A stretch of 64,000 bases of DNA from an uncultured Alphaproteobacteria bacterium (GTDB taxonomy: Bacteria > Pseudomonadota > Alphaproteobacteria > Thalassobaculales > Thalassobaculaceae): contig CALMRI010000043.1 of assembly GCA_937776645.1 (NCBI GenBank), positions 1-64,000 of the forward strand, written 5' to 3'. The notes below the pieces were generated by a model. That model had not been told where the DNA came from. It ran no database searches and worked only from the letters and a program-made list of their open reading frames with translations. Every line of letters begins with the position of its first letter. The first letter of the stretch is position 1. Shown piece after piece: positions 1 through 64,000 of this stretch. Made by a program: the position numbers and the translations under genes.

Positions 1-170
1 TATTTTTTCGGCAGATCACCGCCCTGGGGAAACGGTGACTTTCGGGAGGTCGGGATATGCGAGTGCTCCGGCGCCCAAAGCGATTCCAGGCCCCGCTCCT
101 CCATCGCCCTCGCCAACGCGACAGGGCCAATGGAATAATCGGTGAAGAACAGTGAAGCGCCAACATGCAT
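1..170 (-). CDS. LLM-class F420/FMN-dependent oxidoreductase, N-terminal part (runs off the window)
   Basis: The minus strand reads ATG at 168-170 and stays open for 56 codons to the window edge. The product begins MHVGASLFFTDYSIGPVALA and continues through ESLWAPEHSHIPTSR. This is the typical N-terminus of the bacterial-luciferase-like family, in particular the group that pairs a glutamate-histidine 'PEH' motif with a following 'HIPTSR'. These enzymes are TIM-barrel oxidoreductases using F420 or FMN on small organic substrates. The rest lies outside the window, so the substrate class cannot be judged. A longer open frame over the same bases (16-216) has no recognisable protein and is rejected. 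Two more LLM enzymes lie at 23.9 and 30.9 kb. Confidence 0.85.
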   Translation of the reverse strand, partial: MHVGASLFFTDYSIGPVALARAMEERGLESLWAPEHSHIPTSRKSPFPQGGDLPKK

Positions 171-216
171 GACAAACTCCCGGTTGTGAAGATTTAGGGG
201 GTTCGAGGCGCGCCAC

Positions 217-1179
217 TCAACTTCCGAGCGGCGTCTCCTTTTCGATAACCGCGACTTCGGCCTTCAGCTTTAACAACCCGATGTCACGATTATGGAACAG
301 TTCCTCCGGGCTCATGCCGCCATAGTCAAAATAGCCGGCGCCAAACATCACGCCTTGGCGACCTTGCTCCATCAACCTGTCCAAAGTCGGGCTGCTGCCC
401 TGAGGCGCCGGCGGCTGATAGGTTTGGTTCACCATGCCCCGCTGCATCATGTCGAGGCCGGTGAAGTCGGCCTTCATCAGCGCCCCCATCAGCGCCATCC
501 GCAACGCCAGGCCGTATTTGATCGAGTCGTCGATCGCCCGCGCCGACGCCCAGCCCTCATCCAGCAACTTGGTGATCTCCAGCCCCATCGCCGCCTGCAG
601 CCGATTAGCAACATAGCCGTTGATGAATTTCGCGAACAGAACCGGTTTCTTGCCCATCCCCAAGTAAAGCGCCTGCATCGTCGGCAGGATATCTTTGTCG
701 GTCTCGGGGCCAGCGGCCAGATCCACCAGGTCGATGATGTAGGGCGGCGTATACCAATGCGCGATCACGCAGCGTTGCAGTCGGCGGGCCGGAACCAACG
801 GAAAAATATCCAGGCTCGACGTATTGCTAGCCAAGATCGCCATCAGCGGCGCAGCGGCATCGATTTCGGAGAAGACCTGAGTCTTGACCGGGATATTCTC
901 GACCACCGCCTCAACGATGAGATCAGCGTCCGCGACTGCGTCGGCCAGCGCCGGCACCGGGGTCACACGGGCAATGATCTTGGTTCGCTCCGCCGCGTCG
1001 ATCGCGCCGGCATCGACCATGCTCTGCAGCGCGCTGGCGATCAGCTCCACGCCGCGCTTGAGCTGCGCCTCGCTGACATCCTGCATCTTGACCTGGTGGC
1101 CTCCCGCCGCGTGCACCAGCGCCAAGGCATGGCCCATTAACCCCGCGCCGATCACCGTGACCTTGCTGTTCGCGTCCAT
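217..1179 (-). CDS. 3-hydroxyacyl-CoA dehydrogenase family protein (NAD-dependent)
   Basis: 320 residues. The N-terminal Rossmann fold shows VIGAGLMGHALA at about residues 9-20 and the family motif ASNTSSLDI near 115. The HCDH signature region appears as HWYTPPYIIDLVDL, where most family members have an H-x-x-x-P-P core. The C-terminal dimerisation domain begins around FINGYVANRLQAAM. The length fits stand-alone short enzymes such as lambda-crystallin/L-gulonate or carnitine-type dehydrogenases rather than multifunctional FadB. It oxidises a 3-hydroxyacyl or 3-hydroxy acid substrate with NAD+ in the cytoplasm. It ends 46 bp before the partial LLM gene and is divergent from the monooxygenase at 1377. 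Exact substrate is unknown. Confidence 0.85.
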   Translation of the reverse strand: MDANSKVTVIGAGLMGHALALVHAAGGHQVKMQDVSEAQLKRGVELIASALQSMVDAGAIDAAERTKIIARVTPVPALADAVADADLIVEAVVENIPVKTQVFSEIDAAAPLMAILASNTSSLDIFPLVPARRLQRCVIAHWYTPPYIIDLVDLAAGPETDKDILPTMQALYLGMGKKPVLFAKFINGYVANRLQAAMGLEITKLLDEGWASARAIDDSIKYGLALRMALMGALMKADFTGLDMMQRGMVNQTYQPPAPQGSSPTLDRLMEQGRQGVMFGAGYFDYGGMSPEELFHNRDIGLLKLKAEVAVIEKETPLGS

Positions 1180-1376
1180 TTACCGGCTCCTGATTGGAAT
1201 TCCCGTTCGCGCAAGCCTAGCCAAATGGGTTGCTGGGTGCAGTGGAATTCCGGTTGCCCACTCGGATATCAGAAGGGCGCGATCCCCGGATCGCCTACTG
1301 ACGAACAACCCTGGAAAGATCGCCCAACCCCGCTACACTCCCCCGACCCATTGGACTGACCGAAAGAGACTTAAAC

Positions 1377-2573
1377 ATGACGAGCGCGCCTATTTTAATC
1401 GCCGGCGGTGGCATCGGTGGTGTCGCGGCGGCCCTAGCCCTTGGACAAAAGGGCTATCAGGTCCGGCTACTTGAACAGGCAAGCGAGTTTGGTGAGGTCG
1501 GCGCCGGCATTCAGCTTGCCCCCAATGCCTTCAAGATGTTCAAGATCCTCGGACTGACCGAGGCAATCAGCAATCTGGCGGTGTTTCCCGACGGACTGGT
1601 CATGCGCGACGGCGTGAGCGGCACCGAGATCACCCGTATCCCAGTGAATACCGAGGCATTTCAGAAGCGTTTTAACTTTCCCTACGGTGTCATCTACCGC
1701 CCGGACCTGCATCAGGTTCTGGTAGAGGCCTGCCACCAGATCCCAGAAATCGAGCTATTGTTCGGCAAGAACGTCACCGGCCACCAGGAGACCGACCAGG
1801 GTGTGACGGTCACCTGCGAGGATGGCGAGGTGCATCACGGCAGTGGATTGATTGCCGCCGACGGGTTGTGGTCGGCCATTCGCCAGAGCATCGTCGGTGA
1901 CGGTGCGCCCAGAGTTTCCGGACATGTCGCCTACCGGGCGGTGCTGCCCCTGTCCGAGGTTCCCCAACATCTACGTTGGAATTCCGTGGTTCTTTGGGCG
2001 GGCCCTAGAACCCATCTGGTGCAATATCCGTTGCACCGGGGTGAGATCATGAACCTAGTCGCGGTGTTTCACAGCGACCGTTATGAGGAAGGCTGGAACG
2101 TCTTCGGCGACCCGGAGGAACTGCGGCAACGATTCGCCGGGCAGCATCCCGACGTCCTGGCCCTGCTCGAGCGCATCGAGTCCTGGCGGATGTGGGTGCT
2201 CTGCGATCGTGAACCGGTGAAGACCTGGAGCCGAGGCACGGTCGGCTTGATCGGCGATGCGGCACATCCGATGCTGCAATACTTGGCACAGGGCGCCTGC
2301 ATGGCGATCGAGGATGCGGTGTGCCTGGCGACCCGTCTTGAACGGCGCAACGGTGATCTGACCCAAGCGCTTTTGGACTACCAGCGCGACCGCTATCTCA
2401 GGACGGCGCGGGTACAGCTGACCGCGCGGTTCTATGGCGACGCCTATCACGCGGCGGGACCGACGGCGGAGTTGCGCGACATGGCCCTCAAGGCCCGCAC
2501 GCCAGAGCAATCCCATGCCGGCGTCGCCTGGCTCTACAGCGGGGTCGATGAAAGCGGTGGTCAGCTGTTATAG
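1377..2573 (+). CDS. FAD-dependent aromatic monooxygenase, 3-hydroxybenzoate 6-hydroxylase-like
   Basis: 398 residues with the three hallmarks of class A flavoprotein hydroxylases: the ADP-binding GGGIGGVAAALAL at about 10-22, GEVGAGIQLAPNAFKMF near 40, and the second FAD motif GLIGDAAHPMLQYLAQGACM near 290. The pairing of EVGAGIQLAPN with the WVLCDREPV region resembles 3-hydroxybenzoate 6-monooxygenase and salicylate hydroxylase, which hydroxylate an aromatic acid using NADH and O2. The gene overlaps the 3' end of the convergent lyase gene by 13 bp. With the pcaB-like and CoA-transferase genes alongside, it fits a small aromatic-acid catabolic island. Substrate assignment within the subfamily is inference. 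Confidence 0.87.
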   Translation: MTSAPILIAGGGIGGVAAALALGQKGYQVRLLEQASEFGEVGAGIQLAPNAFKMFKILGLTEAISNLAVFPDGLVMRDGVSGTEITRIPVNTEAFQKRFNFPYGVIYRPDLHQVLVEACHQIPEIELLFGKNVTGHQETDQGVTVTCEDGEVHHGSGLIAADGLWSAIRQSIVGDGAPRVSGHVAYRAVLPLSEVPQHLRWNSVVLWAGPRTHLVQYPLHRGEIMNLVAVFHSDRYEEGWNVFGDPEELRQRFAGQHPDVLALLERIESWRMWVLCDREPVKTWSRGTVGLIGDAAHPMLQYLAQGACMAIEDAVCLATRLERRNGDLTQALLDYQRDRYLRTARVQLTARFYGDAYHAAGPTAELRDMALKARTPEQSHAGVAWLYSGVDESGGQLL

Positions 2574-3910
2574 GTGGCGTTTCCGTGGCGGTCGCGCCAC
2601 CTTTGCACAATCATCGTGATGACGTCGCGGCTTGGATCCGCCGCCCGCACCGGGTCCAGTGCCTCGGCCCAATCGATGTCGACATCGCTCTGCCGCCGCA
2701 AGACATCCTCCAGACACTCTCCCGTTGCCGCCGCCTCGAGCGCCACGCGCTTCATCAGCGCTTGAGCCTCGGCGCGCGGCATGTGGCCGGCCAGCGCGAA
2801 ACTCGCGGCCTCGGCCATCGCCGCACCGCCGCCAAGATCTAACCCGGCTCGCATCCGCTCGGGATCCGCCTCCAGGGTTTCGCCAAGCACCTGCGCGTGC
2901 CGCAGGGCAGCGGCGGCGGCGACCACGACCTGAGGCACGACCAACCATTCCAACGGCCAGGACACACCGTCACGTTCTTCCAGATGGGTTGCGGTAAAAT
3001 GCGCCGGCGCCATCAGGCCGGAGACGAAACGCGCCAGCGTGCCGAGCGCCTCAGCGGTTACCGGATTGCTCTTTTGCGGCATTGTCGAGGAGCCGCCGCC
3101 GGTTCCGGCGCGCGCCTCACGGATTTCCGAGCGGCCCATCACCATCAGATCACCGGCGATCTTGCCCAAGGCGCCGGCCAGTTGGCCGTGCCAATCCATC
3201 GCCGCAATCAACGCCACCCGGCTGGTATGCCATGGTGGCGAAGCGGCCATGCCCAATTCAAGGGACAGGGCTTGAATGATCGCTGGTCCATGCGGCGCAA
3301 CCGCCGTATTAGCCCCGGAGGCGCCGCCGAACTGCACCCGAAAGAGTCTTGGCCGCAATTCGTCCAACATCTCGGACAGATCGATCAACGGCTGCGCCCA
3401 TTGGGCAATCCGCAAACCAAAGCTGATCGGGGTCGCCACCTGGCTGCGGGTGCGCCCCGCCATTGCGGTACCGGCCTCGCGTTCCGCCGCCAACAGCAAT
3501 GTATCGATTAGGCGGGTCAGCCGGGTATCGACGATATCGACGCTCCGCCGCAGCCGCAGCAGCAGACCGCCATCCATAATGTCATGGGTCGTCGCGCCCC
3601 AATGCAGCCATTGGGCGGCGCTTGGATCGAGCCGTTTTCTGAGCGCCGTAACCAGACCCGGCACCGGGACCGCCGCCGCCGTGGTCGAGGCGGTCAATTC
3701 CTCCGGCGGGATCACCAAACCCTCCATCGCCGCATCGAGCGCTGCAGCGGCTGCAACCGGTATGACGCCGCAACGCGCCTGGGCGCGCGCCAGGGCGCGC
3801 TCGAAATCTATCATCGCCGCGATCTCGGCCTCGTCGGAGAATAGGGGCCCAATCTCCGGATCGCCGAAGACCCCGGCGAAAACCGTTGAATCAAGCGGCG
3901 AGACGGCCAT
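2561..3910 (-). CDS. pcaB: 3-carboxy-cis,cis-muconate cycloisomerase-like lyase (adenylosuccinate lyase superfamily)
   Basis: About 449 residues from ATG at 3910; a GTG three codons upstream is also possible. The start SPLDSTVFAGVFGDPEIGPL resembles PcaB, and the superfamily signature GGGSSTMPQKSNPVTAEAL sits near residue 280. PcaB cycloisomerises 3-carboxymuconate in the protocatechuate branch of the beta-ketoadipate pathway. The C-terminal third contains the helical region typical of this superfamily. The next upstream minus-strand genes encode a two-subunit CoA-transferase that could act as 3-oxoadipate CoA-transferase. However, pcaGH, pcaC and pcaD are not in the window, so a broader adenylosuccinate-lyase-like role cannot be excluded. 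Confidence 0.8.
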   Translation of the reverse strand: MAVSPLDSTVFAGVFGDPEIGPLFSDEAEIAAMIDFERALARAQARCGVIPVAAAAALDAAMEGLVIPPEELTASTTAAAVPVPGLVTALRKRLDPSAAQWLHWGATTHDIMDGGLLLRLRRSVDIVDTRLTRLIDTLLLAAEREAGTAMAGRTRSQVATPISFGLRIAQWAQPLIDLSEMLDELRPRLFRVQFGGASGANTAVAPHGPAIIQALSLELGMAASPPWHTSRVALIAAMDWHGQLAGALGKIAGDLMVMGRSEIREARAGTGGGSSTMPQKSNPVTAEALGTLARFVSGLMAPAHFTATHLEERDGVSWPLEWLVVPQVVVAAAAALRHAQVLGETLEADPERMRAGLDLGGGAAMAEAASFALAGHMPRAEAQALMKRVALEAAATGECLEDVLRRQSDVDIDWAEALDPVRAADPSRDVITMIVQRWRDRHGNATYNS

Positions 3911-3964
3911 CGTGGTCACTCCGAACTGCGCTGCAAACCAGGGAGCTCAGCCATCCGCTGGGGG

Positions 3965-4594
3965 TTAACCAACCAGCGTCGCCTCGGTCTTCTGGCGCAC
4001 CTCGTCCATGGCGACCTCAGGCGCCAATTCGACCACCTTAATCCCGCCTTCGACGACATCGAACACGCCGAGATTGGTGATGATCCGGTCGACAACGGCC
4101 TGGCCGGTCAACGGGAGGGTGCATTTCTTCAGCAGCTTTGACTCGCCGGCCTTGTTGGCGTGATCCATCAGCACGACAATGCGCTGGACACCCGCCACTA
4201 GGTCCATCGCCCCGCCCATGCCCTTGACCAGGCGCCCCGGGATCATCCAATTGGCCAAGTCCCCGGTTTCCGAGACCTCCATGGCGCCAAGGATCGACAG
4301 GTTGATATGCCCTCCCCGCACCATCGCGAAGCTTTGGGAGGATGAGAAATAGCTGGTCCGGTCCAATTCGGTCACCGTTTGCTTGCCGGCATTGATCAAA
4401 TCGGGATCGATCTCATCCTCGGTCGGGAAAGGCCCCATGCCGAGCATGCCGTTCTCCGACTGCAGGGTGATGTCGTAATCGGCTGGCACATAATTCGACA
4501 CCAAGGTCGGTATCCCGATCCCGAGATTGACGTAAAAACCGTCCTCGAGCTCCAGGGCCGCCCGCGCGGCCATTTTGCTACGATCCCAAGGCAT
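3965..4594 (-). CDS. scoB: 3-oxoacid CoA-transferase subunit B
   Basis: 209 residues from the ATG at 4592-4594 (MPWDRSKMAARAALELEDG). The open frame extends further upstream without homology, so the shorter start is chosen. Recognisable family features are GFYVNLGIGIPTLVSNYVP, the catalytic-glutamate segment SENGMLGMGPFP around residue 50, and the GGHINLSILGAMEVSETGD stretch. Subunit B of the SCOT family carries the glutamate that forms the glutamyl-CoA thioester. It exchanges CoA between succinyl-CoA and an oxoacid such as acetoacetate or 3-oxoadipate. It lies 14 bp downstream of subunit A in the same operon. With the pcaB-like neighbour, a 3-oxoadipate role (PcaJ) is plausible but not proven. 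Confidence 0.9.
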   Translation of the reverse strand: MPWDRSKMAARAALELEDGFYVNLGIGIPTLVSNYVPADYDITLQSENGMLGMGPFPTEDEIDPDLINAGKQTVTELDRTSYFSSSQSFAMVRGGHINLSILGAMEVSETGDLANWMIPGRLVKGMGGAMDLVAGVQRIVVLMDHANKAGESKLLKKCTLPLTGQAVVDRIITNLGVFDVVEGGIKVVELAPEVAMDEVRQKTEATLVG

Positions 4595-4608
4595 GCTTCG
4601 CCCTCCCC

Positions 4609-5304
4609 TTAAGCCGCACGCGTGGTGCGCTGTTCGATTCGCTTTTCGTGCGCGCCCTGGAAGATCCGCTGCACATAGACGCCCGGCGTGTGGATGGCCA
4701 TTTTGTCGAGGCTGCCCACCGGAACAATCTCCTCCACCTCGGCGATCGTCACTTTGCCCGCCGTGGCGCATTCCGGGTTGAAATTCATCGCCGTTCTACG
4801 GTAGGTCAGATTACCCTGAGCGTCGCCTTTCCAAGCCTTGATGATGGCCAAATCCATCTTCAAGCCGCGCTCCAGCACATAGGTCTTGCCGTCGAATTCC
4901 TTAAGCTCCTTGCCCTCGGCGATCTCGGTGCCGACGCCGGTCGCAGTATAGAAGCCGGGAATACCGGCGCCGCCGGCCCGCAGCCGTTCGGCCAAGGTGC
5001 CCTGGGGATTGAATTCGATCTCCAACTGGCCGGCTAAATATTGCTGCATGAACAGGTCGTTCTCCCCAACATAGGATGAAATCATCTTCTTCACCTGTTT
5101 ATCCTGCAGCAGTAGACCAAGCCCAAAATCGTCGACCCCGGCATTGTTCGAGGCGACCGTCAGGCGTTTGGTGCCCGCGTCCTTGATCGCCTGGATCAAG
5201 TTTTCCGGAATGCCGCAGAGTCCGAATCCGCCAGCCGCGATGCTCATGCCATCGAACAGAATACCGTCGAGTGCGCTCGCGGCGTCCTGATAAACCTTGC
5301 CCAT
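4609..5304 (-). CDS. scoA: 3-oxoacid CoA-transferase subunit A
   Basis: 231 residues. ATG at 5302-5304 is preceded by GGGGAGAAGAGG at good Shine-Dalgarno spacing, and the protein then matches the family start MGKVYQDAASALDGILFDGM. The oxyanion/CoA region appears as AGGFGLCGIPENLI, followed by VASNNAGVDDFGLGLLL and GAGIPGFYTATGVGTEIAEG. The longer open frame starting at 5604 adds about 100 residues without homology and is rejected. It pairs with subunit B in a heterotetrameric CoA-transferase. The two genes form a tight operon that likely also includes the pcaB-like gene. Upstream of it lies a divergent O-methyltransferase gene, with the promoters in the 345 bp between them. Confidence 0.92.
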   Translation of the reverse strand: MGKVYQDAASALDGILFDGMSIAAGGFGLCGIPENLIQAIKDAGTKRLTVASNNAGVDDFGLGLLLQDKQVKKMISSYVGENDLFMQQYLAGQLEIEFNPQGTLAERLRAGGAGIPGFYTATGVGTEIAEGKELKEFDGKTYVLERGLKMDLAIIKAWKGDAQGNLTYRRTAMNFNPECATAGKVTIAEVEEIVPVGSLDKMAIHTPGVYVQRIFQGAHEKRIEQRTTRAA

Positions 5305-5649
5305 CCTCTTCTCCCCAAACATCAATGGGATTTCTCGAAACCCACTTGCCATATGACGTGTTGCCGTATTTCGCACATTACGCGCCGCCGTGCACCCCCG
5401 GGTTGCCCGCCAGCGGTGCATCGCCCGGCAATGAGCACGCTTCGGGTAAGCAACCCCGCCCAGGCCTTGCCACGAGATGGCGCCTCGTTCGAGGAAATTT
5501 GAAGGATTTGGCGGGATCAAAATATCACAAAAACGACCCACCCGTCGTTTTTTGGCATTTTTGATTGATCCTGAAGGCCGCGCGGTGTTTTCTGCGCCGT
5601 GCAATCGGGTCGCCCGACCTTAGCCATCATCAGCAGATCAGGGAACGTC

Positions 5650-6663
5650 ATGAAACCGATCGAGAGCGCCGAAGAGATTTCAGCCCTGGCTTTTGGCTTC
5701 ATGGCCTCCAAAGCATTGTTTGCCTCCTTGCATATCGATATTTTTGGCGCGCTAGCGTCCGGCGCGAAAAGCGTTGAGGAATTAGCGGCGGGCACCAAGG
5801 TCCCCCCCCATCGCATCGCGACCCTGGTCACCGCCTTGGTGTCGGTTGGTTTATTAGTACGTGAGGGTGAACTGATCGCGAATGGCCCGGCCAGCGAACA
5901 ATATCTGGTGCGAGACGGCGCCAACTATTTCGGGGACTACCTGCGCTTTCAAATCGACCGGCAAATGTATCCATTCATGGAGAATTTAGAGCAAGTCCTG
6001 ATCGGCGAAACCGATAGCGTAGAGTTCGCAAATTACGCCGATTGGATGGCGGATAAGAGTCAGGCGGAAATGTTTACTCGTTCGCAGCATTCCGGCTCTC
6101 TTGGCCCGGGGGCGGTGCTAGCGAAACGCTTGTCGCTTAGCGATAACGCGACCTCACTGCTTGATGTCGGCGGCGGTTCCGGCGCCTTTTCAATCATGTT
6201 CTGCAAGCGCTATCCCAAGCTACGCGCCACAGTGCTCGACTTCCCGAACGTGATCGAGGTCGGCCGGCGCTTCGTCGCCGAGGCGGGGCTGGAGGACCGG
6301 ATCGATTTCATCGCCGCCGACGGCATGGCGGCGCATTGGCCGGCAAACCAGGACGTGGTGTTGATGAGCTATCTGTTTTCCGGCGTTCCCGAGGACGCGA
6401 TCCCCAATCTCTGCACCGAAGCGCACCGGGTACTCAAGTCTGGTGGCCACGTCGCCGTACATGACTTCATGGTGGCTGATGACCGCACGGGCCCACCCCT
6501 CGCCGCACTCTGGCAGCTGCAACATATGGTCTATACGCCGGATGGAATCGGTCTGACCCCAGGTTACGTCCAGGCAACTCTAGAGATGACTGGTTTCGAG
6601 GCCTCCAAGGGTCGCGATCTGATCCCTGGGATGACTCAGGTGATCACCGGGCGGAAACCCTAA
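5650..6663 (+). CDS. SAM-dependent O-methyltransferase (acetylserotonin/hydroxyneurosporene type)
   Basis: 337 residues from ATG at 5650, preceded by AGGGAA. The N-terminal half is the dimerisation and winged-helix domain typical of this family (LAFGFMASKALFASLHIDIF, then an HTH-like stretch to about 80). The SAM-binding motif I is SLLDVGGGSGAFSIMFC near residue 170, followed by the DFPNVIE motif and the C-terminal HDFMVADD and GMTQVITGRKP. It would methylate a hydroxyl on an aromatic or isoprenoid small molecule. The gene opens a plus-strand run with the VOC and dehydrogenase genes, which have separate ribosome sites. The substrate is unknown; demethylation/methylation of aromatic intermediates would fit the neighbourhood but is inference. 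Confidence 0.85.
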   Translation: MKPIESAEEISALAFGFMASKALFASLHIDIFGALASGAKSVEELAAGTKVPPHRIATLVTALVSVGLLVREGELIANGPASEQYLVRDGANYFGDYLRFQIDRQMYPFMENLEQVLIGETDSVEFANYADWMADKSQAEMFTRSQHSGSLGPGAVLAKRLSLSDNATSLLDVGGGSGAFSIMFCKRYPKLRATVLDFPNVIEVGRRFVAEAGLEDRIDFIAADGMAAHWPANQDVVLMSYLFSGVPEDAIPNLCTEAHRVLKSGGHVAVHDFMVADDRTGPPLAALWQLQHMVYTPDGIGLTPGYVQATLEMTGFEASKGRDLIPGMTQVITGRKP

Positions 6664-6911
6664 TAACGAACACATACCGGCCGCCGAGGCAATCGCACCG
6701 AGCGACTTGCCGCCTATCAGGGCGATGACTCTATTTTCGAACAAAATTACGCAGAAAACATCGAACGCGACTGCCTTAAAGCCCGGATTACGGCACGGTA
6801 TCCGCTACTCGATACAACCCGACGCGCTCCGGCGTTGTTGGGCCGCGGATGCGATGGCATTCTCGACTCAGCGGCGCGTCGGCGTCGCGGCAGTCCAGAG
6901 AGGGCCGAGTC

Positions 6912-7340
6912 ATGAAGTTCAAGCGTGTCGAGCATGTTGCAATCGCCGTCAAAAGCATGGAAAAAATGCGGGACATCTTCGAGAACAAGCTCGGGATTCC
7001 CCTGGAATACGAAGAAGACTTCCCGCGTTACGATACCAAAATTGCCATGTATCCGATCGGCGAAACCTATCTTGAGGTGCTGGAATCCGGCAGTCCCGAC
7101 AGCGAAACCTCGAAATGGATCGACGAGCATGGCGAAGGTCTGTTCCATATCTGCCTGGAGGTCGAAGATATCGACGGCGCCCTAATCGAGTTGAAAGAAA
7201 AGGGCGTCAAGCTGATCGACGAAACGCCACGCATCGGCCATGGCGGCTCGCGCATCGCGTTCATCGATCCCGAGGCGACCGGTAATCTGCTGATCGAGTT
7301 GGCGGAAATTCCGGCTGGCGCCCACCACGCCCCGGCTTAA
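6912..7340 (+). CDS. VOC-family protein, methylmalonyl-CoA epimerase-like
   Basis: 142 residues starting MKFKRVEHVAIAVKSMEKMR. Two beta-alpha-beta-beta-beta modules are visible. Candidate metal ligands are the N-terminal His of the VEHVAIAV motif, the E of YLEVLE near residue 57, the His in GLFHICLEVEDI near 78, and the Glu of NLLIELAE near 130. The GSRIAFIDPEATGNLLIEL ending is characteristic of methylmalonyl-CoA epimerase and close glyoxalase-fold relatives. It therefore either epimerises a 2-substituted acyl-CoA or does related chemistry. It lies 78 bp upstream of the D-2-hydroxyacid dehydrogenase gene. No methylmalonyl-CoA mutase is present in the window to support the classic role. Confidence 0.8.
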   Translation: MKFKRVEHVAIAVKSMEKMRDIFENKLGIPLEYEEDFPRYDTKIAMYPIGETYLEVLESGSPDSETSKWIDEHGEGLFHICLEVEDIDGALIELKEKGVKLIDETPRIGHGGSRIAFIDPEATGNLLIELAEIPAGAHHAPA

Positions 7341-7418
7341 CCGGCACGCCTTCAGCACCGGGCCCAAAAACGGCCCGCAAGACGGACCGAGCAACACCGA
7401 TCTTAAGGACAGAACGTC

Positions 7419-8423
7419 ATGCGCATTCTCATCACCGACCGTCACACCTCCGGCGACGAGCATATCGAACAGGACGCGGTAGGTCCGGATATCGAGCTGG
7501 AATTTTTTGACCACCACGATCAGGTCACCGACGAGGCCTGGGCGCGCGCCGATGGCGTCGTCACCTATCGCGGCACAGCGGCAGTGATGGCGGCTCTGCC
7601 AAAAATGCAACGGGCCCGGATCGTGGTGCGCGGTGGAGTCGGGTTCGACGGATTGGATCTAAAGACACTTGGCGAGCGAAGCATCGCCGTCTGCACGGTG
7701 CCGGACTATGGAACGACCGAGGTCGCCGACCATGCGATCGCCCTGATGCTCTCGCTGCGACGCGGCCTCGACCGTTATGACGGACGCATGCGCCAGGACC
7801 CCAAGGGCCTTTGGCGTTACCTTGAGAGCCCGTGTATCGACCGACTGCGAGGTCGCACTTTCGGCGTCTTTGGCTTGGGCAGGATCGGCCTTGCGGCGGC
7901 CCGGCGGGCCAGCGGTTTCGACATGAATGTGGCGTTCTACGACCCGCACCTTCCGGACGGCGTCGATTTGTCCACCGGTTACAAGCGCGTCACAAGCGCC
8001 GAGGAACTGTTCGAGACCGCCGATACAATAAGCATTCACTCCCCCCATACCGACGAGACACGGGGCGCGGTCAACGGCAATCTACTCGGTCGGATGAAAC
8101 CCGGCGGGATCGTCATCAACACGGCGCGCGGCCCGATCGTCGATCTGGACGCCTTATACGAGGCATTGAAGGCCGGATGCCCGGCCGGTGCGGCGCTCGA
8201 CGTATTGCCGGTGGAGCCGGCGGATACCGAGCACCCCCTGATAAAAGCCTATATGAACCGCGAGGATTGGCTTGAGGGTCGGCTAATGATCACCCCGCAC
8301 GCGGCGTTCTATAGCCCACCGGGCCTACACGATTTACGCTCCAAGGCGGTCGCGACGGTGGCCCAGAGACTGCGTGACGGCACCACCCGGAACTGCCAGA
8401 ACCTCCACTATCTTGTGGAGTAA
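7419..8423 (+). CDS. D-isomer-specific 2-hydroxyacid dehydrogenase (NAD-binding)
   Basis: 334 residues. The catalytic-domain segment GVVTYRGTAAVMA and the family arginine in RIVVRGGVGFDGLDL are present. The NAD-binding motif is GRTFGVFGLGRIGLAAARRA near residue 145, followed by NTARGPIVDLDALYEAL near 230. The histidine near the C-terminus lies in ITPHAAFYSP, where the acid/base His is expected. The overall arrangement is closest to C-terminal-binding-protein/phosphoglycerate-dehydrogenase relatives. It would reduce a 2-oxoacid or oxidise a D-2-hydroxyacid. It follows the VOC gene and precedes a decayed alcohol dehydrogenase on the same strand, so the three may once have formed a transcription unit. 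Confidence 0.87.
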   Translation: MRILITDRHTSGDEHIEQDAVGPDIELEFFDHHDQVTDEAWARADGVVTYRGTAAVMAALPKMQRARIVVRGGVGFDGLDLKTLGERSIAVCTVPDYGTTEVADHAIALMLSLRRGLDRYDGRMRQDPKGLWRYLESPCIDRLRGRTFGVFGLGRIGLAAARRASGFDMNVAFYDPHLPDGVDLSTGYKRVTSAEELFETADTISIHSPHTDETRGAVNGNLLGRMKPGGIVINTARGPIVDLDALYEALKAGCPAGAALDVLPVEPADTEHPLIKAYMNREDWLEGRLMITPHAAFYSPPGLHDLRSKAVATVAQRLRDGTTRNCQNLHYLVE

Positions 8424-8482
8424 CCAACTAGGAAATCACTAGAAACCCCATACCCAGACACGCCCGAGTGGAGAGCCGGCCC

Positions 8483-9299
8483 ATGGGCACTATGCGCAGT
8501 TATCAGATCGCCAAGTTCGGCGGCGCGGTTTCCGAAGCCATCCTCGACATCCCGGAACCACATGGTACCGAGGTGCTGATCAAGGTCACCCATGCCGGTG
8601 TTTGTCACTCGGATCTGCATATCGCCGACGGTTTCTACGATCTAGGTGCATGCGCCAAGCTGACCCTTGGGGGCCGGGGTATCAACCTGCCTCACACCAT
8701 GGGCCATGAAGTGCTGGGAACCGTCATCAAGGCCGGGCCGGATGCCGCCGAGGCGCCGAGGCGCCGGTCGGGGCTTCCCGGCTGGTGCATCCTTGGGTCG
8801 GCTGCATGGAATGTTCCGAATGTCAGCGCGGCCGCGAGAACTTTTGTGTGAAGGCGCAGTCAGTCGGCGTCTTCCGGCCCGGTGACTATGCCGAGTATAT
8901 GCTAGTCCCGCATCCAAAATTCTTGGTCAATGCCGACGGTATCGACCCCGCCGTCGCCACGCCCTATGCCTGCTCCAGCGTTACCGTATACAACGCGCTG
9001 AAGAAGGCGCTGCCGGAGGGCGATGATGAATGGCTGGGGATCATGGGTTGCGGCGGCCTCGGCCTTGGCGCTGTGACCATCGCCAAGGCGTTGGGCGTGA
9101 AAAATATCGTCTCCTGCGACATCAACGATGCAAAGCTCCAGGCGGCGCGGGACAGCGGCGCGGCGGGGACGGTGAACCTGAAGGCAGCCGACGCACATCA
9201 GCAGCTGCGCAGCGTCACCGGCGGCGGGCCGAAGTCGGAGGAACCCTGGATGATCTGCGCAACGGCAAGATCGTCGGTCGCGTAGTGTTGACGAATTGA
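8483..9299 (+). pseudogene. zinc-dependent alcohol dehydrogenase, broken by an 8-bp tandem duplication and an internal deletion
   Basis: The N-terminal frame runs from MGTMRSYQIAKFGG through VTHAGVCHSDLHIADGF and GHEVLGTVIKAG. It is then thrown out of frame where GCCGAGGC is present twice in tandem (about 8744-8763). Removing one copy restores the reading into HPWVGCMECSECQRGRENFC, the structural-zinc region, and on through GIMGCGGLGLGAVTIAKALG. After SVTGGGPKSE the frame again fails. The very next bases encode, in another frame, GTLDDLRNGKIVGRVVLTN, the normal extreme C-terminus of this family. Roughly 80-100 residues of the coenzyme-binding domain are missing. This is a clear pseudogene with two independent lesions. 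Confidence 0.92.
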
Positions 9300-9328
9300 T
9301 CGCGCGCGAGGATCTCTCCCGGCGGCAC

Positions 9329-10930
9329 CTAAACTGGGGCCAACTGTTCCGCCATCCGCCGCAACTCGGCCTTCTGGATCTTGGTGCCGTTCGGGCTCGG
9401 TGTGCTTGGAAAGGCATCTATCGGGATGACCCGGACCGGCACCTTGAAGCCGGCCAAGGATTGCCGGCAATGATCAATCAGCGCCGCCTCGTCGATTACC
9501 GCGCCGGCCTCTAGGATAACAAAAGCCACCGGCCTGTTGCCGCGAGCGGTGGTGATAGCGACGGTCTGGGCGTCGGCGACGGTTTGGTGCGCGCATAGAT
9601 GGGTCTCGATCTCCAGCGGATTGACTAGAAACCCACCCAGTCGCAGCACGTCTCCCATACGCCCAAGATAGGTGAAGGCACCGTCCGCCTGTATCGTCCC
9701 CAGGTCACCGGTCTTGAAATACCCATCCTCGGTCATCGCCTTGGCCGTCGCCTCGGCGTTTCCGTAATAACCGGCGAAAAGGTTCGGGGTCCAAATCTCC
9801 AATTCCCCCTCCCGGTCTTCGCCCAACACCTCGCCGGAATCCGGATCGCGGATCCGAACCTTGGCGTCCCTACAGACCGGCACGCCGCCGCCCACGGTGC
9901 GAATTCCCTCCGGGTCGTCCATCCGGCGTAACGAAAAGAACGAGAAGACCTCACTCATGCCAAACGGGCCGAGTAGCGGAAAGCCGCGCTGGTAGGCGGT
10001 GACATAAAACTCAGCAAGCGCCGAATTAAAGGTGGCATAGGGGCAGAACCGCAACGCTGGATAAGGTTTTTCGGCCCCGCCGGTCAACCTGTCCCCCTCG
10101 GTGAGAAGCCGGCTGAACATATCATCGCCGCCGGCGACATGAGTGACCGTGTGCCGCAACATCAACGCGGCAGTTTCGCTTGCCTCAAACATCACCGGAA
10201 TGACCGTTGGCGCGCCGGCGCGCAACGTCGCCAATAGATAGATAAACCCGAACACCCCGCAGAATGGCAAGGATTGCAGCACCATCGTACCGGGATTCCA
10301 AAGTTGCAACATCCGCGCCACATCGCAGGCATGACGCACCACCTGCTGCTGGTTATGGAGGACGAATTTCGGCAGGCTGGTGGTTCCGGAGGTCATGAAG
10401 ATTACGCAGCCACTATCCGGGCTACCCAGACCACTGTCCATCGGTTCGGCCGCCGCCAATTCAGCGTATTGAGTGACCCGCAAGCCTCCCGTCAGCACCG
10501 GTTCGCCGCCAACCTGAACCGCGCCGGACAGTCCCGCCAACAATGCCGGATCGACTTCGTTTAAGATCTCCATGTGATCAGCCCGCCCGAGGTTCGGCAC
10601 GAAAGCGAGGACCTTGGGCCGCGAGCGCCGCAGGACATCTTCGATCTCGGTCCGGCGATAGCGTGTGTTCATTCCCACCCCAATCGCTCCCAACCGGGCG
10701 CAAGCACCGTAGAGACAGAGATAGGCCCTGAGGTTGGGCAGCCAGAGCCCGACGCGATCGCCCGGCTCGACGCCTAAGTTCCGGAGCCCGGACGCCACCC
10801 GCCAGACTTCCTTATCCAGATCCGCATAGCTCAGATCACCATCAGGGCAGCGGATCAGTGTGTCTCCAGCCGTCTCCGATGCATGGCTTAAAAGTTCGGA
10901 AATTGTCCGCATGCTCTGATCCTGCTCCAT
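9329..10930 (-). CDS. AMP-dependent acyl-CoA synthetase/ligase
   Basis: About 533 residues from ATG at 10930. A TTG at 10945 that overlaps the upstream stop, and an ATG at 10912 with a better AGGA sequence, are alternatives. The AMP-binding signature IFMTSGTTSLPKFVLHNQQ lies near residue 170. The A5-A8 region reads GPFGMSEVFSFFSLRR, then TGDLGTIQADGAFTYLGRMG and DVLRLGGFLVNPLEIETHLC, and the catalytic lysine region is PNGTKIQKAELRRMAE at the C-terminus. It activates a carboxylic acid as acyl-AMP and then acyl-CoA. Sitting directly after a MaoC-type hydratase, it probably feeds a dedicated acyl-CoA route. Benzoate-, cyclohexane- or carnitine-type substrates cannot be told apart here. Confidence 0.87.
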   Translation of the reverse strand: MEQDQSMRTISELLSHASETAGDTLIRCPDGDLSYADLDKEVWRVASGLRNLGVEPGDRVGLWLPNLRAYLCLYGACARLGAIGVGMNTRYRRTEIEDVLRRSRPKVLAFVPNLGRADHMEILNEVDPALLAGLSGAVQVGGEPVLTGGLRVTQYAELAAAEPMDSGLGSPDSGCVIFMTSGTTSLPKFVLHNQQQVVRHACDVARMLQLWNPGTMVLQSLPFCGVFGFIYLLATLRAGAPTVIPVMFEASETAALMLRHTVTHVAGGDDMFSRLLTEGDRLTGGAEKPYPALRFCPYATFNSALAEFYVTAYQRGFPLLGPFGMSEVFSFFSLRRMDDPEGIRTVGGGVPVCRDAKVRIRDPDSGEVLGEDREGELEIWTPNLFAGYYGNAEATAKAMTEDGYFKTGDLGTIQADGAFTYLGRMGDVLRLGGFLVNPLEIETHLCAHQTVADAQTVAITTARGNRPVAFVILEAGAVIDEAALIDHCRQSLAGFKVPVRVIPIDAFPSTPSPNGTKIQKAELRRMAEQLAPV

Positions 10931-10941
10931 AGTCAAACCGA

Positions 10942-11763
10942 TCAATAGGTCAGCGCATCGACACGAAGCTCGGCGGCGAGCTTACCCTCGGCATTGATCG
11001 CGCGCAGCAATTCCGGCCCGCCTGTAATTTGCCCGTCGGTATTCGGGCTGTCGTTTTTCGGGATGCCCCAAAGCGTCACGGTGTCGTCCCAATAAACTGG
11101 TCGGGCGAACCGGGCGGTCACATCGAATGTTCGGGGCGCCCGATCCCGGGCCAGGGCGCCCATCATCCAGATCATCGTTTGAATACCTTGCGAAACCGGC
11201 GCCCGATAGCCATAGCGGCTGGCGAAGTCCGGCTCGAAATGGATGAGATTGCCGACATCCTCGGAGAACGCCATCACATCCTCCGGGCGCACGGTCTTGT
11301 CGTTCAGCAAAGCCAACCCCTGTCGTGGATCTTCATCCTTTCGCCGGGTTCCCCGACTGGCACCCATTTTCGCAGGGTCGGTCTTTAGGCGGAACATCTC
11401 TGCCGTCACCGCGATATCGCCATCGGCCCGGACAAACTCGAATTTTTGGACAATCCGGCGACCGCGCGGATCCGCCTCGTCTGAGGCGATCCAACCACGC
11501 TGGACCAAGGGCTCACCGATCATCGCTGGTTGGTGCAAGCCGAAACGTTGGGCCATATGAACCATGCCATCGAGCACCACGCCTCCGGCGGTCATCGCCT
11601 TGAAGCAATCTTGGCCAAACAATCCAGTCTCGGCGGTATCGCCGTACAACTCCGGGTCCACACCGCAGGCCCGCAGCTTGCGTGCCTGATACTCCGCCGT
11701 ACGCTGGGCGATACGCTCGGGAAAGACGGCCAGGGCTTCCTCGGCGCAGTCACCTTGATCCAT
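10942..11763 (-). CDS. MaoC-like hotdog-fold dehydratase/hydratase
   Basis: 273 residues with two hotdog-like halves. The N-terminal half has FKAMTAGGVVLDGMVHMAQR and a degenerate dehydratase domain. The C-terminal half contains FEPDFASRYGYRAPVSQGIQ, where a 2-enoyl-CoA hydratase typically carries its D-x-x-x-A-x-x-x-G hydratase motif. The protein ends VTLWGIPKNDSP and AELRVDALTY. It likely hydrates or dehydrates an acyl-CoA made by the ligase encoded immediately downstream; stop and potential start are essentially touching, which indicates translational coupling. Upstream is the spermidine-synthase-like gene, 111 bp away on the same strand. The specific substrate is unknown. Confidence 0.78.
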   Translation of the reverse strand: MDQGDCAEEALAVFPERIAQRTAEYQARKLRACGVDPELYGDTAETGLFGQDCFKAMTAGGVVLDGMVHMAQRFGLHQPAMIGEPLVQRGWIASDEADPRGRRIVQKFEFVRADGDIAVTAEMFRLKTDPAKMGASRGTRRKDEDPRQGLALLNDKTVRPEDVMAFSEDVGNLIHFEPDFASRYGYRAPVSQGIQTMIWMMGALARDRAPRTFDVTARFARPVYWDDTVTLWGIPKNDSPNTDGQITGGPELLRAINAEGKLAAELRVDALTY

Positions 11764-11874
11764 GGGCTCATTCCCCCGAACGCGAATGCCGCACTCTAGA
11801 TTCTCTGGTGAATCGGGACACGGGCTGTTTGCAGCCGAGACGATTTAACACAACCCTGGCAAGCGGGATCGCCG

Positions 11875-12807
11875 TTACGCCTCCAACCACGTCCGTTGCC
11901 AAAGCGGCAGGACGAAGGACGCCTGGTGAATATCCGCATCGTAATGCCGGCCTTGATGCGCCCGGAACGAATGACGTAGGGACACGCCATCACGGCCATA
12001 AAGGAAAAACCCAAAATCAGCGCCCGGATAGAACGGTGCATTGGCCCGGTAAATTTCGATATGGGGCAACAAGCCGGTGCGCTGCATGACCGACACCAAG
12101 TTCTCGCCTCCGGCACTCTCTTCCTGAAGGAAATGGCCGCCGCTCACCGAAAGAAACAGGCTGTCTGAATCGAGAATCACGCCGGTTGGCGAGACTAACT
12201 CCACCAATTCAGTGAAAAAACCCTCGGTAAACAGATTGGCCGATGGCCCCACCGGCTCGGTCAGATCGAGAACGATAAGGTCATAGGTCCCGCCAGCTTG
12301 ACGTGCCCGGCTGACGAAGCCCGCAGCGTCCTCGACGGCCAGTGTGACCCTTGGGTCATCGTAGTTTCCCTGGATCCCGAGATAGTGGTTGGAAAGCGCG
12401 ATCACCCGCCTGTCTATCTCGACCATGGTGACCGAGGTCACGAAGTCATGGACAAGCGCCTCGCGCAGAATGCCCCCATCACCGCCGCCAATGATCAACA
12501 CCGAGCTGTCCCGCCGTTCCCGTCCCAATAGCGGCACATGCACGGCCATCTCATGATAGATAAATTCGTCGGCCTGACAGGCCTGTACATAACCATCAAG
12601 CACAAGAATGCGGCCGAAATCATCATGCTCCAAGATCTCGATGGTCTGGTACGGGCTCTCTTCGCGATGCAGCACCCGCGCTTCAAGCGACAGCGCGATG
12701 CCCAGTTCGCCGGCTCTCTCACGCCACCAGAATTTTACCGCGTGCGGCGATAACCCAGTCCCTGAAGCCTCTTCAGCCCCGGCTTCCCCATCAATCCAAA
12801 TTTCCAC
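11875..12807 (-). CDS. spermidine synthase-like aminopropyltransferase/methyltransferase-fold protein
   Basis: 310 residues from a GTG at 12805-12807, giving VEIWIDGEAG. An ATG at 12861 would overlap the upstream SDR by 53 bp. Family hallmarks are clear: SPYQTIEILEHDDFGRILVL, QADEFIYHEMAVHVPLL, the SAM-type glycine loop VLIIGGGDGGILREALVH near residue 105, and VEIDRRVI after it. LDLTEPVGPSANLFTEGFF matches the substrate-gate region. Classical SpeE transfers aminopropyl from decarboxylated SAM to putrescine. The context is an acyl-CoA/molybdoenzyme cluster with no speD in sight, so a polyamine role is uncertain and another nucleophile is possible. Confidence 0.83.
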   Translation of the reverse strand: MEIWIDGEAGAEEASGTGLSPHAVKFWWRERAGELGIALSLEARVLHREESPYQTIEILEHDDFGRILVLDGYVQACQADEFIYHEMAVHVPLLGRERRDSSVLIIGGGDGGILREALVHDFVTSVTMVEIDRRVIALSNHYLGIQGNYDDPRVTLAVEDAAGFVSRARQAGGTYDLIVLDLTEPVGPSANLFTEGFFTELVELVSPTGVILDSDSLFLSVSGGHFLQEESAGGENLVSVMQRTGLLPHIEIYRANAPFYPGADFGFFLYGRDGVSLRHSFRAHQGRHYDADIHQASFVLPLWQRTWLEA

Positions 12808-12808
12808 G

Positions 12809-13594
12809 TCAGTCAATATCGACAGCGGCCCCGGCCGCTCCGTAGCCGGTATAACCGCCATCGATTGGAATCACCGTGCCGTTCACATAACTGGCCAGCG
12901 GAGAGGCCAGGAACATCATGACATTACCAATCTCCTCGGGCGTCGCCAATCGCCCCATCGGGGTGCGGCGCTGTATCGCCTTCTCGTCCACCCGGCCGCT
13001 GGCGATCAGGGTTTTCACCATCGGTGTCGCTACATAGGCGGGCGAGACCGCGTTGACCCGCACCCCATACTGGCCCCATTCGCTGGCCAGCGACTTGGTT
13101 ACTCCCGCCACCCCATGCTTCGAGGCAGTATAGGCGTTGCGGTAAGGCAGGCCGACCAGGCCGGCAATCGAGCTGATATTGACGATCGCCCCCTCTCCCT
13201 GCTCCAGCATATCCGCCGCTACCGCCCGGCAGGTCAGATAAGTACCGGTCAGATTGATGTCGATAATCCGCTGCCAATGCGCCACCGATTGCTCCAGGGT
13301 CGGCGCGAAGGTATCGGAAACGCCGGCGCAGTTGATCAATACATCGATCCGGCCGAGCCCGGCCCTGGCGGTCGCAACGATATTGGCAACCGATTCCTCA
13401 TTCGAAACATCGCCCGGCGCCGCGACATGCCGGTTACCTAGATCTCGCGCCACCTCGCGGGTTTTGCCCTCGTCGATATCGGAAATCGCAACCGCCGCAC
13501 CCTGGGCAGCGAACAATGTTGCGCTGGCCCGGCCGATGCCGCTCGCCCCGCCGGTGATCAGTACGCCCTTACCGGAAAAATCCAAACCACTCAT
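12809..13594 (-). CDS. short-chain dehydrogenase/reductase
   Basis: 261 residues with TGGASGIGRASATLFAAQGA near residue 14, the NAG-type motif as INCAGVSD near 88, catalytic serine in NISSIAGLVG, and the YTASKHGVAG active-site Tyr/Lys near 155. The PIDGGYTGYG ending is the usual SDR C-terminus. It is an NAD(P)H-dependent alcohol/ketone oxidoreductase. The start lies three bases after the stop of the bisC-like gene, and its stop touches the spermidine-synthase-like coding region, so the three are surely co-transcribed. The basic or acidic residue choice after the second strand (AISDIDEG) suggests NAD(H) preference, because an Asp is placed there. Confidence 0.92.
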   Translation of the reverse strand: MSGLDFSGKGVLITGGASGIGRASATLFAAQGAAVAISDIDEGKTREVARDLGNRHVAAPGDVSNEESVANIVATARAGLGRIDVLINCAGVSDTFAPTLEQSVAHWQRIIDINLTGTYLTCRAVAADMLEQGEGAIVNISSIAGLVGLPYRNAYTASKHGVAGVTKSLASEWGQYGVRVNAVSPAYVATPMVKTLIASGRVDEKAIQRRTPMGRLATPEEIGNVMMFLASPLASYVNGTVIPIDGGYTGYGAAGAAVDID

Positions 13595-13597
13595 GTC

Positions 13598-15931
13598 CTA
13601 GGCTCCCTGCTCGATGATCTTTGGTGGTTGGTGCGCGGTGACTTCTGGCAACGGGTCGGTGAATTTCTCGACCTCGACCAGCGCCGTATGCGAGGTCGGC
13701 CCCTGGGCCAGCCGCGAGGTACCGGTATCCCGGGTCAACACATTCGGATTGCCATGCTTGCAGACCGAACCGATCTGACCTGGTTCCTGCGGGTCATACC
13801 AGGCGCCGGTGGAGAGCTGAATGACGCCGGGCATCACCGCATCGCTCAAGATCACCCCGACCAAACAGGCGCCGCGATCGTTGAACACCTTGGCAACATC
13901 GCCAGCACCGATGCCCCGCGCCACGGCATCAGCCCGGTTCATCGTCATCGGCTCCCGCCCCTGGATCTTGCTGCCCCGGCTGACCGAACCGCTATCAAGC
14001 TGACTGTGCAGACGAGTGCTCGGTTGGTTCGAGATCATGTGCAACGGAAAGCGCGCGGCCTCCGGCGCTCCCAACCACTCAAACGGCTCTTGCCAGGACG
14101 GATGGCCCGGACAGTCGTCATAGCCAAAGCCGTCGATCACCTCCGAGAAGATCTCAATCCGCCCGGACGGCGTGGTTAAGGGATTGGCGACCGGGTCGGC
14201 CCGGAACGCCTCCAGCATGACCATCGGGCCATCAGGCTGCAGCACCTCGTGCGGCCCCTCCTGCCAGAACGTGTCGAAATCCGGCAACGCGAACCCGGCG
14301 CCGCCAGCCCTTTGCCGGGCCTGGTCCCAGAGATGACGCAGCCAGTCGTTCTCATCGCGGCCCTCGGTAAAGGTCTCACGGCACCCCAGACGCTCGGCCA
14401 GATCCGCGAAGATGGTATAATCGTCACGGCTTTCTCCCACCGGATCGATCGCCTTGTGCATTGGCGAGATGGTCTGTTCCCAATGCGCCATCATCAAATC
14501 ATTACGCTCCAGCGCCGAGGTCGCCGGGAAAACGATGTCAGCGTGGCGCGCCAGGGCGGTCCACCAGATTTCGTTGACGATGACGCATTCCGGGCGGCGA
14601 AAGGCCTCGACCAGACGGTTGAGGTCCTGGTGGTGGTGAAACGGATTACCGCCGGCCCAATAGACCAGCTTGGCCTCTGGATAGGTCCGGGTAGCGCCGT
14701 CATACTCATAGGTTCCGCCGGGATCGAGCAGCATGTCGGCGATGCGGGCGACCGGAATAAAGTCCTTAATCGGGTTTTCGCCCTGCGGCAAGGCGGGCCA
14801 CTTGAACAGCTTAACCGAATTACCAATGCCGTTTTCAGAGCCATAGCCGATGCCAAAGCCACCGCCGGCCAGGCCGATCTGCCCGACCAACGCGGCCAGC
14901 ACCACGGTCAACCAGATCGGTTGCTCGCCATGGTCGCCGCGCTGCACCCCCCAAGCGGTCAAGATCATGGTCCGGCAATCGGCCATGCGGCGCGCCAAAT
15001 CAACGATCGTTGCCGCGGCGATGCCGGTTATCCCCGCGGCCCAAGCAGCATCCTTCGGCTGACCATCATTGTCACCCATTAGATAGGGTCGGAACTTCTC
15101 CAACCCAACCGTATGGCGGGCGATGAAATCCTTATCGTAAAGATCCTCCGCCACCAAGGTGTGGGCCAGCGCCAGCATCAGGGCGGTATCGGTGTTCGGC
15201 CTGACGGCGATCCATTCCGGCGCGAACATATGCGCCAAATCGTTGCGCAGCGGACTGATATTCACGAACTCGACGCCGGCTTCGTAGCAGCTCTGCAACG
15301 CCTCATGCAGCGTGTGACGGCCGACCCCGCCTGACGTCACCTGGGCATTCTTGTGCGGTAGACCGCCAAACATAACCAACAACTCGCAATCCGAAGCGAT
15401 ATCCGGCCACTGGGTAGCGCCATCCATTACCACTTCGCGCATTTCGGCGACCACATGCTTCAGGGTCACCTCGGCCGCCGCGTGGCTATAGCTGTTCTGG
15501 TGGCGGACATAGCCGCCGGCGGCATTCATGAACCGGTGCACCTGGCTCTGGGCATGATGAAATCGACCGGAAGAGCCCCAACCATAGGAGCCCGCGAAGA
15601 TCGAGCCGTTGCCGAATTCGCTCCGCACCCGTTCGATCTGCCCGGCAGCCAGATCCAGCGCCGTTTCCCAGGACACCGCAACGAATGGCTCAGCCCCACG
15701 CCCGGCCGGATCGGCAGCTATACCGTTCTCCAAAAAGCTTTTGCGAACCATCGGGCGGCGCACTCGCACCTGATCAACCACCGCATCGACGATGCCCGGG
15801 CCGATAATCGCCGGCGACGGGTCACGCTCGTAATCATGAACCGCCTTCAACCGACCGTTCTCGACCTCGGCGTAATAGGTGCCCCAATGGGTGGAGGTGG
15901 GGGTTAGGCGGGGTTCTGCTTCGATGACCAT
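13598..15931 (-). CDS. molybdopterin-dependent oxidoreductase of the DMSO-reductase family (biotin-sulfoxide/TMAO-reductase branch)
   Basis: 777 residues and intact. The segment FAGSYGWGSSGRFHHAQSQV near residue 115 contains the serine position used as molybdenum ligand in the BisC/TorA/DorA branch, followed by MNAAGGYVRHQNSYSHAAAE. There is no N-terminal 4Fe-4S cluster motif and no twin-arginine signal, which points to a cytoplasmic single-subunit enzyme like BisC rather than a periplasmic TorA. The C-terminal molybdopterin dinucleotide-binding domain is seen in HMISNQPSTRLHSQLDSGSV and STGAWYDPQE. It reduces an S- or N-oxide, or does reverse chemistry. It starts a minus-strand cluster and is divergent from the decarboxylase-like pair. 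Confidence 0.9.
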   Translation of the reverse strand: MVIEAEPRLTPTSTHWGTYYAEVENGRLKAVHDYERDPSPAIIGPGIVDAVVDQVRVRRPMVRKSFLENGIAADPAGRGAEPFVAVSWETALDLAAGQIERVRSEFGNGSIFAGSYGWGSSGRFHHAQSQVHRFMNAAGGYVRHQNSYSHAAAEVTLKHVVAEMREVVMDGATQWPDIASDCELLVMFGGLPHKNAQVTSGGVGRHTLHEALQSCYEAGVEFVNISPLRNDLAHMFAPEWIAVRPNTDTALMLALAHTLVAEDLYDKDFIARHTVGLEKFRPYLMGDNDGQPKDAAWAAGITGIAAATIVDLARRMADCRTMILTAWGVQRGDHGEQPIWLTVVLAALVGQIGLAGGGFGIGYGSENGIGNSVKLFKWPALPQGENPIKDFIPVARIADMLLDPGGTYEYDGATRTYPEAKLVYWAGGNPFHHHQDLNRLVEAFRRPECVIVNEIWWTALARHADIVFPATSALERNDLMMAHWEQTISPMHKAIDPVGESRDDYTIFADLAERLGCRETFTEGRDENDWLRHLWDQARQRAGGAGFALPDFDTFWQEGPHEVLQPDGPMVMLEAFRADPVANPLTTPSGRIEIFSEVIDGFGYDDCPGHPSWQEPFEWLGAPEAARFPLHMISNQPSTRLHSQLDSGSVSRGSKIQGREPMTMNRADAVARGIGAGDVAKVFNDRGACLVGVILSDAVMPGVIQLSTGAWYDPQEPGQIGSVCKHGNPNVLTRDTGTSRLAQGPTSHTALVEVEKFTDPLPEVTAHQPPKIIEQGA

Positions 15932-16151
15932 GGGATGGCTCCGGCGCTGCTACAGCAACAGGTCGAGAGTTTTACAACGCCTTGCGGGGCGCGTCACCTG
16001 TCGAGCGCGCTGCTTTGGCTCCCGGCTCCTCTATCGGCGCTTCTCCTCCGACATTTCCACATTCCCGATGCTTCGCGCCCTACCCTCGCCCGATCCGCCG
16101 TGCTACGAGCCTTGTGCTGAATTTCATTGCCAAGCCACACGGGAGCATTGC

Positions 16152-16697
16152 ATGGCCGATCCATGGACCGTCGAGGCGCATCGCCTCTTCAAAAAGCACG
16201 GAATCAAGACCGTCGGCTATGTGCCCGACGCCGGGCTGACCGACTTGATCAATGCCTGTGACGCCGATAACGACATCAAGGCCGTCGTCATGACCACCGA
16301 GGAGGAAGGCATTGGCCTGTCGTCCGGAGCTTGGCTTGGCGGCGAAAAGGCGGCGATACTGATGCAGAGTAGCGGCGTCGGCAATACCGTCAATGCGATC
16401 GCCTCGATCGTCTCGTCCTGTCAGTTTCCGCTATTCATGATCGTCACCATGCGCGGCCAATACGGCGAGTCCAATCCCTGGCAGATCCCGATGGGGCAGG
16501 CCACCGCCCCAGTGCTGCGCAGCGTTGGGGTTAGGGTCTACGAGGTCGATACGGAAGAAGACGCCGTCGGCGCGATCGAGAACGGGCTAAAGATGGCCTT
16601 CGTCTCTAATGCCGCCGTCGCAGTGCTGATCGGCCAGAAGCTGATCGGCGCCAAATCCTTTATCGCTGATGTCGCCGAGGAGGTGACCCATGTCTGA
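16152..16697 (+). CDS. sulfopyruvate decarboxylase-like alpha subunit (TPP enzyme, PYR domain)
   Basis: 181 residues from ATG at 16152 (MADPWTVEAHRLFKKHGIKT). It comprises a single pyrimidine-binding domain of a thiamine-diphosphate enzyme: VVMTTEEEGIGLSSGAWLGG carries the activating glutamate near residue 50, followed by MQSSGVGNTVNAIASIV and MIVTMRGQYGESNPWQIPMG. The split into separate PYR and PP subunits and the short length match archaeal ComD/bacterial sulfopyruvate decarboxylase and phosphonopyruvate decarboxylase relatives. It overlaps the beta-subunit gene by 8 bp. The 220 bp to the divergent bisC-like gene presumably contain both promoters. Confidence 0.85.
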   Translation: MADPWTVEAHRLFKKHGIKTVGYVPDAGLTDLINACDADNDIKAVVMTTEEEGIGLSSGAWLGGEKAAILMQSSGVGNTVNAIASIVSSCQFPLFMIVTMRGQYGESNPWQIPMGQATAPVLRSVGVRVYEVDTEEDAVGAIENGLKMAFVSNAAVAVLIGQKLIGAKSFIADVAEEVTHV

Positions 16698-17289
16698 GCT
16701 AAAACTCGAGCGCGCCGATGTGATGGCCAAATTGATGACGGTGCGCGGCGATGCGTTAATCATCGCCGGCCTTGGCTCTCCGGTCTGGGACGTCGCCTCG
16801 TCCGACCATAAGCCAGAGAACTTTTACCTCTGGGGGGGTATGGGCTGCGCCATCAGCATGGGGCTGGGCTGCGCCCTGGCGCAACCCGACCGCAAGGTTT
16901 GGGTCATCACCGGTGACGGCGAGGCGCTGATGGGGGTTGGCTCCTTCGCCACCGTCGCCAGCCAGCGACCGGCTAATCTAGCGGTCGTCGTGCTCGATAA
17001 CGAGCATTACGGCGAGACCGGCATGCAGCGTACCAGCACATCACATGGCGCCGATCTGGCGGTAATGGCGGGCGGCGCCGGCATTCCAACGACCCTTGCC
17101 ATCACCGACATGGCCGGCGTCGATGGGCTGACCGCGGCCTTGACATCCGGGCCGCTGCCACTGGTCGCAGTGGTCAAGATCGCCGCGTCGAAGCCTAATC
17201 TGGTGCTGCCGGCACGAGACGGCGTTTACCTAAAGAACCGGTTTCGCCAAGCGGTCCTGGGCGCCACCGACGCGATGCATGCGAGCTAA
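16690..17289 (+). CDS. sulfopyruvate decarboxylase-like beta subunit (TPP enzyme, PP domain)
   Basis: 199 residues. The diphosphate-binding motif GDGEALMGVGSFATVASQRP near residue 75, followed by LAVVVLDNEHYGETGMQ, is the canonical GDG-to-NN type Mg-TPP loop (here ending DN). YLWGGMGCAISMGLGCALAQ precedes it. Together with the alpha subunit it would decarboxylate a 3-carbon 2-oxoacid with a sulfonate, phosphonate or other acidic group to the aldehyde. The family is well known from coenzyme M synthesis and sulfolactate breakdown, but no sulfoacetaldehyde acetyltransferase (xsc) or coenzyme-M genes are in view. Next downstream on the same strand is an MFS transporter gene. Confidence 0.87.
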   Translation: MSELKLERADVMAKLMTVRGDALIIAGLGSPVWDVASSDHKPENFYLWGGMGCAISMGLGCALAQPDRKVWVITGDGEALMGVGSFATVASQRPANLAVVVLDNEHYGETGMQRTSTSHGADLAVMAGGAGIPTTLAITDMAGVDGLTAALTSGPLPLVAVVKIAASKPNLVLPARDGVYLKNRFRQAVLGATDAMHAS

Positions 17290-17484
17290 GACGCGCCCCA
17301 GGTCGATTAAGGGTCCAGCCTCTAGCCGGCCCGGAGCGCCTCTTCAGGTTGAATAACCCGCCCGCTTGCGAATAGAACGATCTATCCATCCAGGATAGGG
17401 ATCGCCCAGCTTGGGATGGACGATACCGTCCATCCGTCACCGACACAGAGAGTTCCTGGTGAACCGCTCCCATCCGAACCAGCC

Positions 17485-18693
17485 ATGAGCCCGAAGCGCA
17501 GCACCACGGTGATTGTGCTTGGCTTCCTGATCATGGTCCAGGCAACCGGCGCCCTGGCCGGGTTCTGGCTTCCGGCGATCGCGCCTGAAATCGGCGATGG
17601 GCTAGCGCTCAGCCCGGCGTTGATCGGCTATCAGGTGCTGATCCAGTACGTCTTCGCCATGCTGTCGAGCTTGATGTCCGGCGGCGTGGTCGCCCGGTAC
17701 GGGGCGTGGCGAGCCTCGCAGCTGGCGTTACTGATCTTCGCCGCCGCACATCTGATGTTCCTAACCGGGTCACTGGTGATGATCGGACTGGGCTCTGTGG
17801 TTCTCGGCTGCGGCTATGGCATGGTCACGCCGCCGGCATCGCATTTACTGAACAGGATCGTCACGCCGACGAACCGGAATTTCATCTTCTCCATTCGCTT
17901 CACCGGTGTCCCGCTCGGCGGCATCGTCGCCGGACTGGCCGGGCCCGCCGTGGCCTTGGCGTTTGGCTGGCGTGAAAGCGTCCTGGTGGTGGTGGCGGTC
18001 GCGCTCACTCTGGCCATCGCGATGCAGCCACTGCGGGCTCGCTGGGACGGCGACCGCTCTGGCGCGGCCCGGCTGCTACGCAACCCGGTGGCCGACCTGA
18101 AGATGGTGTGGAATATCGCGCCATTGCGTTGGGTAGCGCTGATGGGGCTGTGCATGGGCGCGGTCCAGACGACCCTGACCACCTATACCGTCACCATGCT
18201 GGTCGAGGATCTCGGATACACCCTGATCGCCGCCGGGATCGGTCTGTCAGCCATCCAATGCGCCAGCGTGTTCGGCCGGGTGGCCTGGGGCTGGCTTGCC
18301 GATCGGGTCGGCAGCGGCCTTGCAGTCTCCGGCGTGGTTGCGCTGATCGCGGCGTTTTGCGCCGGTGTAACCTGCCTGCTGACACCGCAATGGCCGGGGC
18401 TGGCGGTCTATGGGCTTTGTTTCGCGTTTGGTCTGGTCGGCATGGGGTGGAATGGCGTCTTCGCCAGCGAGATCGCCCGCCTAGCGCCGGTTGGTGCGGT
18501 CGGCAGCGCCACCGGCGCCTGCATGTTCATTACGTTTTCCGGTGTGTTCCTTGGACCGGTGGTCTTCGTCATCATGTATGACCTGACCGGCGCCTATACC
18601 ACCACCTATTCAACCACCGCAGCGATTGCTCTGATGGCGCTGTTCTGCGTGATCCAGGCGATCCGGTCCCTGCGGCCATCCGATAGCCCCTAG
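17485..18693 (+). CDS. MFS transporter
   Basis: 402 residues from ATG at 17485; an ATG at 17416 in the same frame would add a hydrophilic, proline-rich 23 residues that look non-native. Twelve hydrophobic segments can be counted. The first is TTVIVLGFLIMVQATGALAG, the loop 2-3 motif is a weak SLMSGGVVARYGAWRASQL, and loop 8-9 is GRVAWGWLADRVGSGL. It resembles the oxalate/formate and monocarboxylate MFS group. It follows the decarboxylase-like pair by about 200 bp and may import their substrate or export a product. No signal links it firmly to that pathway, so substrate is open. Confidence 0.87.
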   Translation: MSPKRSTTVIVLGFLIMVQATGALAGFWLPAIAPEIGDGLALSPALIGYQVLIQYVFAMLSSLMSGGVVARYGAWRASQLALLIFAAAHLMFLTGSLVMIGLGSVVLGCGYGMVTPPASHLLNRIVTPTNRNFIFSIRFTGVPLGGIVAGLAGPAVALAFGWRESVLVVVAVALTLAIAMQPLRARWDGDRSGAARLLRNPVADLKMVWNIAPLRWVALMGLCMGAVQTTLTTYTVTMLVEDLGYTLIAAGIGLSAIQCASVFGRVAWGWLADRVGSGLAVSGVVALIAAFCAGVTCLLTPQWPGLAVYGLCFAFGLVGMGWNGVFASEIARLAPVGAVGSATGACMFITFSGVFLGPVVFVIMYDLTGAYTTTYSTTAAIALMALFCVIQAIRSLRPSDSP

Positions 18694-18743
18694 TGATCTG
18701 ATCGAGACGCCGCGACCCAACTGGCTTGTCGCAACTGACCCTT

Positions 18744-19004
18744 TCAGCCGGCGTCGAGCTTGGGGATAAAGAATACCTCGGTCGAGGCGTTCACTTCCTG
18801 AAGATAAGCGTCGTCATAGATCATACCGTCGATCGACACCGCCGTCTCTTCCTCCAGATGCTCCCGGATCCCAGGGAAAAGATCTTCCAAGGCCCGGAGG
18901 ATGTCGCGCACTCTACTCGCCTCGACCTCGAATTTGGTCTCGCCGCCGGTGTATTGGCGGCTGAGGCTATTTGCGAGCACCACCCGGACCTTGGGTTTGA
19001 TCAT
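18744..19004 (-). CDS. MoaD/ThiS-family beta-grasp protein
   Basis: 86 residues from ATG at 19004 (MIKPKVRVVLANSLSRQYTG). The core VRDILRALEDLFPGIREHLE and FFIPKLDAG correspond to the MoaD/ThiS ubiquitin-like fold. Known family members end in Gly-Gly, which is adenylated and turned into a thiocarboxylate. This one ends Ala-Gly, so only the terminal glycine is conserved. It is 10 bp downstream of the xanthine-dehydrogenase-type large subunit, suggesting a role in sulfur or molybdopterin supply for that enzyme. Whether it works as a sulfur carrier without the penultimate glycine is unclear. Confidence 0.78.
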   Translation of the reverse strand: MIKPKVRVVLANSLSRQYTGGETKFEVEASRVRDILRALEDLFPGIREHLEEETAVSIDGMIYDDAYLQEVNASTEVFFIPKLDAG

Positions 19005-19014
19005 GACTGGAAGG

Positions 19015-21300
19015 TCACTCCGCTGCTTGCAGTAACTTCGCCGCATCGAGAGCCGCTAGCACCCGCGGCGGTGACATCGGCAGGCTTTGCAACCGCACAC
19101 CCGTGGCGCCCTCGATCGCGTTGGCGATCGCGGCCATTGGCGGGCAAATGTTCACCTCTCCGACGCCCTTAACGCCGTATTTGTGGTTCGGGTTCGGTTT
19201 CTCTACCATCACCGCCTCGACCATCGGCACGTCCGAGGCCACGGGCACCCGATAGTCAAGGAACCCGGCGTTCTGCAGCCGGCCGTCCTCACCATAGATG
19301 TACTCTTCATTCAGCGCCCAACCGATACCCTGGACGACGCCGCCCTGGATCTGCCCCTCGACATAGGACGGGTGAATGGCCCGACCGACATCCTGGGACG
19401 CGGTATAGCGAAGGATGGTCACCTTACCGGTCTCCGGATCGACCTCGACATCCACGACATGTGTCGCCAGGCCCGGAGACACACCGCCGGCATTGACCTG
19501 CCCAGCGGCGCCGATCGGGCCGCCAGTCTGAGCCGCCTTGGCGGTGATATCCCCCAGTGACAAGGGTTCGAAATCTCCGACATTACTGCTAGCCGGCTTG
19601 GCAAAGCCATCTTCCCAGATGACGCCATCGACATCGACATCCCAGGTCAGAGCCGCCCGCTTGCGCAACTCATCGATGCAAGCATCCGCCGCCTTGATCA
19701 CCGCTGCGCCAGTTGCCAGGGTGACCCGACTACCGCCTGTAACATGAGTGTAACCAACATTCGCCGTATCGGTGACTATCGCCCGGACCTGATCGTAATC
19801 AATGCCCAGGGTCTCGGCGGCCATTAGGGCCATCGAGGCGCGCGAGCCGCCGACATCCACACTGCCGGTCGCGACCACGGCGGTCCCGTCGGCGTTGAGA
19901 TGCAGAGTGGCACTGGATTCACCGCCGCCATTGAACCAATAACCGGACGCAACACCGCGACCTTGGTTAGGTCCAAGCGAATGCTTCATGTGATCATGGG
20001 CCTCAAGCACCTCCACAGTCTCGATAAAACCAAAGCTTGGATGCGGCGAGCCCATGATGGTCTTGCTGCCCTCGACGGCACCGTTCTTACGCCGAAACTC
20101 CAGCGGACCCATGCCGATCTTCTTAGCCAGGATATCGAGCACGCTTTCGACACCAAAAGCCGAAATCGGTGATCCCGGCGCCCGATAGGCAGCCGCCTTC
20201 GGTCGGTTACTCACCACGTCGTAGCCCACGGCCTTCTGATTCTCAATGTCATAGGGCGCAAAGCAGCACAGGCAGCAGTTGATCACCGGAGAGCCAGGGA
20301 AGGCGCCGGCCTGGATGTAGTAGCTGCCCTCGGCAGCGGTGATCTTGCCACCCTTGGTGCAGCCGATTTTGATGGTCATGGCCCCACCTGAGGTCGGACC
20401 AGAGGCCTTGAACACCTCGTCACGGGTCATCACCGCACGCACCGCCTGGCCGGCCTTCTTGGAAAGCATCAGCGCCAGGGGCTCGAGATAGACAACGGTC
20501 TTGCCACCAAAACCACCACCGATCTCGGCCGGATAGACCCGCAGGTCAGCCGCCCGCATACCGGTCAACTTGGCGGTCAGCGCGCGAACCACGAAATGGC
20601 CCTGGCTGGAGCTCCAGATTTCGCCTTGGCCGTCCTCATTATAACGGGCGGTGCAGGCGTGCGGCTCGATATAGCCTTGGTGGACTGCGGCGGTGTCGAA
20701 TTCCATTTCGACAATCTCGTCAGCGGCAGCGAAACCGACCTCGACATCGCCGATGCCAAAGTTTACCACCTTGGAGACATTCGACGGCTTAGTCGGCGCC
20801 GGCTCGACACCCCGGGTAATCATGTCCTCGTGCAACAGCGGCGCATTGGGCGCAGCGGCTTTCATCACGTCGATCACGTGCGGCAACACCTCGAAATCGA
20901 TTTTTATCAGGCGCATTGCCTCATCAGCGATCTCAGGCGTGGTCGCGGCGACGGCGGCGATCGCGTGCCCCTCATAGAGCGCCTTCTCGCGCGCCATGAT
21001 GTTCCGGGTCACGTGGTGGAAATTTACCGCCACCCGTTCCGGACCGACATAGGCAAAAGCATGGTCAGGAAGGTCGGCGGCGGTAACCACCGCCTTGACC
21101 CCGCTCAGCGCTTCAGCAGCCGAGGTATCAATGGATTTGATGCGCGCATGGGCGTGCGGGCTGCGTAACACCTTGCCGACCAACATGTTCGGAAAGACAT
21201 AGTCGGCCCCGTATTTGGCCCGACCGGTAACCTTGTCGACCCCATCCGGTCGAATCGGACGGGTCCCAATCCATTTGAATTGCTTGCTGCCATGATCCAT
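19015..21300 (-). CDS. xanthine dehydrogenase-family molybdopterin-binding large subunit (CoxL/XdhB-type), orphan
   Basis: 761 residues, intact. The N-terminal region ADYVFPNMLVGKVLRSPHAH is typical of aldehyde oxidase/xanthine dehydrogenase large subunits. Moco motifs follow: PAEIGGGFGGKTVVYLEPLA near residue 260, AAYRAPGSPISAFGVESVLD near 370, and the active-site glutamate region YGVKGVGEVNICPPMAAIAN near the C-terminus. Such enzymes hydroxylate aromatic N-heterocycles, aldehydes or thioester aromatics. The partner FAD-binding medium subunit and 2Fe-2S small subunit are not adjacent; only a MoaD-like gene follows. The 560 bp upstream hold no gene. It may use partners encoded elsewhere or represent a family that works differently. 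Confidence 0.88.
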   Translation of the reverse strand: MDHGSKQFKWIGTRPIRPDGVDKVTGRAKYGADYVFPNMLVGKVLRSPHAHARIKSIDTSAAEALSGVKAVVTAADLPDHAFAYVGPERVAVNFHHVTRNIMAREKALYEGHAIAAVAATTPEIADEAMRLIKIDFEVLPHVIDVMKAAAPNAPLLHEDMITRGVEPAPTKPSNVSKVVNFGIGDVEVGFAAADEIVEMEFDTAAVHQGYIEPHACTARYNEDGQGEIWSSSQGHFVVRALTAKLTGMRAADLRVYPAEIGGGFGGKTVVYLEPLALMLSKKAGQAVRAVMTRDEVFKASGPTSGGAMTIKIGCTKGGKITAAEGSYYIQAGAFPGSPVINCCLCCFAPYDIENQKAVGYDVVSNRPKAAAYRAPGSPISAFGVESVLDILAKKIGMGPLEFRRKNGAVEGSKTIMGSPHPSFGFIETVEVLEAHDHMKHSLGPNQGRGVASGYWFNGGGESSATLHLNADGTAVVATGSVDVGGSRASMALMAAETLGIDYDQVRAIVTDTANVGYTHVTGGSRVTLATGAAVIKAADACIDELRKRAALTWDVDVDGVIWEDGFAKPASSNVGDFEPLSLGDITAKAAQTGGPIGAAGQVNAGGVSPGLATHVVDVEVDPETGKVTILRYTASQDVGRAIHPSYVEGQIQGGVVQGIGWALNEEYIYGEDGRLQNAGFLDYRVPVASDVPMVEAVMVEKPNPNHKYGVKGVGEVNICPPMAAIANAIEGATGVRLQSLPMSPPRVLAALDAAKLLQAAE

Positions 21301-21862
21301 CGTCGAACCCTTTTCGGTAGCTGGATGTCGATCCCATTTTCCTTGTCCACGCGCGAGGGAGGCTGCAGCAAGGACCGATGGGATTATTGCAAATGTTCCA
21401 TGAAAACTTGGTCGCTCCGCTCCTAATTGGCAAGGGCGGAAGTGCCATTACAGTGGAATAATCAGCTCCCTGGAAACGCGATATCGCGAGCACTACACTC
21501 CCCCCCGTGCGGCGCCGAAATACTGGCGCTCCGTCGGCTGAGGCGCCGCCCTTCCATTCGAAGGGGCAACCTCACTTAGATTGGATTGGATTCCACTAGC
21601 TTATCATTTTAGGAGAAAATGGTTTGCGGATTCCGGGTGAATTTATTTCTGGAAAACGGGTGAGCTCCACAACCTTCATTTCGATTCAATGACCTGGAAC
21701 GATTTTACTTTCATGACGACGACATGCAGGGAGGAATTCACCGAACCGCCAAGTTTCTGGAGATTCCGATCGACGACGCTAAATGGCTCGCGAATGGGCT
21801 CCTGGCGGAAACCGCCGCGACCAAATCGACTTCAACGCCTAGCCTTTTTCGGTCAGCTGAAC
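21301..21862. other. intergenic region without a recognisable gene
   Basis: About 560 bases between the start of the orphan molybdoenzyme gene and the broken dioxygenase beta subunit. All open frames here lack recognisable homology on both strands. The stretch is moderately AT-richer around 21590-21720. It presumably holds the molybdoenzyme promoter, but no convincing operator or terminator could be identified by eye. Confidence 0.5.
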
Positions 21863-22353
21863 TCAAATCTGATAAATATCAACGGTGCCGTCGATCACGT
21901 CTTCCAGCAGCACGATCTTCTTGCGCCGGATCCGCAACGTCCCGCCGTCGTCGACCAGGGTGTAGTCGTACCAGCCGCCGCGCCAGGACTTGCCCCGCCG
22001 CGGCTCCAGCGACAGCACCGTCCACTTGGCCGACACATCCACCTCGGCTCCCGCGGTCCTCGACGATCCTGATATTGGTCACCGAATGGGCGGTCCGGGC
22101 CAGCGGCAGCGAGGCATAGGCATCATCGGATTCGATCCGATGCAGCCGTGCCTCCAACGCCGGTTTACCGACTAGATACATCATGTTGACCGAGATTTCC
22201 GGGTCCTCGACCAGCACTGCCTCGGAGGCCCATGACTGGCACCCAGATGACACAATCATCAACGTAAAGCGCAGCCCAATCAGCCCAGCATTGGCGATCG
22301 AGCTGATCCGCCTCAAGGTAGAGCAGTGATTCTATTCTCGAGAGATCAATCAT
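21863..22353 (-). pseudogene. aromatic-ring-hydroxylating dioxygenase beta (small) subunit, two frameshifts
   Basis: The ATG at 22351-22353 gives MIDLSRIESLLYLEADQLDR and reads normally to DDCVIWVPV. It continues only in a second frame (WASEAVLVEDPEISVNMMYL through ARTAHSVTNIRIVED), and then only in a third frame (AEVDVSAKWTVLSLEPRRGK to IRRKKIVLLEDVIDGT, stop at 21863). Concatenated, these match the NTF2-fold beta subunit of benzoate/anthranilate-type Rieske dioxygenases. Shifts are near 22225-22235 and 22045-22058. The beta subunit has a structural role in the alpha3beta3 hexamer. Its gene starts 34 bp after the stop of the equally damaged alpha gene. Confidence 0.88.
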
Positions 22354-22387
22354 GTATTTTCAATATGGTTGCCTGTTTTTATTAATG

Positions 22388-23676
22388 TTAATTATTGTTG
22401 GACTGTCGCATAACCTCAGCCCATCGACGATAGAAACCGTAAAACAGGGTCTCGCTGTCCCAGTCCGGATTAGAGGAAACCGGCTGGGCGCCGAGGCTGG
22501 CGGTCGCGGCGTCGGCGCCCTCGATCATCACGCTTCGCCCTCGATCCATTTCGTTCCATTGCGCCAGCCGTCCGTTGGCGCCGCGCTGCACATCCTCCAA
22601 CGCCGCCATGTCGTCGGGTGTCGCCATGCCGGTGACCATAAAGAAATCCTCGAACTTGCGCAGCCGCGCCGCCCGGGCCTGCCGGCTCTCGCCCCTCGGC
22701 GCGATGCAATAGGTCCGCACCTCGGTCCGGTCGACGGCATGCGGGATCAATACCCGGATCTGGGTCGAGGATTGATCCATCAGAAACACATTGGGGAACA
22801 GGAAAAGATTACGGCCCTTGCGCAACATCCAATCGACCTTGCTTGCCTCGTATTGTTGGTTCAACCAGTCGAGATTTTCGGCCAGCGGGGCAACTTCCGG
22901 GTTACCGCGCTCGGCCCAAAGCATCATGTGGCCGCCGCCGAGATCATAAACCCCGGTCGGCACCGAGCCGGTGATCCGAGCCGCCTCGGTCTTGCGCATC
23001 GTGCCGTTGTCGCCCAACGCCTCACGCTTGGCCATGGCGCGGGCAAACACCCGGTGCACGGTCGATACGTGATAGCCGTCGACACCGTTTTCCGCCTGCA
23101 GCTTCCAATTGCCGTTAATCATATAGGACTGACTGCCGGGCACGATCTCCATCCCCTCGGGGGATTGATCGGCCAAGAGGTCGATGAACGGGCGCGATTC
23201 GCCCAAGGCCTCGGCCAGAGGCGGCACATCGGCGGATAGCGAGACATAAACGAAACCCTTATAGCTTTCGACCTTCGGCACCGGCTCTAGCGAGAAGCGC
23301 CCCCGGTCAACGCCTTCCGGCCAACCGCCCGCCTCATTCTTGATCTTAGTGCACGCACCCGAGGTGTCGTAGCACCAGCCGTGAAAGCGGCACATGATCG
23401 TTTTCATCGTTCCGCGGCGTGCCCGGGTTAGCACCGCGCCGCGATGCGCGCAGGCGTCGATGAAGCCGCCGATACCGCCATCATCCTGGCGAATCAGGAA
23501 TATCGGCTGCCGACCGGCCTGGGTCGCGTAATAGTCGCCATGGGAAGGAATCTGGCTCTCGTGGCAAGCATAAATCCAGTTCCCTTCGAAGATCGCAGCC
23601 AGTTCGGCGTTATAGACTGCGGATCCGTATAGGTATCGCGGGCGACCCGAAAAACACCATTGCTCTCGTCCACCAT
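22388..23676 (-). pseudogene. Rieske 2Fe-2S ring-hydroxylating dioxygenase alpha subunit, one frameshift
   Basis: From ATG at 23674-23676 the frame gives MVDESNGVFRVARDTYTDP, then breaks near 23614-23625. Past that point another frame runs uninterrupted through FEGNWIYACHESQIPSHGDY to the stop at 22388. The Rieske motif is complete (CAHRG at its start, CRFHGW at its end, C-x-H-x17-C-x2-H). The mononuclear iron site region reads ENGVDGYHVSTVHR, and LFLFPNVFLMDQSSTQIRV follows. It resembles the benzoate/2-halobenzoate dioxygenase group that makes cis-diols. Only about 20 residues lie before the break; an internal start could in principle rescue part of the protein, but the beta gene is also broken. 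Confidence 0.9.
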
Positions 23677-23891
23677 CTCAGGCGCCGGGCGGGGCGTTCA
23701 ATATTCATGTCTTACCTCCACGATCCGCTCTTCACTCCAGCTTACCCTGCCCTCGGCGGCAACGGGAGTCTGGTTCGCGCGCCAGCCATCCCGGTTGAGA
23801 AGCGCGGTGCTGCATGGCATACCTACCGGCAGCAACTCCCAAGGGCCTTGTCGCCCCGGATCACCGACCTCAGTCAGAATTGGACGGCACC

Positions 23892-24923
23892 ATGAAGGTA
23901 GGCGCATTTCTTACCAACCAGCAATTTCTGGACACAGACATGATCGCCGCCCTGGACGAGCAGATCGCCATGGTTCACCACATGCGGGACCATGGTTGGG
24001 ATAATGTCGTCTCGGGCCAGCATTATCTGAACGAAGGCAACAACCAACAGCTTCAACTAGTGCCCTTTCTCGCCCGGCTAATTCCCGAGGCCGGCGACAT
24101 GAACATCACCTTAGGTGTTCTGCTGCTTAATCTGCACAACCCGGTTTATACCGCCGAGACCATCGCCAGCCTGGATGTGTTGTCCCGCGGCAAGCTGATC
24201 TTTGGCGTCGGTCTTGGCTATCGCGACACCGAATTTGACGCTTTCGCAATTCCCAAGGGCAAGCGGGTAGCGCGTTTCGAGGAATACCTGGAATTGATCC
24301 AGCGATTGTGGACCGAGGACAGGGTGTCCCACGAGAGCGAGACCTGCATCCTGAACAATGTGCACATGAATATCCGACCGATCCAAAAACCGCGACCGCC
24401 GATCTGGCTGGCGGCGAATAATGATCGGGCGATCGAACGCGCGGCGCGGCTGACCGATGCCTGGTTCGTGAATCCGCATTCCCAGTTCGACACCATTCGC
24501 CGTCACATGGGTATTTATAACGCCGCCTTGCGCGCCGTCGGCAAACCGGCACCGAAAGAATTGCCGGTTTTCAAGGAAATTTTCTGTGCCAAGGACCGCA
24601 AAACCGCGATGGAACTGGCCGGTCCCTACCTGCTTGGCAAATACAAGGACTACGCCAAATGGGGCCAAGACAAGGTGATGCCGTCGAACGAAAGCTTTGA
24701 TCAGGAATTCGAAGATCTGGTCAAGGGCCGCTTCATCATCGGCTCGCCCGAGGAATGCTATGAGGAGCTTCGACCGTATTGGGAGGAGTTTGGCATGAAC
24801 CATCTGGTCATCCGCACCCACTGGGTCGGGATGCCCGGACAGCTGTCGCTCGACAGCATGGATTTAATGTCTAAGGAATTGATCCCAGAATTGCGCAAGG
24901 TGGATGCCAAACCCAGTCTTTAA
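23892..24923 (+). CDS. LLM-class flavin-dependent oxidoreductase
   Basis: 343 residues from ATG at 23892 (MKVGAFLTNQQFLDTDMIAA). The luciferase-like TIM barrel is recognised by ITLGVLLLNLHNPVYTAETI, ASLDVLSRGKLIFGVGLGYR near residue 95-115, and RPIQKPRPPIWLAANND near 175. The C-terminal GSPEECYEELRPYWEEFGMN is also a family feature. It uses FMNH2 or F420H2 on an unknown substrate. This is the only undamaged gene between the broken dioxygenase and the broken hydrolase/cupin, and it is divergent from the dioxygenase. A role in the same degradation route is plausible but unproven. Confidence 0.9.
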   Translation: MKVGAFLTNQQFLDTDMIAALDEQIAMVHHMRDHGWDNVVSGQHYLNEGNNQQLQLVPFLARLIPEAGDMNITLGVLLLNLHNPVYTAETIASLDVLSRGKLIFGVGLGYRDTEFDAFAIPKGKRVARFEEYLELIQRLWTEDRVSHESETCILNNVHMNIRPIQKPRPPIWLAANNDRAIERAARLTDAWFVNPHSQFDTIRRHMGIYNAALRAVGKPAPKELPVFKEIFCAKDRKTAMELAGPYLLGKYKDYAKWGQDKVMPSNESFDQEFEDLVKGRFIIGSPEECYEELRPYWEEFGMNHLVIRTHWVGMPGQLSLDSMDLMSKELIPELRKVDAKPSL

Positions 24924-25043
24924 TTTATTGAAATGAAACGGTTCGGCCGTCGGATGGGCTCGCGCTGCGCGCCAATTCCACGCTGCACTGCGCTATCCGC
25001 CGGGGCAGCCAACTCTGTCGCCGCAACGACGCGAGGACCCGCC

Positions 25044-25985
25044 ATGCCGAGCCAAGCCCAGATCATCGTCGAGGACATCGAATTCCTGCGCCACGGTGAG
25101 CGCCCCCTGCTGCTGACCCTGCACCGACCGGACGGGCGATGGCCCGTTTCCGCTGGTCATTGATCTTCATGGCGGCGCCTGGAACAAGGGCGCAGCGGGC
25201 TGAGTGCGCCGAACGCGACGCGGTCCTGGCCCAACAAGGGATCGCCGCGGCGGCGCTTGATTTTCGTCATGCGGCGGACGGTTACCCAAGCTCGCTGATC
25301 GACATCAATTATGCAATCCGTTGGCTGAAGGCCAAGGCTGGCACGCTTAATCTGGAGGCCAGCCGTATCGGGCTTAGTGGTCAATCGAGTGGCGGCCACC
25401 TGGCGATGCTGGCGGCGATGCGGCCGGGCGATCCGCGCTACGGCAGCCTGGCGTTGCCCGCCGGCTTTGCCCCCCAGGACGCGAACGTCCAATGCGTCGT
25501 GATGACCTGGCCGGTGATCAACCCGCTATCGCGCTATCATCACGCCTTGCGCCAGCGCGCCAGCGCCAACCCGCCGGACTGGGTCGGAGACATCCCCGAG
25601 CGCCATGACATCTACTGGCGCGATGAGGCAACCATGGCCGAGGGTAACCCGACAATGGCCCTGGAACGCGGCGAGCCGAGTGTCGACCCCGCCGACGCTC
25701 TGGGTGCAGGGCCGCCCGGACCCGGTGCACGACTACAACGACCCAGATAGCGATTTCCAAGGCAATGAGCCCGACCGCTTCGCTGCGCGGTATCGCGCAG
25801 CCGGCGGAAACATCGAGATCGCCAACATCGAACAGGCAACTCGCGCAGGCAACGCTACCCACCACCTCGTCGCCGCGTTCTGCAAACTCCACCTCACCGC
25901 CGGCCTAGGCCAACACGAACAAACGCCTCGGCCGCCTGAAAACATGCTAAACTTCTGGCAACAACCGCTGGAGCACCTCCCATGA
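25044..25985 (+). pseudogene. alpha/beta hydrolase (esterase/lipase, HGG type), at least three frameshifts
   Basis: Start MPSQAQIIVEDIEFLRHGER lies in one frame. The oxyanion-hole segment FPLVIDLHGGAWNKGA is in a second (shift near 25134). The run AECAERDAVLAQQGI through RIGLSGQSSGGHLAMLAAM, with the GxSxG nucleophile elbow, is in a third (shift near 25195-25205). The catalytic Asp region TLWVQGRPDPVHDYND and His region NATHHLVAAF are in a fourth segment (shift near 25685). All catalytic elements are still readable, so the decay is recent. The final stop overlaps the cupin ATG as ATGA, confirming that the last segment is the original frame. Confidence 0.88.
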
Positions 25986-26492
25986 GCTACACACTTGAAC
26001 AATTCTCGGCCGATTGCCGCGCCGCCTTGAAGAACGATTCCGGGGCCGATGGCCTGGAGGCCGTCCGCCAATGCGTCGCTAAGGCCTGCGTCGACAGCGA
26101 CTTCATCGCCGCCCATTTCGGCCCCGACAATAACGACCCGCGCAAACTTCTTTTCGAGGACCCGGAGCTGAAGTTTTGCATTTTCGCGCATGTTCACGAA
26201 GGCGCGAAGACCAGCCCGCCCCACGACCATGGACCGAGCCTGGGCAATCTATGGCCAGGCCGCCGGCACCACGGAAATGACCGACTGGCGCTGCGTCTCG
26301 CCGCCCTCCTCCGAGACCCCGGCCACGGTCGAGAAGGTCAAGACCTATGAGCTCACGCCGGGCATGGCCTATGTCTATCACGCTGGCGACCTCCACTCGC
26401 CGCACCGCGAAGGCCCCACCAAGTTGATCCGCATCGAGGGCATGAACATGGACGGCGTGAAGCGTGACGCATTTATGATCGCAGCAGAATAG
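25982..26492 (+). pseudogene. cupin-domain protein, single-base insertion
   Basis: MSYTLEQFSADCRAALKNDS to FAHVHEGAKTSPPHDHGPS reads in the first frame. From about 26240 the continuation WAIYGQAAGTTEMTDWRCVS to YVYHAGDLHSPHREGPTKLI is one base out; removal of a single C at 26238-26241 joins them. The PPHDHG and HSPHR histidines are the two metal-binding cupin motifs, as in cysteine-dioxygenase-like small cupins. Translation of the hydrolase and this gene was coupled through an ATGA overlap. A one-base difference could be a sequencing error, though both neighbours are also damaged. Confidence 0.85.
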
Positions 26493-26830
26493 CGGCAGGG
26501 TCGCGACGGCGTTTCTGGATAGAAGAATAGATCTTACCATCGCAGCCTGTGCCCACAGGTGTCCGGTAAATTCGACCGTCTCCCTGGCGAACGGCAGGGC
26601 CGAATCTTGAGGCCAACCGGCGGCGGCAACTGGGAGATTATGTCAAAAAATAAAGACATATTACTCTTTGTTTCTCCCCCATCCGTTACAGTGAACGTGC
26701 TCAGGCGTGGGTCCTAACGTTCGCCAGGACGACGATAGAGGTTTTCCTGGTTGTCGGTGAGCGCAGCCTGGGATGACAATTGAATGTGTGCAGCCCGCGC
26801 GATCAGCCCCGCCGCAGCTATTGTTCCGCC
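26493..26830. other. intergenic region between two convergent damaged genes
   Basis: 338 bases between the cupin stop (plus strand) and the dioxygenase stop (minus strand). No protein-like frame or RNA gene is apparent on either strand. An AT-rich stretch around 26640-26680 is the only compositional feature. Confidence 0.5.
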
Positions 26831-27693
26831 CTATTCCTCCAGGGTCGGCCCGGCTCCCGCCACCCGGGTCTGGCGCATATAGCGCCGGTACTTATCTGCA
26901 TCATAGCCGACCCCCCGATGCAGCATGCAGCGGTTGTCCCAGATCACCAGCTGGCCCGGCTGCCAGTCCTGGGTGTGGATGCGCTCCGGCCCGGTCGCAC
27001 GATCCAGCAGTTCGTCCAACAACGCCCGACTATCCCCCTCGTCCCAGCCGGCGATTGTCCGGGCGTGTGAGCCCACATAATAGTTCTTCTCGCCGTTGCC
27101 CGGGTTCCGCCGGACCAATTTCTGGTTGATCGGCGGTAACGAGGCCGCATGGCTCGGATCGACCTCGACGACCTTGGACCGCGAGAACACATAGTCGTGT
27201 ATCACCTCCAGCGGCTCTATCGTCTGCTTGGTTTCCTCGTCAATCGGCGATAGGCGGCGCGAGAACTAACGTATTGTGTCTGGCCGCCCTCTTCGGGCAC
27301 TTCATAGGCGTACATGATCGACGCCAGGCTCGGCACTTTGCGAAACGAGGAATCGGTGTGCCACATGTTATTACCGCTGAGAAACTTGGTGTGCTGGTGA
27401 TCGTTGCCCTGTACCGTGCCGTCGGGCTGCACATTGCCGATAGTGCCGAAGTAATTAACCACCCCGTCGCGACCCAACGCCACATGGTTGGCCTCCGGCT
27501 CCCCCAGACGTTGAGTAAATGCCAGATGACGCTCGTCATCAAGCGATTGCTCTGGAAAGACCAGGAACGAATACGCATCGATCGCCGCGCGTATTTCCTC
27601 GACCTGAGCGTCGGTCAGGGTGGCACCAAGATCAATCCTGGTGACCGTGGCACCAAAATCATCATGCAGCGGGTCCATTGCGAGCGTACCCAT
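26831..27693 (-). pseudogene. TauD/TfdA-family Fe(II)/2-oxoglutarate dioxygenase, single-base deletion
   Basis: ATG at 27693 gives MGTLAMDPLHDDFGATVTRI and runs through NNMWHTDSSFRKVPSLASIM (the H-x-D iron ligands) to SSRAAYRRLT. There it falls out of frame near 27240. Restoring one base gives EETKQTIEPLEVIHDYVFS and on to DNRCMLHRGVGYDADKYRR, which holds the distal histidine and 2-oxoglutarate-binding Arg, with the stop at 26831. The WHTDSSF motif and overall layout are closest to TfdA-like alpha-ketoglutarate dioxygenases that cleave ether- or sulfonate-linked substrates. The two halves are each intact, so only one lesion separates it from a functional gene. Confidence 0.9.
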
Positions 27694-27807
27694 GTTCCTA
27701 TCTTCCGGCGATTTCCTTAAAACTAATCCCATAGCATAGTGGTCCTGAAGGGCTGAGCAACGGGCAAGGCTCCAAGGCCGGCATCATCTTGATCGTGGGA
27801 GGCACAC

Positions 27808-28614
27808 ATGGCTATCGTTGAGACCGAGCGACACGGACAAATCCTGGTGGTTCGGATGAACCGACCGGAGCGGCTCAACGCCATGGGCCGGGAAATGATG
27901 GGCATGTTGGCCGACACCTGGACAATGTTTCGCAAGAGTCCGGATCTTGAGGTGGCGATCTTCACCGGCACCGGACGCGGTTTTTGCGCCGGCGAAGACA
28001 TGAAGGAAACCTTGGAAAAGGGCGATGTCGGCAGCAACAGTGATATCAAGCCCGACGACCCGTTCATGACGATGGAGTTAGAGAAGCCGGTCATCGGCGC
28101 GATCAACGGCTTCGCCATGGGCGGCGGATTCATGCTGGTCGAGCGCACCGATCTCCGGGTCGCTTCCAGCAACGCCGTCTTCGAGGTATCCGAGGCCAAG
28201 CGTTGGCTTGTTGGCGGCTATAACCACGGCACCATCGCCAATTTGCCCTATCCGATCGCCATGGAAATGGCCTTTGGTTTCCGGTTCACCGCCCAACGGT
28301 TTTATGAGCTTGGTTTTCTCAACCGGGTTGTCGAACCTGACCAATTGATGCCGACGGCGATCGAGATGGCCGAGCACCTGCTGACCCTGCCGCCGGCGTC
28401 TCGGGTTAACACCGTGCATATGATGCGCCAGATCCGCCCGGCCACGACGCCCCAGCAGGACCGCCTCGCCGAGGCCTTGCATCTGCACGGCGACGTCAAC
28501 GACCGGATGGAATCTCGCGCCGCTTTCGCCGAGAAGCGCAAACCTAATTTCAAGGGCTGGGTCAATCCGCAAGACCGCTACCGGATGCCGAAACTCTCGG
28601 ATTTCCCCGAGTAG
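27808..28614 (+). CDS. enoyl-CoA hydratase/isomerase family protein
   Basis: 268 residues, crotonase fold. VVRMNRPERLNAMGREMMGM, FTGTGRGFCAGEDMKE (oxyanion hole 1) and INGFAMGGGFMLVERTDLRV (oxyanion hole 2) are visible. The following segment, SNAVFEVSEAKRWLVGGY, lacks a typical glutamate pair, so hydratase versus isomerase activity is uncertain. It is intact in an otherwise damaged block and lies 51 bp before the CaiB gene, with which it probably formed an operon. It is divergent from the TfdA-like gene. Confidence 0.88.
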   Translation: MAIVETERHGQILVVRMNRPERLNAMGREMMGMLADTWTMFRKSPDLEVAIFTGTGRGFCAGEDMKETLEKGDVGSNSDIKPDDPFMTMELEKPVIGAINGFAMGGGFMLVERTDLRVASSNAVFEVSEAKRWLVGGYNHGTIANLPYPIAMEMAFGFRFTAQRFYELGFLNRVVEPDQLMPTAIEMAEHLLTLPPASRVNTVHMMRQIRPATTPQQDRLAEALHLHGDVNDRMESRAAFAEKRKPNFKGWVNPQDRYRMPKLSDFPE

Positions 28615-28664
28615 AACTTGGATAGAACCGGGAGCAGAAACGGGGACGGAAAAGGAGCCGTAAA

Positions 28665-29867
28665 ATGGGCGCGCTTGACGGTATCAAGGTTCTTGATCTC
28701 AGCCGGGTGATCGCCGGCCCTTATTGCTGTCAGATGATGGCGGATAACGGCGCCGACGTCATCAAGATCGAAGCGCCCGGAGGCGATATGAACCGGGGCT
28801 TCCCAACCGTCATCGCTCCCGGCCTCAGCACCAATTTCCTGAGCGCCAACCGGGGCAAGCGCGGCATCACCCTCAACCTGAAATCACCAGAGGCCCAGCG
28901 GATCATGCATGCGCTGGTCGGCAAGGTCGACGTCGTGGTGCAGAGCTTCTTGCCAAAGACGGCGGCGGCGCTCGGGGCGGATTACCAGACCTTGGCGAGC
29001 GCTCAATCCCCGAATGATTTATGCCTCGATTTCCGGCTATGGCGCCAAAGGAGCGCTGAAGGACAAGCCCGGTTACGACACCATGGTCACCGCCTTTGCC
29101 GGCATCATGTCCCTAACCGGGGAGCCGGACGGCCCGCCGGCTCGGCCTGGCGTGATCGCCGTGGATATGGCAACCGCGATGTTCACCTATAGCGGCATCG
29201 TTTCGGCGCTGTTCGCCCGTGCCGAGGGTCGCGCCGGTGGCCAGCGCATTGATGCGTCTCTATTGGAATCAGCGGTGGCGCTGCTCAGCTTTCGCGGCCT
29301 CAACTATCTACAGCTCGGCAGTGTCGATCAGCGCGAGGGCGCCGGTTACAACGCCATCACCCCCTACGGCGCTTACCGGTGTGCCGATGGGGATATCCTG
29401 ATCGGCGCGGCAACCCAAGCGAACTGGCGCAACCTATGCGTTGCCCTAGCAGCGCAAAGCATGGCTGCGGAGAGCCTGATCGAGGACCCGCGCTACGCCG
29501 ACAACCCGGCCCGCTGCGCCAATGCCGACGCGCTGCGCACCACGCTGGAAGGGTTTCTCGCCTGGGCGAGCATGGAGCAGTGGCTCAACCGACTGGAAGC
29601 CGCCGGCGTACCCTCGGCGCCTATAAACACCATAGACCGTGTCCTCGAGCACCCACAGGTCCGCGCCAATGACATGGTGATCCCGGCCCCGACCGCCGAT
29701 GGCGGCTCGATGGATCTGCTGGGGATCCCGTTCAACATGTCCGCCACCCCCGGAAGGCCGGCAACGCGCCGCCGACACCCGGGCAGCACACTGTCGAGGT
29801 GCTGGGCGAAATACTCGGAATGTCGGAGGCCGAAGTCGGAAAATTGGCCGAGGTTGGGATAATTTAA
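28665..29867 (+). pseudogene. CaiB/BaiF-type (family III) CoA-transferase, two frameshifts
   Basis: MGALDGIKVLDLSRVIAGPY and IKIEAPGGDMNRGF, the usual N-terminal CoA-transferase features with the catalytic Asp in GGD, are in the first frame. A shift near 29003 puts NPRMIYASISGYGAKGALKD through GGQRIDASLLESAVALLSF in a second frame. A further shift near 29750 puts GQHTVEVLGEILGMSEAEV and the stop at 29865-29867 in a third. The whole original length (about 400 codons) is still present. Family III enzymes transfer CoA between carboxylic acids and are often partners of crotonases, as the upstream gene suggests. Confidence 0.9.
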
Positions 29868-30130
29868 TCTAGTATTTTATACTGAAGACGATCCCCCCTT
29901 CACATTAGGCAAAAAAAATAGTGACCTCATGCCCCTCAAACTTTTAAATATCCCTAATAATTAATCTGATACTGAAACGTAATACTAAAATTATATAATA
30001 ACGGATAAATTAATTTATCTTATTTATATAATATAAACATTAATATATTTCAATATTTTATTTTTATCATATAATTACATACGCATATCATAATGATATA
30101 TAATTTACAATAACCTATACTCCGTATTAG
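29868..30130. other. AT-rich island
   Basis: Immediately after the CaiB stop the base composition changes abruptly from the GC-rich background to roughly three-quarters A+T for about 260 bases (for example ATTAATTTATC and TATATAATATAAAC). No gene can be read. Such islands commonly mark old insertion sites, degraded mobile DNA or strong nucleoid-binding regions. Confidence 0.8.
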
Positions 30131-30278
30131 ATAGTTGACCTCATATGGTCATCGGCTTTACGTCAGAGCGTTATGATAGAAACAAATTCAACAGTGGATC
30201 CTTCAAAGGAAATTCCGGCACAGCACGAAACAGCTCCAACCAATTCCCTATGGTGTTTATCAAATCAAGTTTCGAATA

Positions 30279-30492
30279 ATACCAACCTGCATTGATCATA
30301 ACTCATGCGCCTAATCCCGCAGCCAGATGGACATGATCTTTCAAGGTTGCTTGAGCAACTTGTTCCAGGCTTCGCAATTGAGCGTGACGATGTCTCCCTA
30401 TAATTTGAAGGCCCTATTAGATAAGCAATTGTCCCACATGAACTGCTAAATATCGAAACCCCTTCCAAGGTTCACTCTACACAGGTTGGTAT
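30279..30492 (-). mobile_element. IS630-family remnant bounded by 11-bp inverted repeats
   Basis: The minus strand here translates, with several in-frame stops, as FDI*QFMWDNCLSNRAF, then NCEAWNKLLKQP* and KIMSIWLRD*AHEL, stop at 30296. This pattern is the conserved C-terminus of IS630-type DDE transposases. Perfect 11-bp repeats ATACCAACCTG (30279-30289) and CAGGTTGGTAT (30482-30492) flank it, extendable to 13 bp with one mismatch. The terminal position of the stop fits the end of an element. Only the last 60 or so codons remain, so this is an internally deleted, MITE-like relic. Confidence 0.8.
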
Positions 30493-30702
30493 AATGCCGT
30501 ATAAGCCGCCGGCCGTCGGTGATTTCCGCCGGAACACGCCGAGGACTTTGATGATAAGACGCTCCGACAGGCCGTCAAAAGCCGCCATGAGGAAAACTCA
30601 AGATGTCCGAAAAAGCCGCGGGTGAACGAATATTAGAAAGGCGCTTGGAATCAACTTCCGAAAGAACTTTTGGTGAAAATCTAATTCATTGAAAACCCTT
30701 GG

Positions 30703-30775
30703 CGACCCCTACGGGACTCGAACCCGTGTTTACGGCGTGAGAGGCCGTCGTCCTAGGCCACTAGACGAAGGGGTC
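30703..30775 (-). tRNA. tRNA-Glu (anticodon CTC)
   Basis: On the minus strand the 73-nt gene begins GACCCCTTCGTCTAGTGGCC and ends GGGTTCGAGTCCCGTAGGGG plus TCG. The 7-bp acceptor stem GACCCCT/AGGGGTC is perfect and the T arm is regular. The anticodon loop is CTCTCAC in a GGC/GCC-type stem, giving anticodon CTC. CC but not CCA follows in the genome. Confidence 0.95.
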
Positions 30776-30948
30776 ACGAAGGTTCAGCTTTCTAGGCTAG
30801 ATTGAATGGTCAATGCAAGGACGAACTGGCCACCAGAATGGCGATAATGTTAGTGCAAGCGCGGCATTGGCGGCCTGGGGCATTGACAAGGCGACGCGGT
30901 GCCGGGAGCCTCGGGTGCGCGACAAGGCGATCTTGGAAGGACACACCG

Positions 30949-31818
30949 ATGAAATTTGGCCTGCGTTACGCAAATACCGGCCGCAATGTCTGGCCGGACA
31001 AGGCCGTGGCCATTGCTCAAGCCGCCGAGCAAGCCGGATTCGAGAGCATCTGGACGGTCGATCATGTGGTCGTGCCCCAGGGCTATAAATCGGCCTATCC
31101 CTATTCGACCTCCGGGCGAATGGGCGACGGGCGCGAGGACCTACAGTTTCCCGATCCGCTGATATACATGGCGTATATCGCCTCGGTCACTAAGACGATC
31201 CGGCTGGCGACCGGTATCCTGATCATCCCCCAGCGCAACCCGGTGGTAACCGCCAAGCAAATCGCCACCCTCGATGCCCTGTCCGGTGGTCGCGTTGATC
31301 TCGGCATTGGCGTCGGCTGGCTGGAGGAGGAATTCAACGCCATCGGCGTGCCCTTCGCCGATCGTGGCAAACGGACCGACGAATGTATTGAGGCGATGCG
31401 GGCGCTTTGGTCCCAGGATGTGGCCGAGTATCACGGCGAACTGGTGAATTTTGATCCGATCTACTGCCGCCCGCAGCCGGTCAACGGCACGGTGCCGATC
31501 ATCGTCGGCGGTCACTCCAAAGCCGCAGCAAGACGAGCCGGGCGGTTTGGCGACGGCTTCTTTCCAGCCCGCGGTGCCTCAATCGAACTGTTTGATATGG
31601 TGCGTGCATCCGCCCGAGAATTTGGCCGCGACCCGGATTCGATCGAGCTAATCGCCTCGGTGCCGGAGAAGCTGGAGGATATTCCGGAATTAGCGAAAAT
31701 CGGCGTCAGCCGCATCCTAATTCCCTCCAGTCCGATGGGCGGTACCACCACCTATGCAAGCACCCCAGAGGATGTCTTGGCGTTAAGTGATATACTGAAA
31801 CGCTACGCCGATACCTGA
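30949..31818 (+). CDS. LLM-class F420-dependent oxidoreductase
   Basis: 289 residues from ATG at 30949 (MKFGLRYANTGRNVWPDKAV), with GGAAGG eleven bases upstream. Recognisable blocks are AGFESIWTVDHVVVPQGYKS near residue 30, ASVTKTIRLATGILIIPQRN near 85, and SGGRVDLGIGVGWLEEEFNA near 120. This is the same probable F420-dependent group as the partial gene at the window start. It probably reduces or dehydrogenates an unknown substrate with F420 or FMN. It lies downstream of the tRNA-Glu gene on the opposite strand, and is convergent with the alcohol-dehydrogenase gene, from which about 100 bp separate it. Confidence 0.9.
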   Translation: MKFGLRYANTGRNVWPDKAVAIAQAAEQAGFESIWTVDHVVVPQGYKSAYPYSTSGRMGDGREDLQFPDPLIYMAYIASVTKTIRLATGILIIPQRNPVVTAKQIATLDALSGGRVDLGIGVGWLEEEFNAIGVPFADRGKRTDECIEAMRALWSQDVAEYHGELVNFDPIYCRPQPVNGTVPIIVGGHSKAAARRAGRFGDGFFPARGASIELFDMVRASAREFGRDPDSIELIASVPEKLEDIPELAKIGVSRILIPSSPMGGTTTYASTPEDVLALSDILKRYADT

Positions 31819-31920
31819 GGGTGATTAACCACCCTGGGGGTCTATTTTGATCGGCTGCGCTGGGTATCGACGCGGCCCATCATATTTTGACCCATGGTTT
31901 ATCGTATCTCGATCAGGCCA

Positions 31921-33093
31921 CTAGGTCGCTAAGGCCAGGATTTCCATGACCTCCGTCGGGCCATTGATCTTGCGCGGATTGCGGGGGATCCACGGCGTGC
32001 CCATGGATTGCTCAGCAATCCGCTGAAAGTTTTCCGGCCCGACGTTCACCGCACCGAGGCTGCGTGGCATGCCGAGACTGCCGATAAAAGCGTCAAGGAC
32101 ATCGCCGGCGTCCTCGCCCGGATGCCCCATGGCGGCGGCGACCAATTCCTGGCGCGCGGCGTTCACCGGTTTGTTCCAGCGCATCACATAAGGAAGCATG
32201 ATGCAGGACGTGTGGCCATGTGGAATATCGAACACCGCCCCCAGGACATAACCGATCCCGTGGCTGGCCCCCATCGGCACGCCGCTGGCCAGAGGCGCCA
32301 TCGACATCCATGTACCCATTTGGCAATCCAGGCGGGCCTGGATATCGGTTGGGTCGCCTTTTACCCGGGTCAGACCGCTGGTCAACAGCGACAGACCCTG
32401 CAGCGCCTGAGCATCGCCATAGGGATGCGCCTCACCGGAACAGATCCCCTCGACGCAGTGATCAACGGCGCGGATACCGGTGGACAGGAACAACCATTCG
32501 GGCGTGTGCACCGTCGGGGCCGGGTCAAGGATCACCGCTTTTGGCATGATCCCGGGATGACGGAACAGCTCCTTGATATGGGTCAGCTCGTCGGTCACGC
32601 CGGCAATGGCGCTGAACTCACCACCTGACAGCGTCGTTGGCACAGTAATTTGCGGCACCGTCGGCGGATTGCACGACGGTGGTCGGGACACCCCATCCGG
32701 GCCGACCACGGCGCGCAACATATCCATCTGCCCAGGCTCTCGAATGTCGTTGGCCAGGCACAGCGCCACCGCCTTGGCGCCATCGGTGATCGAGCCGCCG
32801 CCAAAAGTGACTATCAGATCGGCATTGGCTTCACGGGCCGCAGCGGTCGCCGCGATAACATCGCCGCGCGGTGTGTGCGGCGCCATTTTATCAAACTCAC
32901 CGACGACTTTGTTACCCAGCGCACGGCGCAGTTGGGCGATCTCATCGGTCTCGCGATTCAAGGTGCCGCTGACCATCAGGAACACCCGTTCGGCGCCAGT
33001 GTTAGCGACTTCTGACGCAATCGCCTCGGCCATCGGCTTGCCAAAGGTGACCGACTCCATGCGCCCAAAGGCGACCCGTCCCGTTTGCACCAT
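31921..33093 (-). CDS. iron-containing alcohol dehydrogenase, maleylacetate reductase-like
   Basis: 390 residues from ATG at 33093; a TTG at 33108 adds five unlikely residues. NAD-binding features VTFGGGSITDGAKAVALCLA near residue 95 and TVPTTLSGGEFSAIAGVTDE near 160 are present. The metal-ligand region is ILDPAPTVHTPEWLFLSTGI, then GIRAVDHCVEGICSGEAHPY, GASHGIGYVLGAVFDIPHGH and the conserved terminal half. Family III Fe-ADHs with GIRAxDHxVE are typical of maleylacetate reductases of (chloro)catechol and resorcinol breakdown. The start is 33 bp from the SDR stop upstream, so they are probably co-transcribed. Confidence 0.87.
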   Translation of the reverse strand: MVQTGRVAFGRMESVTFGKPMAEAIASEVANTGAERVFLMVSGTLNRETDEIAQLRRALGNKVVGEFDKMAPHTPRGDVIAATAAAREANADLIVTFGGGSITDGAKAVALCLANDIREPGQMDMLRAVVGPDGVSRPPSCNPPTVPQITVPTTLSGGEFSAIAGVTDELTHIKELFRHPGIMPKAVILDPAPTVHTPEWLFLSTGIRAVDHCVEGICSGEAHPYGDAQALQGLSLLTSGLTRVKGDPTDIQARLDCQMGTWMSMAPLASGVPMGASHGIGYVLGAVFDIPHGHTSCIMLPYVMRWNKPVNAARQELVAAAMGHPGEDAGDVLDAFIGSLGMPRSLGAVNVGPENFQRIAEQSMGTPWIPRNPRKINGPTEVMEILALAT

Positions 33094-33125
33094 TATCCGT
33101 CTTCCCAAAAAATCCGCGCGGTCAC

Positions 33126-33896
33126 CTAAGCGGCTGATGTCTCGGCGACGCCCGCCGATACGTAGCCACCATCCACGAACAGAATGTGGCCGTTGACATA
33201 CCCCGCTGCCTCACCAGCCAGAAACAAGGCGGCATCGGCCATTTCCTCCACCGTGCCATAACGTCCGGCTGGAATCACCTTGAGATAATTCGCCCGAGTA
33301 TTGTCGGTATGGATCTCGCGGGTCAACGGTGTGTCCACCGGACCTGGGGCGATCGCGTTCACGGTAATACCATCAGCCCCGAGATCCCGCGCGCCCTGCT
33401 GTGTCATGCCGATGACCGCAGCCTTCGAAGTGCCATAGGCCGGGCGGTGCTCACCAGCCCGAGCGCCGGCGATCGAGGCGACATTGATGATCCGGCCGTA
33501 TTTCTGCTTCACCATCTCGCGCGCCGCCGCCTGGGCGCAGTAAAAGCTGCCGTTAAGGTTGATCCGCATCACCCGATCGAATTCTTCCGGCGTTACGTCA
33601 TTGAAATGCCCGAAATGACCAACCCCGGCGATATTGGCCAGAATATCGACCCGGCCATACTTTGCCACGGTGTCGGCGACCAATGCTTGGGCGGCCTGAT
33701 GATCGGTGACATCCAGCCGCGCCGAGGAAGCCTTGCCACCCTTGGCGACGATCGCCGCCGCGGTAGCCGCCACGCCGGCTTCGTTTAAATCCACAGCAAC
33801 GATGGTAGCGCCGTTCGCGGCGAACATGTGGGCGATGGCCTCGCCGATACCGCCGGCGGCGCCGGTCACGATGGCAATACGTTTTACTAATCGCAT
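33126..33896 (-). CDS. short-chain dehydrogenase/reductase
   Basis: 256 residues. TGAAGGIGEAIAHMFAANGA near 11, ANIAGVGHFGHFNDV near 87, catalytic Ser in NVASIAGARAG, and YGTSKAAVIGMTQQ near 153 are the standard SDR motifs. The acidic residue in IVAVDLNEAG suggests NAD(H) preference. GHILFVDGGYVSAG is the C-terminal signature. It forms a minus-strand run with the hypothetical protein upstream (24 bp) and the maleylacetate-reductase-like gene downstream, which points to a joint catabolic role. The substrate is unknown. Confidence 0.9.
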   Translation of the reverse strand: MRLVKRIAIVTGAAGGIGEAIAHMFAANGATIVAVDLNEAGVAATAAAIVAKGGKASSARLDVTDHQAAQALVADTVAKYGRVDILANIAGVGHFGHFNDVTPEEFDRVMRINLNGSFYCAQAAAREMVKQKYGRIINVASIAGARAGEHRPAYGTSKAAVIGMTQQGARDLGADGITVNAIAPGPVDTPLTREIHTDNTRANYLKVIPAGRYGTVEEMADAALFLAGEAAGYVNGHILFVDGGYVSAGVAETSAA

Positions 33897-33920
33897 GGGT
33901 CCGTCTCCCTAGCCAAAATC

Positions 33921-34445
33921 CTAAAGATCCGCCTCGGTCAGACGCGGGATCAGCGGTTTCAAAACCCGGATCCCAACGCAACCGATGGCGGGACGCGCCG
34001 CCTCGATATCATCAGCAACGGCAAAGCCGCGACGGCTGACATTTTGATCAAGCCCGAGGGATGTCAGCCAGGTGACCAAAAGCCCGTCCGGCACCCCTGC
34101 CCCGGCGCCGTCTTCCACCACCAGTAGCGCGCCTTCCAGCGGCACGTTCGGCGTCACATCCATGCCATCGAACAGATTGCGGTTCCAATTGGTCATCTTG
34201 GTGCGCCACTCACCGGTGCCGGTCGGCCCGGCCTGATTGAGATACGGCTCGCTCTGGAAGAATTCCAGGCCATCGACCTGATGAATGGCGACAAAAGGCG
34301 CATCCGCCTCATGCAGGCATTCAAATCGTTGGGTGGCGTGGAATCCCGGGAAGGTCAGCAGCATCTTGGTGTGGGTAAGGTACCAGTGGTCCCATTCGAC
34401 GCGCCGCTCGCGCTCAATCAGGTCCATTTCCACCATATAGATCAT
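33921..34445 (-). CDS. conserved hypothetical protein, possible dimeric alpha/beta-barrel fold
   Basis: 174 residues, starting MIYMVEMDLIERERRVEWDH. The beta-strand followed by a helix with a WDHWYLTHTKMLLTFPGF stretch resembles ferredoxin-like dimeric barrel proteins (EthD-like or DUF4286-like), including a GFHATQRFEC strand. A second repeat may exist further on. No catalytic residues can be assigned and the family is not firmly recognised. It is the first gene of a three-gene minus-strand run with an SDR and a maleylacetate-reductase-like enzyme. A small-molecule-degradation accessory role is inference. Confidence 0.7.
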   Translation of the reverse strand: MIYMVEMDLIERERRVEWDHWYLTHTKMLLTFPGFHATQRFECLHEADAPFVAIHQVDGLEFFQSEPYLNQAGPTGTGEWRTKMTNWNRNLFDGMDVTPNVPLEGALLVVEDGAGAGVPDGLLVTWLTSLGLDQNVSRRGFAVADDIEAARPAIGCVGIRVLKPLIPRLTEADL

Positions 34446-34727
34446 GCCGCATTCCCTCTGGCTAACACCCTTTGCAAGCCAAGCTTACACCGAGCCCGCG
34501 GGCATGGTGCGGTGTCGAGCGGAATCATCACCGACATGGTGCGGGGACAGAAATCAACCATCAATTCGACGGGTAAAAATATCGGGCAATACGGACCTTA
34601 GGAAATCACGTTGCACTCAAACCTGGAACCAGGAAGTTCAATATTGCAGATGACTATCATCCAGGAAATGCGCCAGATAATGCCAAGGCGTACCACGGGT
34701 CAGCGCGTTGAAGGCGCTTGAACAAGT

Positions 34728-34957
34728 CTAAGTTTCAACCGCCGCGCCGCGCTTGATTTCCTGGTCCGGCGACACCGTAGCGCCAAAGACCGACGCCGGG
34801 TCCACCATTGAGGCGAGGAAATTTCCAACGCCGGTGGAAAATCTCGTATCTTTGGTCAATCCCAGCGGTTGGCGCGCCAATCGCCGGTGCATGCCATCAA
34901 CCGCCCGGCGATAGCGGCGGCGGTGATAAATTGCGGCGGCGTCGAGCCTTGAACATG
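34728..34957 (-). pseudogene. coding remnant of unknown family
   Basis: Within a 630-bp gap without an intact gene, the minus strand can be read as GSTPPQFITAAAIAGRLMAC up to a stop. One frame away it reads GLTKDTRFSTGVGNFLASMV and DPASVFGATVSPDQEIKRGA, ending at a TAG at 34728-34730. The two pieces look protein-like and continuous apart from the shift. I do not recognise the family. The rest of the gap, 34446-34727 and 34958-35075, shows nothing definite. Confidence 0.4.
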
Positions 34958-35075
34958 ACGAAAACCTATGAAGCGCCTAGCAAGCAAGCCACAGACCGCG
35001 GCGAGAATGCGTCGCGAGAATAGATAGGGGCCAGAAAAATTGAAACCGCTATTTGAACAAGTTTAAAAAGAGTGG

Positions 35076-35148
35076 CGACCCCTACGGGATTCGAACCCGT
35101 GTTGCCGGCGTGAAAGGCCAGTGTCCTAGGCCTCTAGACGAAGGGGTC
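35076..35148 (-). tRNA. tRNA-Glu (anticodon TTC)
   Basis: The minus-strand 73-nt gene starts GACCCCTTCGTCTAGAGGCC and ends GGGTTCGAATCCCGTAGGGG plus TCG. Acceptor stem GACCCCT/AGGGGTC is perfect. The anticodon loop CTTTCAC gives anticodon TTC. It shares acceptor and T-arm sequence with the CTC isoacceptor 4.4 kb away, suggesting duplication followed by anticodon change. Confidence 0.95.
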
Positions 35149-35290
35149 GCATGCCTCAGTTAAGGCAGCGACTGTTTACGCGACCGGTTCACGGAAATCA
35201 AGGCCGGGAATACAAGGTTTTTACGCGCGCGCATCCGGGCCTCGAGCTACGGCTTCAACGGTTAATTCGCGCTTTTCTTCGACCCGCCCG

Positions 35291-35327
35291 AAAAAACAAA
35301 CGGGAGCCGCATGAATACGGTTCCCGT
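35291..35327 (-). terminator. intrinsic terminator for the cyclase transcript
   Basis: On the minus strand a 10-bp stem (ACGGGAACCG pairing with CGGCTCCCGT, one mismatch) with a short loop is followed by TTGTTTTTTC. It sits 26 bp after the original stop of the decayed cyclase gene, which supports that gene's ancestral 3' end at 35353. Confidence 0.75.
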
Positions 35328-35352
35328 CAGCCGTCAGGTAGCGAAGCGCCAA

Positions 35353-36220
35353 TCAGTATATCACGATCGGATTACCCTGTGAATCGGTGCCGCCCTTGAT
35401 CTTCAGCGGCGACTAGGCGAACAGGAACTCATAGGCCTTGTCAGCGATAAGTTGCGACAGATCCATGTTTTCCAGATTCCAGATGCCATTCTTGGCCATC
35501 ATCCGGATATGGCACTCGAACGGCTGCGGCGTTTCGCCGCCGAAGCCGTTGCCAACCGCTTCCGAGTCCCAGGTATCCGTGCCCCAGAGGATAATCTTCT
35601 GTTCGGCCATATAGTCACAGGTCCACGTGCCGAAGCCCGGTTCGCCGGAGTTGAACTTGGCGATCTTCGCAGTTTTATCGGCGGCCGAGTTCTCGTCCCA
35701 TTTGCCCGGGTGCCAGATATCCCTATGACCGGTGTAGAGGAACACACAATCGCCCTCACTGATTGGGTCGATGCCCTGCGCCTTGACCACCGCTTTGACG
35801 TCATCAACGGTGATGATGCCGGTGTCGGTCATGTTGTTTTCCCTCGGGATTGGCAGTTGTTTGCCCCAATAAGCGACGGTGCCTAGGACCACGCCCCCGC
35901 AGACGAAGCCAATCTTCGCCACATGCTCGACACCGAGCGAACCGAGGCCATAGGCGTTCACATCGAGATCGAAAAGCATCCGGTCGTTATAAAAGAAATC
36001 GCCTTTCGAGGTGCGTATCCCGATATGATTAGGGCCATCAAACTGGGTGTCAATTTGTCCGGTTTCGGTTGACAAAAACTCGTCATTATAGACCAATTCC
36101 TGCTTGCCGAAGGGGCCGCCGGTCGGCAGGCCCGGAATGATCATCCGCCAGCCGCGACTGCCAAAGGCCGGCGGCAAAAACCAACGCCATAGCGGCGGAA
36201 TCTGTTGTCGCTATTTTCAT
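35353..36220 (-). pseudogene. cyclase-family protein (kynurenine formamidase-like), premature TAG and N-terminal deletion
   Basis: An ATG at 36220 gives a signal-peptide-like start (MKIATTDSAAMALVFAAGLW). This frame ends without joining the body of the protein, which resumes abruptly in another frame at FGSRGWRMIIPGLPTGG. Roughly the first third of the mature protein is missing. The rest has TQFDGPNHIGIRTSKGDFFY, FLYTGHRDIWHPGKW and FECHIRMMAKNGIWNLENMD, all typical of periplasmic cyclases. After YEFLFA a TAG (35413-35415) interrupts the frame, yet SPLKIKGGTDSQGNPIVIY continues in the same frame to TGA at 35353. That position is normally tryptophan or another residue in this family. Confidence 0.82.
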
Positions 36221-36476
36221 TACCATCCCCTTTTCCAATGACTGGTCGATCGGTCAAGCATTGCTGGTCAACACATTGAATCCGCCATTGCCTGGACTGT
36301 CTCCGGGTCACGGAAATCGTACCTATGTTCGTATGCCGCCGTTACCGTTTCTTTTTTTCGAGATTTGCGAATCCCCGATTATGCTGGTTTTTCCTGACAT
36401 GGAGTTGATAAATCCGGCATATTGCGACAACGCAATTCGACCGACCTTCCCCAACCCCGGCGTATCCGCGCAGTCG

Positions 36477-36716
36477 ATGTGGCTGTCCTACGTGATCTCG
36501 ACCCACGGGGAGCATCTTCTACGGGTGAAGCGCGTGAACGACATCGCTGGAACGCCCGGCCCAGTGGTCATCGGCGTGCGCCATATCTTCCATGAGCCGG
36601 CGCATCTGCCGGCCTGGCCGGACAACGACCGACGCAGCCGATTGCCATTCATCCTACGTGACCTGGATCCGACAGCGATGTTGACCAGTTGGCGTGAGTT
36701 CGGAGCGGCGGTCTGA
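36477..36716 (+). pseudogene. fragment of a CobW/G3E GTPase: C-terminal domain only
   Basis: The last 79 codons of a longer open frame read MWLSYVISTHGEHLLRVKRV, then PGPVVIGVRHIFHEPAHLP, then AWPDNDRRSRLPFILRDLD. This is the conserved CobW C-terminal domain. No GTPase domain (P-loop, SKTD-type motif) exists upstream; the preceding part of the frame (36261-36476) has no homology. It is therefore a stranded 3' fragment of a metal-chaperone GTPase gene, truncated at its 5' side. Confidence 0.82.
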
Positions 36717-36735
36717 GCGTCCTTTTACCGCGCGT

Positions 36736-38511
36736 TCAGACCGCCAACGCGACATCCTCGATGAACAATTGCACGTCCCGGCGATCTTGCCAGTCATCAG
36801 AGCGAAGCTGGCCGGCGACGTGCAGCGGCCGACCGCCATGCTGCAGGAGAGCCGGGCCGAGATCGTTGTCCATGGCACGAAAGGCGATGCCCTTGAGCTT
36901 GCCGCCATCGGCGCCGGTAAAGATACAGCGGACATGGTTTTGCCCGACCACGTCGGCGCGCACGATCTTGGCCGAGGCAATGGCGAAATGCGGTTCAGGG
37001 TTGCCGGAGCCAAATGGGCCGAGCTGCGCCAGGGCATCAACTAACTGACGCTTGGCGCCGGCAGGGGCCAGGACGCCATCCAAACTCAACGAAGCGACCA
37101 ACGGTTGGCCGGCAAGTTCAGCGGCGAATCGATCGGTCAAAAACGTTCGGAAAGCATCCAGATTTTCTCGCTTGATGGTAAACCCGGCGGCCATCGCATG
37201 ACCGCCACCACCGACCAGCAAGCCGCACTGATGCGCCGCGATCACCGCCGGGCCCAGAGCCAGGCCCTTGATCGATCGACCCGATCCTTTGCCGGTAGCG
37301 CCGTCGAAGGCGATCACACAGGCCGGACGATTAAACCGCTCCCGCAGCCGGCCGGCGACGATACCGATAACCCCGGGGTGCCAGCCATCGCCAGAAACCA
37401 CCAGGATCGGGGCCTCGCTTGCAACCTGCTCGGCCTGGGCAATCGCTTCGGCCTGAACGCCGGCTTCGATTTCCTTGCGGTCCTCATTGTGACGGTCCAG
37501 AGCCTCAGCGATGCGCTGGGCTTCGGCCTCATCGTCGGTCGACAGTAACCGCGCGCCGAGGTCGGCCTCGCCGACCCTACCGGCCGCATTAACCCGAGGG
37601 CCAAAGACGAAGCCCAGGTGATAGGCTTCCGGACGCTGCTCGATCTTGGCGACGGTACCCAAGGCCCGCAACCCGGTATTTTCGCGCCGCGCCATCACCT
37701 TAAGGCCCTGGGCGACGAAAGCCCGGTTCAGACCTTCCAATGCCACCACGTCGCAAACCGTGCCCAAGGCGACCAAATCCAGCCAGCCCATGAGATTGGG
37801 CTCCCCGCGTCCCTGATACCATCCGGCTTCACGCAGGCAGCGGTTGAGGGCGATCACTAACAGAAAAGTCACCCCGACCGCCGCCAAATGGCCAAGAACG
37901 CCACTCTCATCAACCCGGTTCGGGTTGACCACAGCAATCGCCCGAGGAAGACTCGGCTCGGCCATGTGGTGATCGATGACCACCACATCGAGGCCAGCCT
38001 CGGCGGTCTTTTCCAGAACTTCGAAGGCGACGATGCCGCAATCCAAGGTCACCACGACGCCGGCGCCGCGCTGCTGCAGACCGGCCAGCGCCTCGGCATT
38101 AGGCCCATAGCCTTCGAGAATACGGTCGGGAACATGCAGGATCGACCGCCCCCCGGCCGCAGCAATAAAACGGGTCAGAAGCGCCGCCGAGGTCGCCCCG
38201 TCGACATCATAATCGGCAAACAGGCCGATGACTTCCCCGTTAGTGATCCCCCGGCTCAGTCGCTCAACCGCTGCCGTCATACCCTGCAGGCTCGATGGAT
38301 CCGGCAAGGCCCCTCGCAAGGTCGGGTTTAAAAACGCCTCGACATCATCCAGCCCGATCCCCCGCGCCGCCATGACCCGGGAAACAAGATCGGGAACGCC
38401 GTAGCGTTGCGCGATGCCCAATGCCAAGCGCTCGGCCTCCGGTGTCTCGGCGCCCCGGTGGAGCCAGCGCTTGCCGGTGATCGAGCACTCGACGCCCAAA
38501 ACAGCCGGCAT
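36736..38511 (-). CDS. recJ: single-stranded-DNA-specific exonuclease RecJ
   Basis: 591 residues, the usual length. DHH-family motifs are LFADYDVDGATSAALLTRFI near residue 95, DVVVIDHHMAEPSLPRAIA near 180, and the DHHA1 motif GGGGHAMAAGFTIKRENLDA near 455. The C-terminal OB-fold follows. RecJ degrades 5'-3' single-stranded DNA in recombination and mismatch repair. It lies downstream of glpX and hom on the minus strand, an order common in alphaproteobacteria. The 3' end is convergent with the CobW fragment. Codon use and intactness match housekeeping genes. Confidence 0.95.
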   Translation of the reverse strand: MPAVLGVECSITGKRWLHRGAETPEAERLALGIAQRYGVPDLVSRVMAARGIGLDDVEAFLNPTLRGALPDPSSLQGMTAAVERLSRGITNGEVIGLFADYDVDGATSAALLTRFIAAAGGRSILHVPDRILEGYGPNAEALAGLQQRGAGVVVTLDCGIVAFEVLEKTAEAGLDVVVIDHHMAEPSLPRAIAVVNPNRVDESGVLGHLAAVGVTFLLVIALNRCLREAGWYQGRGEPNLMGWLDLVALGTVCDVVALEGLNRAFVAQGLKVMARRENTGLRALGTVAKIEQRPEAYHLGFVFGPRVNAAGRVGEADLGARLLSTDDEAEAQRIAEALDRHNEDRKEIEAGVQAEAIAQAEQVASEAPILVVSGDGWHPGVIGIVAGRLRERFNRPACVIAFDGATGKGSGRSIKGLALGPAVIAAHQCGLLVGGGGHAMAAGFTIKRENLDAFRTFLTDRFAAELAGQPLVASLSLDGVLAPAGAKRQLVDALAQLGPFGSGNPEPHFAIASAKIVRADVVGQNHVRCIFTGADGGKLKGIAFRAMDNDLGPALLQHGGRPLHVAGQLRSDDWQDRRDVQLFIEDVALAV

Positions 38512-38518
38512 ACCCCGG

Positions 38519-39521
38519 CTATTCCTTCAAGTCAGAGGCAATCGGCTTGCGGGTCCAGTCGTGATGCGCCTCGATGGTCCGTACCGTACCGGTTTTCGAG
38601 CGCATGATGATCGAATGCGTCGTCGCACCGCCGGGGAAGCGCCGGACACCCCGCAACATGGTGCCGCTGGTCACGCCGGTCGCCGCAAACATCACATCGC
38701 CCTTGGCTAAGATCGAGAAGGCCGTATTTGCGGTCGAGATCTTCAATGCCCCAGCGCCGGGCTCGGCCGACCTCGTCATCATTGCGGAACATCAGCCGGC
38801 CCTGCATCTGGCCGCCAATGCACCGCAGAGCCGCCGCCGCCAGCACACCCTCGGGCGCCCCGCCGGAGCCCATGTACAAGTCCACGCCGCTTCTCGGCTC
38901 GGAGGTGGCGATCACCCCGGAAACATCACCGTCGGAGATCAGCATGATCCGCGCGCCGGCCTCGCGCACGCCGGCGATCAGCTCGGCGTGACGCGGTCGA
39001 TCGAGGATGCAAACCACGAGGTCGGCCAACGCCATACCTTTAGCCTTGGAGAGATCTTCCAGGTTTTCAACAATCGTCTTATCTAGATCGACTACGCCCT
39101 CGGGCAAGCCGCCGCCTACGGCGATTTTGTCCATGTAGACGTCTGGGGCGTTCAAAAATCCCCCGTGCGAGGCCATGGCAATCACCGCAAGCGCGTTCGG
39201 TCCGCCTTTGGCGGTTAGGGTCGTGCCTTCCAACGGGTCGAGGGCTATATCAATCTGCGGGCCACCTTTGCCGACCGACTCCCCGATATACAGCATCGGC
39301 GCTTCGTCTCGCTCGCCTTCGCCGATGACCACAGTGCCATCAATCTCAAGCGAATTCAGCGCCCGGCGCATCGCGTCTACGGCGGCCTGATCCGCCGCCT
39401 TTTCATCCCCGCGCCCCATCAGCTTGGAAGCAGCAAGCGCCGCCGCCTCAGTCACTCGAACAGCTTCCAACGCCAAATTCCGGTCCATCGTCAGGGATTC
39501 ATCCACAACGCCGTCAGCCAT
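38519..39521 (-). pseudogene. glpX: fructose-1,6-bisphosphatase class II (GlpX), single-base frameshift
   Basis: The ATG frame gives MADGVVDESLTMDRNLALEA, IGEGERDEAPMLYIGESVGK, DIALDPLEGTTLTAKGGPNA and SDGDVSGVIATSEP, all family motifs, as far as [13 protein letters not shown]. There, around 38704-38708, one base too many shifts the frame. The correct continuation [20 protein letters not shown] and [20 protein letters not shown] ends at 38519. GlpX hydrolyses fructose-1,6-bisphosphate in gluconeogenesis. As a housekeeping gene between intact hom and recJ, its single-base lesion may be a sequence error; the call here is of the sequence as given. Confidence 0.85.
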
Positions 39522-39616
39522 GGTTCATACCTCGTTCATTGTTACGTTCCACCGCCGAGCGGCGGGTTGACCAAATCACCCGCTAAAACAGTCGGCAAGC
39601 ATTCGGCCGTTTCCTC

Positions 39617-40909
39617 TTATATTGCTTCGATGCGAAGAATTCTTGGCTCTTCGGTCACCGACCTAAGCTTGTTTATCTTGGTAACCGAGCGTCGGATCGC
39701 CGCCTCTTCGGTTTCATGGGTAATCAACACCACGGGCACCAGTTCGTTAGGATCGCGGCCGCGCTGGATCATCGCCTCGACCGAGACCTGTTCGTCCCGG
39801 AACACTGCCGTCAAATCCGCCAGCACACCGGGGCGGTCAAAAACCGTCAACCGCAAATAGTACGAGCCAACCAGGGAATCAATCGGCGCCGCCGCTGACA
39901 CCTTAAGCGCGCTACCGGGAACCCCGAAAACCGGCGTCCGGCGTCCGGCTCCGATATCCACTAAATCAGCGATTACCGCCGAGGCAGTGGGTCCGCCACC
40001 GGCGCCGCGACCATAGGAAAGCGTCGAACCGACTGAACTTCCTTCCGCCGCAACGGCGTTGAAGACGCCATCGACCTGAGCAATCTGCGCCGCCTTCGGC
40101 ACCATGCAAGGGCGAACCCGTTGCTGCACGCCGCTCGCCGTCCGCTCGGCAATCCCCAGCAATTTGATGCGGTAGCCCAATTCCTCGGCGAATTCCAAAT
40201 CTATCGGAGAGACGTGCCGGATGCCCTCTATGTCGACGGCATCGAAATCAATCTCAGAGCCAAAAGCGATGGCGGAGAGTATGGCCAGCTTATGGGCCGC
40301 ATCAACGCCGTCAATATCAAAAGCCGGATCGGCTTCGGCGTAACCAAGCTCCTGGGCATCGACCAGCACATCGGCAAAAGGTCGGCCCGTCTCGCGCATC
40401 ACCGTGAGAATATAATTACAGGTTCCGTTCAGTATTCCATAAACTCGCTCGACCCGGTTTGCCGACAATCCCTCACGAAGGGTTTTGATGATCGGAATAC
40501 CGCCGGCGACCGCTGATTCGTAAGCCAACACCACGTCGTGTTTCTCGGCCGTCCGGCCCAACGCCGCCCCATGGTGCGCGACCAGGGCCTTGTTCGCGGT
40601 AACCACGGACTTGCCCGCACCGAGCGCGGCTTCGACCAGGTCCTTAGCGATTCCCTCGGAGCCCCCGATCAACTCGACCACGACTTCGATGTCATCGCGC
40701 GCCGCCAAGTCCAGGGCATTATCAACCCAATCGATTTCCGACAAATCGACCCCACGGTCACGGCCGCGATACCGCGCCGATACCGCGACCACCTCGATCG
40801 GCCGACCGGTCCGCGCCGTCAACAACGCGGCATTTTCCTTGAGAACTCGGATTGTTTCCGCACCGACGGTTCCAACACCCGCGATCCCGATCTTCATTAC
40901 TTCACTCAT
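39617..40909 (-). CDS. hom: homoserine dehydrogenase
   Basis: 430 residues from ATG at 40909 (MSEVMKIGIAGVGTVGAETI). The frame extends 15 codons upstream without homology. NAD-binding GVGTVGAETIRVLKENAALL, GKSVVTANKALVAHHG, the catalytic-domain motif ILNGTCNYILTVMRETGR and AFDIDGVDAAHKLAIL are present. A C-terminal ACT domain starts near FDRPGVLADLTAVFRDEQVS, the site of threonine feedback. It converts aspartate semialdehyde to homoserine for methionine and threonine. It is upstream of glpX by 95 bp on the same strand. Confidence 0.95.
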   Translation of the reverse strand: MSEVMKIGIAGVGTVGAETIRVLKENAALLTARTGRPIEVVAVSARYRGRDRGVDLSEIDWVDNALDLAARDDIEVVVELIGGSEGIAKDLVEAALGAGKSVVTANKALVAHHGAALGRTAEKHDVVLAYESAVAGGIPIIKTLREGLSANRVERVYGILNGTCNYILTVMRETGRPFADVLVDAQELGYAEADPAFDIDGVDAAHKLAILSAIAFGSEIDFDAVDIEGIRHVSPIDLEFAEELGYRIKLLGIAERTASGVQQRVRPCMVPKAAQIAQVDGVFNAVAAEGSSVGSTLSYGRGAGGGPTASAVIADLVDIGAGRRTPVFGVPGSALKVSAAAPIDSLVGSYYLRLTVFDRPGVLADLTAVFRDEQVSVEAMIQRGRDPNELVPVVLITHETEEAAIRRSVTKINKLRSVTEEPRILRIEAI

Positions 40910-41036
40910 GCCGGCCCGCTCCCTGGGCATATGAAACTTACGTCCCGGTAACACTTGCGCTTGGTGAAATTACGTCCTGATCGCCGCCCCCACCAAGGCA
41001 TCCTGCAATCAATCCGGTGCTACCGGACTTGTTTCT

Positions 41037-42245
41037 TTAAGATTCCAGAAAAATCTCGGTTCTTCGGTTAGCCTGCTCGCCCGACGGCATGGCTTCAGAA
41101 TAGAGTGGTTGAGTATCGCCTACGGCATCAACAATTAACCGCTCCACCGGCACCCCATTCTGGATCAAGGCCGACGCGACGGCATTGGCCCGCAGAAGCG
41201 AGATATTGAAGTTGGCGACAGTGTGCTCGAATGGGGCCATCTCGCCGGTGCGCATGGATGCATGCCCGACCACCCGGATAAAGGCCCCGGCATCCACCGC
41301 CTGGCGGGCCATTTTGGCAATTGCACCAAGATCCGACGACGATAATCGCGCCGAACCGTGTCGAAAATTGATCGTCCCGGCAGCGCCATCAAGGCTCTCA
41401 GCGCCAAAAGACAGCATTGACTTCTGGCCACCATTGCCGGCCTCTGGAGGTCTGAGTTGCAGCATCGGAGCCACCATTGATTCGGATGACGCCTCGCTTG
41501 TCATTTGCGAGGCAGCAGGAGGGGTCAGGGTGAACTTCGGTGGGACTACTGGCACTTGGGGCGCGGCCACGACGGCCGGCGCTGCTGCACTGGCTGCAGC
41601 GACATTGCTCAGAGCAGCGTTAGCCACCTTCCCGACCGAAGCGGTTGAGGTCGCGGGTCGCGCCTTGGCGACACGGTTTGTCGGCGCGATCGCCTGCCGC
41701 CGGCGCGCCTTAGCCGATGTCACCGCCACGCCGCCGGATAGAGCCGGAGCCGGCGCATTAGGCCAAAGACTGGAGCGTTTGCCCACATAGGGGCTTGAGG
41801 ATATCCGCGCCTGTTGGGCTGGCGCCTTGGATCCTGTCGAGACCATCGTTTTGGTCCCAGCCTTACGGGCAGTGGCCTTGAGCGTAGCAACCTTCGCGGC
41901 GCCGGTACTGGCAGGTTTCAAATATTTCGCATTGGCGCGATCGGCAACCAATTGATTTTTCAGTTGCTTGCGCTCCTGGGAGGTCGACTGAGGTATCGGC
42001 TTCTCCGGAACGCTGCTCAAGTGCGGGAAGGCGTCCGATTTTTTGCCAGCTCTGGCCGGCCCTATCTTTGGCTCATCATCGGTAAACCAATCCCCGACCA
42101 TGTCAGTGGTCGACTGGTACCATATCGTCGGGTTCGCGTAGTCCGGAACCTCCGGCAAGGAAGAACACGCCGTCAGCCCCATTACCAGGACCATCGCGCC
42201 CACACAGAATGTCCGGCGCCGTAACGCCGAGCGTGAACATTCCAT
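41037..42245 (-). CDS. OmpA-domain outer-membrane lipoprotein
   Basis: 402 residues from ATG at 42245, which is preceded by GAGGAAA. The lipobox LTACSSLPEV follows a signal sequence of about 25 residues, so the protein is lipidated at Cys. A proline/alanine/lysine-rich low-complexity linker occupies the middle. The C-terminal OmpA peptidoglycan-binding domain contains TINFRHGSARLSSSDLGAIA, RVVGHASMRTG and VDAVGDTQPLYSEAMPSGEQ followed by NRRTEIFLES. It resembles the ANPTIWY-type lipoproteins found in Rhodospirillales. It should anchor the outer membrane to peptidoglycan. It is divergent from phaC. Confidence 0.83.
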   Translation of the reverse strand: MECSRSALRRRTFCVGAMVLVMGLTACSSLPEVPDYANPTIWYQSTTDMVGDWFTDDEPKIGPARAGKKSDAFPHLSSVPEKPIPQSTSQERKQLKNQLVADRANAKYLKPASTGAAKVATLKATARKAGTKTMVSTGSKAPAQQARISSSPYVGKRSSLWPNAPAPALSGGVAVTSAKARRRQAIAPTNRVAKARPATSTASVGKVANAALSNVAAASAAAPAVVAAPQVPVVPPKFTLTPPAASQMTSEASSESMVAPMLQLRPPEAGNGGQKSMLSFGAESLDGAAGTINFRHGSARLSSSDLGAIAKMARQAVDAGAFIRVVGHASMRTGEMAPFEHTVANFNISLLRANAVASALIQNGVPVERLIVDAVGDTQPLYSEAMPSGEQANRRTEIFLES

Positions 42246-42524
42246 CGTTTCCTCGATGCGTTCTTGCATCATCATCCCTGCCCTCTTCATGCTCTCAAGT
42301 CCTGTAACTGTTTAGCACATACCCTGCGCTAGACCTAGATTTCGTTGAAGATCCACCATTGTTCTCACTCTTTGCGACAACCCCGGATATATTGTTCGCA
42401 CTTGCGAAATAGACTTTTATTCCCCACCATCGACACATAAAACCAGCTAAACTCCCTATCCGATGGTTTGGTGCCATCGCCGCCCTGATAGTTAGCCGGG
42501 AGCCCCGTCCGAAGGGAAACCATC

Positions 42525-44324
42525 ATGGGTAAGGAAAGTTCACCAGCCGAGCAGCTGGATCCGGATCGGATCTCTTCGATGATCCATGACATTGGCGAAC
42601 AGAGCCAACGTTTGGTCCAGAACTTCCTTGAGCGGAAAGGAACCGAGGCTTCGACCGGCCTGTCCGACCCGATGAATATCGGCGCGGCGTTTCTGGAAAT
42701 GGGGCAGCAGATGATTGCCGATCCGTCCAAGGTCGCGGCGGCCCAAGCGGCGCTGTGGCAAGCGTATATAGATCTCTACCAGGCAATGACCGCACGCCTG
42801 CTTGGCGGTGCCGAGCCAGCGTTGGTCGAGCCCACCAACGATGATCGCCGCTTCAAAGACCCGGATTGGCAGGAAAATCTGGTCTTCGACTATATCAAGC
42901 AAAGCTATCTGATGACCGCCCGCTGGATGCAGGAGACCGTGCATGATGTAGAGGGCCTCGACGACAAAATTGCACAAAAGGTCGATTTCCACACCCGACA
43001 GTTCGTCGATGCGATGGCCCCCAGCAATTTTCTAATGACCAACCCGCAGGTGTTAAAGGCAACAGCGGAATCTGGCGGTGAAAATCTGCTTAAAGGCCTG
43101 AAGAACCTACTCGACGACCTGGAAAGAAGTAAAGGCCAGCTATCGATCAAGATGGCCGATACCGACGCGTTCCAGGTCGGCGGAAATATCGCCACGACAC
43201 CCGGGAAGGTGATCTATCAGAACGACCTAATGCAGTTGATCCAATACAGCCCGACAACCAAGACCGTACATCGGCGACCGCTCTTGATCGTGCCGCCATG
43301 GATTAACAAATTTTATATCCTCGATCTTCGGGAAAAGAACTCGTTTATCAAATGGGCGGTATCACAGGGGATCACCCTGTTCGTCGTTTCCTGGGTCAAT
43401 CCGGACGAGGAACTCGCCCAAAAAAACTTTGCTGACTATATGCTCCAGGGGCCGATCGCCGCGCTTGACGGCATAGAACAGGCGACCGGAGAGTGCGAGG
43501 TCAACGCCATCGGCTATTGCATTGGCGGCACCTTGATGTCGGCCACGCTGGCCTATATGGCGGCCCGCGGCGACGGCCGCATCAAAAGCATCACCTTTTT
43601 CACCACCATGGTGGATTTCGAGGAACCCGGCGAGCTCGGCGTCTTCATCGATGATGAGCAACTGAAAGCCCTTGAGAAACGCATGAGTCAGGACGGCTAT
43701 CTCGATGGGTCGGAAATGTCGGGCACCTTCAACATGATGCGGGCCAACGACCTGATCTGGTCTTTCGTGGTGAACAATTACCTTCTCGGCAAAGATCCGT
43801 TCCCGTTCGATCTTTTGTACTGGAATTCCGACTCGACCCGGATGCCGGCGGTCATGCACAGCTTCTATCTGCGCAAGATGTACCAGGAAAACCGTCTCGT
43901 AGAACCCGGTGGCATCAACCTCGATAGTGTGGAGATCGACCTTCGTACAATTAAGATCCCGAGCTTTATCCTATCGGCCCAGGATGATCACATTGCCCCC
44001 TGGCGCTCGACCTACCGGGCGACACAGCTTTACCAGGGACCGGTCCGTTTCTGCCTTGCCGGATCGGGCCATATCGCCGGAGTGATCAATCCGCCGGCCG
44101 ATCCTGCGAAATACGGTTATTTCTCGAACAATCGAAAGGCCAAGACATGGGAAAAATGGCTGGAGGGAGCGACATGGCATGATGGCTCATGGTGGCCGGA
44201 ATGGAAAAAATGGCTCGCCCATCACAGCGGCGGCTCGGCGACCGCACGGATACCCGGCGATAGCGGCCTACCGGTGATCGAAAATGCCCCCGGATCCTAT
44301 GTTCAGGTTAAAACCAACGGGTAA
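42525..44324 (+). CDS. phaC: class I poly(3-hydroxyalkanoate) synthase
   Basis: 599 residues, full length for class I. The N-terminal domain (about 1-200) includes LMTNPQVLKATAESGGENLL. The catalytic alpha/beta-hydrolase domain begins near PLLIVPPWINKFYILDLREK and carries the lipase-box-like GYCIGGTLMSATLAYMAA with the nucleophile Cys near residue 332. The catalytic Asp lies in SAQDDHIAPWRSTY and His in AGSGHIAGVINPP. It polymerises (R)-3-hydroxyacyl-CoA into storage granules in the cytoplasm. No phaA, phaB or phaR genes are adjacent. The upstream 279 bp are shared with the divergent lipoprotein gene. Confidence 0.95.
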   Translation: MGKESSPAEQLDPDRISSMIHDIGEQSQRLVQNFLERKGTEASTGLSDPMNIGAAFLEMGQQMIADPSKVAAAQAALWQAYIDLYQAMTARLLGGAEPALVEPTNDDRRFKDPDWQENLVFDYIKQSYLMTARWMQETVHDVEGLDDKIAQKVDFHTRQFVDAMAPSNFLMTNPQVLKATAESGGENLLKGLKNLLDDLERSKGQLSIKMADTDAFQVGGNIATTPGKVIYQNDLMQLIQYSPTTKTVHRRPLLIVPPWINKFYILDLREKNSFIKWAVSQGITLFVVSWVNPDEELAQKNFADYMLQGPIAALDGIEQATGECEVNAIGYCIGGTLMSATLAYMAARGDGRIKSITFFTTMVDFEEPGELGVFIDDEQLKALEKRMSQDGYLDGSEMSGTFNMMRANDLIWSFVVNNYLLGKDPFPFDLLYWNSDSTRMPAVMHSFYLRKMYQENRLVEPGGINLDSVEIDLRTIKIPSFILSAQDDHIAPWRSTYRATQLYQGPVRFCLAGSGHIAGVINPPADPAKYGYFSNNRKAKTWEKWLEGATWHDGSWWPEWKKWLAHHSGGSATARIPGDSGLPVIENAPGSYVQVKTNG

Positions 44325-44356
44325 GCCCGGCGTGCCCCCCGCGTGATGGCGCGATA

Positions 44357-44790
44357 TTACCAGACCCACTCGGACCAGTTCTTTACCTTACCGCCGGACA
44401 CTTCGGCCTTCGGCATTTTGCGGACATTGCGTTGACGCCAATTGGTCCACGGAAGCACGGGCAACAAATCGCGGGTGGCTTTCACGCTGTCCAACTTACC
44501 CGGTTCTGGGAAGTCCTAGCAACTCCTGCACATGATAGGCGCCGGTTTGGCCAAGCTGGCCATCGGCCATAACGCCAATGCCATCGCCCGGCGCACTAAT
44601 CCCGCTAAAATTCTAAGAACCGTCTGCTGGTCGCCGATATGATTTATCACATCGCAAAAATCGATGCCGTCATAAGGACCAGCGCCACCTTCGGCAGATC
44701 CTAAATATAGCCGGTCAGAACTCTGACGCCGGCAGGGCGATACGGGTAGACATGGTTATCATAGAACGAGGCTACCTAGGCCTAATCGAA
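44357..44790 (-). pseudogene. decayed coding remnant in the phaC-cspA gap
   Basis: The 744-bp gap between phaC and cspA has no intact gene. On the minus strand several short frames look protein-like and successive: SFYDNHVYPYRPAGVRVLTG, then GPYDGIDFCDVINHIGDQQT, then GDGIGVMADGQLGQTGAYHV, then VKATRDLLPVLPWTNWRQRN and KVKNWSEWVW with a stop at 44357. They lie in different frames with stops between them. I do not recognise the family. The pieces would make up the end of one gene of at least 140 codons. The remaining part, 44791-45068, should contain the cspA promoter and leader. Confidence 0.45.
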
Positions 44791-45068
44791 TGTTATGCCA
44801 CCCGAGCGCGTAAATTCCATACTCAGCATTCCGATCGCCCGCAAGCTCGGTCAATCCCGAGCACCAATCCACCACCATCGAGAATCAAAAAAATATATAA
44901 ATGGCTTGTCAATCATTGATTTGCCTGTCATTTTTGGAATATCAGTCTTCGAAGAGCGGCGTACTGTGCTTCGTGACGCCGACCAAGGCATAAACTCCAT
45001 GGCGATCGGTGATCTGAGACCCGGCCTCGCGGTGCGTGGTCGAATGTTACTTTTGCGAGGATAAACAA

Positions 45069-45278
45069 ATGGCTAATGGAACCGTCAAGTGGTTCAATCC
45101 CACCAAGGGCTTCGGCTTCATCACTCCTGATGAGGGTGGCGCTGATGCATTCGTTCACATTTCCGCCGTCGAGCGGGCTGGTATGTCCAGCCTCGGCGAG
45201 GGACAACGTATTTCCTACGATCTCGAACCCGGTCGTAACGGAAAAAGTTCGGCCGAGAATCTCAGAAGCGCCGACTGA
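45069..45278 (+). CDS. cspA: cold-shock-domain protein
   Basis: 69 residues, starting MANGTVKWFNPTKGFGFITP at ATG 45069 after GAGG. RNP1 KGFGFI and RNP2-like DAFVHISAVE are both present, the latter as FVHI. The typical small CSD is an RNA/ssDNA-binding chaperone. The 3' end is followed by a G+C-rich stem-loop (45294-45322). A longer upstream start at 45036 is rejected because the homology begins at MANG. Confidence 0.95.
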   Translation: MANGTVKWFNPTKGFGFITPDEGGADAFVHISAVERAGMSSLGEGQRISYDLEPGRNGKSSAENLRSAD

Positions 45279-45293
45279 TAATCGACTTGGAAT

Positions 45294-45322
45294 CGGAGGT
45301 CCGCCCCCACGACGGGCCTCCG
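45294..45322 (+). terminator. stem-loop after cspA
   Basis: CGGAGGTCCG pairs with CGGGCCTCCG (10 bp with one G-U) around a 9-base loop, 15 bases after the cspA stop. No long T run follows, only CCCTTGTCTG, so this may be a weak terminator or a 3'-protective hairpin. Confidence 0.5.
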
Positions 45323-45406
45323 CCCTTGTCTGCCTTCCTAGAACGGAAAATAAAGAAATCCTTCTCTTATCGAAGAGAGGGAGCCAACAGATCCCCAGGG
45401 GTGGCT

Positions 45407-45571
45407 ATGGCCCGAAAGCCAAATTACGGATTTGAGCGACGCGAACGCGAAAAGGCCCGTGCCGCCAAGAAGGCCGACCGCCAAAAAGCAAAAGAAGGCC
45501 TATCGGAAGATCCTCTAGCGACCGATTCGCCGTCGCCTACCAATGTAGAAACGCCGGATACCCAAGAATAA
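45407..45571 (+). CDS. small conserved hypothetical protein
   Basis: 54 residues from ATG at 45407: MARKPNYGFERREREKARAA, then a lysine/alanine-rich helix KKADRQKAKEG and an acidic, disordered C-terminus. Small proteins with the start MARxPNYxFERxxRxK are common in alphaproteobacteria, often with only this N-terminal signature, and have no known function. It follows cspA by 128 bp, with a hairpin between. It looks like an intact, possibly nucleic-acid-associated, basic peptide. Confidence 0.72.
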   Translation: MARKPNYGFERREREKARAAKKADRQKAKEGLSEDPLATDSPSPTNVETPDTQE

Positions 45572-45619
45572 GGACAGCGTGCGCGTTCTGGTGTGGAGGC
45601 TATGATCCGGCCGCCCGCG

Positions 45620-45634
45620 CCCCCCCCCCCCCCC
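45620..45634. repeat. homopolymer of 15 cytosines
   Basis: An uninterrupted run of C within a GC-alternating context (GCGC before and after), between the small ORF and the IS30 remnant. Such a tract is prone to slippage in replication and in sequencing. No gene reads through it. Confidence 0.95.
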
Positions 45635-45719
45635 GCGCGCAGCGGCCAACGAGCGCCGTCAGAGTCGAGCAATTGGGCCCTACTGGCGCTAGAGCACGGT
45701 TGCACAGTGATCAGTCACT

Positions 45720-46205
45720 AGGCCATCTATCCCTCTATCGACCATCGGGGGGCGGATCCGATGTTGTTCCGTCAATCGAGCAATATCCTGCTCATCGTTC
45801 ACGAACGCACATCCCAATTGACCAAGATCATTCGCCAACCGAACTGCTCCTCGCCAACGACGCGGGGCAACCTAGCCCGTCTATTCGACCCGATGCCCGC
45901 CAACCTGCGACGCACCCTGACCATCCGATGACAGAACCGAGAACGCGCTCCACTATGAGCTCCATAGGGCGACTTTCTTTTGTGATCTCCACGCGCCGTG
46001 GCAGAAAGGCGGGGTCGAGAACCCCATCGGGAGGCTCCGGCGCGTTTCCTACCTGGGCGAACCAATCTTGACGAACTCCAGAACGGTGAAATCAAAAAAA
46101 TCAATCGAACCTATAATCAAACATCCCTGAAATACCTCGGCTTCAAAATCTCTAACGAGGTTTCAACCAAGACCCTTAGCCGTATTGCACTTGAAACGTG
46201 GCCAC
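45720..46205 (+). mobile_element. IS30-family transposase remnant (C-terminal part)
   Basis: No frame is open throughout, but joining three frames gives a continuous IS30-like C-terminal half. NLARLFDPMPANLRRTLTIR is in one frame and RTENALHYELHRATFFCDLH plus APWQKGGVENPIGRLRR in another. The third has RTNLDELQNGEIKKINRTYN and then QTSLKYLGFKISNEVSTKTL to RIALET. The GGVEN glutamate is the last acidic residue of the DDE catalytic triad. Several stops and shifts are present. No clear terminal repeats were found. Confidence 0.82.
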
Positions 46206-46232
46206 ATATATCCGCCCCCCAAGTATGAACTA

Positions 46233-47021
46233 TTAGTGCGCCAGAATTTGGCTGAGGAATAGTCTCGTACGATCTGATTTCGGGTTCTCAAAAAATTCTT
46301 CGGGCGTATTCTCCTCGACGATCTCGCCGAAATCCATAAAGATCACACGATCGGCCACCCGCTTGGCAAAGCCCATCTCATGGCTCACGCAGAGCATGGT
46401 CATACCGCTATCGGCAAGCTCCACCATCACATCCAGCACCTCGGAAATCATCTCCGGGTCCAACGCCGATGTCGGTTCGTCGAATAGCATGATTTCCGGG
46501 TCCATGCACAAAGACCGTGCAATCGCCACGCGCTGCTGCTGCCCACCGGAGAGCTGCCCCGGATATTTATCTGCCTGTTCCGGAATTTTAACCCGGGTCA
46601 GGAGCTCCATCGCGTATTCCTCAGCCTCGCGCTTCGATTTGCTCTTCACCCAGATCGGCGCCAGCGTACAGTTCTCCAGCACCGTCAGATGCGGAAACAG
46701 ATTGAAGGACTGGAACACCATGCCGACATCACTGCGGATCGCGTCGATGTTCTTCACGTTGGTGTCCAGGGTCACTCCATTAACCACGATATCACCACGT
46801 TGATGTTCTTCAAGGCGGTTCAAACAGCGAATTAAGGTCGATTTACCGGACCCAGACGGACCGCAAATCACGATGCGCTCACCCTTGTAGACTGACAGAT
46901 CAATGTCTTTCAGGGCATGAAACTCTCCATACCACTTGTTTACCTGATTAAGCGCAATCACCACTTCATCCGACACGGCGGACCGAATTTGATCTACCAT
47001 GCCATCGGTTTTTAGGTTCAT
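46233..47021 (-). CDS. aapP: general L-amino acid ABC transporter, ATP-binding protein
   Basis: 262 residues with Walker [21 protein letters not shown] near 55, Q-loop [20 protein letters not shown], signature [15 protein letters not shown], Walker [21 protein letters not shown] and the switch histidine in [15 protein letters not shown]. This is the polar-amino-acid branch (AapP/GlnQ). It is the last gene of a complete minus-strand aapJQMP operon and energises uptake of many L-amino acids. The gap to aapM is 61 bp. Confidence 0.95.
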
Positions 47022-47082
47022 GAGCCGGTCTCCATCGTTAATTCCTGGCGGGTTTCGTCAAGTCGGCGCCAAGCCATGTCGG

Positions 47083-48438
47083 TTAGCGCCGATCCCCGGC
47101 TCCAAGCTTTCTCTCAAGATGCTGGCTGTACTTGGACATCGCCAAACAGGCGACGAAGTACAACACTGCAGCGGTGAACAACGGCTCGTGATGCAAGCCG
47201 ATCCATTGCGGGTCCTGGCTGACCGCGTTGATCATCCCAAGCAGATCATACAGGCCGATGATGCTGACAAGGGTGGTGTCCTTTAACAGGCCAATGAAGC
47301 TGCCGACGATGTTTGGAATCATCAGCTTCAAAGCCTGCGGCATAACGATCAGCCCCATCGACTGCCAGTAACTAAGCCCCATGGCCTCGGCCGCTTCGTA
47401 CTGACCTCTGGAAATCGCCTGCAATCCACCGCGCACCGTCTCCGCCATATAGGCCGCTGAGAACAAACAAACCGCCACGATGACACTGGCCAAATTATTG
47501 AAGACCACACCCTTGGGAAGAAACAGCGGGAACATGGTGGTAGCCATGAACAGGATGGTAATCAGAGGCACCGACCGAAACAGCTCGATAAAGGCGACAC
47601 ACAACACCCGCACAACCGGCATCTGTGAACGCCGTCCCAAAGCCAGGACGATACCGATTGGTAAGGCCGATGCGATGCCAACGCCAGAGATGACCAAGGT
47701 TAAAAATAGACCACCCCATTGATTGGGCACGACTTCAACGGTTTGCCAATCGGCGACCAGGAAATAGACGACAAAATACGCGATCAGTGACAAAATGATT
47801 ATCGGATATTTTTGGAGCCTGTCGTCCCTGGAGGCAAAGCCCGTGGCCTGGATGATCCAGCGCCCGAGGCCTTGATTGGTCACTAGGCAGATCGCCACGT
47901 GGACCATCGTTCCGATGAACCAAGTCAGCGACAGGGCAACCATTATCGCCATGAACCAATTACGTTCGCCGCCCAAGAACAGGTAGCCGGCCAAAAATGG
48001 AAACACCATGACGGCGCTCAGCCCGACAATCACCTTGGCGGTTACCCGTGGCAACCAAAGCGGTGCCATCCAGAGAACAAAAATCAAGGCCGCTAGATCA
48101 ATGCGCCAGATCTCGGCATCGGGGTAGCGGCCATAAATGAACCGGGTGAACCAAAATTCCACACCGGCCCAGCATGTTCCGAACTCCGTCGGTGAAATTC
48201 GGCACTCATTGCGGCTGGAGGCTTCCCAAACCGCGCGAACGAACGCCCATTCGTAAAAACCTATCGCGATATAGCCGATTAGCAGAACGCCGATGACCGT
48301 GGTGACGCTGCTGTAAATTCCATCAAACAGATTGAAGCGCATCCATCCTATCACCCCGGTGGTGGCCGGCGGCGGTGGCAGACTCGGCTTCGGCTTGAAG
48401 ACGAGCAAGCCGCCGGAAGTCATCGGTGCATCGGCCAT
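47083..48438 (-). CDS. aapM: general L-amino acid ABC transporter permease AapM
   Basis: 451 residues, longer than AapM of Rhizobium because of an N-terminal extension. The first ~250 residues contain several hydrophobic segments, such as SVTTVIGVLLIGYIAIGFYE, which typify the AapM/BztC subfamily. The C-terminal half has the usual permease core: LTLVISGVGIASALPIGIVL, the EAA motif region GQYEAAEAMGLSYWQSMGLI and VIMPQALKLMIPNIVGSFIG. It pairs with AapQ in the inner membrane. The gene begins 4 bp after the aapQ stop. Confidence 0.93.
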   Translation of the reverse strand: MADAPMTSGGLLVFKPKPSLPPPPATTGVIGWMRFNLFDGIYSSVTTVIGVLLIGYIAIGFYEWAFVRAVWEASSRNECRISPTEFGTCWAGVEFWFTRFIYGRYPDAEIWRIDLAALIFVLWMAPLWLPRVTAKVIVGLSAVMVFPFLAGYLFLGGERNWFMAIMVALSLTWFIGTMVHVAICLVTNQGLGRWIIQATGFASRDDRLQKYPIIILSLIAYFVVYFLVADWQTVEVVPNQWGGLFLTLVISGVGIASALPIGIVLALGRRSQMPVVRVLCVAFIELFRSVPLITILFMATTMFPLFLPKGVVFNNLASVIVAVCLFSAAYMAETVRGGLQAISRGQYEAAEAMGLSYWQSMGLIVMPQALKLMIPNIVGSFIGLLKDTTLVSIIGLYDLLGMINAVSQDPQWIGLHHEPLFTAAVLYFVACLAMSKYSQHLERKLGAGDRR

Positions 48439-48442
48439 GACC

Positions 48443-49639
48443 TCACCGCTCCGTCAACAGGATTTTTTTATTATAGACATTCAGGCAGGCGGAGATCGTC
48501 AGGCTGACCGTCATGTAAAACAACATCACCATCGCCACGATCTCGATCGCGTGGCCAGACTGATTCAACGACGTTTGCATGAATACGTTGACCAGATCCG
48601 GAAAGCCGATGGCGATCGCCAGGGATGAATTCTTCACAACATTCATCCACAAGCTGATCATCGGCGGAATAATCGCCCGCATTGCTTGCGGGATTATCAC
48701 CAGCCGCATGGTCCAACTGGGCCGCAATCCTAGCGAATACGCTGCCTCAGTCTGCCCATGACTGACCGACATGATGCCGGCGCGCACCATCTCGGCAACA
48801 TAGGCTGAATGGTAGATAACCAGCGCTACCAAGACCGAACACATGGCCGGCAAAATAAAGGTGCCGCCTTGGAAATTAAAACCCTTGAGAACCGGAAGCT
48901 CCCACGATAATGGCATGCCGGTCACCAGGAAGATGGCCAACGGCAATCCAATGAGGATCACTAGGATCTTCCACCAAATTGGCACATATACCCCGGTCTC
49001 CAGCTGCTGCTTGATCGCCCGTTTGTTGTACCAGATCGCCGCCACGACGCTGATGAGCATGCCCACGGCGGTCAACCAAAACAGCTCGCCGAACTCCGCA
49101 TTCGGAAAATACAGTCCCCGATTGTTGAGTATCAACCAATCAGCCCCGAACAATTCAACTGATTGTTTAGGTCGAGGCAGGTTCGCGAAGGCGCCCAGGT
49201 ACCAGAAGATGATCTGTAGCAGCAGCGGCGTATTCCTCAGAACCTCGACGTACCAAGCCGCGATCTGGCCGATCAACCAGTTCTTTGAAAGTCGCAAAAT
49301 ACCAATGACGAAACCAAGGATAGTTGTCAAAACGATTGAAATACCGGAGATAATCAACGTGTTGACGATTCCGACCCAATAGACGAACAGGTAGGAATCT
49401 ACGGGTTTGTAGTCAAGCGGGGTCCAGGCGATCGCGAACCCAGCAGTACCCAACAGAAAGTCAAAGCCCGCCGCTTTGCCTTGTGCTGCCATATTGGTCA
49501 GCGTGTTGTTGACCAGAAAAGCAGCTATAGCGAAGACGGTGCCAAAAACCAAAATTTGGTAAAATATCGAACGGTAGCGTTCGTCGTTGATGACCGAGCT
49601 TAGGTCGGAGCCAGAACGAGGTCTTTCGACTACGGCCAT
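48443..49639 (-). CDS. aapQ: general L-amino acid ABC transporter permease AapQ
   Basis: 398 residues. The N-terminal membrane segment IFYQILVFGTVFAIAAFLVN and the large periplasmic loop before LIISGISIVLTTILGFVIGI are typical of AapQ/BztB. The EAA loop is GQTEAAYSLGLRPSWTMRLV followed by IIPQAMRAIIPPMISLWMNV. It forms the heteromeric translocation pore with AapM. It is separated from the upstream aapJ by a 127-bp gap containing a strong intrinsic terminator, so aapQMP may depend on read-through or a separate start. Confidence 0.93.
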   Translation of the reverse strand: MAVVERPRSGSDLSSVINDERYRSIFYQILVFGTVFAIAAFLVNNTLTNMAAQGKAAGFDFLLGTAGFAIAWTPLDYKPVDSYLFVYWVGIVNTLIISGISIVLTTILGFVIGILRLSKNWLIGQIAAWYVEVLRNTPLLLQIIFWYLGAFANLPRPKQSVELFGADWLILNNRGLYFPNAEFGELFWLTAVGMLISVVAAIWYNKRAIKQQLETGVYVPIWWKILVILIGLPLAIFLVTGMPLSWELPVLKGFNFQGGTFILPAMCSVLVALVIYHSAYVAEMVRAGIMSVSHGQTEAAYSLGLRPSWTMRLVIIPQAMRAIIPPMISLWMNVVKNSSLAIAIGFPDLVNVFMQTSLNQSGHAIEIVAMVMLFYMTVSLTISACLNVYNKKILLTER

Positions 49640-49721
49640 AGTTCCCCCTTCACCATCACAGTCAAAAGACTAGTGAAATTGTTTGGAAACATGGAAATAA
49701 AATTAATGTCAAACAAGCGAG

Positions 49722-49757
49722 AAAAAACAGGCCCGACCGGTTTCCCAGTCGGGCCTG
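49722..49757 (-). terminator. intrinsic terminator/attenuator between aapJ and aapQ
   Basis: On the minus strand CAGGCCCGAC and GTCGGGCCTG form a perfect 10-bp stem with a 10-base loop, immediately followed by TTTTTT. It lies 9 bp after the aapJ stop. The usual purpose is to make more of the binding protein than of the membrane components. Confidence 0.92.
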
Positions 49758-49765
49758 ATCCGTTC

Positions 49766-50809
49766 TTAGCGGAACGGCGGTGAGTACATCAGACCGCCAC
49801 GCGTCCACAGATCGTTCTGCGAACCGGCACGACCAATGCCGATTCCGTCGGACGAGGCGCTGCCCATGTACTTGCCATAGATCTCGCCATAGTTACCGAC
49901 GGACTTGATAATCCAATGAGCCCAGCTCTTGTCGAGCCCCAACCCCTTGTGCACCTCGGCCTCGACACCCAACATCCGCGCCACTTCAGGGCTCGGCGGG
50001 TTTTTGGCCATCTCGTCGACATTAGCCTGGGTGATACCAGCTTCCTCAGCCGCGATCAGCGCAAACACCGTCCAACGGACGATGTCAAACCATTGACTGT
50101 CGCCCTTGCGGACAGCCGGGCCAAGCGGTTCCTTGGAGATCGTTTCGGGCAGAATCGTATGTGCGCCCGGATCCGGGAAACCAGCCTTGTTCGAGGCCAG
50201 ACCCGACTTATCGTTAGTGATCGCGTCACAGCCGCCCTTGAGGTAGGTCTCGTTCCGGACGTTGCTGTCCTGGAACACCACCGGTTGGATGTCGAGTTTG
50301 TGGACGCGACTGTAATCGGTCAGGTTCAGCTCGGTCGTCGTGCCAGTCAGCACGCAAACCGTGGCGCCCTTAAGCTCCAATGTGCTCTTGATGCCGGAAT
50401 CCTTCGGCACCATGAAACCTTGCCCATCATAGAAGTTGACGGTCGTGAACGACAGACCAAGCTGCGTGTCACGGAACAATGTCCAGGTGGCGGTCCGGGA
50501 AAGTAAGTCGGATTCGCCGTTCGCCAGCGCGGTGAAACGCACCGTCGAGCTCACGGACTGAAATTCGACCTTGTTCGGATCGCCAAAGATCGCCGCGGCG
50601 ATCGCACGACATATCGACACATCACTGCCGACCCAGGTTCCGTCTGACTTCAGGTTGTAAAAGCCCGGCGAAGGCGTGCCAATCTGGCAACGCAAATGCC
50701 CGCGCTTCTTAACGATATCCAGCGTGCTCTCGGCCACGGCGGGTGCCGCCGTAAAGGAGAGAGCCGCCAAGAGGCCCGCGCCAAGGCCCAAAAGGCTTAG
50801 TTTCTTCAT
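49766..50809 (-). CDS. aapJ: general L-amino acid ABC transporter, periplasmic binding protein
   Basis: 347 residues from ATG at 50809; an upstream start at 50827 adds six residues. The signal peptide MKKLSLLGLGAGLLAALSFT ends at APAVAES, with cleavage predicted after AVA. The mature domain opens TLDIVKKRGHLRCQIGTPSP and GFYNLKSDGTWVGSDVSICR, diagnostic of the AapJ/BztA family. It captures amino acids in the periplasm. It is the first gene of the operon. The 409 bp to the divergent metC should hold both promoters. Confidence 0.95.
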   Translation of the reverse strand: MKKLSLLGLGAGLLAALSFTAAPAVAESTLDIVKKRGHLRCQIGTPSPGFYNLKSDGTWVGSDVSICRAIAAAIFGDPNKVEFQSVSSTVRFTALANGESDLLSRTATWTLFRDTQLGLSFTTVNFYDGQGFMVPKDSGIKSTLELKGATVCVLTGTTTELNLTDYSRVHKLDIQPVVFQDSNVRNETYLKGGCDAITNDKSGLASNKAGFPDPGAHTILPETISKEPLGPAVRKGDSQWFDIVRWTVFALIAAEEAGITQANVDEMAKNPPSPEVARMLGVEAEVHKGLGLDKSWAHWIIKSVGNYGEIYGKYMGSASSDGIGIGRAGSQNDLWTRGGLMYSPPFR

Positions 50810-51218
50810 GTTGAAACCACCCCACAAGTTGCTCCGAATTGAAAGACGAATGATCCGAAATCCAAACCGCTAGCTATTACCGGCGGTATTGCCCGCACCT
50901 TTCGTGACCTCAGAGATCTCGCCCCGTCACTTCCGCGACTGTCCGTTTCTCTGGCTTGTTCCAGTGCATGGACTGCCGGAAAATCAGGCGCATTCTCCTT
51001 AGCCACGGGCAGCTAACATGCACCGAGTCGATTTGGCAAGCATTCCAAACAGAATTGAACTTCATATTCTAATTTTCTGTGTGAGCCCGGTTTGGAAAAC
51101 TCCGACTGACCGTGTCTGGACGCGGACCAGCAAGGCGGAGTATTACGAATCCGGTCCTTGCGTGCGTCGCCTCACACTTCGGGCGGATCAGCGCCCACAA
51201 CAAATTGGATTTCGGCCT
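50810..51218. promoter_or_regulatory. divergent promoter region between aapJ and metC
   Basis: 409 bases between the divergent aapJ and metC starts without a convincing gene. The open frame that continues upstream of metC (from 51018) has no homology. By position it must contain both promoters, but I cannot assign boxes or an operator with confidence. Confidence 0.6.
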
Positions 51219-52415
51219 ATGTCCTCAACTCAGCGGTTTTCCCGACGCACCACAATCACCCACGCGGGGCGCCACCCGCACGACAATCACGGGGTGGTCA
51301 ATCCGCCCGTCTATCATGCCTCGACGATCCTGCAGCCCTCGCTCGACGCCTTCGAGGCGGCCCGGAAGCCGAATTGGACGGGATATCGTTACGGTCGGGC
51401 CGGAACCCCGACCAGCCGCTCCTTTGAGGAAGCGGTTACCGAGGTTTATGGGGCAGCCGGTAGCGTTGCGGTGTCTTCGGGTTTGGCGGCGATAACCAAT
51501 GCCGTACTGGCTTGCGTCAAATCCGGTGACCATATCCTGGTAACCGACAACGCTTATGGTCCGACCCGACGGTTCTGCAATACTTTTCTGGCCCGATTTG
51601 GAGTCGAAACCACTTTCTACGACCCAACCATCGGTGCCGGCATCACCGGTTTGTTCAAGAACAACACCGTCGCGGTCTATACTGAGGCGCCGGGCTCCCA
51701 AACCTTTGACATGTCGGATATTCCGGCGATCTCCACGGCCGCCCACGACAAGGGCGCCGTTGTGCTCATGGATAACACCTGGGCCAGCCCGCTCTATTTC
51801 GACCCCTTCGCCAAGGGCGTGGATATCGTCGTCGAGGCGGTTACAAAATATATCTGCGGGCATTCCGATGTGATGATGGGGATCATCGTCGGGACCGAGG
51901 AATGGGCCGGACCGGTTCGCGACATGGCCAAGCTGCACGGCAACGCTTGCGGCCCGAACGATCTTTATCTAGCCCAGCGGGGATTGCGCACTCTGGCAGT
52001 TCGCATGGCACAGAACCAGGCCAACGGCCTCGAGCTGGCCAATTGGTTACGCGACCGACCGGAGGTCAAACGAGTGCTACATCCTGGCCTGACCAACGAT
52101 CCGGGCCATGTGATTTGGAAACGTGACTTCACCGGGGCCAGCGGGTTGTTCGGTTTCGTCCTCAATGAGGGCTACTCCCGAGCCGCGCTAGCGGCCATGC
52201 TCGATGGGCTTGAGCTGTACGGCATGGGTGCCAGTTGGGGTGGTTATGAAAGTCTGATCATTCCCGCCAATCCGCGCGACTTCCGGACCGCGACAACCTG
52301 GGATGAGCCCGGTCAACTGCTGCGGGTGCATGCCGGCCTGGAGGACATTGACGATTTGATCACCGATCTCGGTGCCGGGCTCGACCGGCTGTCGGCGGTC
52401 GCGAAGGTGGCCTGA
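51219..52415 (+). CDS. metC: cystathionine beta-lyase
   Basis: 398 residues from ATG at 51219 (MSSTQRFSRRTTITHAGRHP). The PLP-enzyme features are YRYGRAGTPTSRSFEEAVTE, the cofactor-binding SVAVSSGLAAITNAVLACVK, LMDNTWASPLYFDPFAKGVD (PLP aspartate) and the catalytic lysine in VTKYICGHSDVMMG near residue 210. It belongs to the Cys/Met-metabolism PLP family, MetC branch, which makes homocysteine from cystathionine. Divergent association with aapJQMP is conserved in Rhodospirillales. modE starts 28 bp downstream, probably on the same transcript. Confidence 0.92.
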   Translation: MSSTQRFSRRTTITHAGRHPHDNHGVVNPPVYHASTILQPSLDAFEAARKPNWTGYRYGRAGTPTSRSFEEAVTEVYGAAGSVAVSSGLAAITNAVLACVKSGDHILVTDNAYGPTRRFCNTFLARFGVETTFYDPTIGAGITGLFKNNTVAVYTEAPGSQTFDMSDIPAISTAAHDKGAVVLMDNTWASPLYFDPFAKGVDIVVEAVTKYICGHSDVMMGIIVGTEEWAGPVRDMAKLHGNACGPNDLYLAQRGLRTLAVRMAQNQANGLELANWLRDRPEVKRVLHPGLTNDPGHVIWKRDFTGASGLFGFVLNEGYSRAALAAMLDGLELYGMGASWGGYESLIIPANPRDFRTATTWDEPGQLLRVHAGLEDIDDLITDLGAGLDRLSAVAKVA

Positions 52416-52442
52416 GGGACGGCGGTCGGGACCGGAGCCACA

Positions 52443-52787
52443 ATGCATCGCCCCCGCATACGATTACTGATCGGCGCCGCTGTCGCCCTGGGTCCAGGCA
52501 AGGCGGCGCTATTGGAGGCCATCGGTCGAACCGGATCAATCTCGGCGGCGGCGCGGGAGATGGGCATGTCCTATCGGCGGGCTTGGAGCTTGGTCGATCG
52601 GATGAACGCCGATTTCATCGGCCCGCTGGTCGAAAAAACTGCCGGCGGACGCGGCGGCGGCGGCGCTCAGCTCAGCGCGCTTGCCCGCGATGTTCTGCAG
52701 CGCTATCACGCCATCGAAAACACGGCCGTTGAAAGCGTCGAGGCTGACATGGAAGCCTTTGCACCGCTATTGCGCGAACAGGAATAG
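52443..52787 (+). CDS. modE: ModE-type winged-helix regulator (N-terminal domain only)
   Basis: 114 residues. The winged-helix motif GPGKAALLEAIGRTGSISAA followed by AREMGMSYRRAWSLVDRMNA and KTAGGRGGGGAQLSALARDV is that of ModE. The C-terminal molybdate-binding MOP domains of full ModE are absent, as in the short LysR-like regulators common in alphaproteobacteria. It presumably represses modABC when molybdate is plentiful; the molybdate-sensing mechanism is unclear for the short form. It precedes modABC, but the PNPOx-like gene lies between them on the other strand. Confidence 0.88.
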   Translation: MHRPRIRLLIGAAVALGPGKAALLEAIGRTGSISAAAREMGMSYRRAWSLVDRMNADFIGPLVEKTAGGRGGGGAQLSALARDVLQRYHAIENTAVESVEADMEAFAPLLREQE

Positions 52788-52897
52788 GAGGACCGAACAC
52801 TGTGCCTGCGCTCCCCGGCTCTATTCTTTCGACGCCTCGTCGAAAAGCCGTTGCCGACCTCCGGCCAGCAGAGTGGCACCCACATACTCGCGGCATT

Positions 52898-53524
52898 TCA
52901 AGGCTCGGTTGGACGGAGTGTAGTCAGACGGCGGGCGTTCTCGGAGAGCGCAAAGCCCTCCATCGCCGGAATATAGCGCGGGCAGTTCGGAAAGATTTGC
53001 TAGGCCATCACATCGACCAGCATCATGGCCCCCTCGGAACCGGCCAACCGCGCCGGGTCATCGTCGATGGATGCCGCGCCGTTGATCCGCATGCGCTCGC
53101 TGGAACTGTCGAAGCGGATGAACGGCAGGCCGACACTGCTGCTTTGCATAATATTGCCGAGTCCCTCGCATATGCTTTTGCCGCCATAGTCGTGAAAGCT
53201 GAAGGTGCTTTCACCGGCGACCCAAACAAAGCTCGGCATACCGCCTTTGAAGGAATAGTCGACGGTCTCGCCATTCGCCATCGCCAAAAAAAATAGCGGC
53301 GCCATCTCAATGACGCTTCGGTCCGCGTCGGTGAAGGTTGCGTGCCGACGGTTTCGCTCCAGACTGTCGGCGAGGCGACGACCGTCGAATTTATCCTGCA
53401 GAGCTCGGTTACCCTCGTGAAACATTCCCATTCGGGTCTCTGGCTTGTCGTCCCGGTCACAAGGCGTCGATTGCCACGCGTTATATCCCGTCGTATATAG
53501 CGCTTTTCCGCTCGCCTTACTCAT
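52898..53524 (-). pseudogene. pyridoxamine-5'-phosphate-oxidase-like flavin-binding protein with an in-frame TAG
   Basis: ATG at 53524 gives MSKASGKALYTTGYNAWQST and a split-barrel FMN-binding protein. ATFTDADRSVIEMAPLFFLA, MANGETVDYSFKGGMPSFVW and GLPFIRFDSSSERMRINGAA are its blocks. The frame is closed by TAG at 53000-53002 after VDVMA, yet the same frame continues QIFPNCPRYIPAMEGFALSE and ends in TGA at 52898. The IFPNCPRYI motif is a normal C-terminal feature of the family. The truncated product would have 174 residues. Its start lies only 10 bp from that of modA on the other strand. Confidence 0.8.
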
Positions 53525-53534
53525 TGGGTCAATA

Positions 53535-54311
53535 ATGCGCTGCCTCGCCTTAATCCTAGTCACGCTCGCTTGCACTGCAAGCCCCGTCGGCACCTCGGCA
53601 ACCGCGATAGCTGGCCAAGCGGTTTTGGTATTCGCCGCCGCAAGCACCCGCGACGCCATGGACGCGGCAATCCAAGCTTATACCGATGTCAATATTTCCA
53701 AAATCGATATTCGAGGCGTCTATGCGGCAACATCCGCCCTCTCCCGGCAAATCATCGATGGCGCGCCCGCATCGATCTTTCTATCGGCGAACCAGGCTTG
53801 GGCCGATCAGCTTGAAAAAACTGGCCTGCTTTGGGACCGCAGAAAGTTTTTGGGCAACAGCCTGGTACTGATTGCGCCGAAATCAACCTTACGGTCACCG
53901 CCGATCACCTCGGCAGCCGATATCATCCCGGCTTTGTCGGTTGGCCGGTTGGCGATCTCGGAAACCCAGGGGGTCCCCGCCGGGATCTACGCCCGCCAAG
54001 CGCTGGAGACGCTGCGGGTTTGGCCGAACCTGAAGAACCGCTTGGCGCAAACTGCGAATGTGCGAGCGGCCTTGCTTTTGGTCGAACGGGGCGAGGCGCC
54101 GCTTGGGCTGGTCTATCGCACCGACGCTCTGGCTTCGCCTGAGGTAGTGGAAATCTGGGCGGTCCCAACGAGCGCGCATGCCCCGATCGTCTATCCTCTG
54201 GCTTTGCTGACGACACCAACCAATAACCCGAAGGCGGCGGAGTTTTTTGCCTTTCTGACCTCCCCCGCTGGCCAAAAAATCTTCGCGGCGCATGGTTTCG
54301 AGACGGATTAG
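53535..54311 (+). CDS. modA: molybdate ABC transporter, periplasmic binding protein
   Basis: 258 residues from ATG at 53535 (MRCLALILVTLACTASPVGT), with a signal peptide of about 28 residues ending near IAGQ. The mature protein begins AVLVFAAASTRDAMDAAIQA, the ModA oxyanion-binding start. SALSRQIIDGAPASIFLSAN and VPAGIYARQALETLRVWPNL are further binding loops, and LLVERGEAPLGLVYRTDAL follows. It binds molybdate or tungstate. It is followed 2 bp later by modB. The longer open frame from 53445 overlaps the PNPOx-like gene and is rejected. Confidence 0.9.
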   Translation: MRCLALILVTLACTASPVGTSATAIAGQAVLVFAAASTRDAMDAAIQAYTDVNISKIDIRGVYAATSALSRQIIDGAPASIFLSANQAWADQLEKTGLLWDRRKFLGNSLVLIAPKSTLRSPPITSAADIIPALSVGRLAISETQGVPAGIYARQALETLRVWPNLKNRLAQTANVRAALLLVERGEAPLGLVYRTDALASPEVVEIWAVPTSAHAPIVYPLALLTTPTNNPKAAEFFAFLTSPAGQKIFAAHGFETD

Positions 54312-54313
54312 GC

Positions 54314-55038
54314 ATGATCTCGCTTACCCCCTTGGAGATTGACGCCCTGGTGCTAAGCCTTCGCGTCGGGGTGTGGAGCCTAGTAATCTGTCTGCCCACC
54401 GGGCTGCTGATCGCGCTGATCCTGGCGCGCTGGAAATTTCCCGGAAAATGGCTACTTGATGGGATTGTGCATCTGCCACTTGGTCCTGCCGCCGGTGGTG
54501 ATCGGCTATGGCTTTGCTGGTGCTGCTCGGACGGCAGTGGCGCTATCGGCGGCTGGCTGTACGAAAACTTCGGCATCACCCTCGCCTTCACCTGGCGAGG
54601 CGCGGCCATTGCCTCCGCCGTGGTGGCCCTGCCGCTGGTGGTCCGCGCCATCCGCCTGTCGCTGGAAGGCGTCGATGGACCGGGGCTGGAGGCAGCCGCC
54701 CGGACCCTTGGCGCCAGCGCCGCTGAGGCGTCGTTTGCGACGAGTCACCCTGCCGCTGCTGCCTCCCCGGCATCATCTGCCTGGCACGCATCCTCGCCTT
54801 CGCCCGCAGCCTCGGCGAATTCGGCGCCACCATCACCTTCGTCTCGAATATCCCCGGCGAGACCCAAACCTTGCCGCTGGCCCTCTTCGCTGAAACCCAA
54901 GTGCCCGGCGACGCCACCCCGGCGATCCGGCTGGCGGTGATATCCGTCGTCGTCGCGCTCTCCGCACTGCTTGCGTCGGCGTATCTGGCCCGCCGGGTCG
55001 CCCAACGGGTCGGCATCGATAAGGAATTGCACCGGTGA
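54314..55038 (+). pseudogene. modB: molybdate ABC transporter permease ModB, multiple frameshifts
   Basis: MISLTPLEIDALVLSLRVGV starts normally. The protein then has to be read in turn through VLPPVVIGYGF (shift near 54485), SGAIGGWLYENFGITLAFTW (back near 54520), RRVTLPLL (near 54735) and PGIICLARILAFARSLGEFG with ATITFVSNIPGETQTLPLAL (near 54765), stop 55036-55038. At least four indels are needed. The EAA-loop region and terminal segments are all recognisable as ModB. Since modA and modC are intact, transport would need another permease, or the sequence here is locally poor. Confidence 0.9.
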
Positions 55039-56153
55039 TCAGCGTCGATATCACCGTTGAGCGCGGCGACTTTTCGATCGCGGCGCATTTCGAGGGCCCC
55101 TCGAACGGTGTCACCGCGCTGTTCGGTCGTTCCGGCTCGGGCAAAACCACACTGGTCAACGCCATTGCCGGGCTGATCCGCCCGGATCGCGGCCGGATCA
55201 CCGTCGCTGAGCAGGTATTGTTCGATTCCGCGGCCGGCATCGACCTTCCCGCCGCCGCCAGACAGCTCGGCTATGTGTTTCAGGAGGGCCGACTTTTCCC
55301 ACATATGAGTGTCCGGCAGAACCTACTCTACGGTCGGCTGGGTGACAGGGATGCCCATCCCACCTTGGCGGAAACCGTCGAGCTTCTGGGATTAAAGGCC
55401 TTTCTAGAGCGTCGACCCGGCTCGCTTTCCGGCGGCGAGCGCCAACGTGTAGCAATCGGTCGGGCGCTATTGGCCAATCCCCGCATTCTGCTGATGGACG
55501 AACCTTTGGCCTCACTCGATGGGCCGCGCCGCGCCGAGATTCTGCCCTATCTCGCCGACTTGCGCGATGCCTTGGCTATCCCGGTGATCTACGTATCACA
55601 CCAGATGGACGAGGTAATTCGGCTGGCCGACACCATGGTCCTGCTCTCCGAGGGTAAGGTTATGGCGACCGGAGCCGTCGAGGAGATTACCAGCCGCCTG
55701 GATCTGGCGCCGTTGACCGGGCGATACGAAGCCGGTGCCGTCCTGCCCTGCCGGGTGGCCGGCCAGGACGTTCCCTTTGGCCTCACCCGTCTTGAATTTA
55801 GCGGTGGGACGCTGTGGGTGGGGGCGGTCCACCTGCCCAAGGGAACGCCGGTGCGGGTCCGCATCCGCGCCCGCGACGTGGCCCTCGCCCTATGGCCACC
55901 GCGTGACGTAAGCATGCTCAACATCATTAACGCCCGGATCACCGAAATTGGCCAGGCCCAGGGCCCCCAAGTCGATGTACGACTATCCGCCGGAAACGAC
56001 TCGCTTTGGGCCCGGCTGACCCGCCGAAGCGTCAGTGAGCTTGGCTTGAAACCTGGGATGCAGGTTCAGGCGATGATTAAATCAGCCTCCATCGACGGCG
56101 CCTCACTCGGCCAAATAGGCCGCGTGAGGCGGTCAGAGATTGATACGGTTTAG
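55035..56153 (+). CDS. modC: molybdate ABC transporter, ATP-binding protein
   Basis: 372 residues beginning at GTG 55035, which overlaps the modB stop. Walker A FGRSGSGKTTLVNAIAGLI, Q-loop YVFQEGRLFPHMSVRQNLLY, signature SLSGGERQRVAIGRALLANP, Walker B LLMDEPLASLDGPRRAEIL and switch IYVSHQMDEVIRLADTMVLL are all intact. The C-terminal TOBE/MOP molybdate-binding domain is seen around LNIINARITEIGQAQGPQVD. The full length of the family is kept. It is convergent with the rhodanese gene, 15 bp away. Confidence 0.95.
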   Translation: MISVDITVERGDFSIAAHFEGPSNGVTALFGRSGSGKTTLVNAIAGLIRPDRGRITVAEQVLFDSAAGIDLPAAARQLGYVFQEGRLFPHMSVRQNLLYGRLGDRDAHPTLAETVELLGLKAFLERRPGSLSGGERQRVAIGRALLANPRILLMDEPLASLDGPRRAEILPYLADLRDALAIPVIYVSHQMDEVIRLADTMVLLSEGKVMATGAVEEITSRLDLAPLTGRYEAGAVLPCRVAGQDVPFGLTRLEFSGGTLWVGAVHLPKGTPVRVRIRARDVALALWPPRDVSMLNIINARITEIGQAQGPQVDVRLSAGNDSLWARLTRRSVSELGLKPGMQVQAMIKSASIDGASLGQIGRVRRSEIDTV

Positions 56154-56168
56154 CGCAAATCACGACCG

Positions 56169-57764
56169 CTATTCGGCGAACACCTTAAATTCGATGCCGC
56201 CGGGGCGAGCGATCTGCGCAACCAAGCCTATCTCCCAGGTCAGATAGTCGTTCATCGCTTTTTCGATCTCTACCGGATCGGTCCGGTCATAGGCACGCAA
56301 ATAAACGTCTTCGGTCGGCGACAGTAGATTGGACATTCCGGCTTCCATCGTCTGCCCGTCCGCCTCCCATGCCTGGGTTCCACCATCAATGATCGCCACA
56401 TCTAGCCCGGCGGCAAGAAGATCCAACGCCGCCAGACGCGCCAGTTTTCCATCCGGTGAGGTCAATATGATCCGGCAATCCATGCCTTGGGTCGCGAGAT
56501 CCTCCAGCAACCTGGCGCGAATGGCGAAGTAGGCGCCCTCGGCATGCTTTTCGCGATACCCGAGGCTGCGCTGCAGATCAACCAACGTCGTCCCGTGCGC
56601 TTGCTCGGCCAAGGCCTCTGCGGGACTCAGCGCGGTCACCGACGACGCTACCAAGCCGAATACGGGCGCCTCCCGCTTACCTTGAACGATAGGTTGGCCG
56701 TCCAGGCCCGAATCGAGGACGTAAACCTCGCACCAAGCCAGCTGCTCCAGCCAACTTGCGGTCATCAGCGCCCTCACCATCATGTCGTCGACTAGCACCA
56801 CCCGAGCGTTCTGGGTGGCGACATAAACATCCGTGGCCTGCACCAGCTGACCGCCAGCGGCGTGGCGCGAGTCAGCGATGTGGCCAGCCTCGAACTCCTC
56901 GATCGTGCGCACATCAAGAATGCCAAGCGTCCGTGTCCCCTGCTCGTTCCGCCAGGCGTCCAGAGTGGCGGAATCGATTCGTTTAACGCCAAAACGCCTC
57001 GCCGCGCTCTCGGCCCGAGCTAGCGCCACCTTGTGACCGGCGCTCGACACTTTCGGGGGACGTCGCTCCAGCCCGTGCTCGAGTTTAAACCCGGCAAGAT
57101 GCCAACCCATCGTTCCGTTGCGTAACGCCACCACCTTGTTCGGCACGCCGGCATTGATTAGCGACTGCGCACCAATGATGCTGCGGGTACGTCCGGCGCA
57201 GTTAACGACCACCGTCGTCTTGTTGTCAGGCACCGCTTCCTGCATCCGATGCACCAACTCCGCGCCAGGCATGTCGATCCCAGTCGGAATATTCATCACT
57301 CGAAATTCGTCCATCGGACGGGAATCGAGAACAATTAAATGCTCGCCTCCGTCCATCATCGCCTTCAGCTCCTCGGCCGAAACCGACGGGGTGCCATAGG
57401 CGTGCTCTACGAATTCGCCAAAGGCCTTGCTCGGCACATTGAGGCCGCTGAACAGTTCCAGCCCGGCCGCCTCCCACGCGTCCATGCCTCCAGCGAGCAC
57501 CGCGATGTTCGTGTATCCAAAACTCGCCAAGCGGTCGGCGGCCCGTTCGGCCAGACCATCGCCAGCATCGCAAAACACCACCGGCGTCGCCTTACGCGGC
57601 ACCAGGTCAGGGATCCGCAATTCGAGTTGGCTGAGCGGAATATTGGCGCAAAGCAGTATATGGCGGGCGCCGAACACCCCTTCGTCGCGTGCATCGATCA
57701 ACGCCAATTCATCACGACCATCGATCCGCGTCTTCAGCTCAGTGGCGGTAATGAATTTTCTCAT
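56169..57764 (-). CDS. multidomain rhodanese-like sulfurtransferase (four tandem domains)
   Basis: 531 residues from ATG at 57764, with GGGAGAA upstream. Four rhodanese folds lie in tandem at about 1-107, 128-235, 265-360 and 385-485. Domain 1 has the loop PVVFCDAGDGLAERAADRL, and domain 2 VVVNCAGRTRSIIGAQSLIN, the only one matching the classic CxGxxR-type active loop. In domains 3 (VVLVDDMMVRALMTASWLEQ) and 4 (RIILTSPDGKLARLAALDLL) the active cysteine position is non-cysteine. It probably moves sulfane sulfur with domain 2, possibly 1, while 3 and 4 act as scaffold. It is unusually placed beside modABC. Confidence 0.88.
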   Translation of the reverse strand: MRKFITATELKTRIDGRDELALIDARDEGVFGARHILLCANIPLSQLELRIPDLVPRKATPVVFCDAGDGLAERAADRLASFGYTNIAVLAGGMDAWEAAGLELFSGLNVPSKAFGEFVEHAYGTPSVSAEELKAMMDGGEHLIVLDSRPMDEFRVMNIPTGIDMPGAELVHRMQEAVPDNKTTVVVNCAGRTRSIIGAQSLINAGVPNKVVALRNGTMGWHLAGFKLEHGLERRPPKVSSAGHKVALARAESAARRFGVKRIDSATLDAWRNEQGTRTLGILDVRTIEEFEAGHIADSRHAAGGQLVQATDVYVATQNARVVLVDDMMVRALMTASWLEQLAWCEVYVLDSGLDGQPIVQGKREAPVFGLVASSVTALSPAEALAEQAHGTTLVDLQRSLGYREKHAEGAYFAIRARLLEDLATQGMDCRIILTSPDGKLARLAALDLLAAGLDVAIIDGGTQAWEADGQTMEAGMSNLLSPTEDVYLRAYDRTDPVEIEKAMNDYLTWEIGLVAQIARPGGIEFKVFAE

Positions 57765-58122
57765 CGGGTGTTCTCCCAGTATCGCCAGCGCTTCGCGGGC
57801 GTCATTGTTTATTGCAACACCATAAGACGCTGTCGCGCCGTTGGACATATCGAAATGTCGCCGGATAATCGGGAATTCGACTGCCTTACATTCCCTCTGC
57901 AGGCGCAGCACCAGCAACGCAGATCAACACCGAGGAGTGACCTTTCCAAGCCTCAGCAGACCCGAATAAGTCTGACCGCGCGTCCACGATATCCCAGCCT
58001 CCCACAACATATCGATGCCGGACCGAGAATCACACACCATTAGGAGAACGAACCCTATAATTGACCTTACTCAACCCGAGGATGCTCTAAATCCGTCATC
58101 GAACCAAAAACCCCGGCCAACA

Positions 58123-58152
58123 ACGACGCCCCGGCAAAAGCCGGGGCGTCGT
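58123..58152 (-). terminator. perfect hairpin terminator after the beta-oxidation operon
   Basis: ACGACGCCCCGGC and its exact complement form a 13-bp stem with a 4-base loop. It lies 21 bp after the stop of the last acyl-CoA dehydrogenase on the minus strand; a GGGGTTTTTGG run follows a few bases later. Bidirectional function is possible. Confidence 0.85.
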
Positions 58153-58173
58153 CATTCGATCTGTGCCGAGAGG

Positions 58174-59381
58174 TCAGTCGTTCTTACGAAACTCCTGCTT
58201 CGCGATCGATTCAAGATGCACTTCGTCCGGACCGTCAGCCAGGCGCAACACCCTTGTGTGACCGTAGGCTCGAGCCAGCTTGAACTCCTGGCTGACACCG
58301 CCACCGCCATGCACCTGGATCGCCTCATCGATGATCTCGGTGGCCATCCGGGTTGCCATTACCTTGATCATGGCGATTTCCTTGCGCGCCGCCTTGTTGC
58401 CGACGGTGTCCATCTTGTGGGCCGCGTGCAGCACCATCAGGCGGGTCGAATCGATCTTGATCCTCGCCTCGGCCACCTTATGCCGGAGCGCGCCCATATC
58501 CGCAAGCTTCTGGCCAAAGGCAAAGCGGGAATTAGCCCGTGTCTTCATCGATTCCAAGGCCCGCTCGGCCTGACCGACGCAGCGCATGCAGTGATGAATA
58601 CGCCCCGGTCCAAGCCGCCCCTGGGCGATCTCGAAACCGCGCCCCTCGCCGAGCAACATATTGCGCGACCGGAACCCGAACGTTTTCGAAGGTTACGTCG
58701 CCATGACCGTGCGGCGCATGGTCATATCCGAAAACCGTCAGTGCCCGGTTGACGGTGATGCCGGGGGTGTCGACCGGCACCAGGACCATCGATTGCTGTT
58801 TATGCTTGGCCGCCGAGGTATCGGTCTTACCCATGAAGATTAGGATTTTGCAACGCTTGTCGAGAATCCCTGAGGTCCACCATTTTCGCCCGTTGATGAC
58901 GTACTCGTCGCCTTCGCGGGTGATGCTGGATTGGATGTTTGTCGCGTCAGAGGAAGCTACCGCAGGCTCTGTCATGGCAAAGGCCGAACGAATCTCGCCG
59001 GCGAGCAGTGGTTTCAGCCAACGCTCTTTGTTTTCCTCGCTGGCGTAGCGCTCCAGCACTTCCATATTGCCCGTATCCGGAGCCGAGCAGTTCAACACCT
59101 CGGAGCCGAAGGACACCTTGCCGAGAACTTCCGAAATCGGCGCGTATTCCAAGTTGGTAAGCCCGGCGCCCTTATCGGATTCGGGCAGGAACAGATTCCA
59201 CAGCCCCGCCGCCTTCGCCTTGGCTTTCAGCTCGTTCAGGATTGGCGGGCAATCCCAACGGATCCTCGGCCTCGTCGATCTGCCGGTAGTACAGATCCTC
59301 GTTTGGATAGACGTGCTCGTCCATGAACTCCTGGACGCGGGCGCGAAGTTTTTGTGAGCGCTCGGTCATCTCTGGAATCAT
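58174..59381 (-). pseudogene. acyl-CoA dehydrogenase (ACAD11-like), two frameshifts
   Basis: [20 protein letters not shown] with [20 protein letters not shown] starts in one frame. After a break near 59255-59262 the body [40 protein letters not shown] and [20 protein letters not shown] reads in a second. After another near 58665-58672, [20 protein letters not shown] and [20 protein letters not shown] read in a third, stop at 58174. It is a FAD-dependent acyl-CoA dehydrogenase. It is the last gene of the fad operon and the only one followed by a terminator. Confidence 0.9.
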
Positions 59382-59422
59382 GGGAATCTCCTCAAATCTG
59401 GTTGCGTTGGTTGTTAAGTCAC

Positions 59423-60557
59423 TTAGCCTAGGCGCGCGAACCGGCGCAGATGGTGGTCGGTGTTGCCGAACAACATGTCGATCATGGTCAGCCGCTTGAA
59501 GTAGTGCCCGATCGCCATGTCGTCGGTCATCCCCATGCCGCCGTGCAGTTGCACGCCTTCCTGGCCGATTTTCTTGCCGCTCCGTCCCATCTCGACTTTC
59601 GCAGCCGAAACCGCACGCGAGCGCTCGCGTGGACCAGCTACGTCAACGACGCTTGCCGCCCGATAGGTCAGCGCGCGGGAAAAATCCTTGGCGCCGAGCA
59701 TCTCAACCGCCCGGTGCTGCAGCACCTGGAAGGTGCCGATCGGACGGCCGAATTGTTCGCGGGTTTTCATATACTCGACGGTTAAGATGACCGCCGCATC
59801 CATTGCTCCGGCCGCCTCGGCGCAGAGCAGCACGCAAGCTCGGTCGACCACCGCCTCAATCACCGGCATCGCGCCACCGAGCGTGCCGAGGATCGCCTCA
59901 CCCCCGACCTGAACGGCCTCCAGGGTGACTTCGGAAGCGCGCAACCCGTCGATGGTCGGATAGGAGCGCAGCGTAACGCCCTTGGCGGCCGGGTCGACCA
60001 GGAACAAGGTCACACCGTCATGATCGGTTGTGGCGCCGCTGACGCGGGCCGAAACGATGAGCGTGTCGGCCGTCTCGGCGTTATGCACGATCGCCTTTTC
60101 GCCGTTCAAAATATAACCGCCGCCATCCTTGATCGCCGATGTCTCGACATGGTTAAGGGTAAATCGAGCCCGGGGTTCCACATGCGCCAAGGCCAGGAGC
60201 CGCTTGCCCGCGGCCACCTCGGGAAGGATCTCGTTCTTCTGGGCGATCGATCCCGCCGCTGCCACCGCGCCGGCGCCGAGCACCACGGTGCTGTGATAGG
60301 GCTCCACCACTAGGCCGCGCCCCAGGCTCTCCAGCAACACCGCCGCATCACCGGTCGAGCCGCCAAGGCCGCCATTCGCCTCGGGAATGGCCAGGGCTAA
60401 CCAGCCGAGCTCGGCGAACTGGGCCCAGACGGCACGGCTGAAACCGCCATCCATCTCCATGTTCTTGCGGCGCGCCTCGAACGCGTAGTCGTCCAGCACG
60501 AAGCGGTCAGCGCTCTCGGCCAGCAGCTTTCTGGTCGTCGGTAAACGCGAAGCTCAT
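59423..60557 (-). pseudogene. acyl-CoA dehydrogenase, one frameshift near the start
   Basis: ATG at 60557 gives MSFAFTDDQK. One extra base near 60527 must be dropped to reach LLAESADRFVLDDYAFEARR and then the complete open body: RAVWAQFAELGWLALAIPEA, AEAAGAMDAAVILTVEYMKT and LHGGMGMTDDMAIGHYFKRL. A second start within the body frame (MLDDYAFEAR) could still yield a nearly full-length protein, so partial function is possible. It belongs to the acyl-CoA dehydrogenase family with a domain similar to that of steroid side-chain degraders (FadE-like small subunits). Confidence 0.87.
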
Positions 60558-60627
60558 GAGGGCCCTCGATTGCTCGATTGCCGCCAGCCGCCCGCCATTC
60601 CGTCCCGTGAACCGGCTTTTCGCCGCT

Positions 60628-61837
60628 CTAGAAGCCCAGCACCGCCTTGGCGATGATGTTCTTCTGGATCTCGTTCGAGCCGCCGTAGATCGACGCCTTG
60701 CGCCAGTTGAAGTAATGCGGCGCGATCGACGCGGCGTGCTCCGGACCGATCGGGTCCTCGTTCCAGCCGGACTGCATCGCGTCCGGCACATAGGGGTGGG
60801 CGTAGTTGCCCACCGCCTCGACCAGCAACTCGGTGATCCCCTGCTGCACCTCGGTACCCCGGATCTTCAAGGAACGACGCCTCCGGCCCAGGCCCCTTGC
60901 CCGAGCTTTCGTCTGACAGAACCCGCAGCACCAGGGATTCCAGGGCCAAAAGACTCGATCTCCATCGTCGGCGATCTTCTCCCTGAAGGTCTGATCCTCG
61001 ATCAGCGCCTTGCCCTCCTGCATGCTCCGACCGAGGCGATGGTCCTCAGGCGCTTGAGCTGCGCCTTGGAGCGCCCGACGGCGGCGATGCTGGTGCGCTC
61101 ATGACCAAGCAGGTATTTCGCGTAGGTCCAGCCCTTGCCCTCTTCGCCGACCCGGTTGGCGACCGGGACCTTCACGTCCTCCAGGAAGACGTTGTTGATC
61201 TCCGTGACTGCCGTCGATGGTCGTGATCGGCTGCACTGATCACACGCCGGGCTGCTCCATATCGATCAAGCAGAGAAGGTGATGCCCTCCTGGCGCTTGC
61301 CGGCGTCCGAGGTGCGGGTCAGGCAGAACATCAGGTTCGCGTGCTGCGCCAAACTGGTCCAGGTCTTCTGGCCGTTCACCACGTAGTGGTCGCCGGTCAG
61401 CACCGCCTTGGCAGCGCAGCGACGCCAAGGTCGGAGCCCGACCCCGGCTCGGAATACCCCTGACACCACCAATCGTCGGACCGCAGGATGCGCGGCAGGT
61501 AGTAGTCCTTCTGCGCGTCGTTGCCGAAGGCCATGATCACCGGCGCCACCATGGTCACGCCAAAGGCGATGACCGGCGGAGCACCAGCGGCAGCGCATTC
61601 TTCCTCGAACAGGTGCTTTTCCATCGGCGTCCAGCCGGTGCCGCCATGCTCGACCGGCCACCCCGGCGCGACCCAGCCTTTTTCGAAGAGCTTTTTCTGC
61701 CAGGTCACATGCTCTTCCTTGCTGAGACGAAAGCCGGTCATGGTCTTGCGTCGGAGCTCTTCCGGCACCTCGGCGGTCACGAAAGCGCGAACCTCTTGGC
61801 GGAACGCTTCTTCTTCGGGTGTCAGGATCAATTCCAT
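60628..61837 (-). pseudogene. acyl-CoA dehydrogenase, at least five frameshifts
   Basis: MELILTPEEEAFRQEVRAFV starts well and reads to SDDWWCQGYSEPGSGSDLGV. The protein then has to be followed through ongoing frame changes: GDHYVVNGQKTWTSLAQHAN, LLIDMEQPGV, EINNVFLEDVKVPVANRVGE, GWTYAKYLLGHERTSI, GKALIEDQTFREKIADD and IRGTEVQQGITELLVEAVGN, ending with YGGSNEIQKNIIAKAVLGF and TAG at 60628. A stop codon directly after QPGV is also present. This is the most damaged of the three acyl-CoA dehydrogenases and clearly non-functional as given. Confidence 0.9.
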
Positions 61838-61849
61838 TGGAGGCTCCGC

Positions 61850-63031
61850 TCACAAAACTTCGAACAGGCCGGCGACGCCCATGCCCCCGCCAACACACAT
61901 GGTGATCACGATATTTTTAGCGCCGCGCCGTTTGCCCTCGATCAACGCATGACCGGTCATGCGCGCGCCGCTCATGCCATAGGGGTGACCGATCGAGATC
62001 GAGCCACCGTTGACATTGAGGTTTTCATCCGGGATGCCGAGTGTATCGCGGCAATACAGCACTTGCACCGCGAAAGCCTCGTTCAGTTCCCAAAGATCGA
62101 TGTCGTCCATGGTCAAACCATGACGCTCCAGCAGGCGTGGCACCGCGAAGACCGGACCGATACCCATCTCGTCCGGGTCACAGCCGGCGACCGCCAAACC
62201 CTTGTACAGACCCAACGGCTCAATATTGCGCTGCTCGGCGAGCTTGGCGTCCATCACCACACAGGCCGACGCGCCGTCCGACAGCTGGCTAGCATTGCCG
62301 GCGGTGATGAAATGACCCGCCCCGCGCACAGGCTCCAGCCCTGAAAGGGCTTCGATACTGGTGCCGGGACGGTTACCTTCATCCTTGTCCAGCAACACGT
62401 CCTTGGCGCTGATTTCGCCAGTTGCCTTGTCTTTGACCAACATCGAGGAGGCCAGTGGCACGATCTCGTCACCGAACTTGCCGGCCTGCTGCGCCGCGGC
62501 GGTTCGGCGCTGGCTCCGGCAGGCATATTCGTCCTGCGCCTCGCGGCTGACCCCATAGCGGCTACCAACGTTGTCCGCCGTCTCGATCATCGGCATCCAG
62601 ATCGCCGGCTTGACCTCCATCAGATGGGCTTCGGTGTAATGGGTGGTGTTCATGTTTGGCTGAACCAAGCTGATCGACTCTAGCCCGCCGGCGACCATTG
62701 CCGGCACCTTGTCCATCACCACCCGCTGCGCCGCCATCGATATGGCCTGCAAACCGGAACTGCAAAACCGATTCACCGTGGTTCCCGACGAGGTTATCGG
62801 CAGTCCGCCCTGCAGGGCTATTTGCCGCGCCACGTTGTGCCCAGTCGCGCCCTCGGGAAAGCCACAGCCAATGATAACGTCCTCAATTTCAGCAGGATCA
62901 AGGCCCGATCGCTCAACCGCGTGCTTGACCGCATGACCGCCCAGCACCGCGCCATGGGTGTTGTTGAAAGCGCCGCGAAACGCCTTGCCGATGGGCGTGC
63001 GCGCCGTCGATACAATAACCGCTTCCCGCAT
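61850..63031 (-). CDS. acetyl-CoA acyltransferase (thiolase)
   Basis: 393 residues from ATG at 63031 ([20 protein letters not shown]), preceded by GGGGAGAAGAGA. The nucleophilic Cys lies in [20 protein letters not shown] near residue 91. The acid-base residues are in [20 protein letters not shown] with [20 protein letters not shown] (His) and the second Cys in [18 protein letters not shown]. It cleaves 3-ketoacyl-CoA in beta-oxidation or condenses acetyl-CoA. It is the only undamaged gene of the operon and is followed 12 bp later by the broken acyl-CoA dehydrogenase. The upstream start at 63067 is unlikely. Confidence 0.94.
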
Positions 63032-63085
63032 GTCTCTTCTCCCCGGCTTTGATCGCCTTGCACTCATCTCATTAAAAACATTAAA

Positions 63086-64000
<915 letters not shown>

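Follow-up and report, generated by a model that had tools for sequence, protein, structure and literature searches.

On a stretch of 64,000 nt from an uncultured member of the Thalassobaculaceae (the window), a gene for a DMSO-reductase-family molybdoenzyme lies divergent to the genes of a two-subunit TPP decarboxylase and an MFS carrier, which raises the question whether these genes serve a common function. An initial annotation had grouped them, together with the genes following on the minus strand, as a possible module acting on a 2-oxoacid and an S-oxide. Domain and profile matches confirmed that all of these genes are present and intact where they had been placed (Table 1).

Table 1. Features of the locus with their positions in the window
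Feature	Position	Strand	Domains and profiles	Remark
DsyB homologue (MTHB S-methyltransferase, DMSP synthesis)	5599-6663	+		neighbor, outside conserved module
D-2-hydroxyacid dehydrogenase	7419-8423	+	PF02826/PF00389	adjoins operon
Acyl-CoA ligase (AMP-binding; ACS)	9329-10945	-	PF00501/PF13193	accessory
MaoC/R-hydratase-like double hot-dog protein	10942-11763	-	PF01575	accessory
SpeE-like protein, aminopropyl- or methyltransferase fold	11875-12861	-	PF01564/PF17284	clade-specific accessory
SDR dehydrogenase	12809-13594	-	PF13561/PF00106	near-core; 3 bp downstream of BisC
BisC/DMSO-reductase type III family molybdoenzyme, 777 aa	13598-15931	-	PF00384/PF01568/PF18364; TIGR00509	core; predicted cytoplasmic
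ComD-like alpha subunit, TPP decarboxylase (PYR domain)	16152-16697	+	PF02776; TIGR03845	
ComE-like beta subunit (PP domain, GDGE...N TPP motif)	16690-17289	+	PF02775; TIGR03846	
MFS carrier (MFS_1)	17416-18693	+	PF07690	core; 12-helix model
ORF read as XDH-type subunit	19015-21300			directly after carrier; aligns with XDH-type proteins of other loci
ORF read by eye as Rieske oxygenase	22388-23434			

Layout and enzyme families of the locus

The minus-strand genes for BisC, SDR, SpeE-like protein, MaoC and AMP-ligase are separated by gaps or overlaps of 3 to 111 bp and therefore look like a single operon. The longest ORF of ComD begins at a GTG further upstream, but the ATG at 16152 was assigned as start codon; the divergent intergenic region between BisC and ComD comprises about 220 bp. 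This region had been described as one divergent promoter region. The divergent geometry is indeed observed, but the promoter itself is not demonstrated, since no sigma-70-like match was found within the 220 bp. A search for a riboswitch or other RNA clue to the ligand gave no Rfam match close to the module, either in the window or in six further loci.

The BisC-like protein matches the bisC_fam profile TIGR00509 over positions 2-770 with 1009.1 bits and narrowly misses the curated cut-off of 1017.55. It shares full-length homology with the DMSO reductase type III family (Rhodobacter DorA, E. coli BisC/TorZ/TorA, Haemophilus MtsZ), and no Fe-S subunit is present. The Mo ligand Ser149 as well as Tyr116 and Trp118 align with DMSO reductase and are kept in 24 family and 52 other homologues. 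Neither an N-terminal Tat RR motif nor N-terminal Fe-S cysteines were found in the sequence. Apart from the absent Tat signal and the score just under the cut-off, the protein differs from the known members in that no cytochrome or chaperone gene adjoins and in its fixed position beside ComDE. Its best solved relatives are the Rhodobacter DMSO reductases, and it is about equally distant from E. coli BisC, TorZ and TorA (40-42% identity). The initial description as a single-subunit, signal-less member of the family holds, whereas the name BisC is to be read as a generic label. Judged from its sequence, the protein is a putative S- or N-oxide reductase.

Both decarboxylase subunits stay under the curated cut-offs: ComD reaches 139.8 bits against TIGR03845 (cut-off 147.95) and misses it by 8 bits, ComE reaches 128.7 bits against TIGR03846 (cut-off 221.5) and misses it by 93 bits. 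ComD also matches RhiE (9iz3) distantly, and ComE matches RhiF (9iz3_B). The separate alpha (PYR) and beta (PP) subunits with TPP_enzyme_N and TPP_enzyme_C domains, encoded by overlapping genes, correspond to the sulfopyruvate decarboxylase ComDE and the phosphonopyruvate decarboxylase RhiEF, but these scores as well as the lack of an Xsc or CoM context set the pair apart. A further difference to known ComDE is that the ComC-like partner belongs to a paralogue: the window genome contains a second ComDE beside an Ldh_2 (ComC-like) dehydrogenase gene. The motifs TEEEG, MQSSGVGN and RG-GE-NP-Q-PMG are common to both pairs.

The carrier was modeled by AlphaFold with a pLDDT of 89. Among its best Foldseek matches, VMAT and NorA stand next to anion carriers of the G6P/OPA, MCT, OxlT and DgoT types; assignment of a substrate from the fold was dropped because the matches are unspecific.

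Conservation of the BisC-ComDE pair

Lack of conservation in related genomes had been named as the observation that would speak against the proposed module. We determined the neighborhood in 36 genomes from the GTDB family to which the window belongs, using codon-usage-based ORF selection in the GC-rich loci. BisC of the module type is present in 28 and ComD in 30 of the 36 genomes. Both are neighbors in 26 of the 28 genomes with BisC and always divergent, as in 24/24 loci carrying both genes; the carrier is located less than 7 kb from ComD in 25/30. The module occurs in all five examined genomes of Nisaea, a cultured marine genus (or of the corresponding GTDB genus group), which makes it open to gene-deletion testing. 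Flanking genes are swapped between clades while the pair stays, even where an E1 gene of 2.7 kb has come to lie between BisC and ComDE, and in one locus (L046) the SDR gene is relocated between ComE and the carrier. Outside the family, none of 20 close BisC homologues has ComDE beside it. The BisC and ComDE clades have SH-aLRT values of 100 and 95, respectively, and fall in the same GTDB family. The pairing is real and conserved beyond chance. From the conserved pair, the turnover of its flanks and the 20 outside homologues we conclude that the core consists of BisC(-SDR) with ComDE-MFS, while SpeE, MaoC and ACS are optional.

The view that all listed genes form one pathway is not supported, as the SpeE-like, ACS and MaoC genes are clade-specific extras across the family loci. 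The SpeE-like gene occurs only in the window/SAR116-labelled clade. Its product reaches 212.5 bits against TIGR00417, below the cut-off of 249.55; the SAM-fold motifs DLTEP and GGGDGG are intact and invariant, and the acceptor-side region has diverged. The MaoC model matches HtdX, MFE-2 hydratase and itaconyl-CoA hydratase, and the gene is also found in the clusters of Nisaea, G004, G005 and G015. Copies of the acyl-CoA ligase with 58% identity occupy the same place in loci L034-L040, and the gene also occurs in L114. The D-2-hydroxyacid dehydrogenase, a possible supplier of the oxoacid, is found at the same place with 82-87% identity in L035, L037-L040 and (partial) L034.

Other clades carry different enzymes. 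An amine oxidase (DAO) of AmaA type lies beside the module or the carrier in 8 genomes, and in G011 a class V aminotransferase gene adjoins the carrier orthologue. In 7 genomes a TPP-dependent E1 of the 2-oxoglutarate-dehydrogenase type heads the BisC operon. Its interpretation as a displaced TCA gene was rejected: a canonical SucA is encoded elsewhere in the same genomes and the module E1 is a second, divergent copy. The E1 homologues of G007, G014 and G031 show an identity of only about 41% and stand in other contexts. Amine oxidase, E1, sulfatase and methyltransferases are not common to all clades.

A possible module for an oxidized organic acid

As the reading we favor, at a probability of roughly 40%, the core is a family-specific module for uptake and conversion of a small organic acid with an S-oxide (or N-oxide) group. 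The carrier would import the organic anion and the cytoplasmic molybdoenzyme, whose active-site residues are retained, would take off the oxide oxygen. Clade-specific enzymes may then form the 2-oxoacid, in the window the SDR or the 2-hydroxyacid dehydrogenase and in relatives the amine oxidase or class V aminotransferase encoded near the carrier. Going by the chemistry of its family, ComDE would decarboxylate the 2-oxoacid non-oxidatively to an aldehyde, and SDR/ADH, in the window clade together with ACS and MaoC, could convert the product further to an alcohol, acid or acyl-CoA. The best, albeit weakly, fitting type of substrate would be methionine sulfoxide or one of its 2-oxo/2-hydroxy analogues, which would yield a methional-type aldehyde; the methionine-sulfoxide version taken alone is unlikely.

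This reading is based on the pair staying divergent in 26/28 genomes while its flanks turn over, on the conserved Ser, Tyr and Trp of DMSO reductase, on the two well-supported clades within one family, and on the recurrence of deaminating or oxoacid-forming enzymes (DAO, class V aminotransferase, hydroxyacid dehydrogenase) and of the second E1. The rarity of Xsc (see below) points in the same direction, as do ComDE homologues outside the family that adjoin oxide-reductase or Mo-linked genes: a MOSC protein in L109, and DUF2478 with SelR/MsrB in L104 and the homologue-matched relative L058. With about 60 loci covered, so small a number of neighbors of this kind could be due to chance. A suggestive link between BisC and a 2-oxoacid, from one genus only, is seen in the nearest outgroup genus, where a KorAB-type 2-oxoacid:ferredoxin oxidoreductase is encoded divergent from BisC (L156; same gene families in L157). 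Against the module speak outside BisC homologues without ComDE, the occurrence of each unit without the other alongside in some family genomes, the clade-variable amine oxidase, E1, sulfatase and methyltransferases, and the unspecific fold of the carrier.

The main rival, which we regard as somewhat unlikely, explains the arrangement by position only: BisC-SDR would be a housekeeping oxide reductase unit for free methionine sulfoxide, biotin sulfoxide, DMSO or TMAO that, in the ancestor of a single family, came to be fixed by chance beside a catabolic ComDE-MFS unit. Every co-located case indeed falls into one clade of one GTDB family, the window genome has a single bisC_fam gene, and BisC homologues of 50-61% identity occur elsewhere in Alphaproteobacteria without ComDE neighbors. 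The two units also come apart in genera g9 and g10. In g9 BisC-SDR is kept with ComDE not beside it, and G011 and G020 carry ComDE without BisC, so neither strictly needs the other. However, the pair outlasts repeated replacement of both flanks and even the E1 insertion, and both genes are jointly missing in five family genomes, some of them reduced or incomplete.

Applied to oxidized sulfur compounds, the favored module would mean that in Nisaea-type marine bacteria a Mo-dependent oxide reductase and then a ComDE-like decarboxylase convert an oxidized sulfur amino or hydroxyacid, e.g. methionine sulfoxide, to a thio-aldehyde. We consider this undescribed pathway rather unlikely. If true, it would add a new route to the turnover of organosulfur compounds in the sea, in bacteria from a group that is also known for making DMSP. 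In the literature searched we found no catabolic route for a sulfoxide or N-oxide combining a DMSO-reductase-family enzyme with a two-subunit TPP decarboxylase.

Less likely roles in sulfonate, heterocycle and DMSP metabolism

The sulfolactate and taurine routes of Alphaproteobacteria comprise SlcD/ComC, ComDE and Xsc. The locus resembles them in combining a ComDE-type decarboxylase with a transporter in marine bacteria, but an oxide reductase stands where sulfolactate dehydrogenase would, and Xsc is not over the profile cut-off in 35/36 family genomes. In the window genome, which is only 87% complete, the best Xsc score is 261 bits (cut-off 676.4); two GD_AH genes (SuyB/altronate-dehydratase superfamily) are located outside the window, a match unspecific for SuyB. 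The earlier statement that the standard sulfolactate route does not explain the gene set is borne out for the Xsc-type route, as only a single family genome is over the Xsc cut-off. Ordinary Xsc-type dissimilation of sulfopyruvate is unlikely because of this 1/36, the sub-cut-off scores of both subunits and the second ComDE beside the ComC-like gene. ComDE could still be a true sulfopyruvate decarboxylase, with sulfolactate or cysteate leading to sulfoacetaldehyde, which is then reduced and exported as isethionate or otherwise used, BisC being unrelated. Of the named families, those of sulfopyruvate and phosphonopyruvate decarboxylase are nearest, the score of ComD is close to its cut-off, the motifs shared with the ComC-linked paralogue are compatible, and the habitat is marine. 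We nevertheless consider this improbable, given the large shortfall of ComE, the rarity of Xsc and the paralogue as the better sulfopyruvate candidate; nor does such a role agree with ACS, MaoC, amine oxidase and E1. This suggests that in Alphaproteobacteria without Xsc an untested annotation as sulfopyruvate decarboxylase should not be taken as sulfonate metabolism.

It is very unlikely that ComDE decarboxylates a heteroaromatic carboxylate and that BisC reduces an N-oxide of the ring. The precedent is LumK/LumL, an annotated TPP-binding pair that decarboxylates a quinoxaline carboxylate in riboflavin catabolism and acts alongside an enzyme of xanthine-oxidase type and a Rieske oxygenase (PMC12746152). 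Compared by description, LumKL resembles ComDE in that two TPP-binding subunits jointly form a decarboxylase in a catabolic cluster, and behind the carrier the window contains the ORFs read as XDH-type subunit and Rieske oxygenase. The Lum cluster differs by its P450, amidases, and Rieske and catechol dioxygenases (PMC12746152), the XDH-type gene of the window has no counterpart next to the module in those family loci that were examined, and conservation of the module does not extend to any ring-cleavage set.

A DsyB homologue absent from the initial annotation is encoded in the window, matching DsyB of Nisaea denitrificans (7wdq/7wdw) with 336 bits, a proven MTHB S-methyltransferase (PMC10989797). 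A role of the locus in DMSP synthesis or methionine-derived hydroxyacid metabolism, with the hydroxyacid dehydrogenase as MTOB reductase next to DsyB and ComDE acting on MTOB or the 2-oxo form of DMSHB, would have a parallel in Gynuella, where a predicted MTOB reductase gene adjoins dsyGD, although that reductase showed no activity (PMC11306096). It is highly improbable, and DMSP synthesis was rejected as the function of the module, because dsyB, present in 17/36 family genomes, does not track BisC/ComDE: it was not found in the BisC-ComDE-bearing g7, g8, G012 and G006 genomes (several incomplete), G010 has dsyB and no such ComDE, and the remaining genomes with both carry dsyB at another place or on another contig. 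The same-strand order of dsyB, VOC protein and 2-hydroxyacid dehydrogenase, which favors such a role, is found only in the window and in G002.

Conservation of the BisC-ComDE module

All eight genes listed in the initial annotation were found with open frames, five on the minus strand (acyl-CoA ligase, ACS; MaoC; SpeE-like; SDR; BisC-like) and three on the plus strand (ComD, with an ATG start codon at 16152; ComE; MFS), and its family names agree with Pfam and NCBIfam assignments. Since genes are closely packed on both strands at the BisC/ComDE locus of the window, they look like two divergent operons, a minus-strand BisC side and a plus-strand ComDE side.

ComD was searched in 61 relatives covering all 36 available genomes of the window's GTDB family, BisC and MFS in the same 36 family genomes, and ComE in one genome per species (84,980 species). 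The family includes Nisaea denitrificans, N. nitritireducens (Thalassobaculaceae at NCBI) and several MAGs labelled SAR116. Window-type ComD is present in 30/36 genomes and family-type BisC in 28/36; both lie at most 3 kb apart in 26/36 and were divergent in 24 of the 24 loci measured, and 25 genomes have MFS no more than 7 kb from ComD. Exceptions are G010 and G019 of genus g9 (loci L220, L221), which keep BisC-SDR with ComD absent or at another place, and G011 and G020, which keep ComDE without BisC. G008, G013, G021, G023 and G032 have neither BisC nor window-type ComD, and in G001 the contig ends at the module site. In trees built by a quick method (support as SH-aLRT, without bootstrap) family ComDE and family BisC each form one clade (95 and 100, respectively). 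The BisC-ComDE module is real, conserved and family-specific.

Of 289 genomes sampled from the class, the family itself included, 56 have a BisC homologue, at 38–61% identity (mostly 45–61%). None of 20 extra-family BisC loci (L156–L175) carries ComDE beside BisC; BisC of the nearest outgroup genus is divergent to a set of 2-oxoacid:ferredoxin oxidoreductase genes. ComDE homologues of Roseomonas-type bacteria neighbour a hydroxyacid dehydrogenase, MmgE/PrpD and a recurrent, putatively TctC-like family, labelled from size and place. A MOSC gene (L109), and DUF2478 with SelR/MsrB in a gammaproteobacterial pair (L104; L058 by homology), point to a possible independent link of ComDE-like enzymes to oxide reduction or molybdenum; such contexts are rare, being found at few of about 60 ComDE loci.

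The initial annotation had proposed oxide reduction and aldehyde formation in the possible breakdown of an organosulfur or related compound, to be abandoned if the neighbourhood were not conserved. Conservation was found, and the scheme survives this check as a proposal. Its strongest rival is that position is conserved while BisC and ComDE share no pathway. Gene content, conservation, active-site residues and the lack of Xsc are results of the analysis; we infer all substrates, the order of reactions and the direction of transport in the module.

Features at the module and at compared loci
Feature	Location	Strand	Remark
DsyB homologue	5599-6663	+	336 bits to N. denitrificans MTHB S-methyltransferase
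VOC protein	6849-7340		after DsyB homologue
2-hydroxyacid dehydrogenase	7419-8423		candidate MTOB reductase
Zn-dependent alcohol dehydrogenase	8468-9285	+	two frames, C-terminus missing
MoaD-like ORF	18744-19046		100 aa, by eye; no Pfam match
XDH-type large subunit	19015-21300		named from reading translation
Probable Rieske oxygenase	22388-23434		named from reading translation
Luciferase-like ORF	23814-24923		named from reading translation
Second ComDE pair, Ldh_2 (ComC-like) gene	L121:9808-12003		own genome, C45; arrangement also in G008
NAD(P)H/Fe-S flavoprotein, 2-oxoacid:ferredoxin oxidoreductase alpha/beta	L156:9303-14074		divergent from 61%-identical BisC, another family of the class
ComDE homologue beside DUF2478, SelR/MsrB	L104:10567-11739		gammaproteobacterial pair with L058
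ComDE homologue beside MOSC protein	L109:8551-9405		MOSC 26 bp 5' of ComDE homologue

The BisC-like and ComDE enzymes

The best solved relatives of the BisC-like enzyme are Rhodobacter DMSO reductases (727 bits), followed by the 7l5i enzyme (663), which we take to be Haemophilus MtsZ, and TMAO reductases. The Mo-ligating Ser149 is conserved, as are Tyr116 and Trp118, and the protein is 40–42% identical to BisC, TorZ and TorA of E. coli. No Tat signal was found in the sequence, so the enzyme is probably cytoplasmic, like BisC.

Both ComDE subunits score under the sulfopyruvate decarboxylase cut-offs, and the TEEEG, MQSSGVGN and RG-GE-NP-Q-PMG motifs are uninformative on substrate, since all groups compared have them. 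Such a two-subunit TPP pair need not mean sulfopyruvate, since the substrate can also be a heterocyclic carboxylate, as for LumK/LumL (PMC12746152), or phosphonopyruvate, as for RhiEF (PMC12141560). Xsc above cut-off was found in 1/36 family genomes and not in the window's own genome (assembly 87% complete). This genome has a second ComDE, 47% identical to the window pair and followed by Ldh_2 (ComC family), which would be the natural place for sulfopyruvate chemistry and the better sulfopyruvate decarboxylase candidate, even though no Xsc above cut-off accompanies it.

Turnover of flanking genes

In the window/SAR116-labelled clade the flanks hold SDR, SpeE-like, ACS and hydroxyacid dehydrogenase genes, with MaoC in the window; in Nisaea they hold MaoC, Zn-ADH, a PehA-like member of the sulfatase superfamily and either one or two genes of the Methyltransf_24 type. 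At locus L046 (G005), which has MaoC and the sulfatase, SDR separates ComE from the carrier gene. G004, G006, G015 and four g12 genomes carry a 2-oxoglutarate-dehydrogenase-type E1 immediately 5' of BisC on the same strand, together with an AmaA-type DAO-family amine oxidase, which G007 has without E1. This E1 (about 900 aa) is a second, divergent copy heading the BisC operon between BisC and ComD (L111, L112, L114, L117–L120); canonical SucA lies elsewhere in these genomes. Next to the carrier orthologue of G011 are a TauD-like gene and an aminotransferase of class V. As flanks differ between clades, the module core is BisC(-SDR) with ComDE-MFS; the clade-specific extras look like alternative ways of feeding or draining a 2-oxoacid/aldehyde step.

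The SpeE-like protein has intact SAM-fold motifs and a diverged acceptor-side region; since its gene alternates with methyltransferase genes from clade to clade, it may itself be a methyltransferase. MaoC was modelled (five-sequence alignment, mean pLDDT 75) as a hydratase-type double hot-dog closest to HtdX, MFE-2 and itaconyl-CoA hydratase. The fold of the 12-helix MFS carrier matches mainly organic-anion carriers, and others too.

The window's split alcohol dehydrogenase may be a pseudogene or an assembly error; intact homologues adjoin the module in Nisaea and others. Conservation of the XDH-type gene downstream of the carrier with the module was not found.

DsyB and its neighbours

The DsyB homologue ends 186 bp before the VOC protein gene, followed by the hydroxyacid dehydrogenase, an order common to the window and G002. 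We rejected dsyB as a module member and count it as a neighbour, since its occurrence (17/36 family genomes) does not track the BisC-ComDE module. The function of DsyB has been proven by experiment for Nisaea denitrificans (PMC10989797), and the window organism is predicted to be a DMSP producer.
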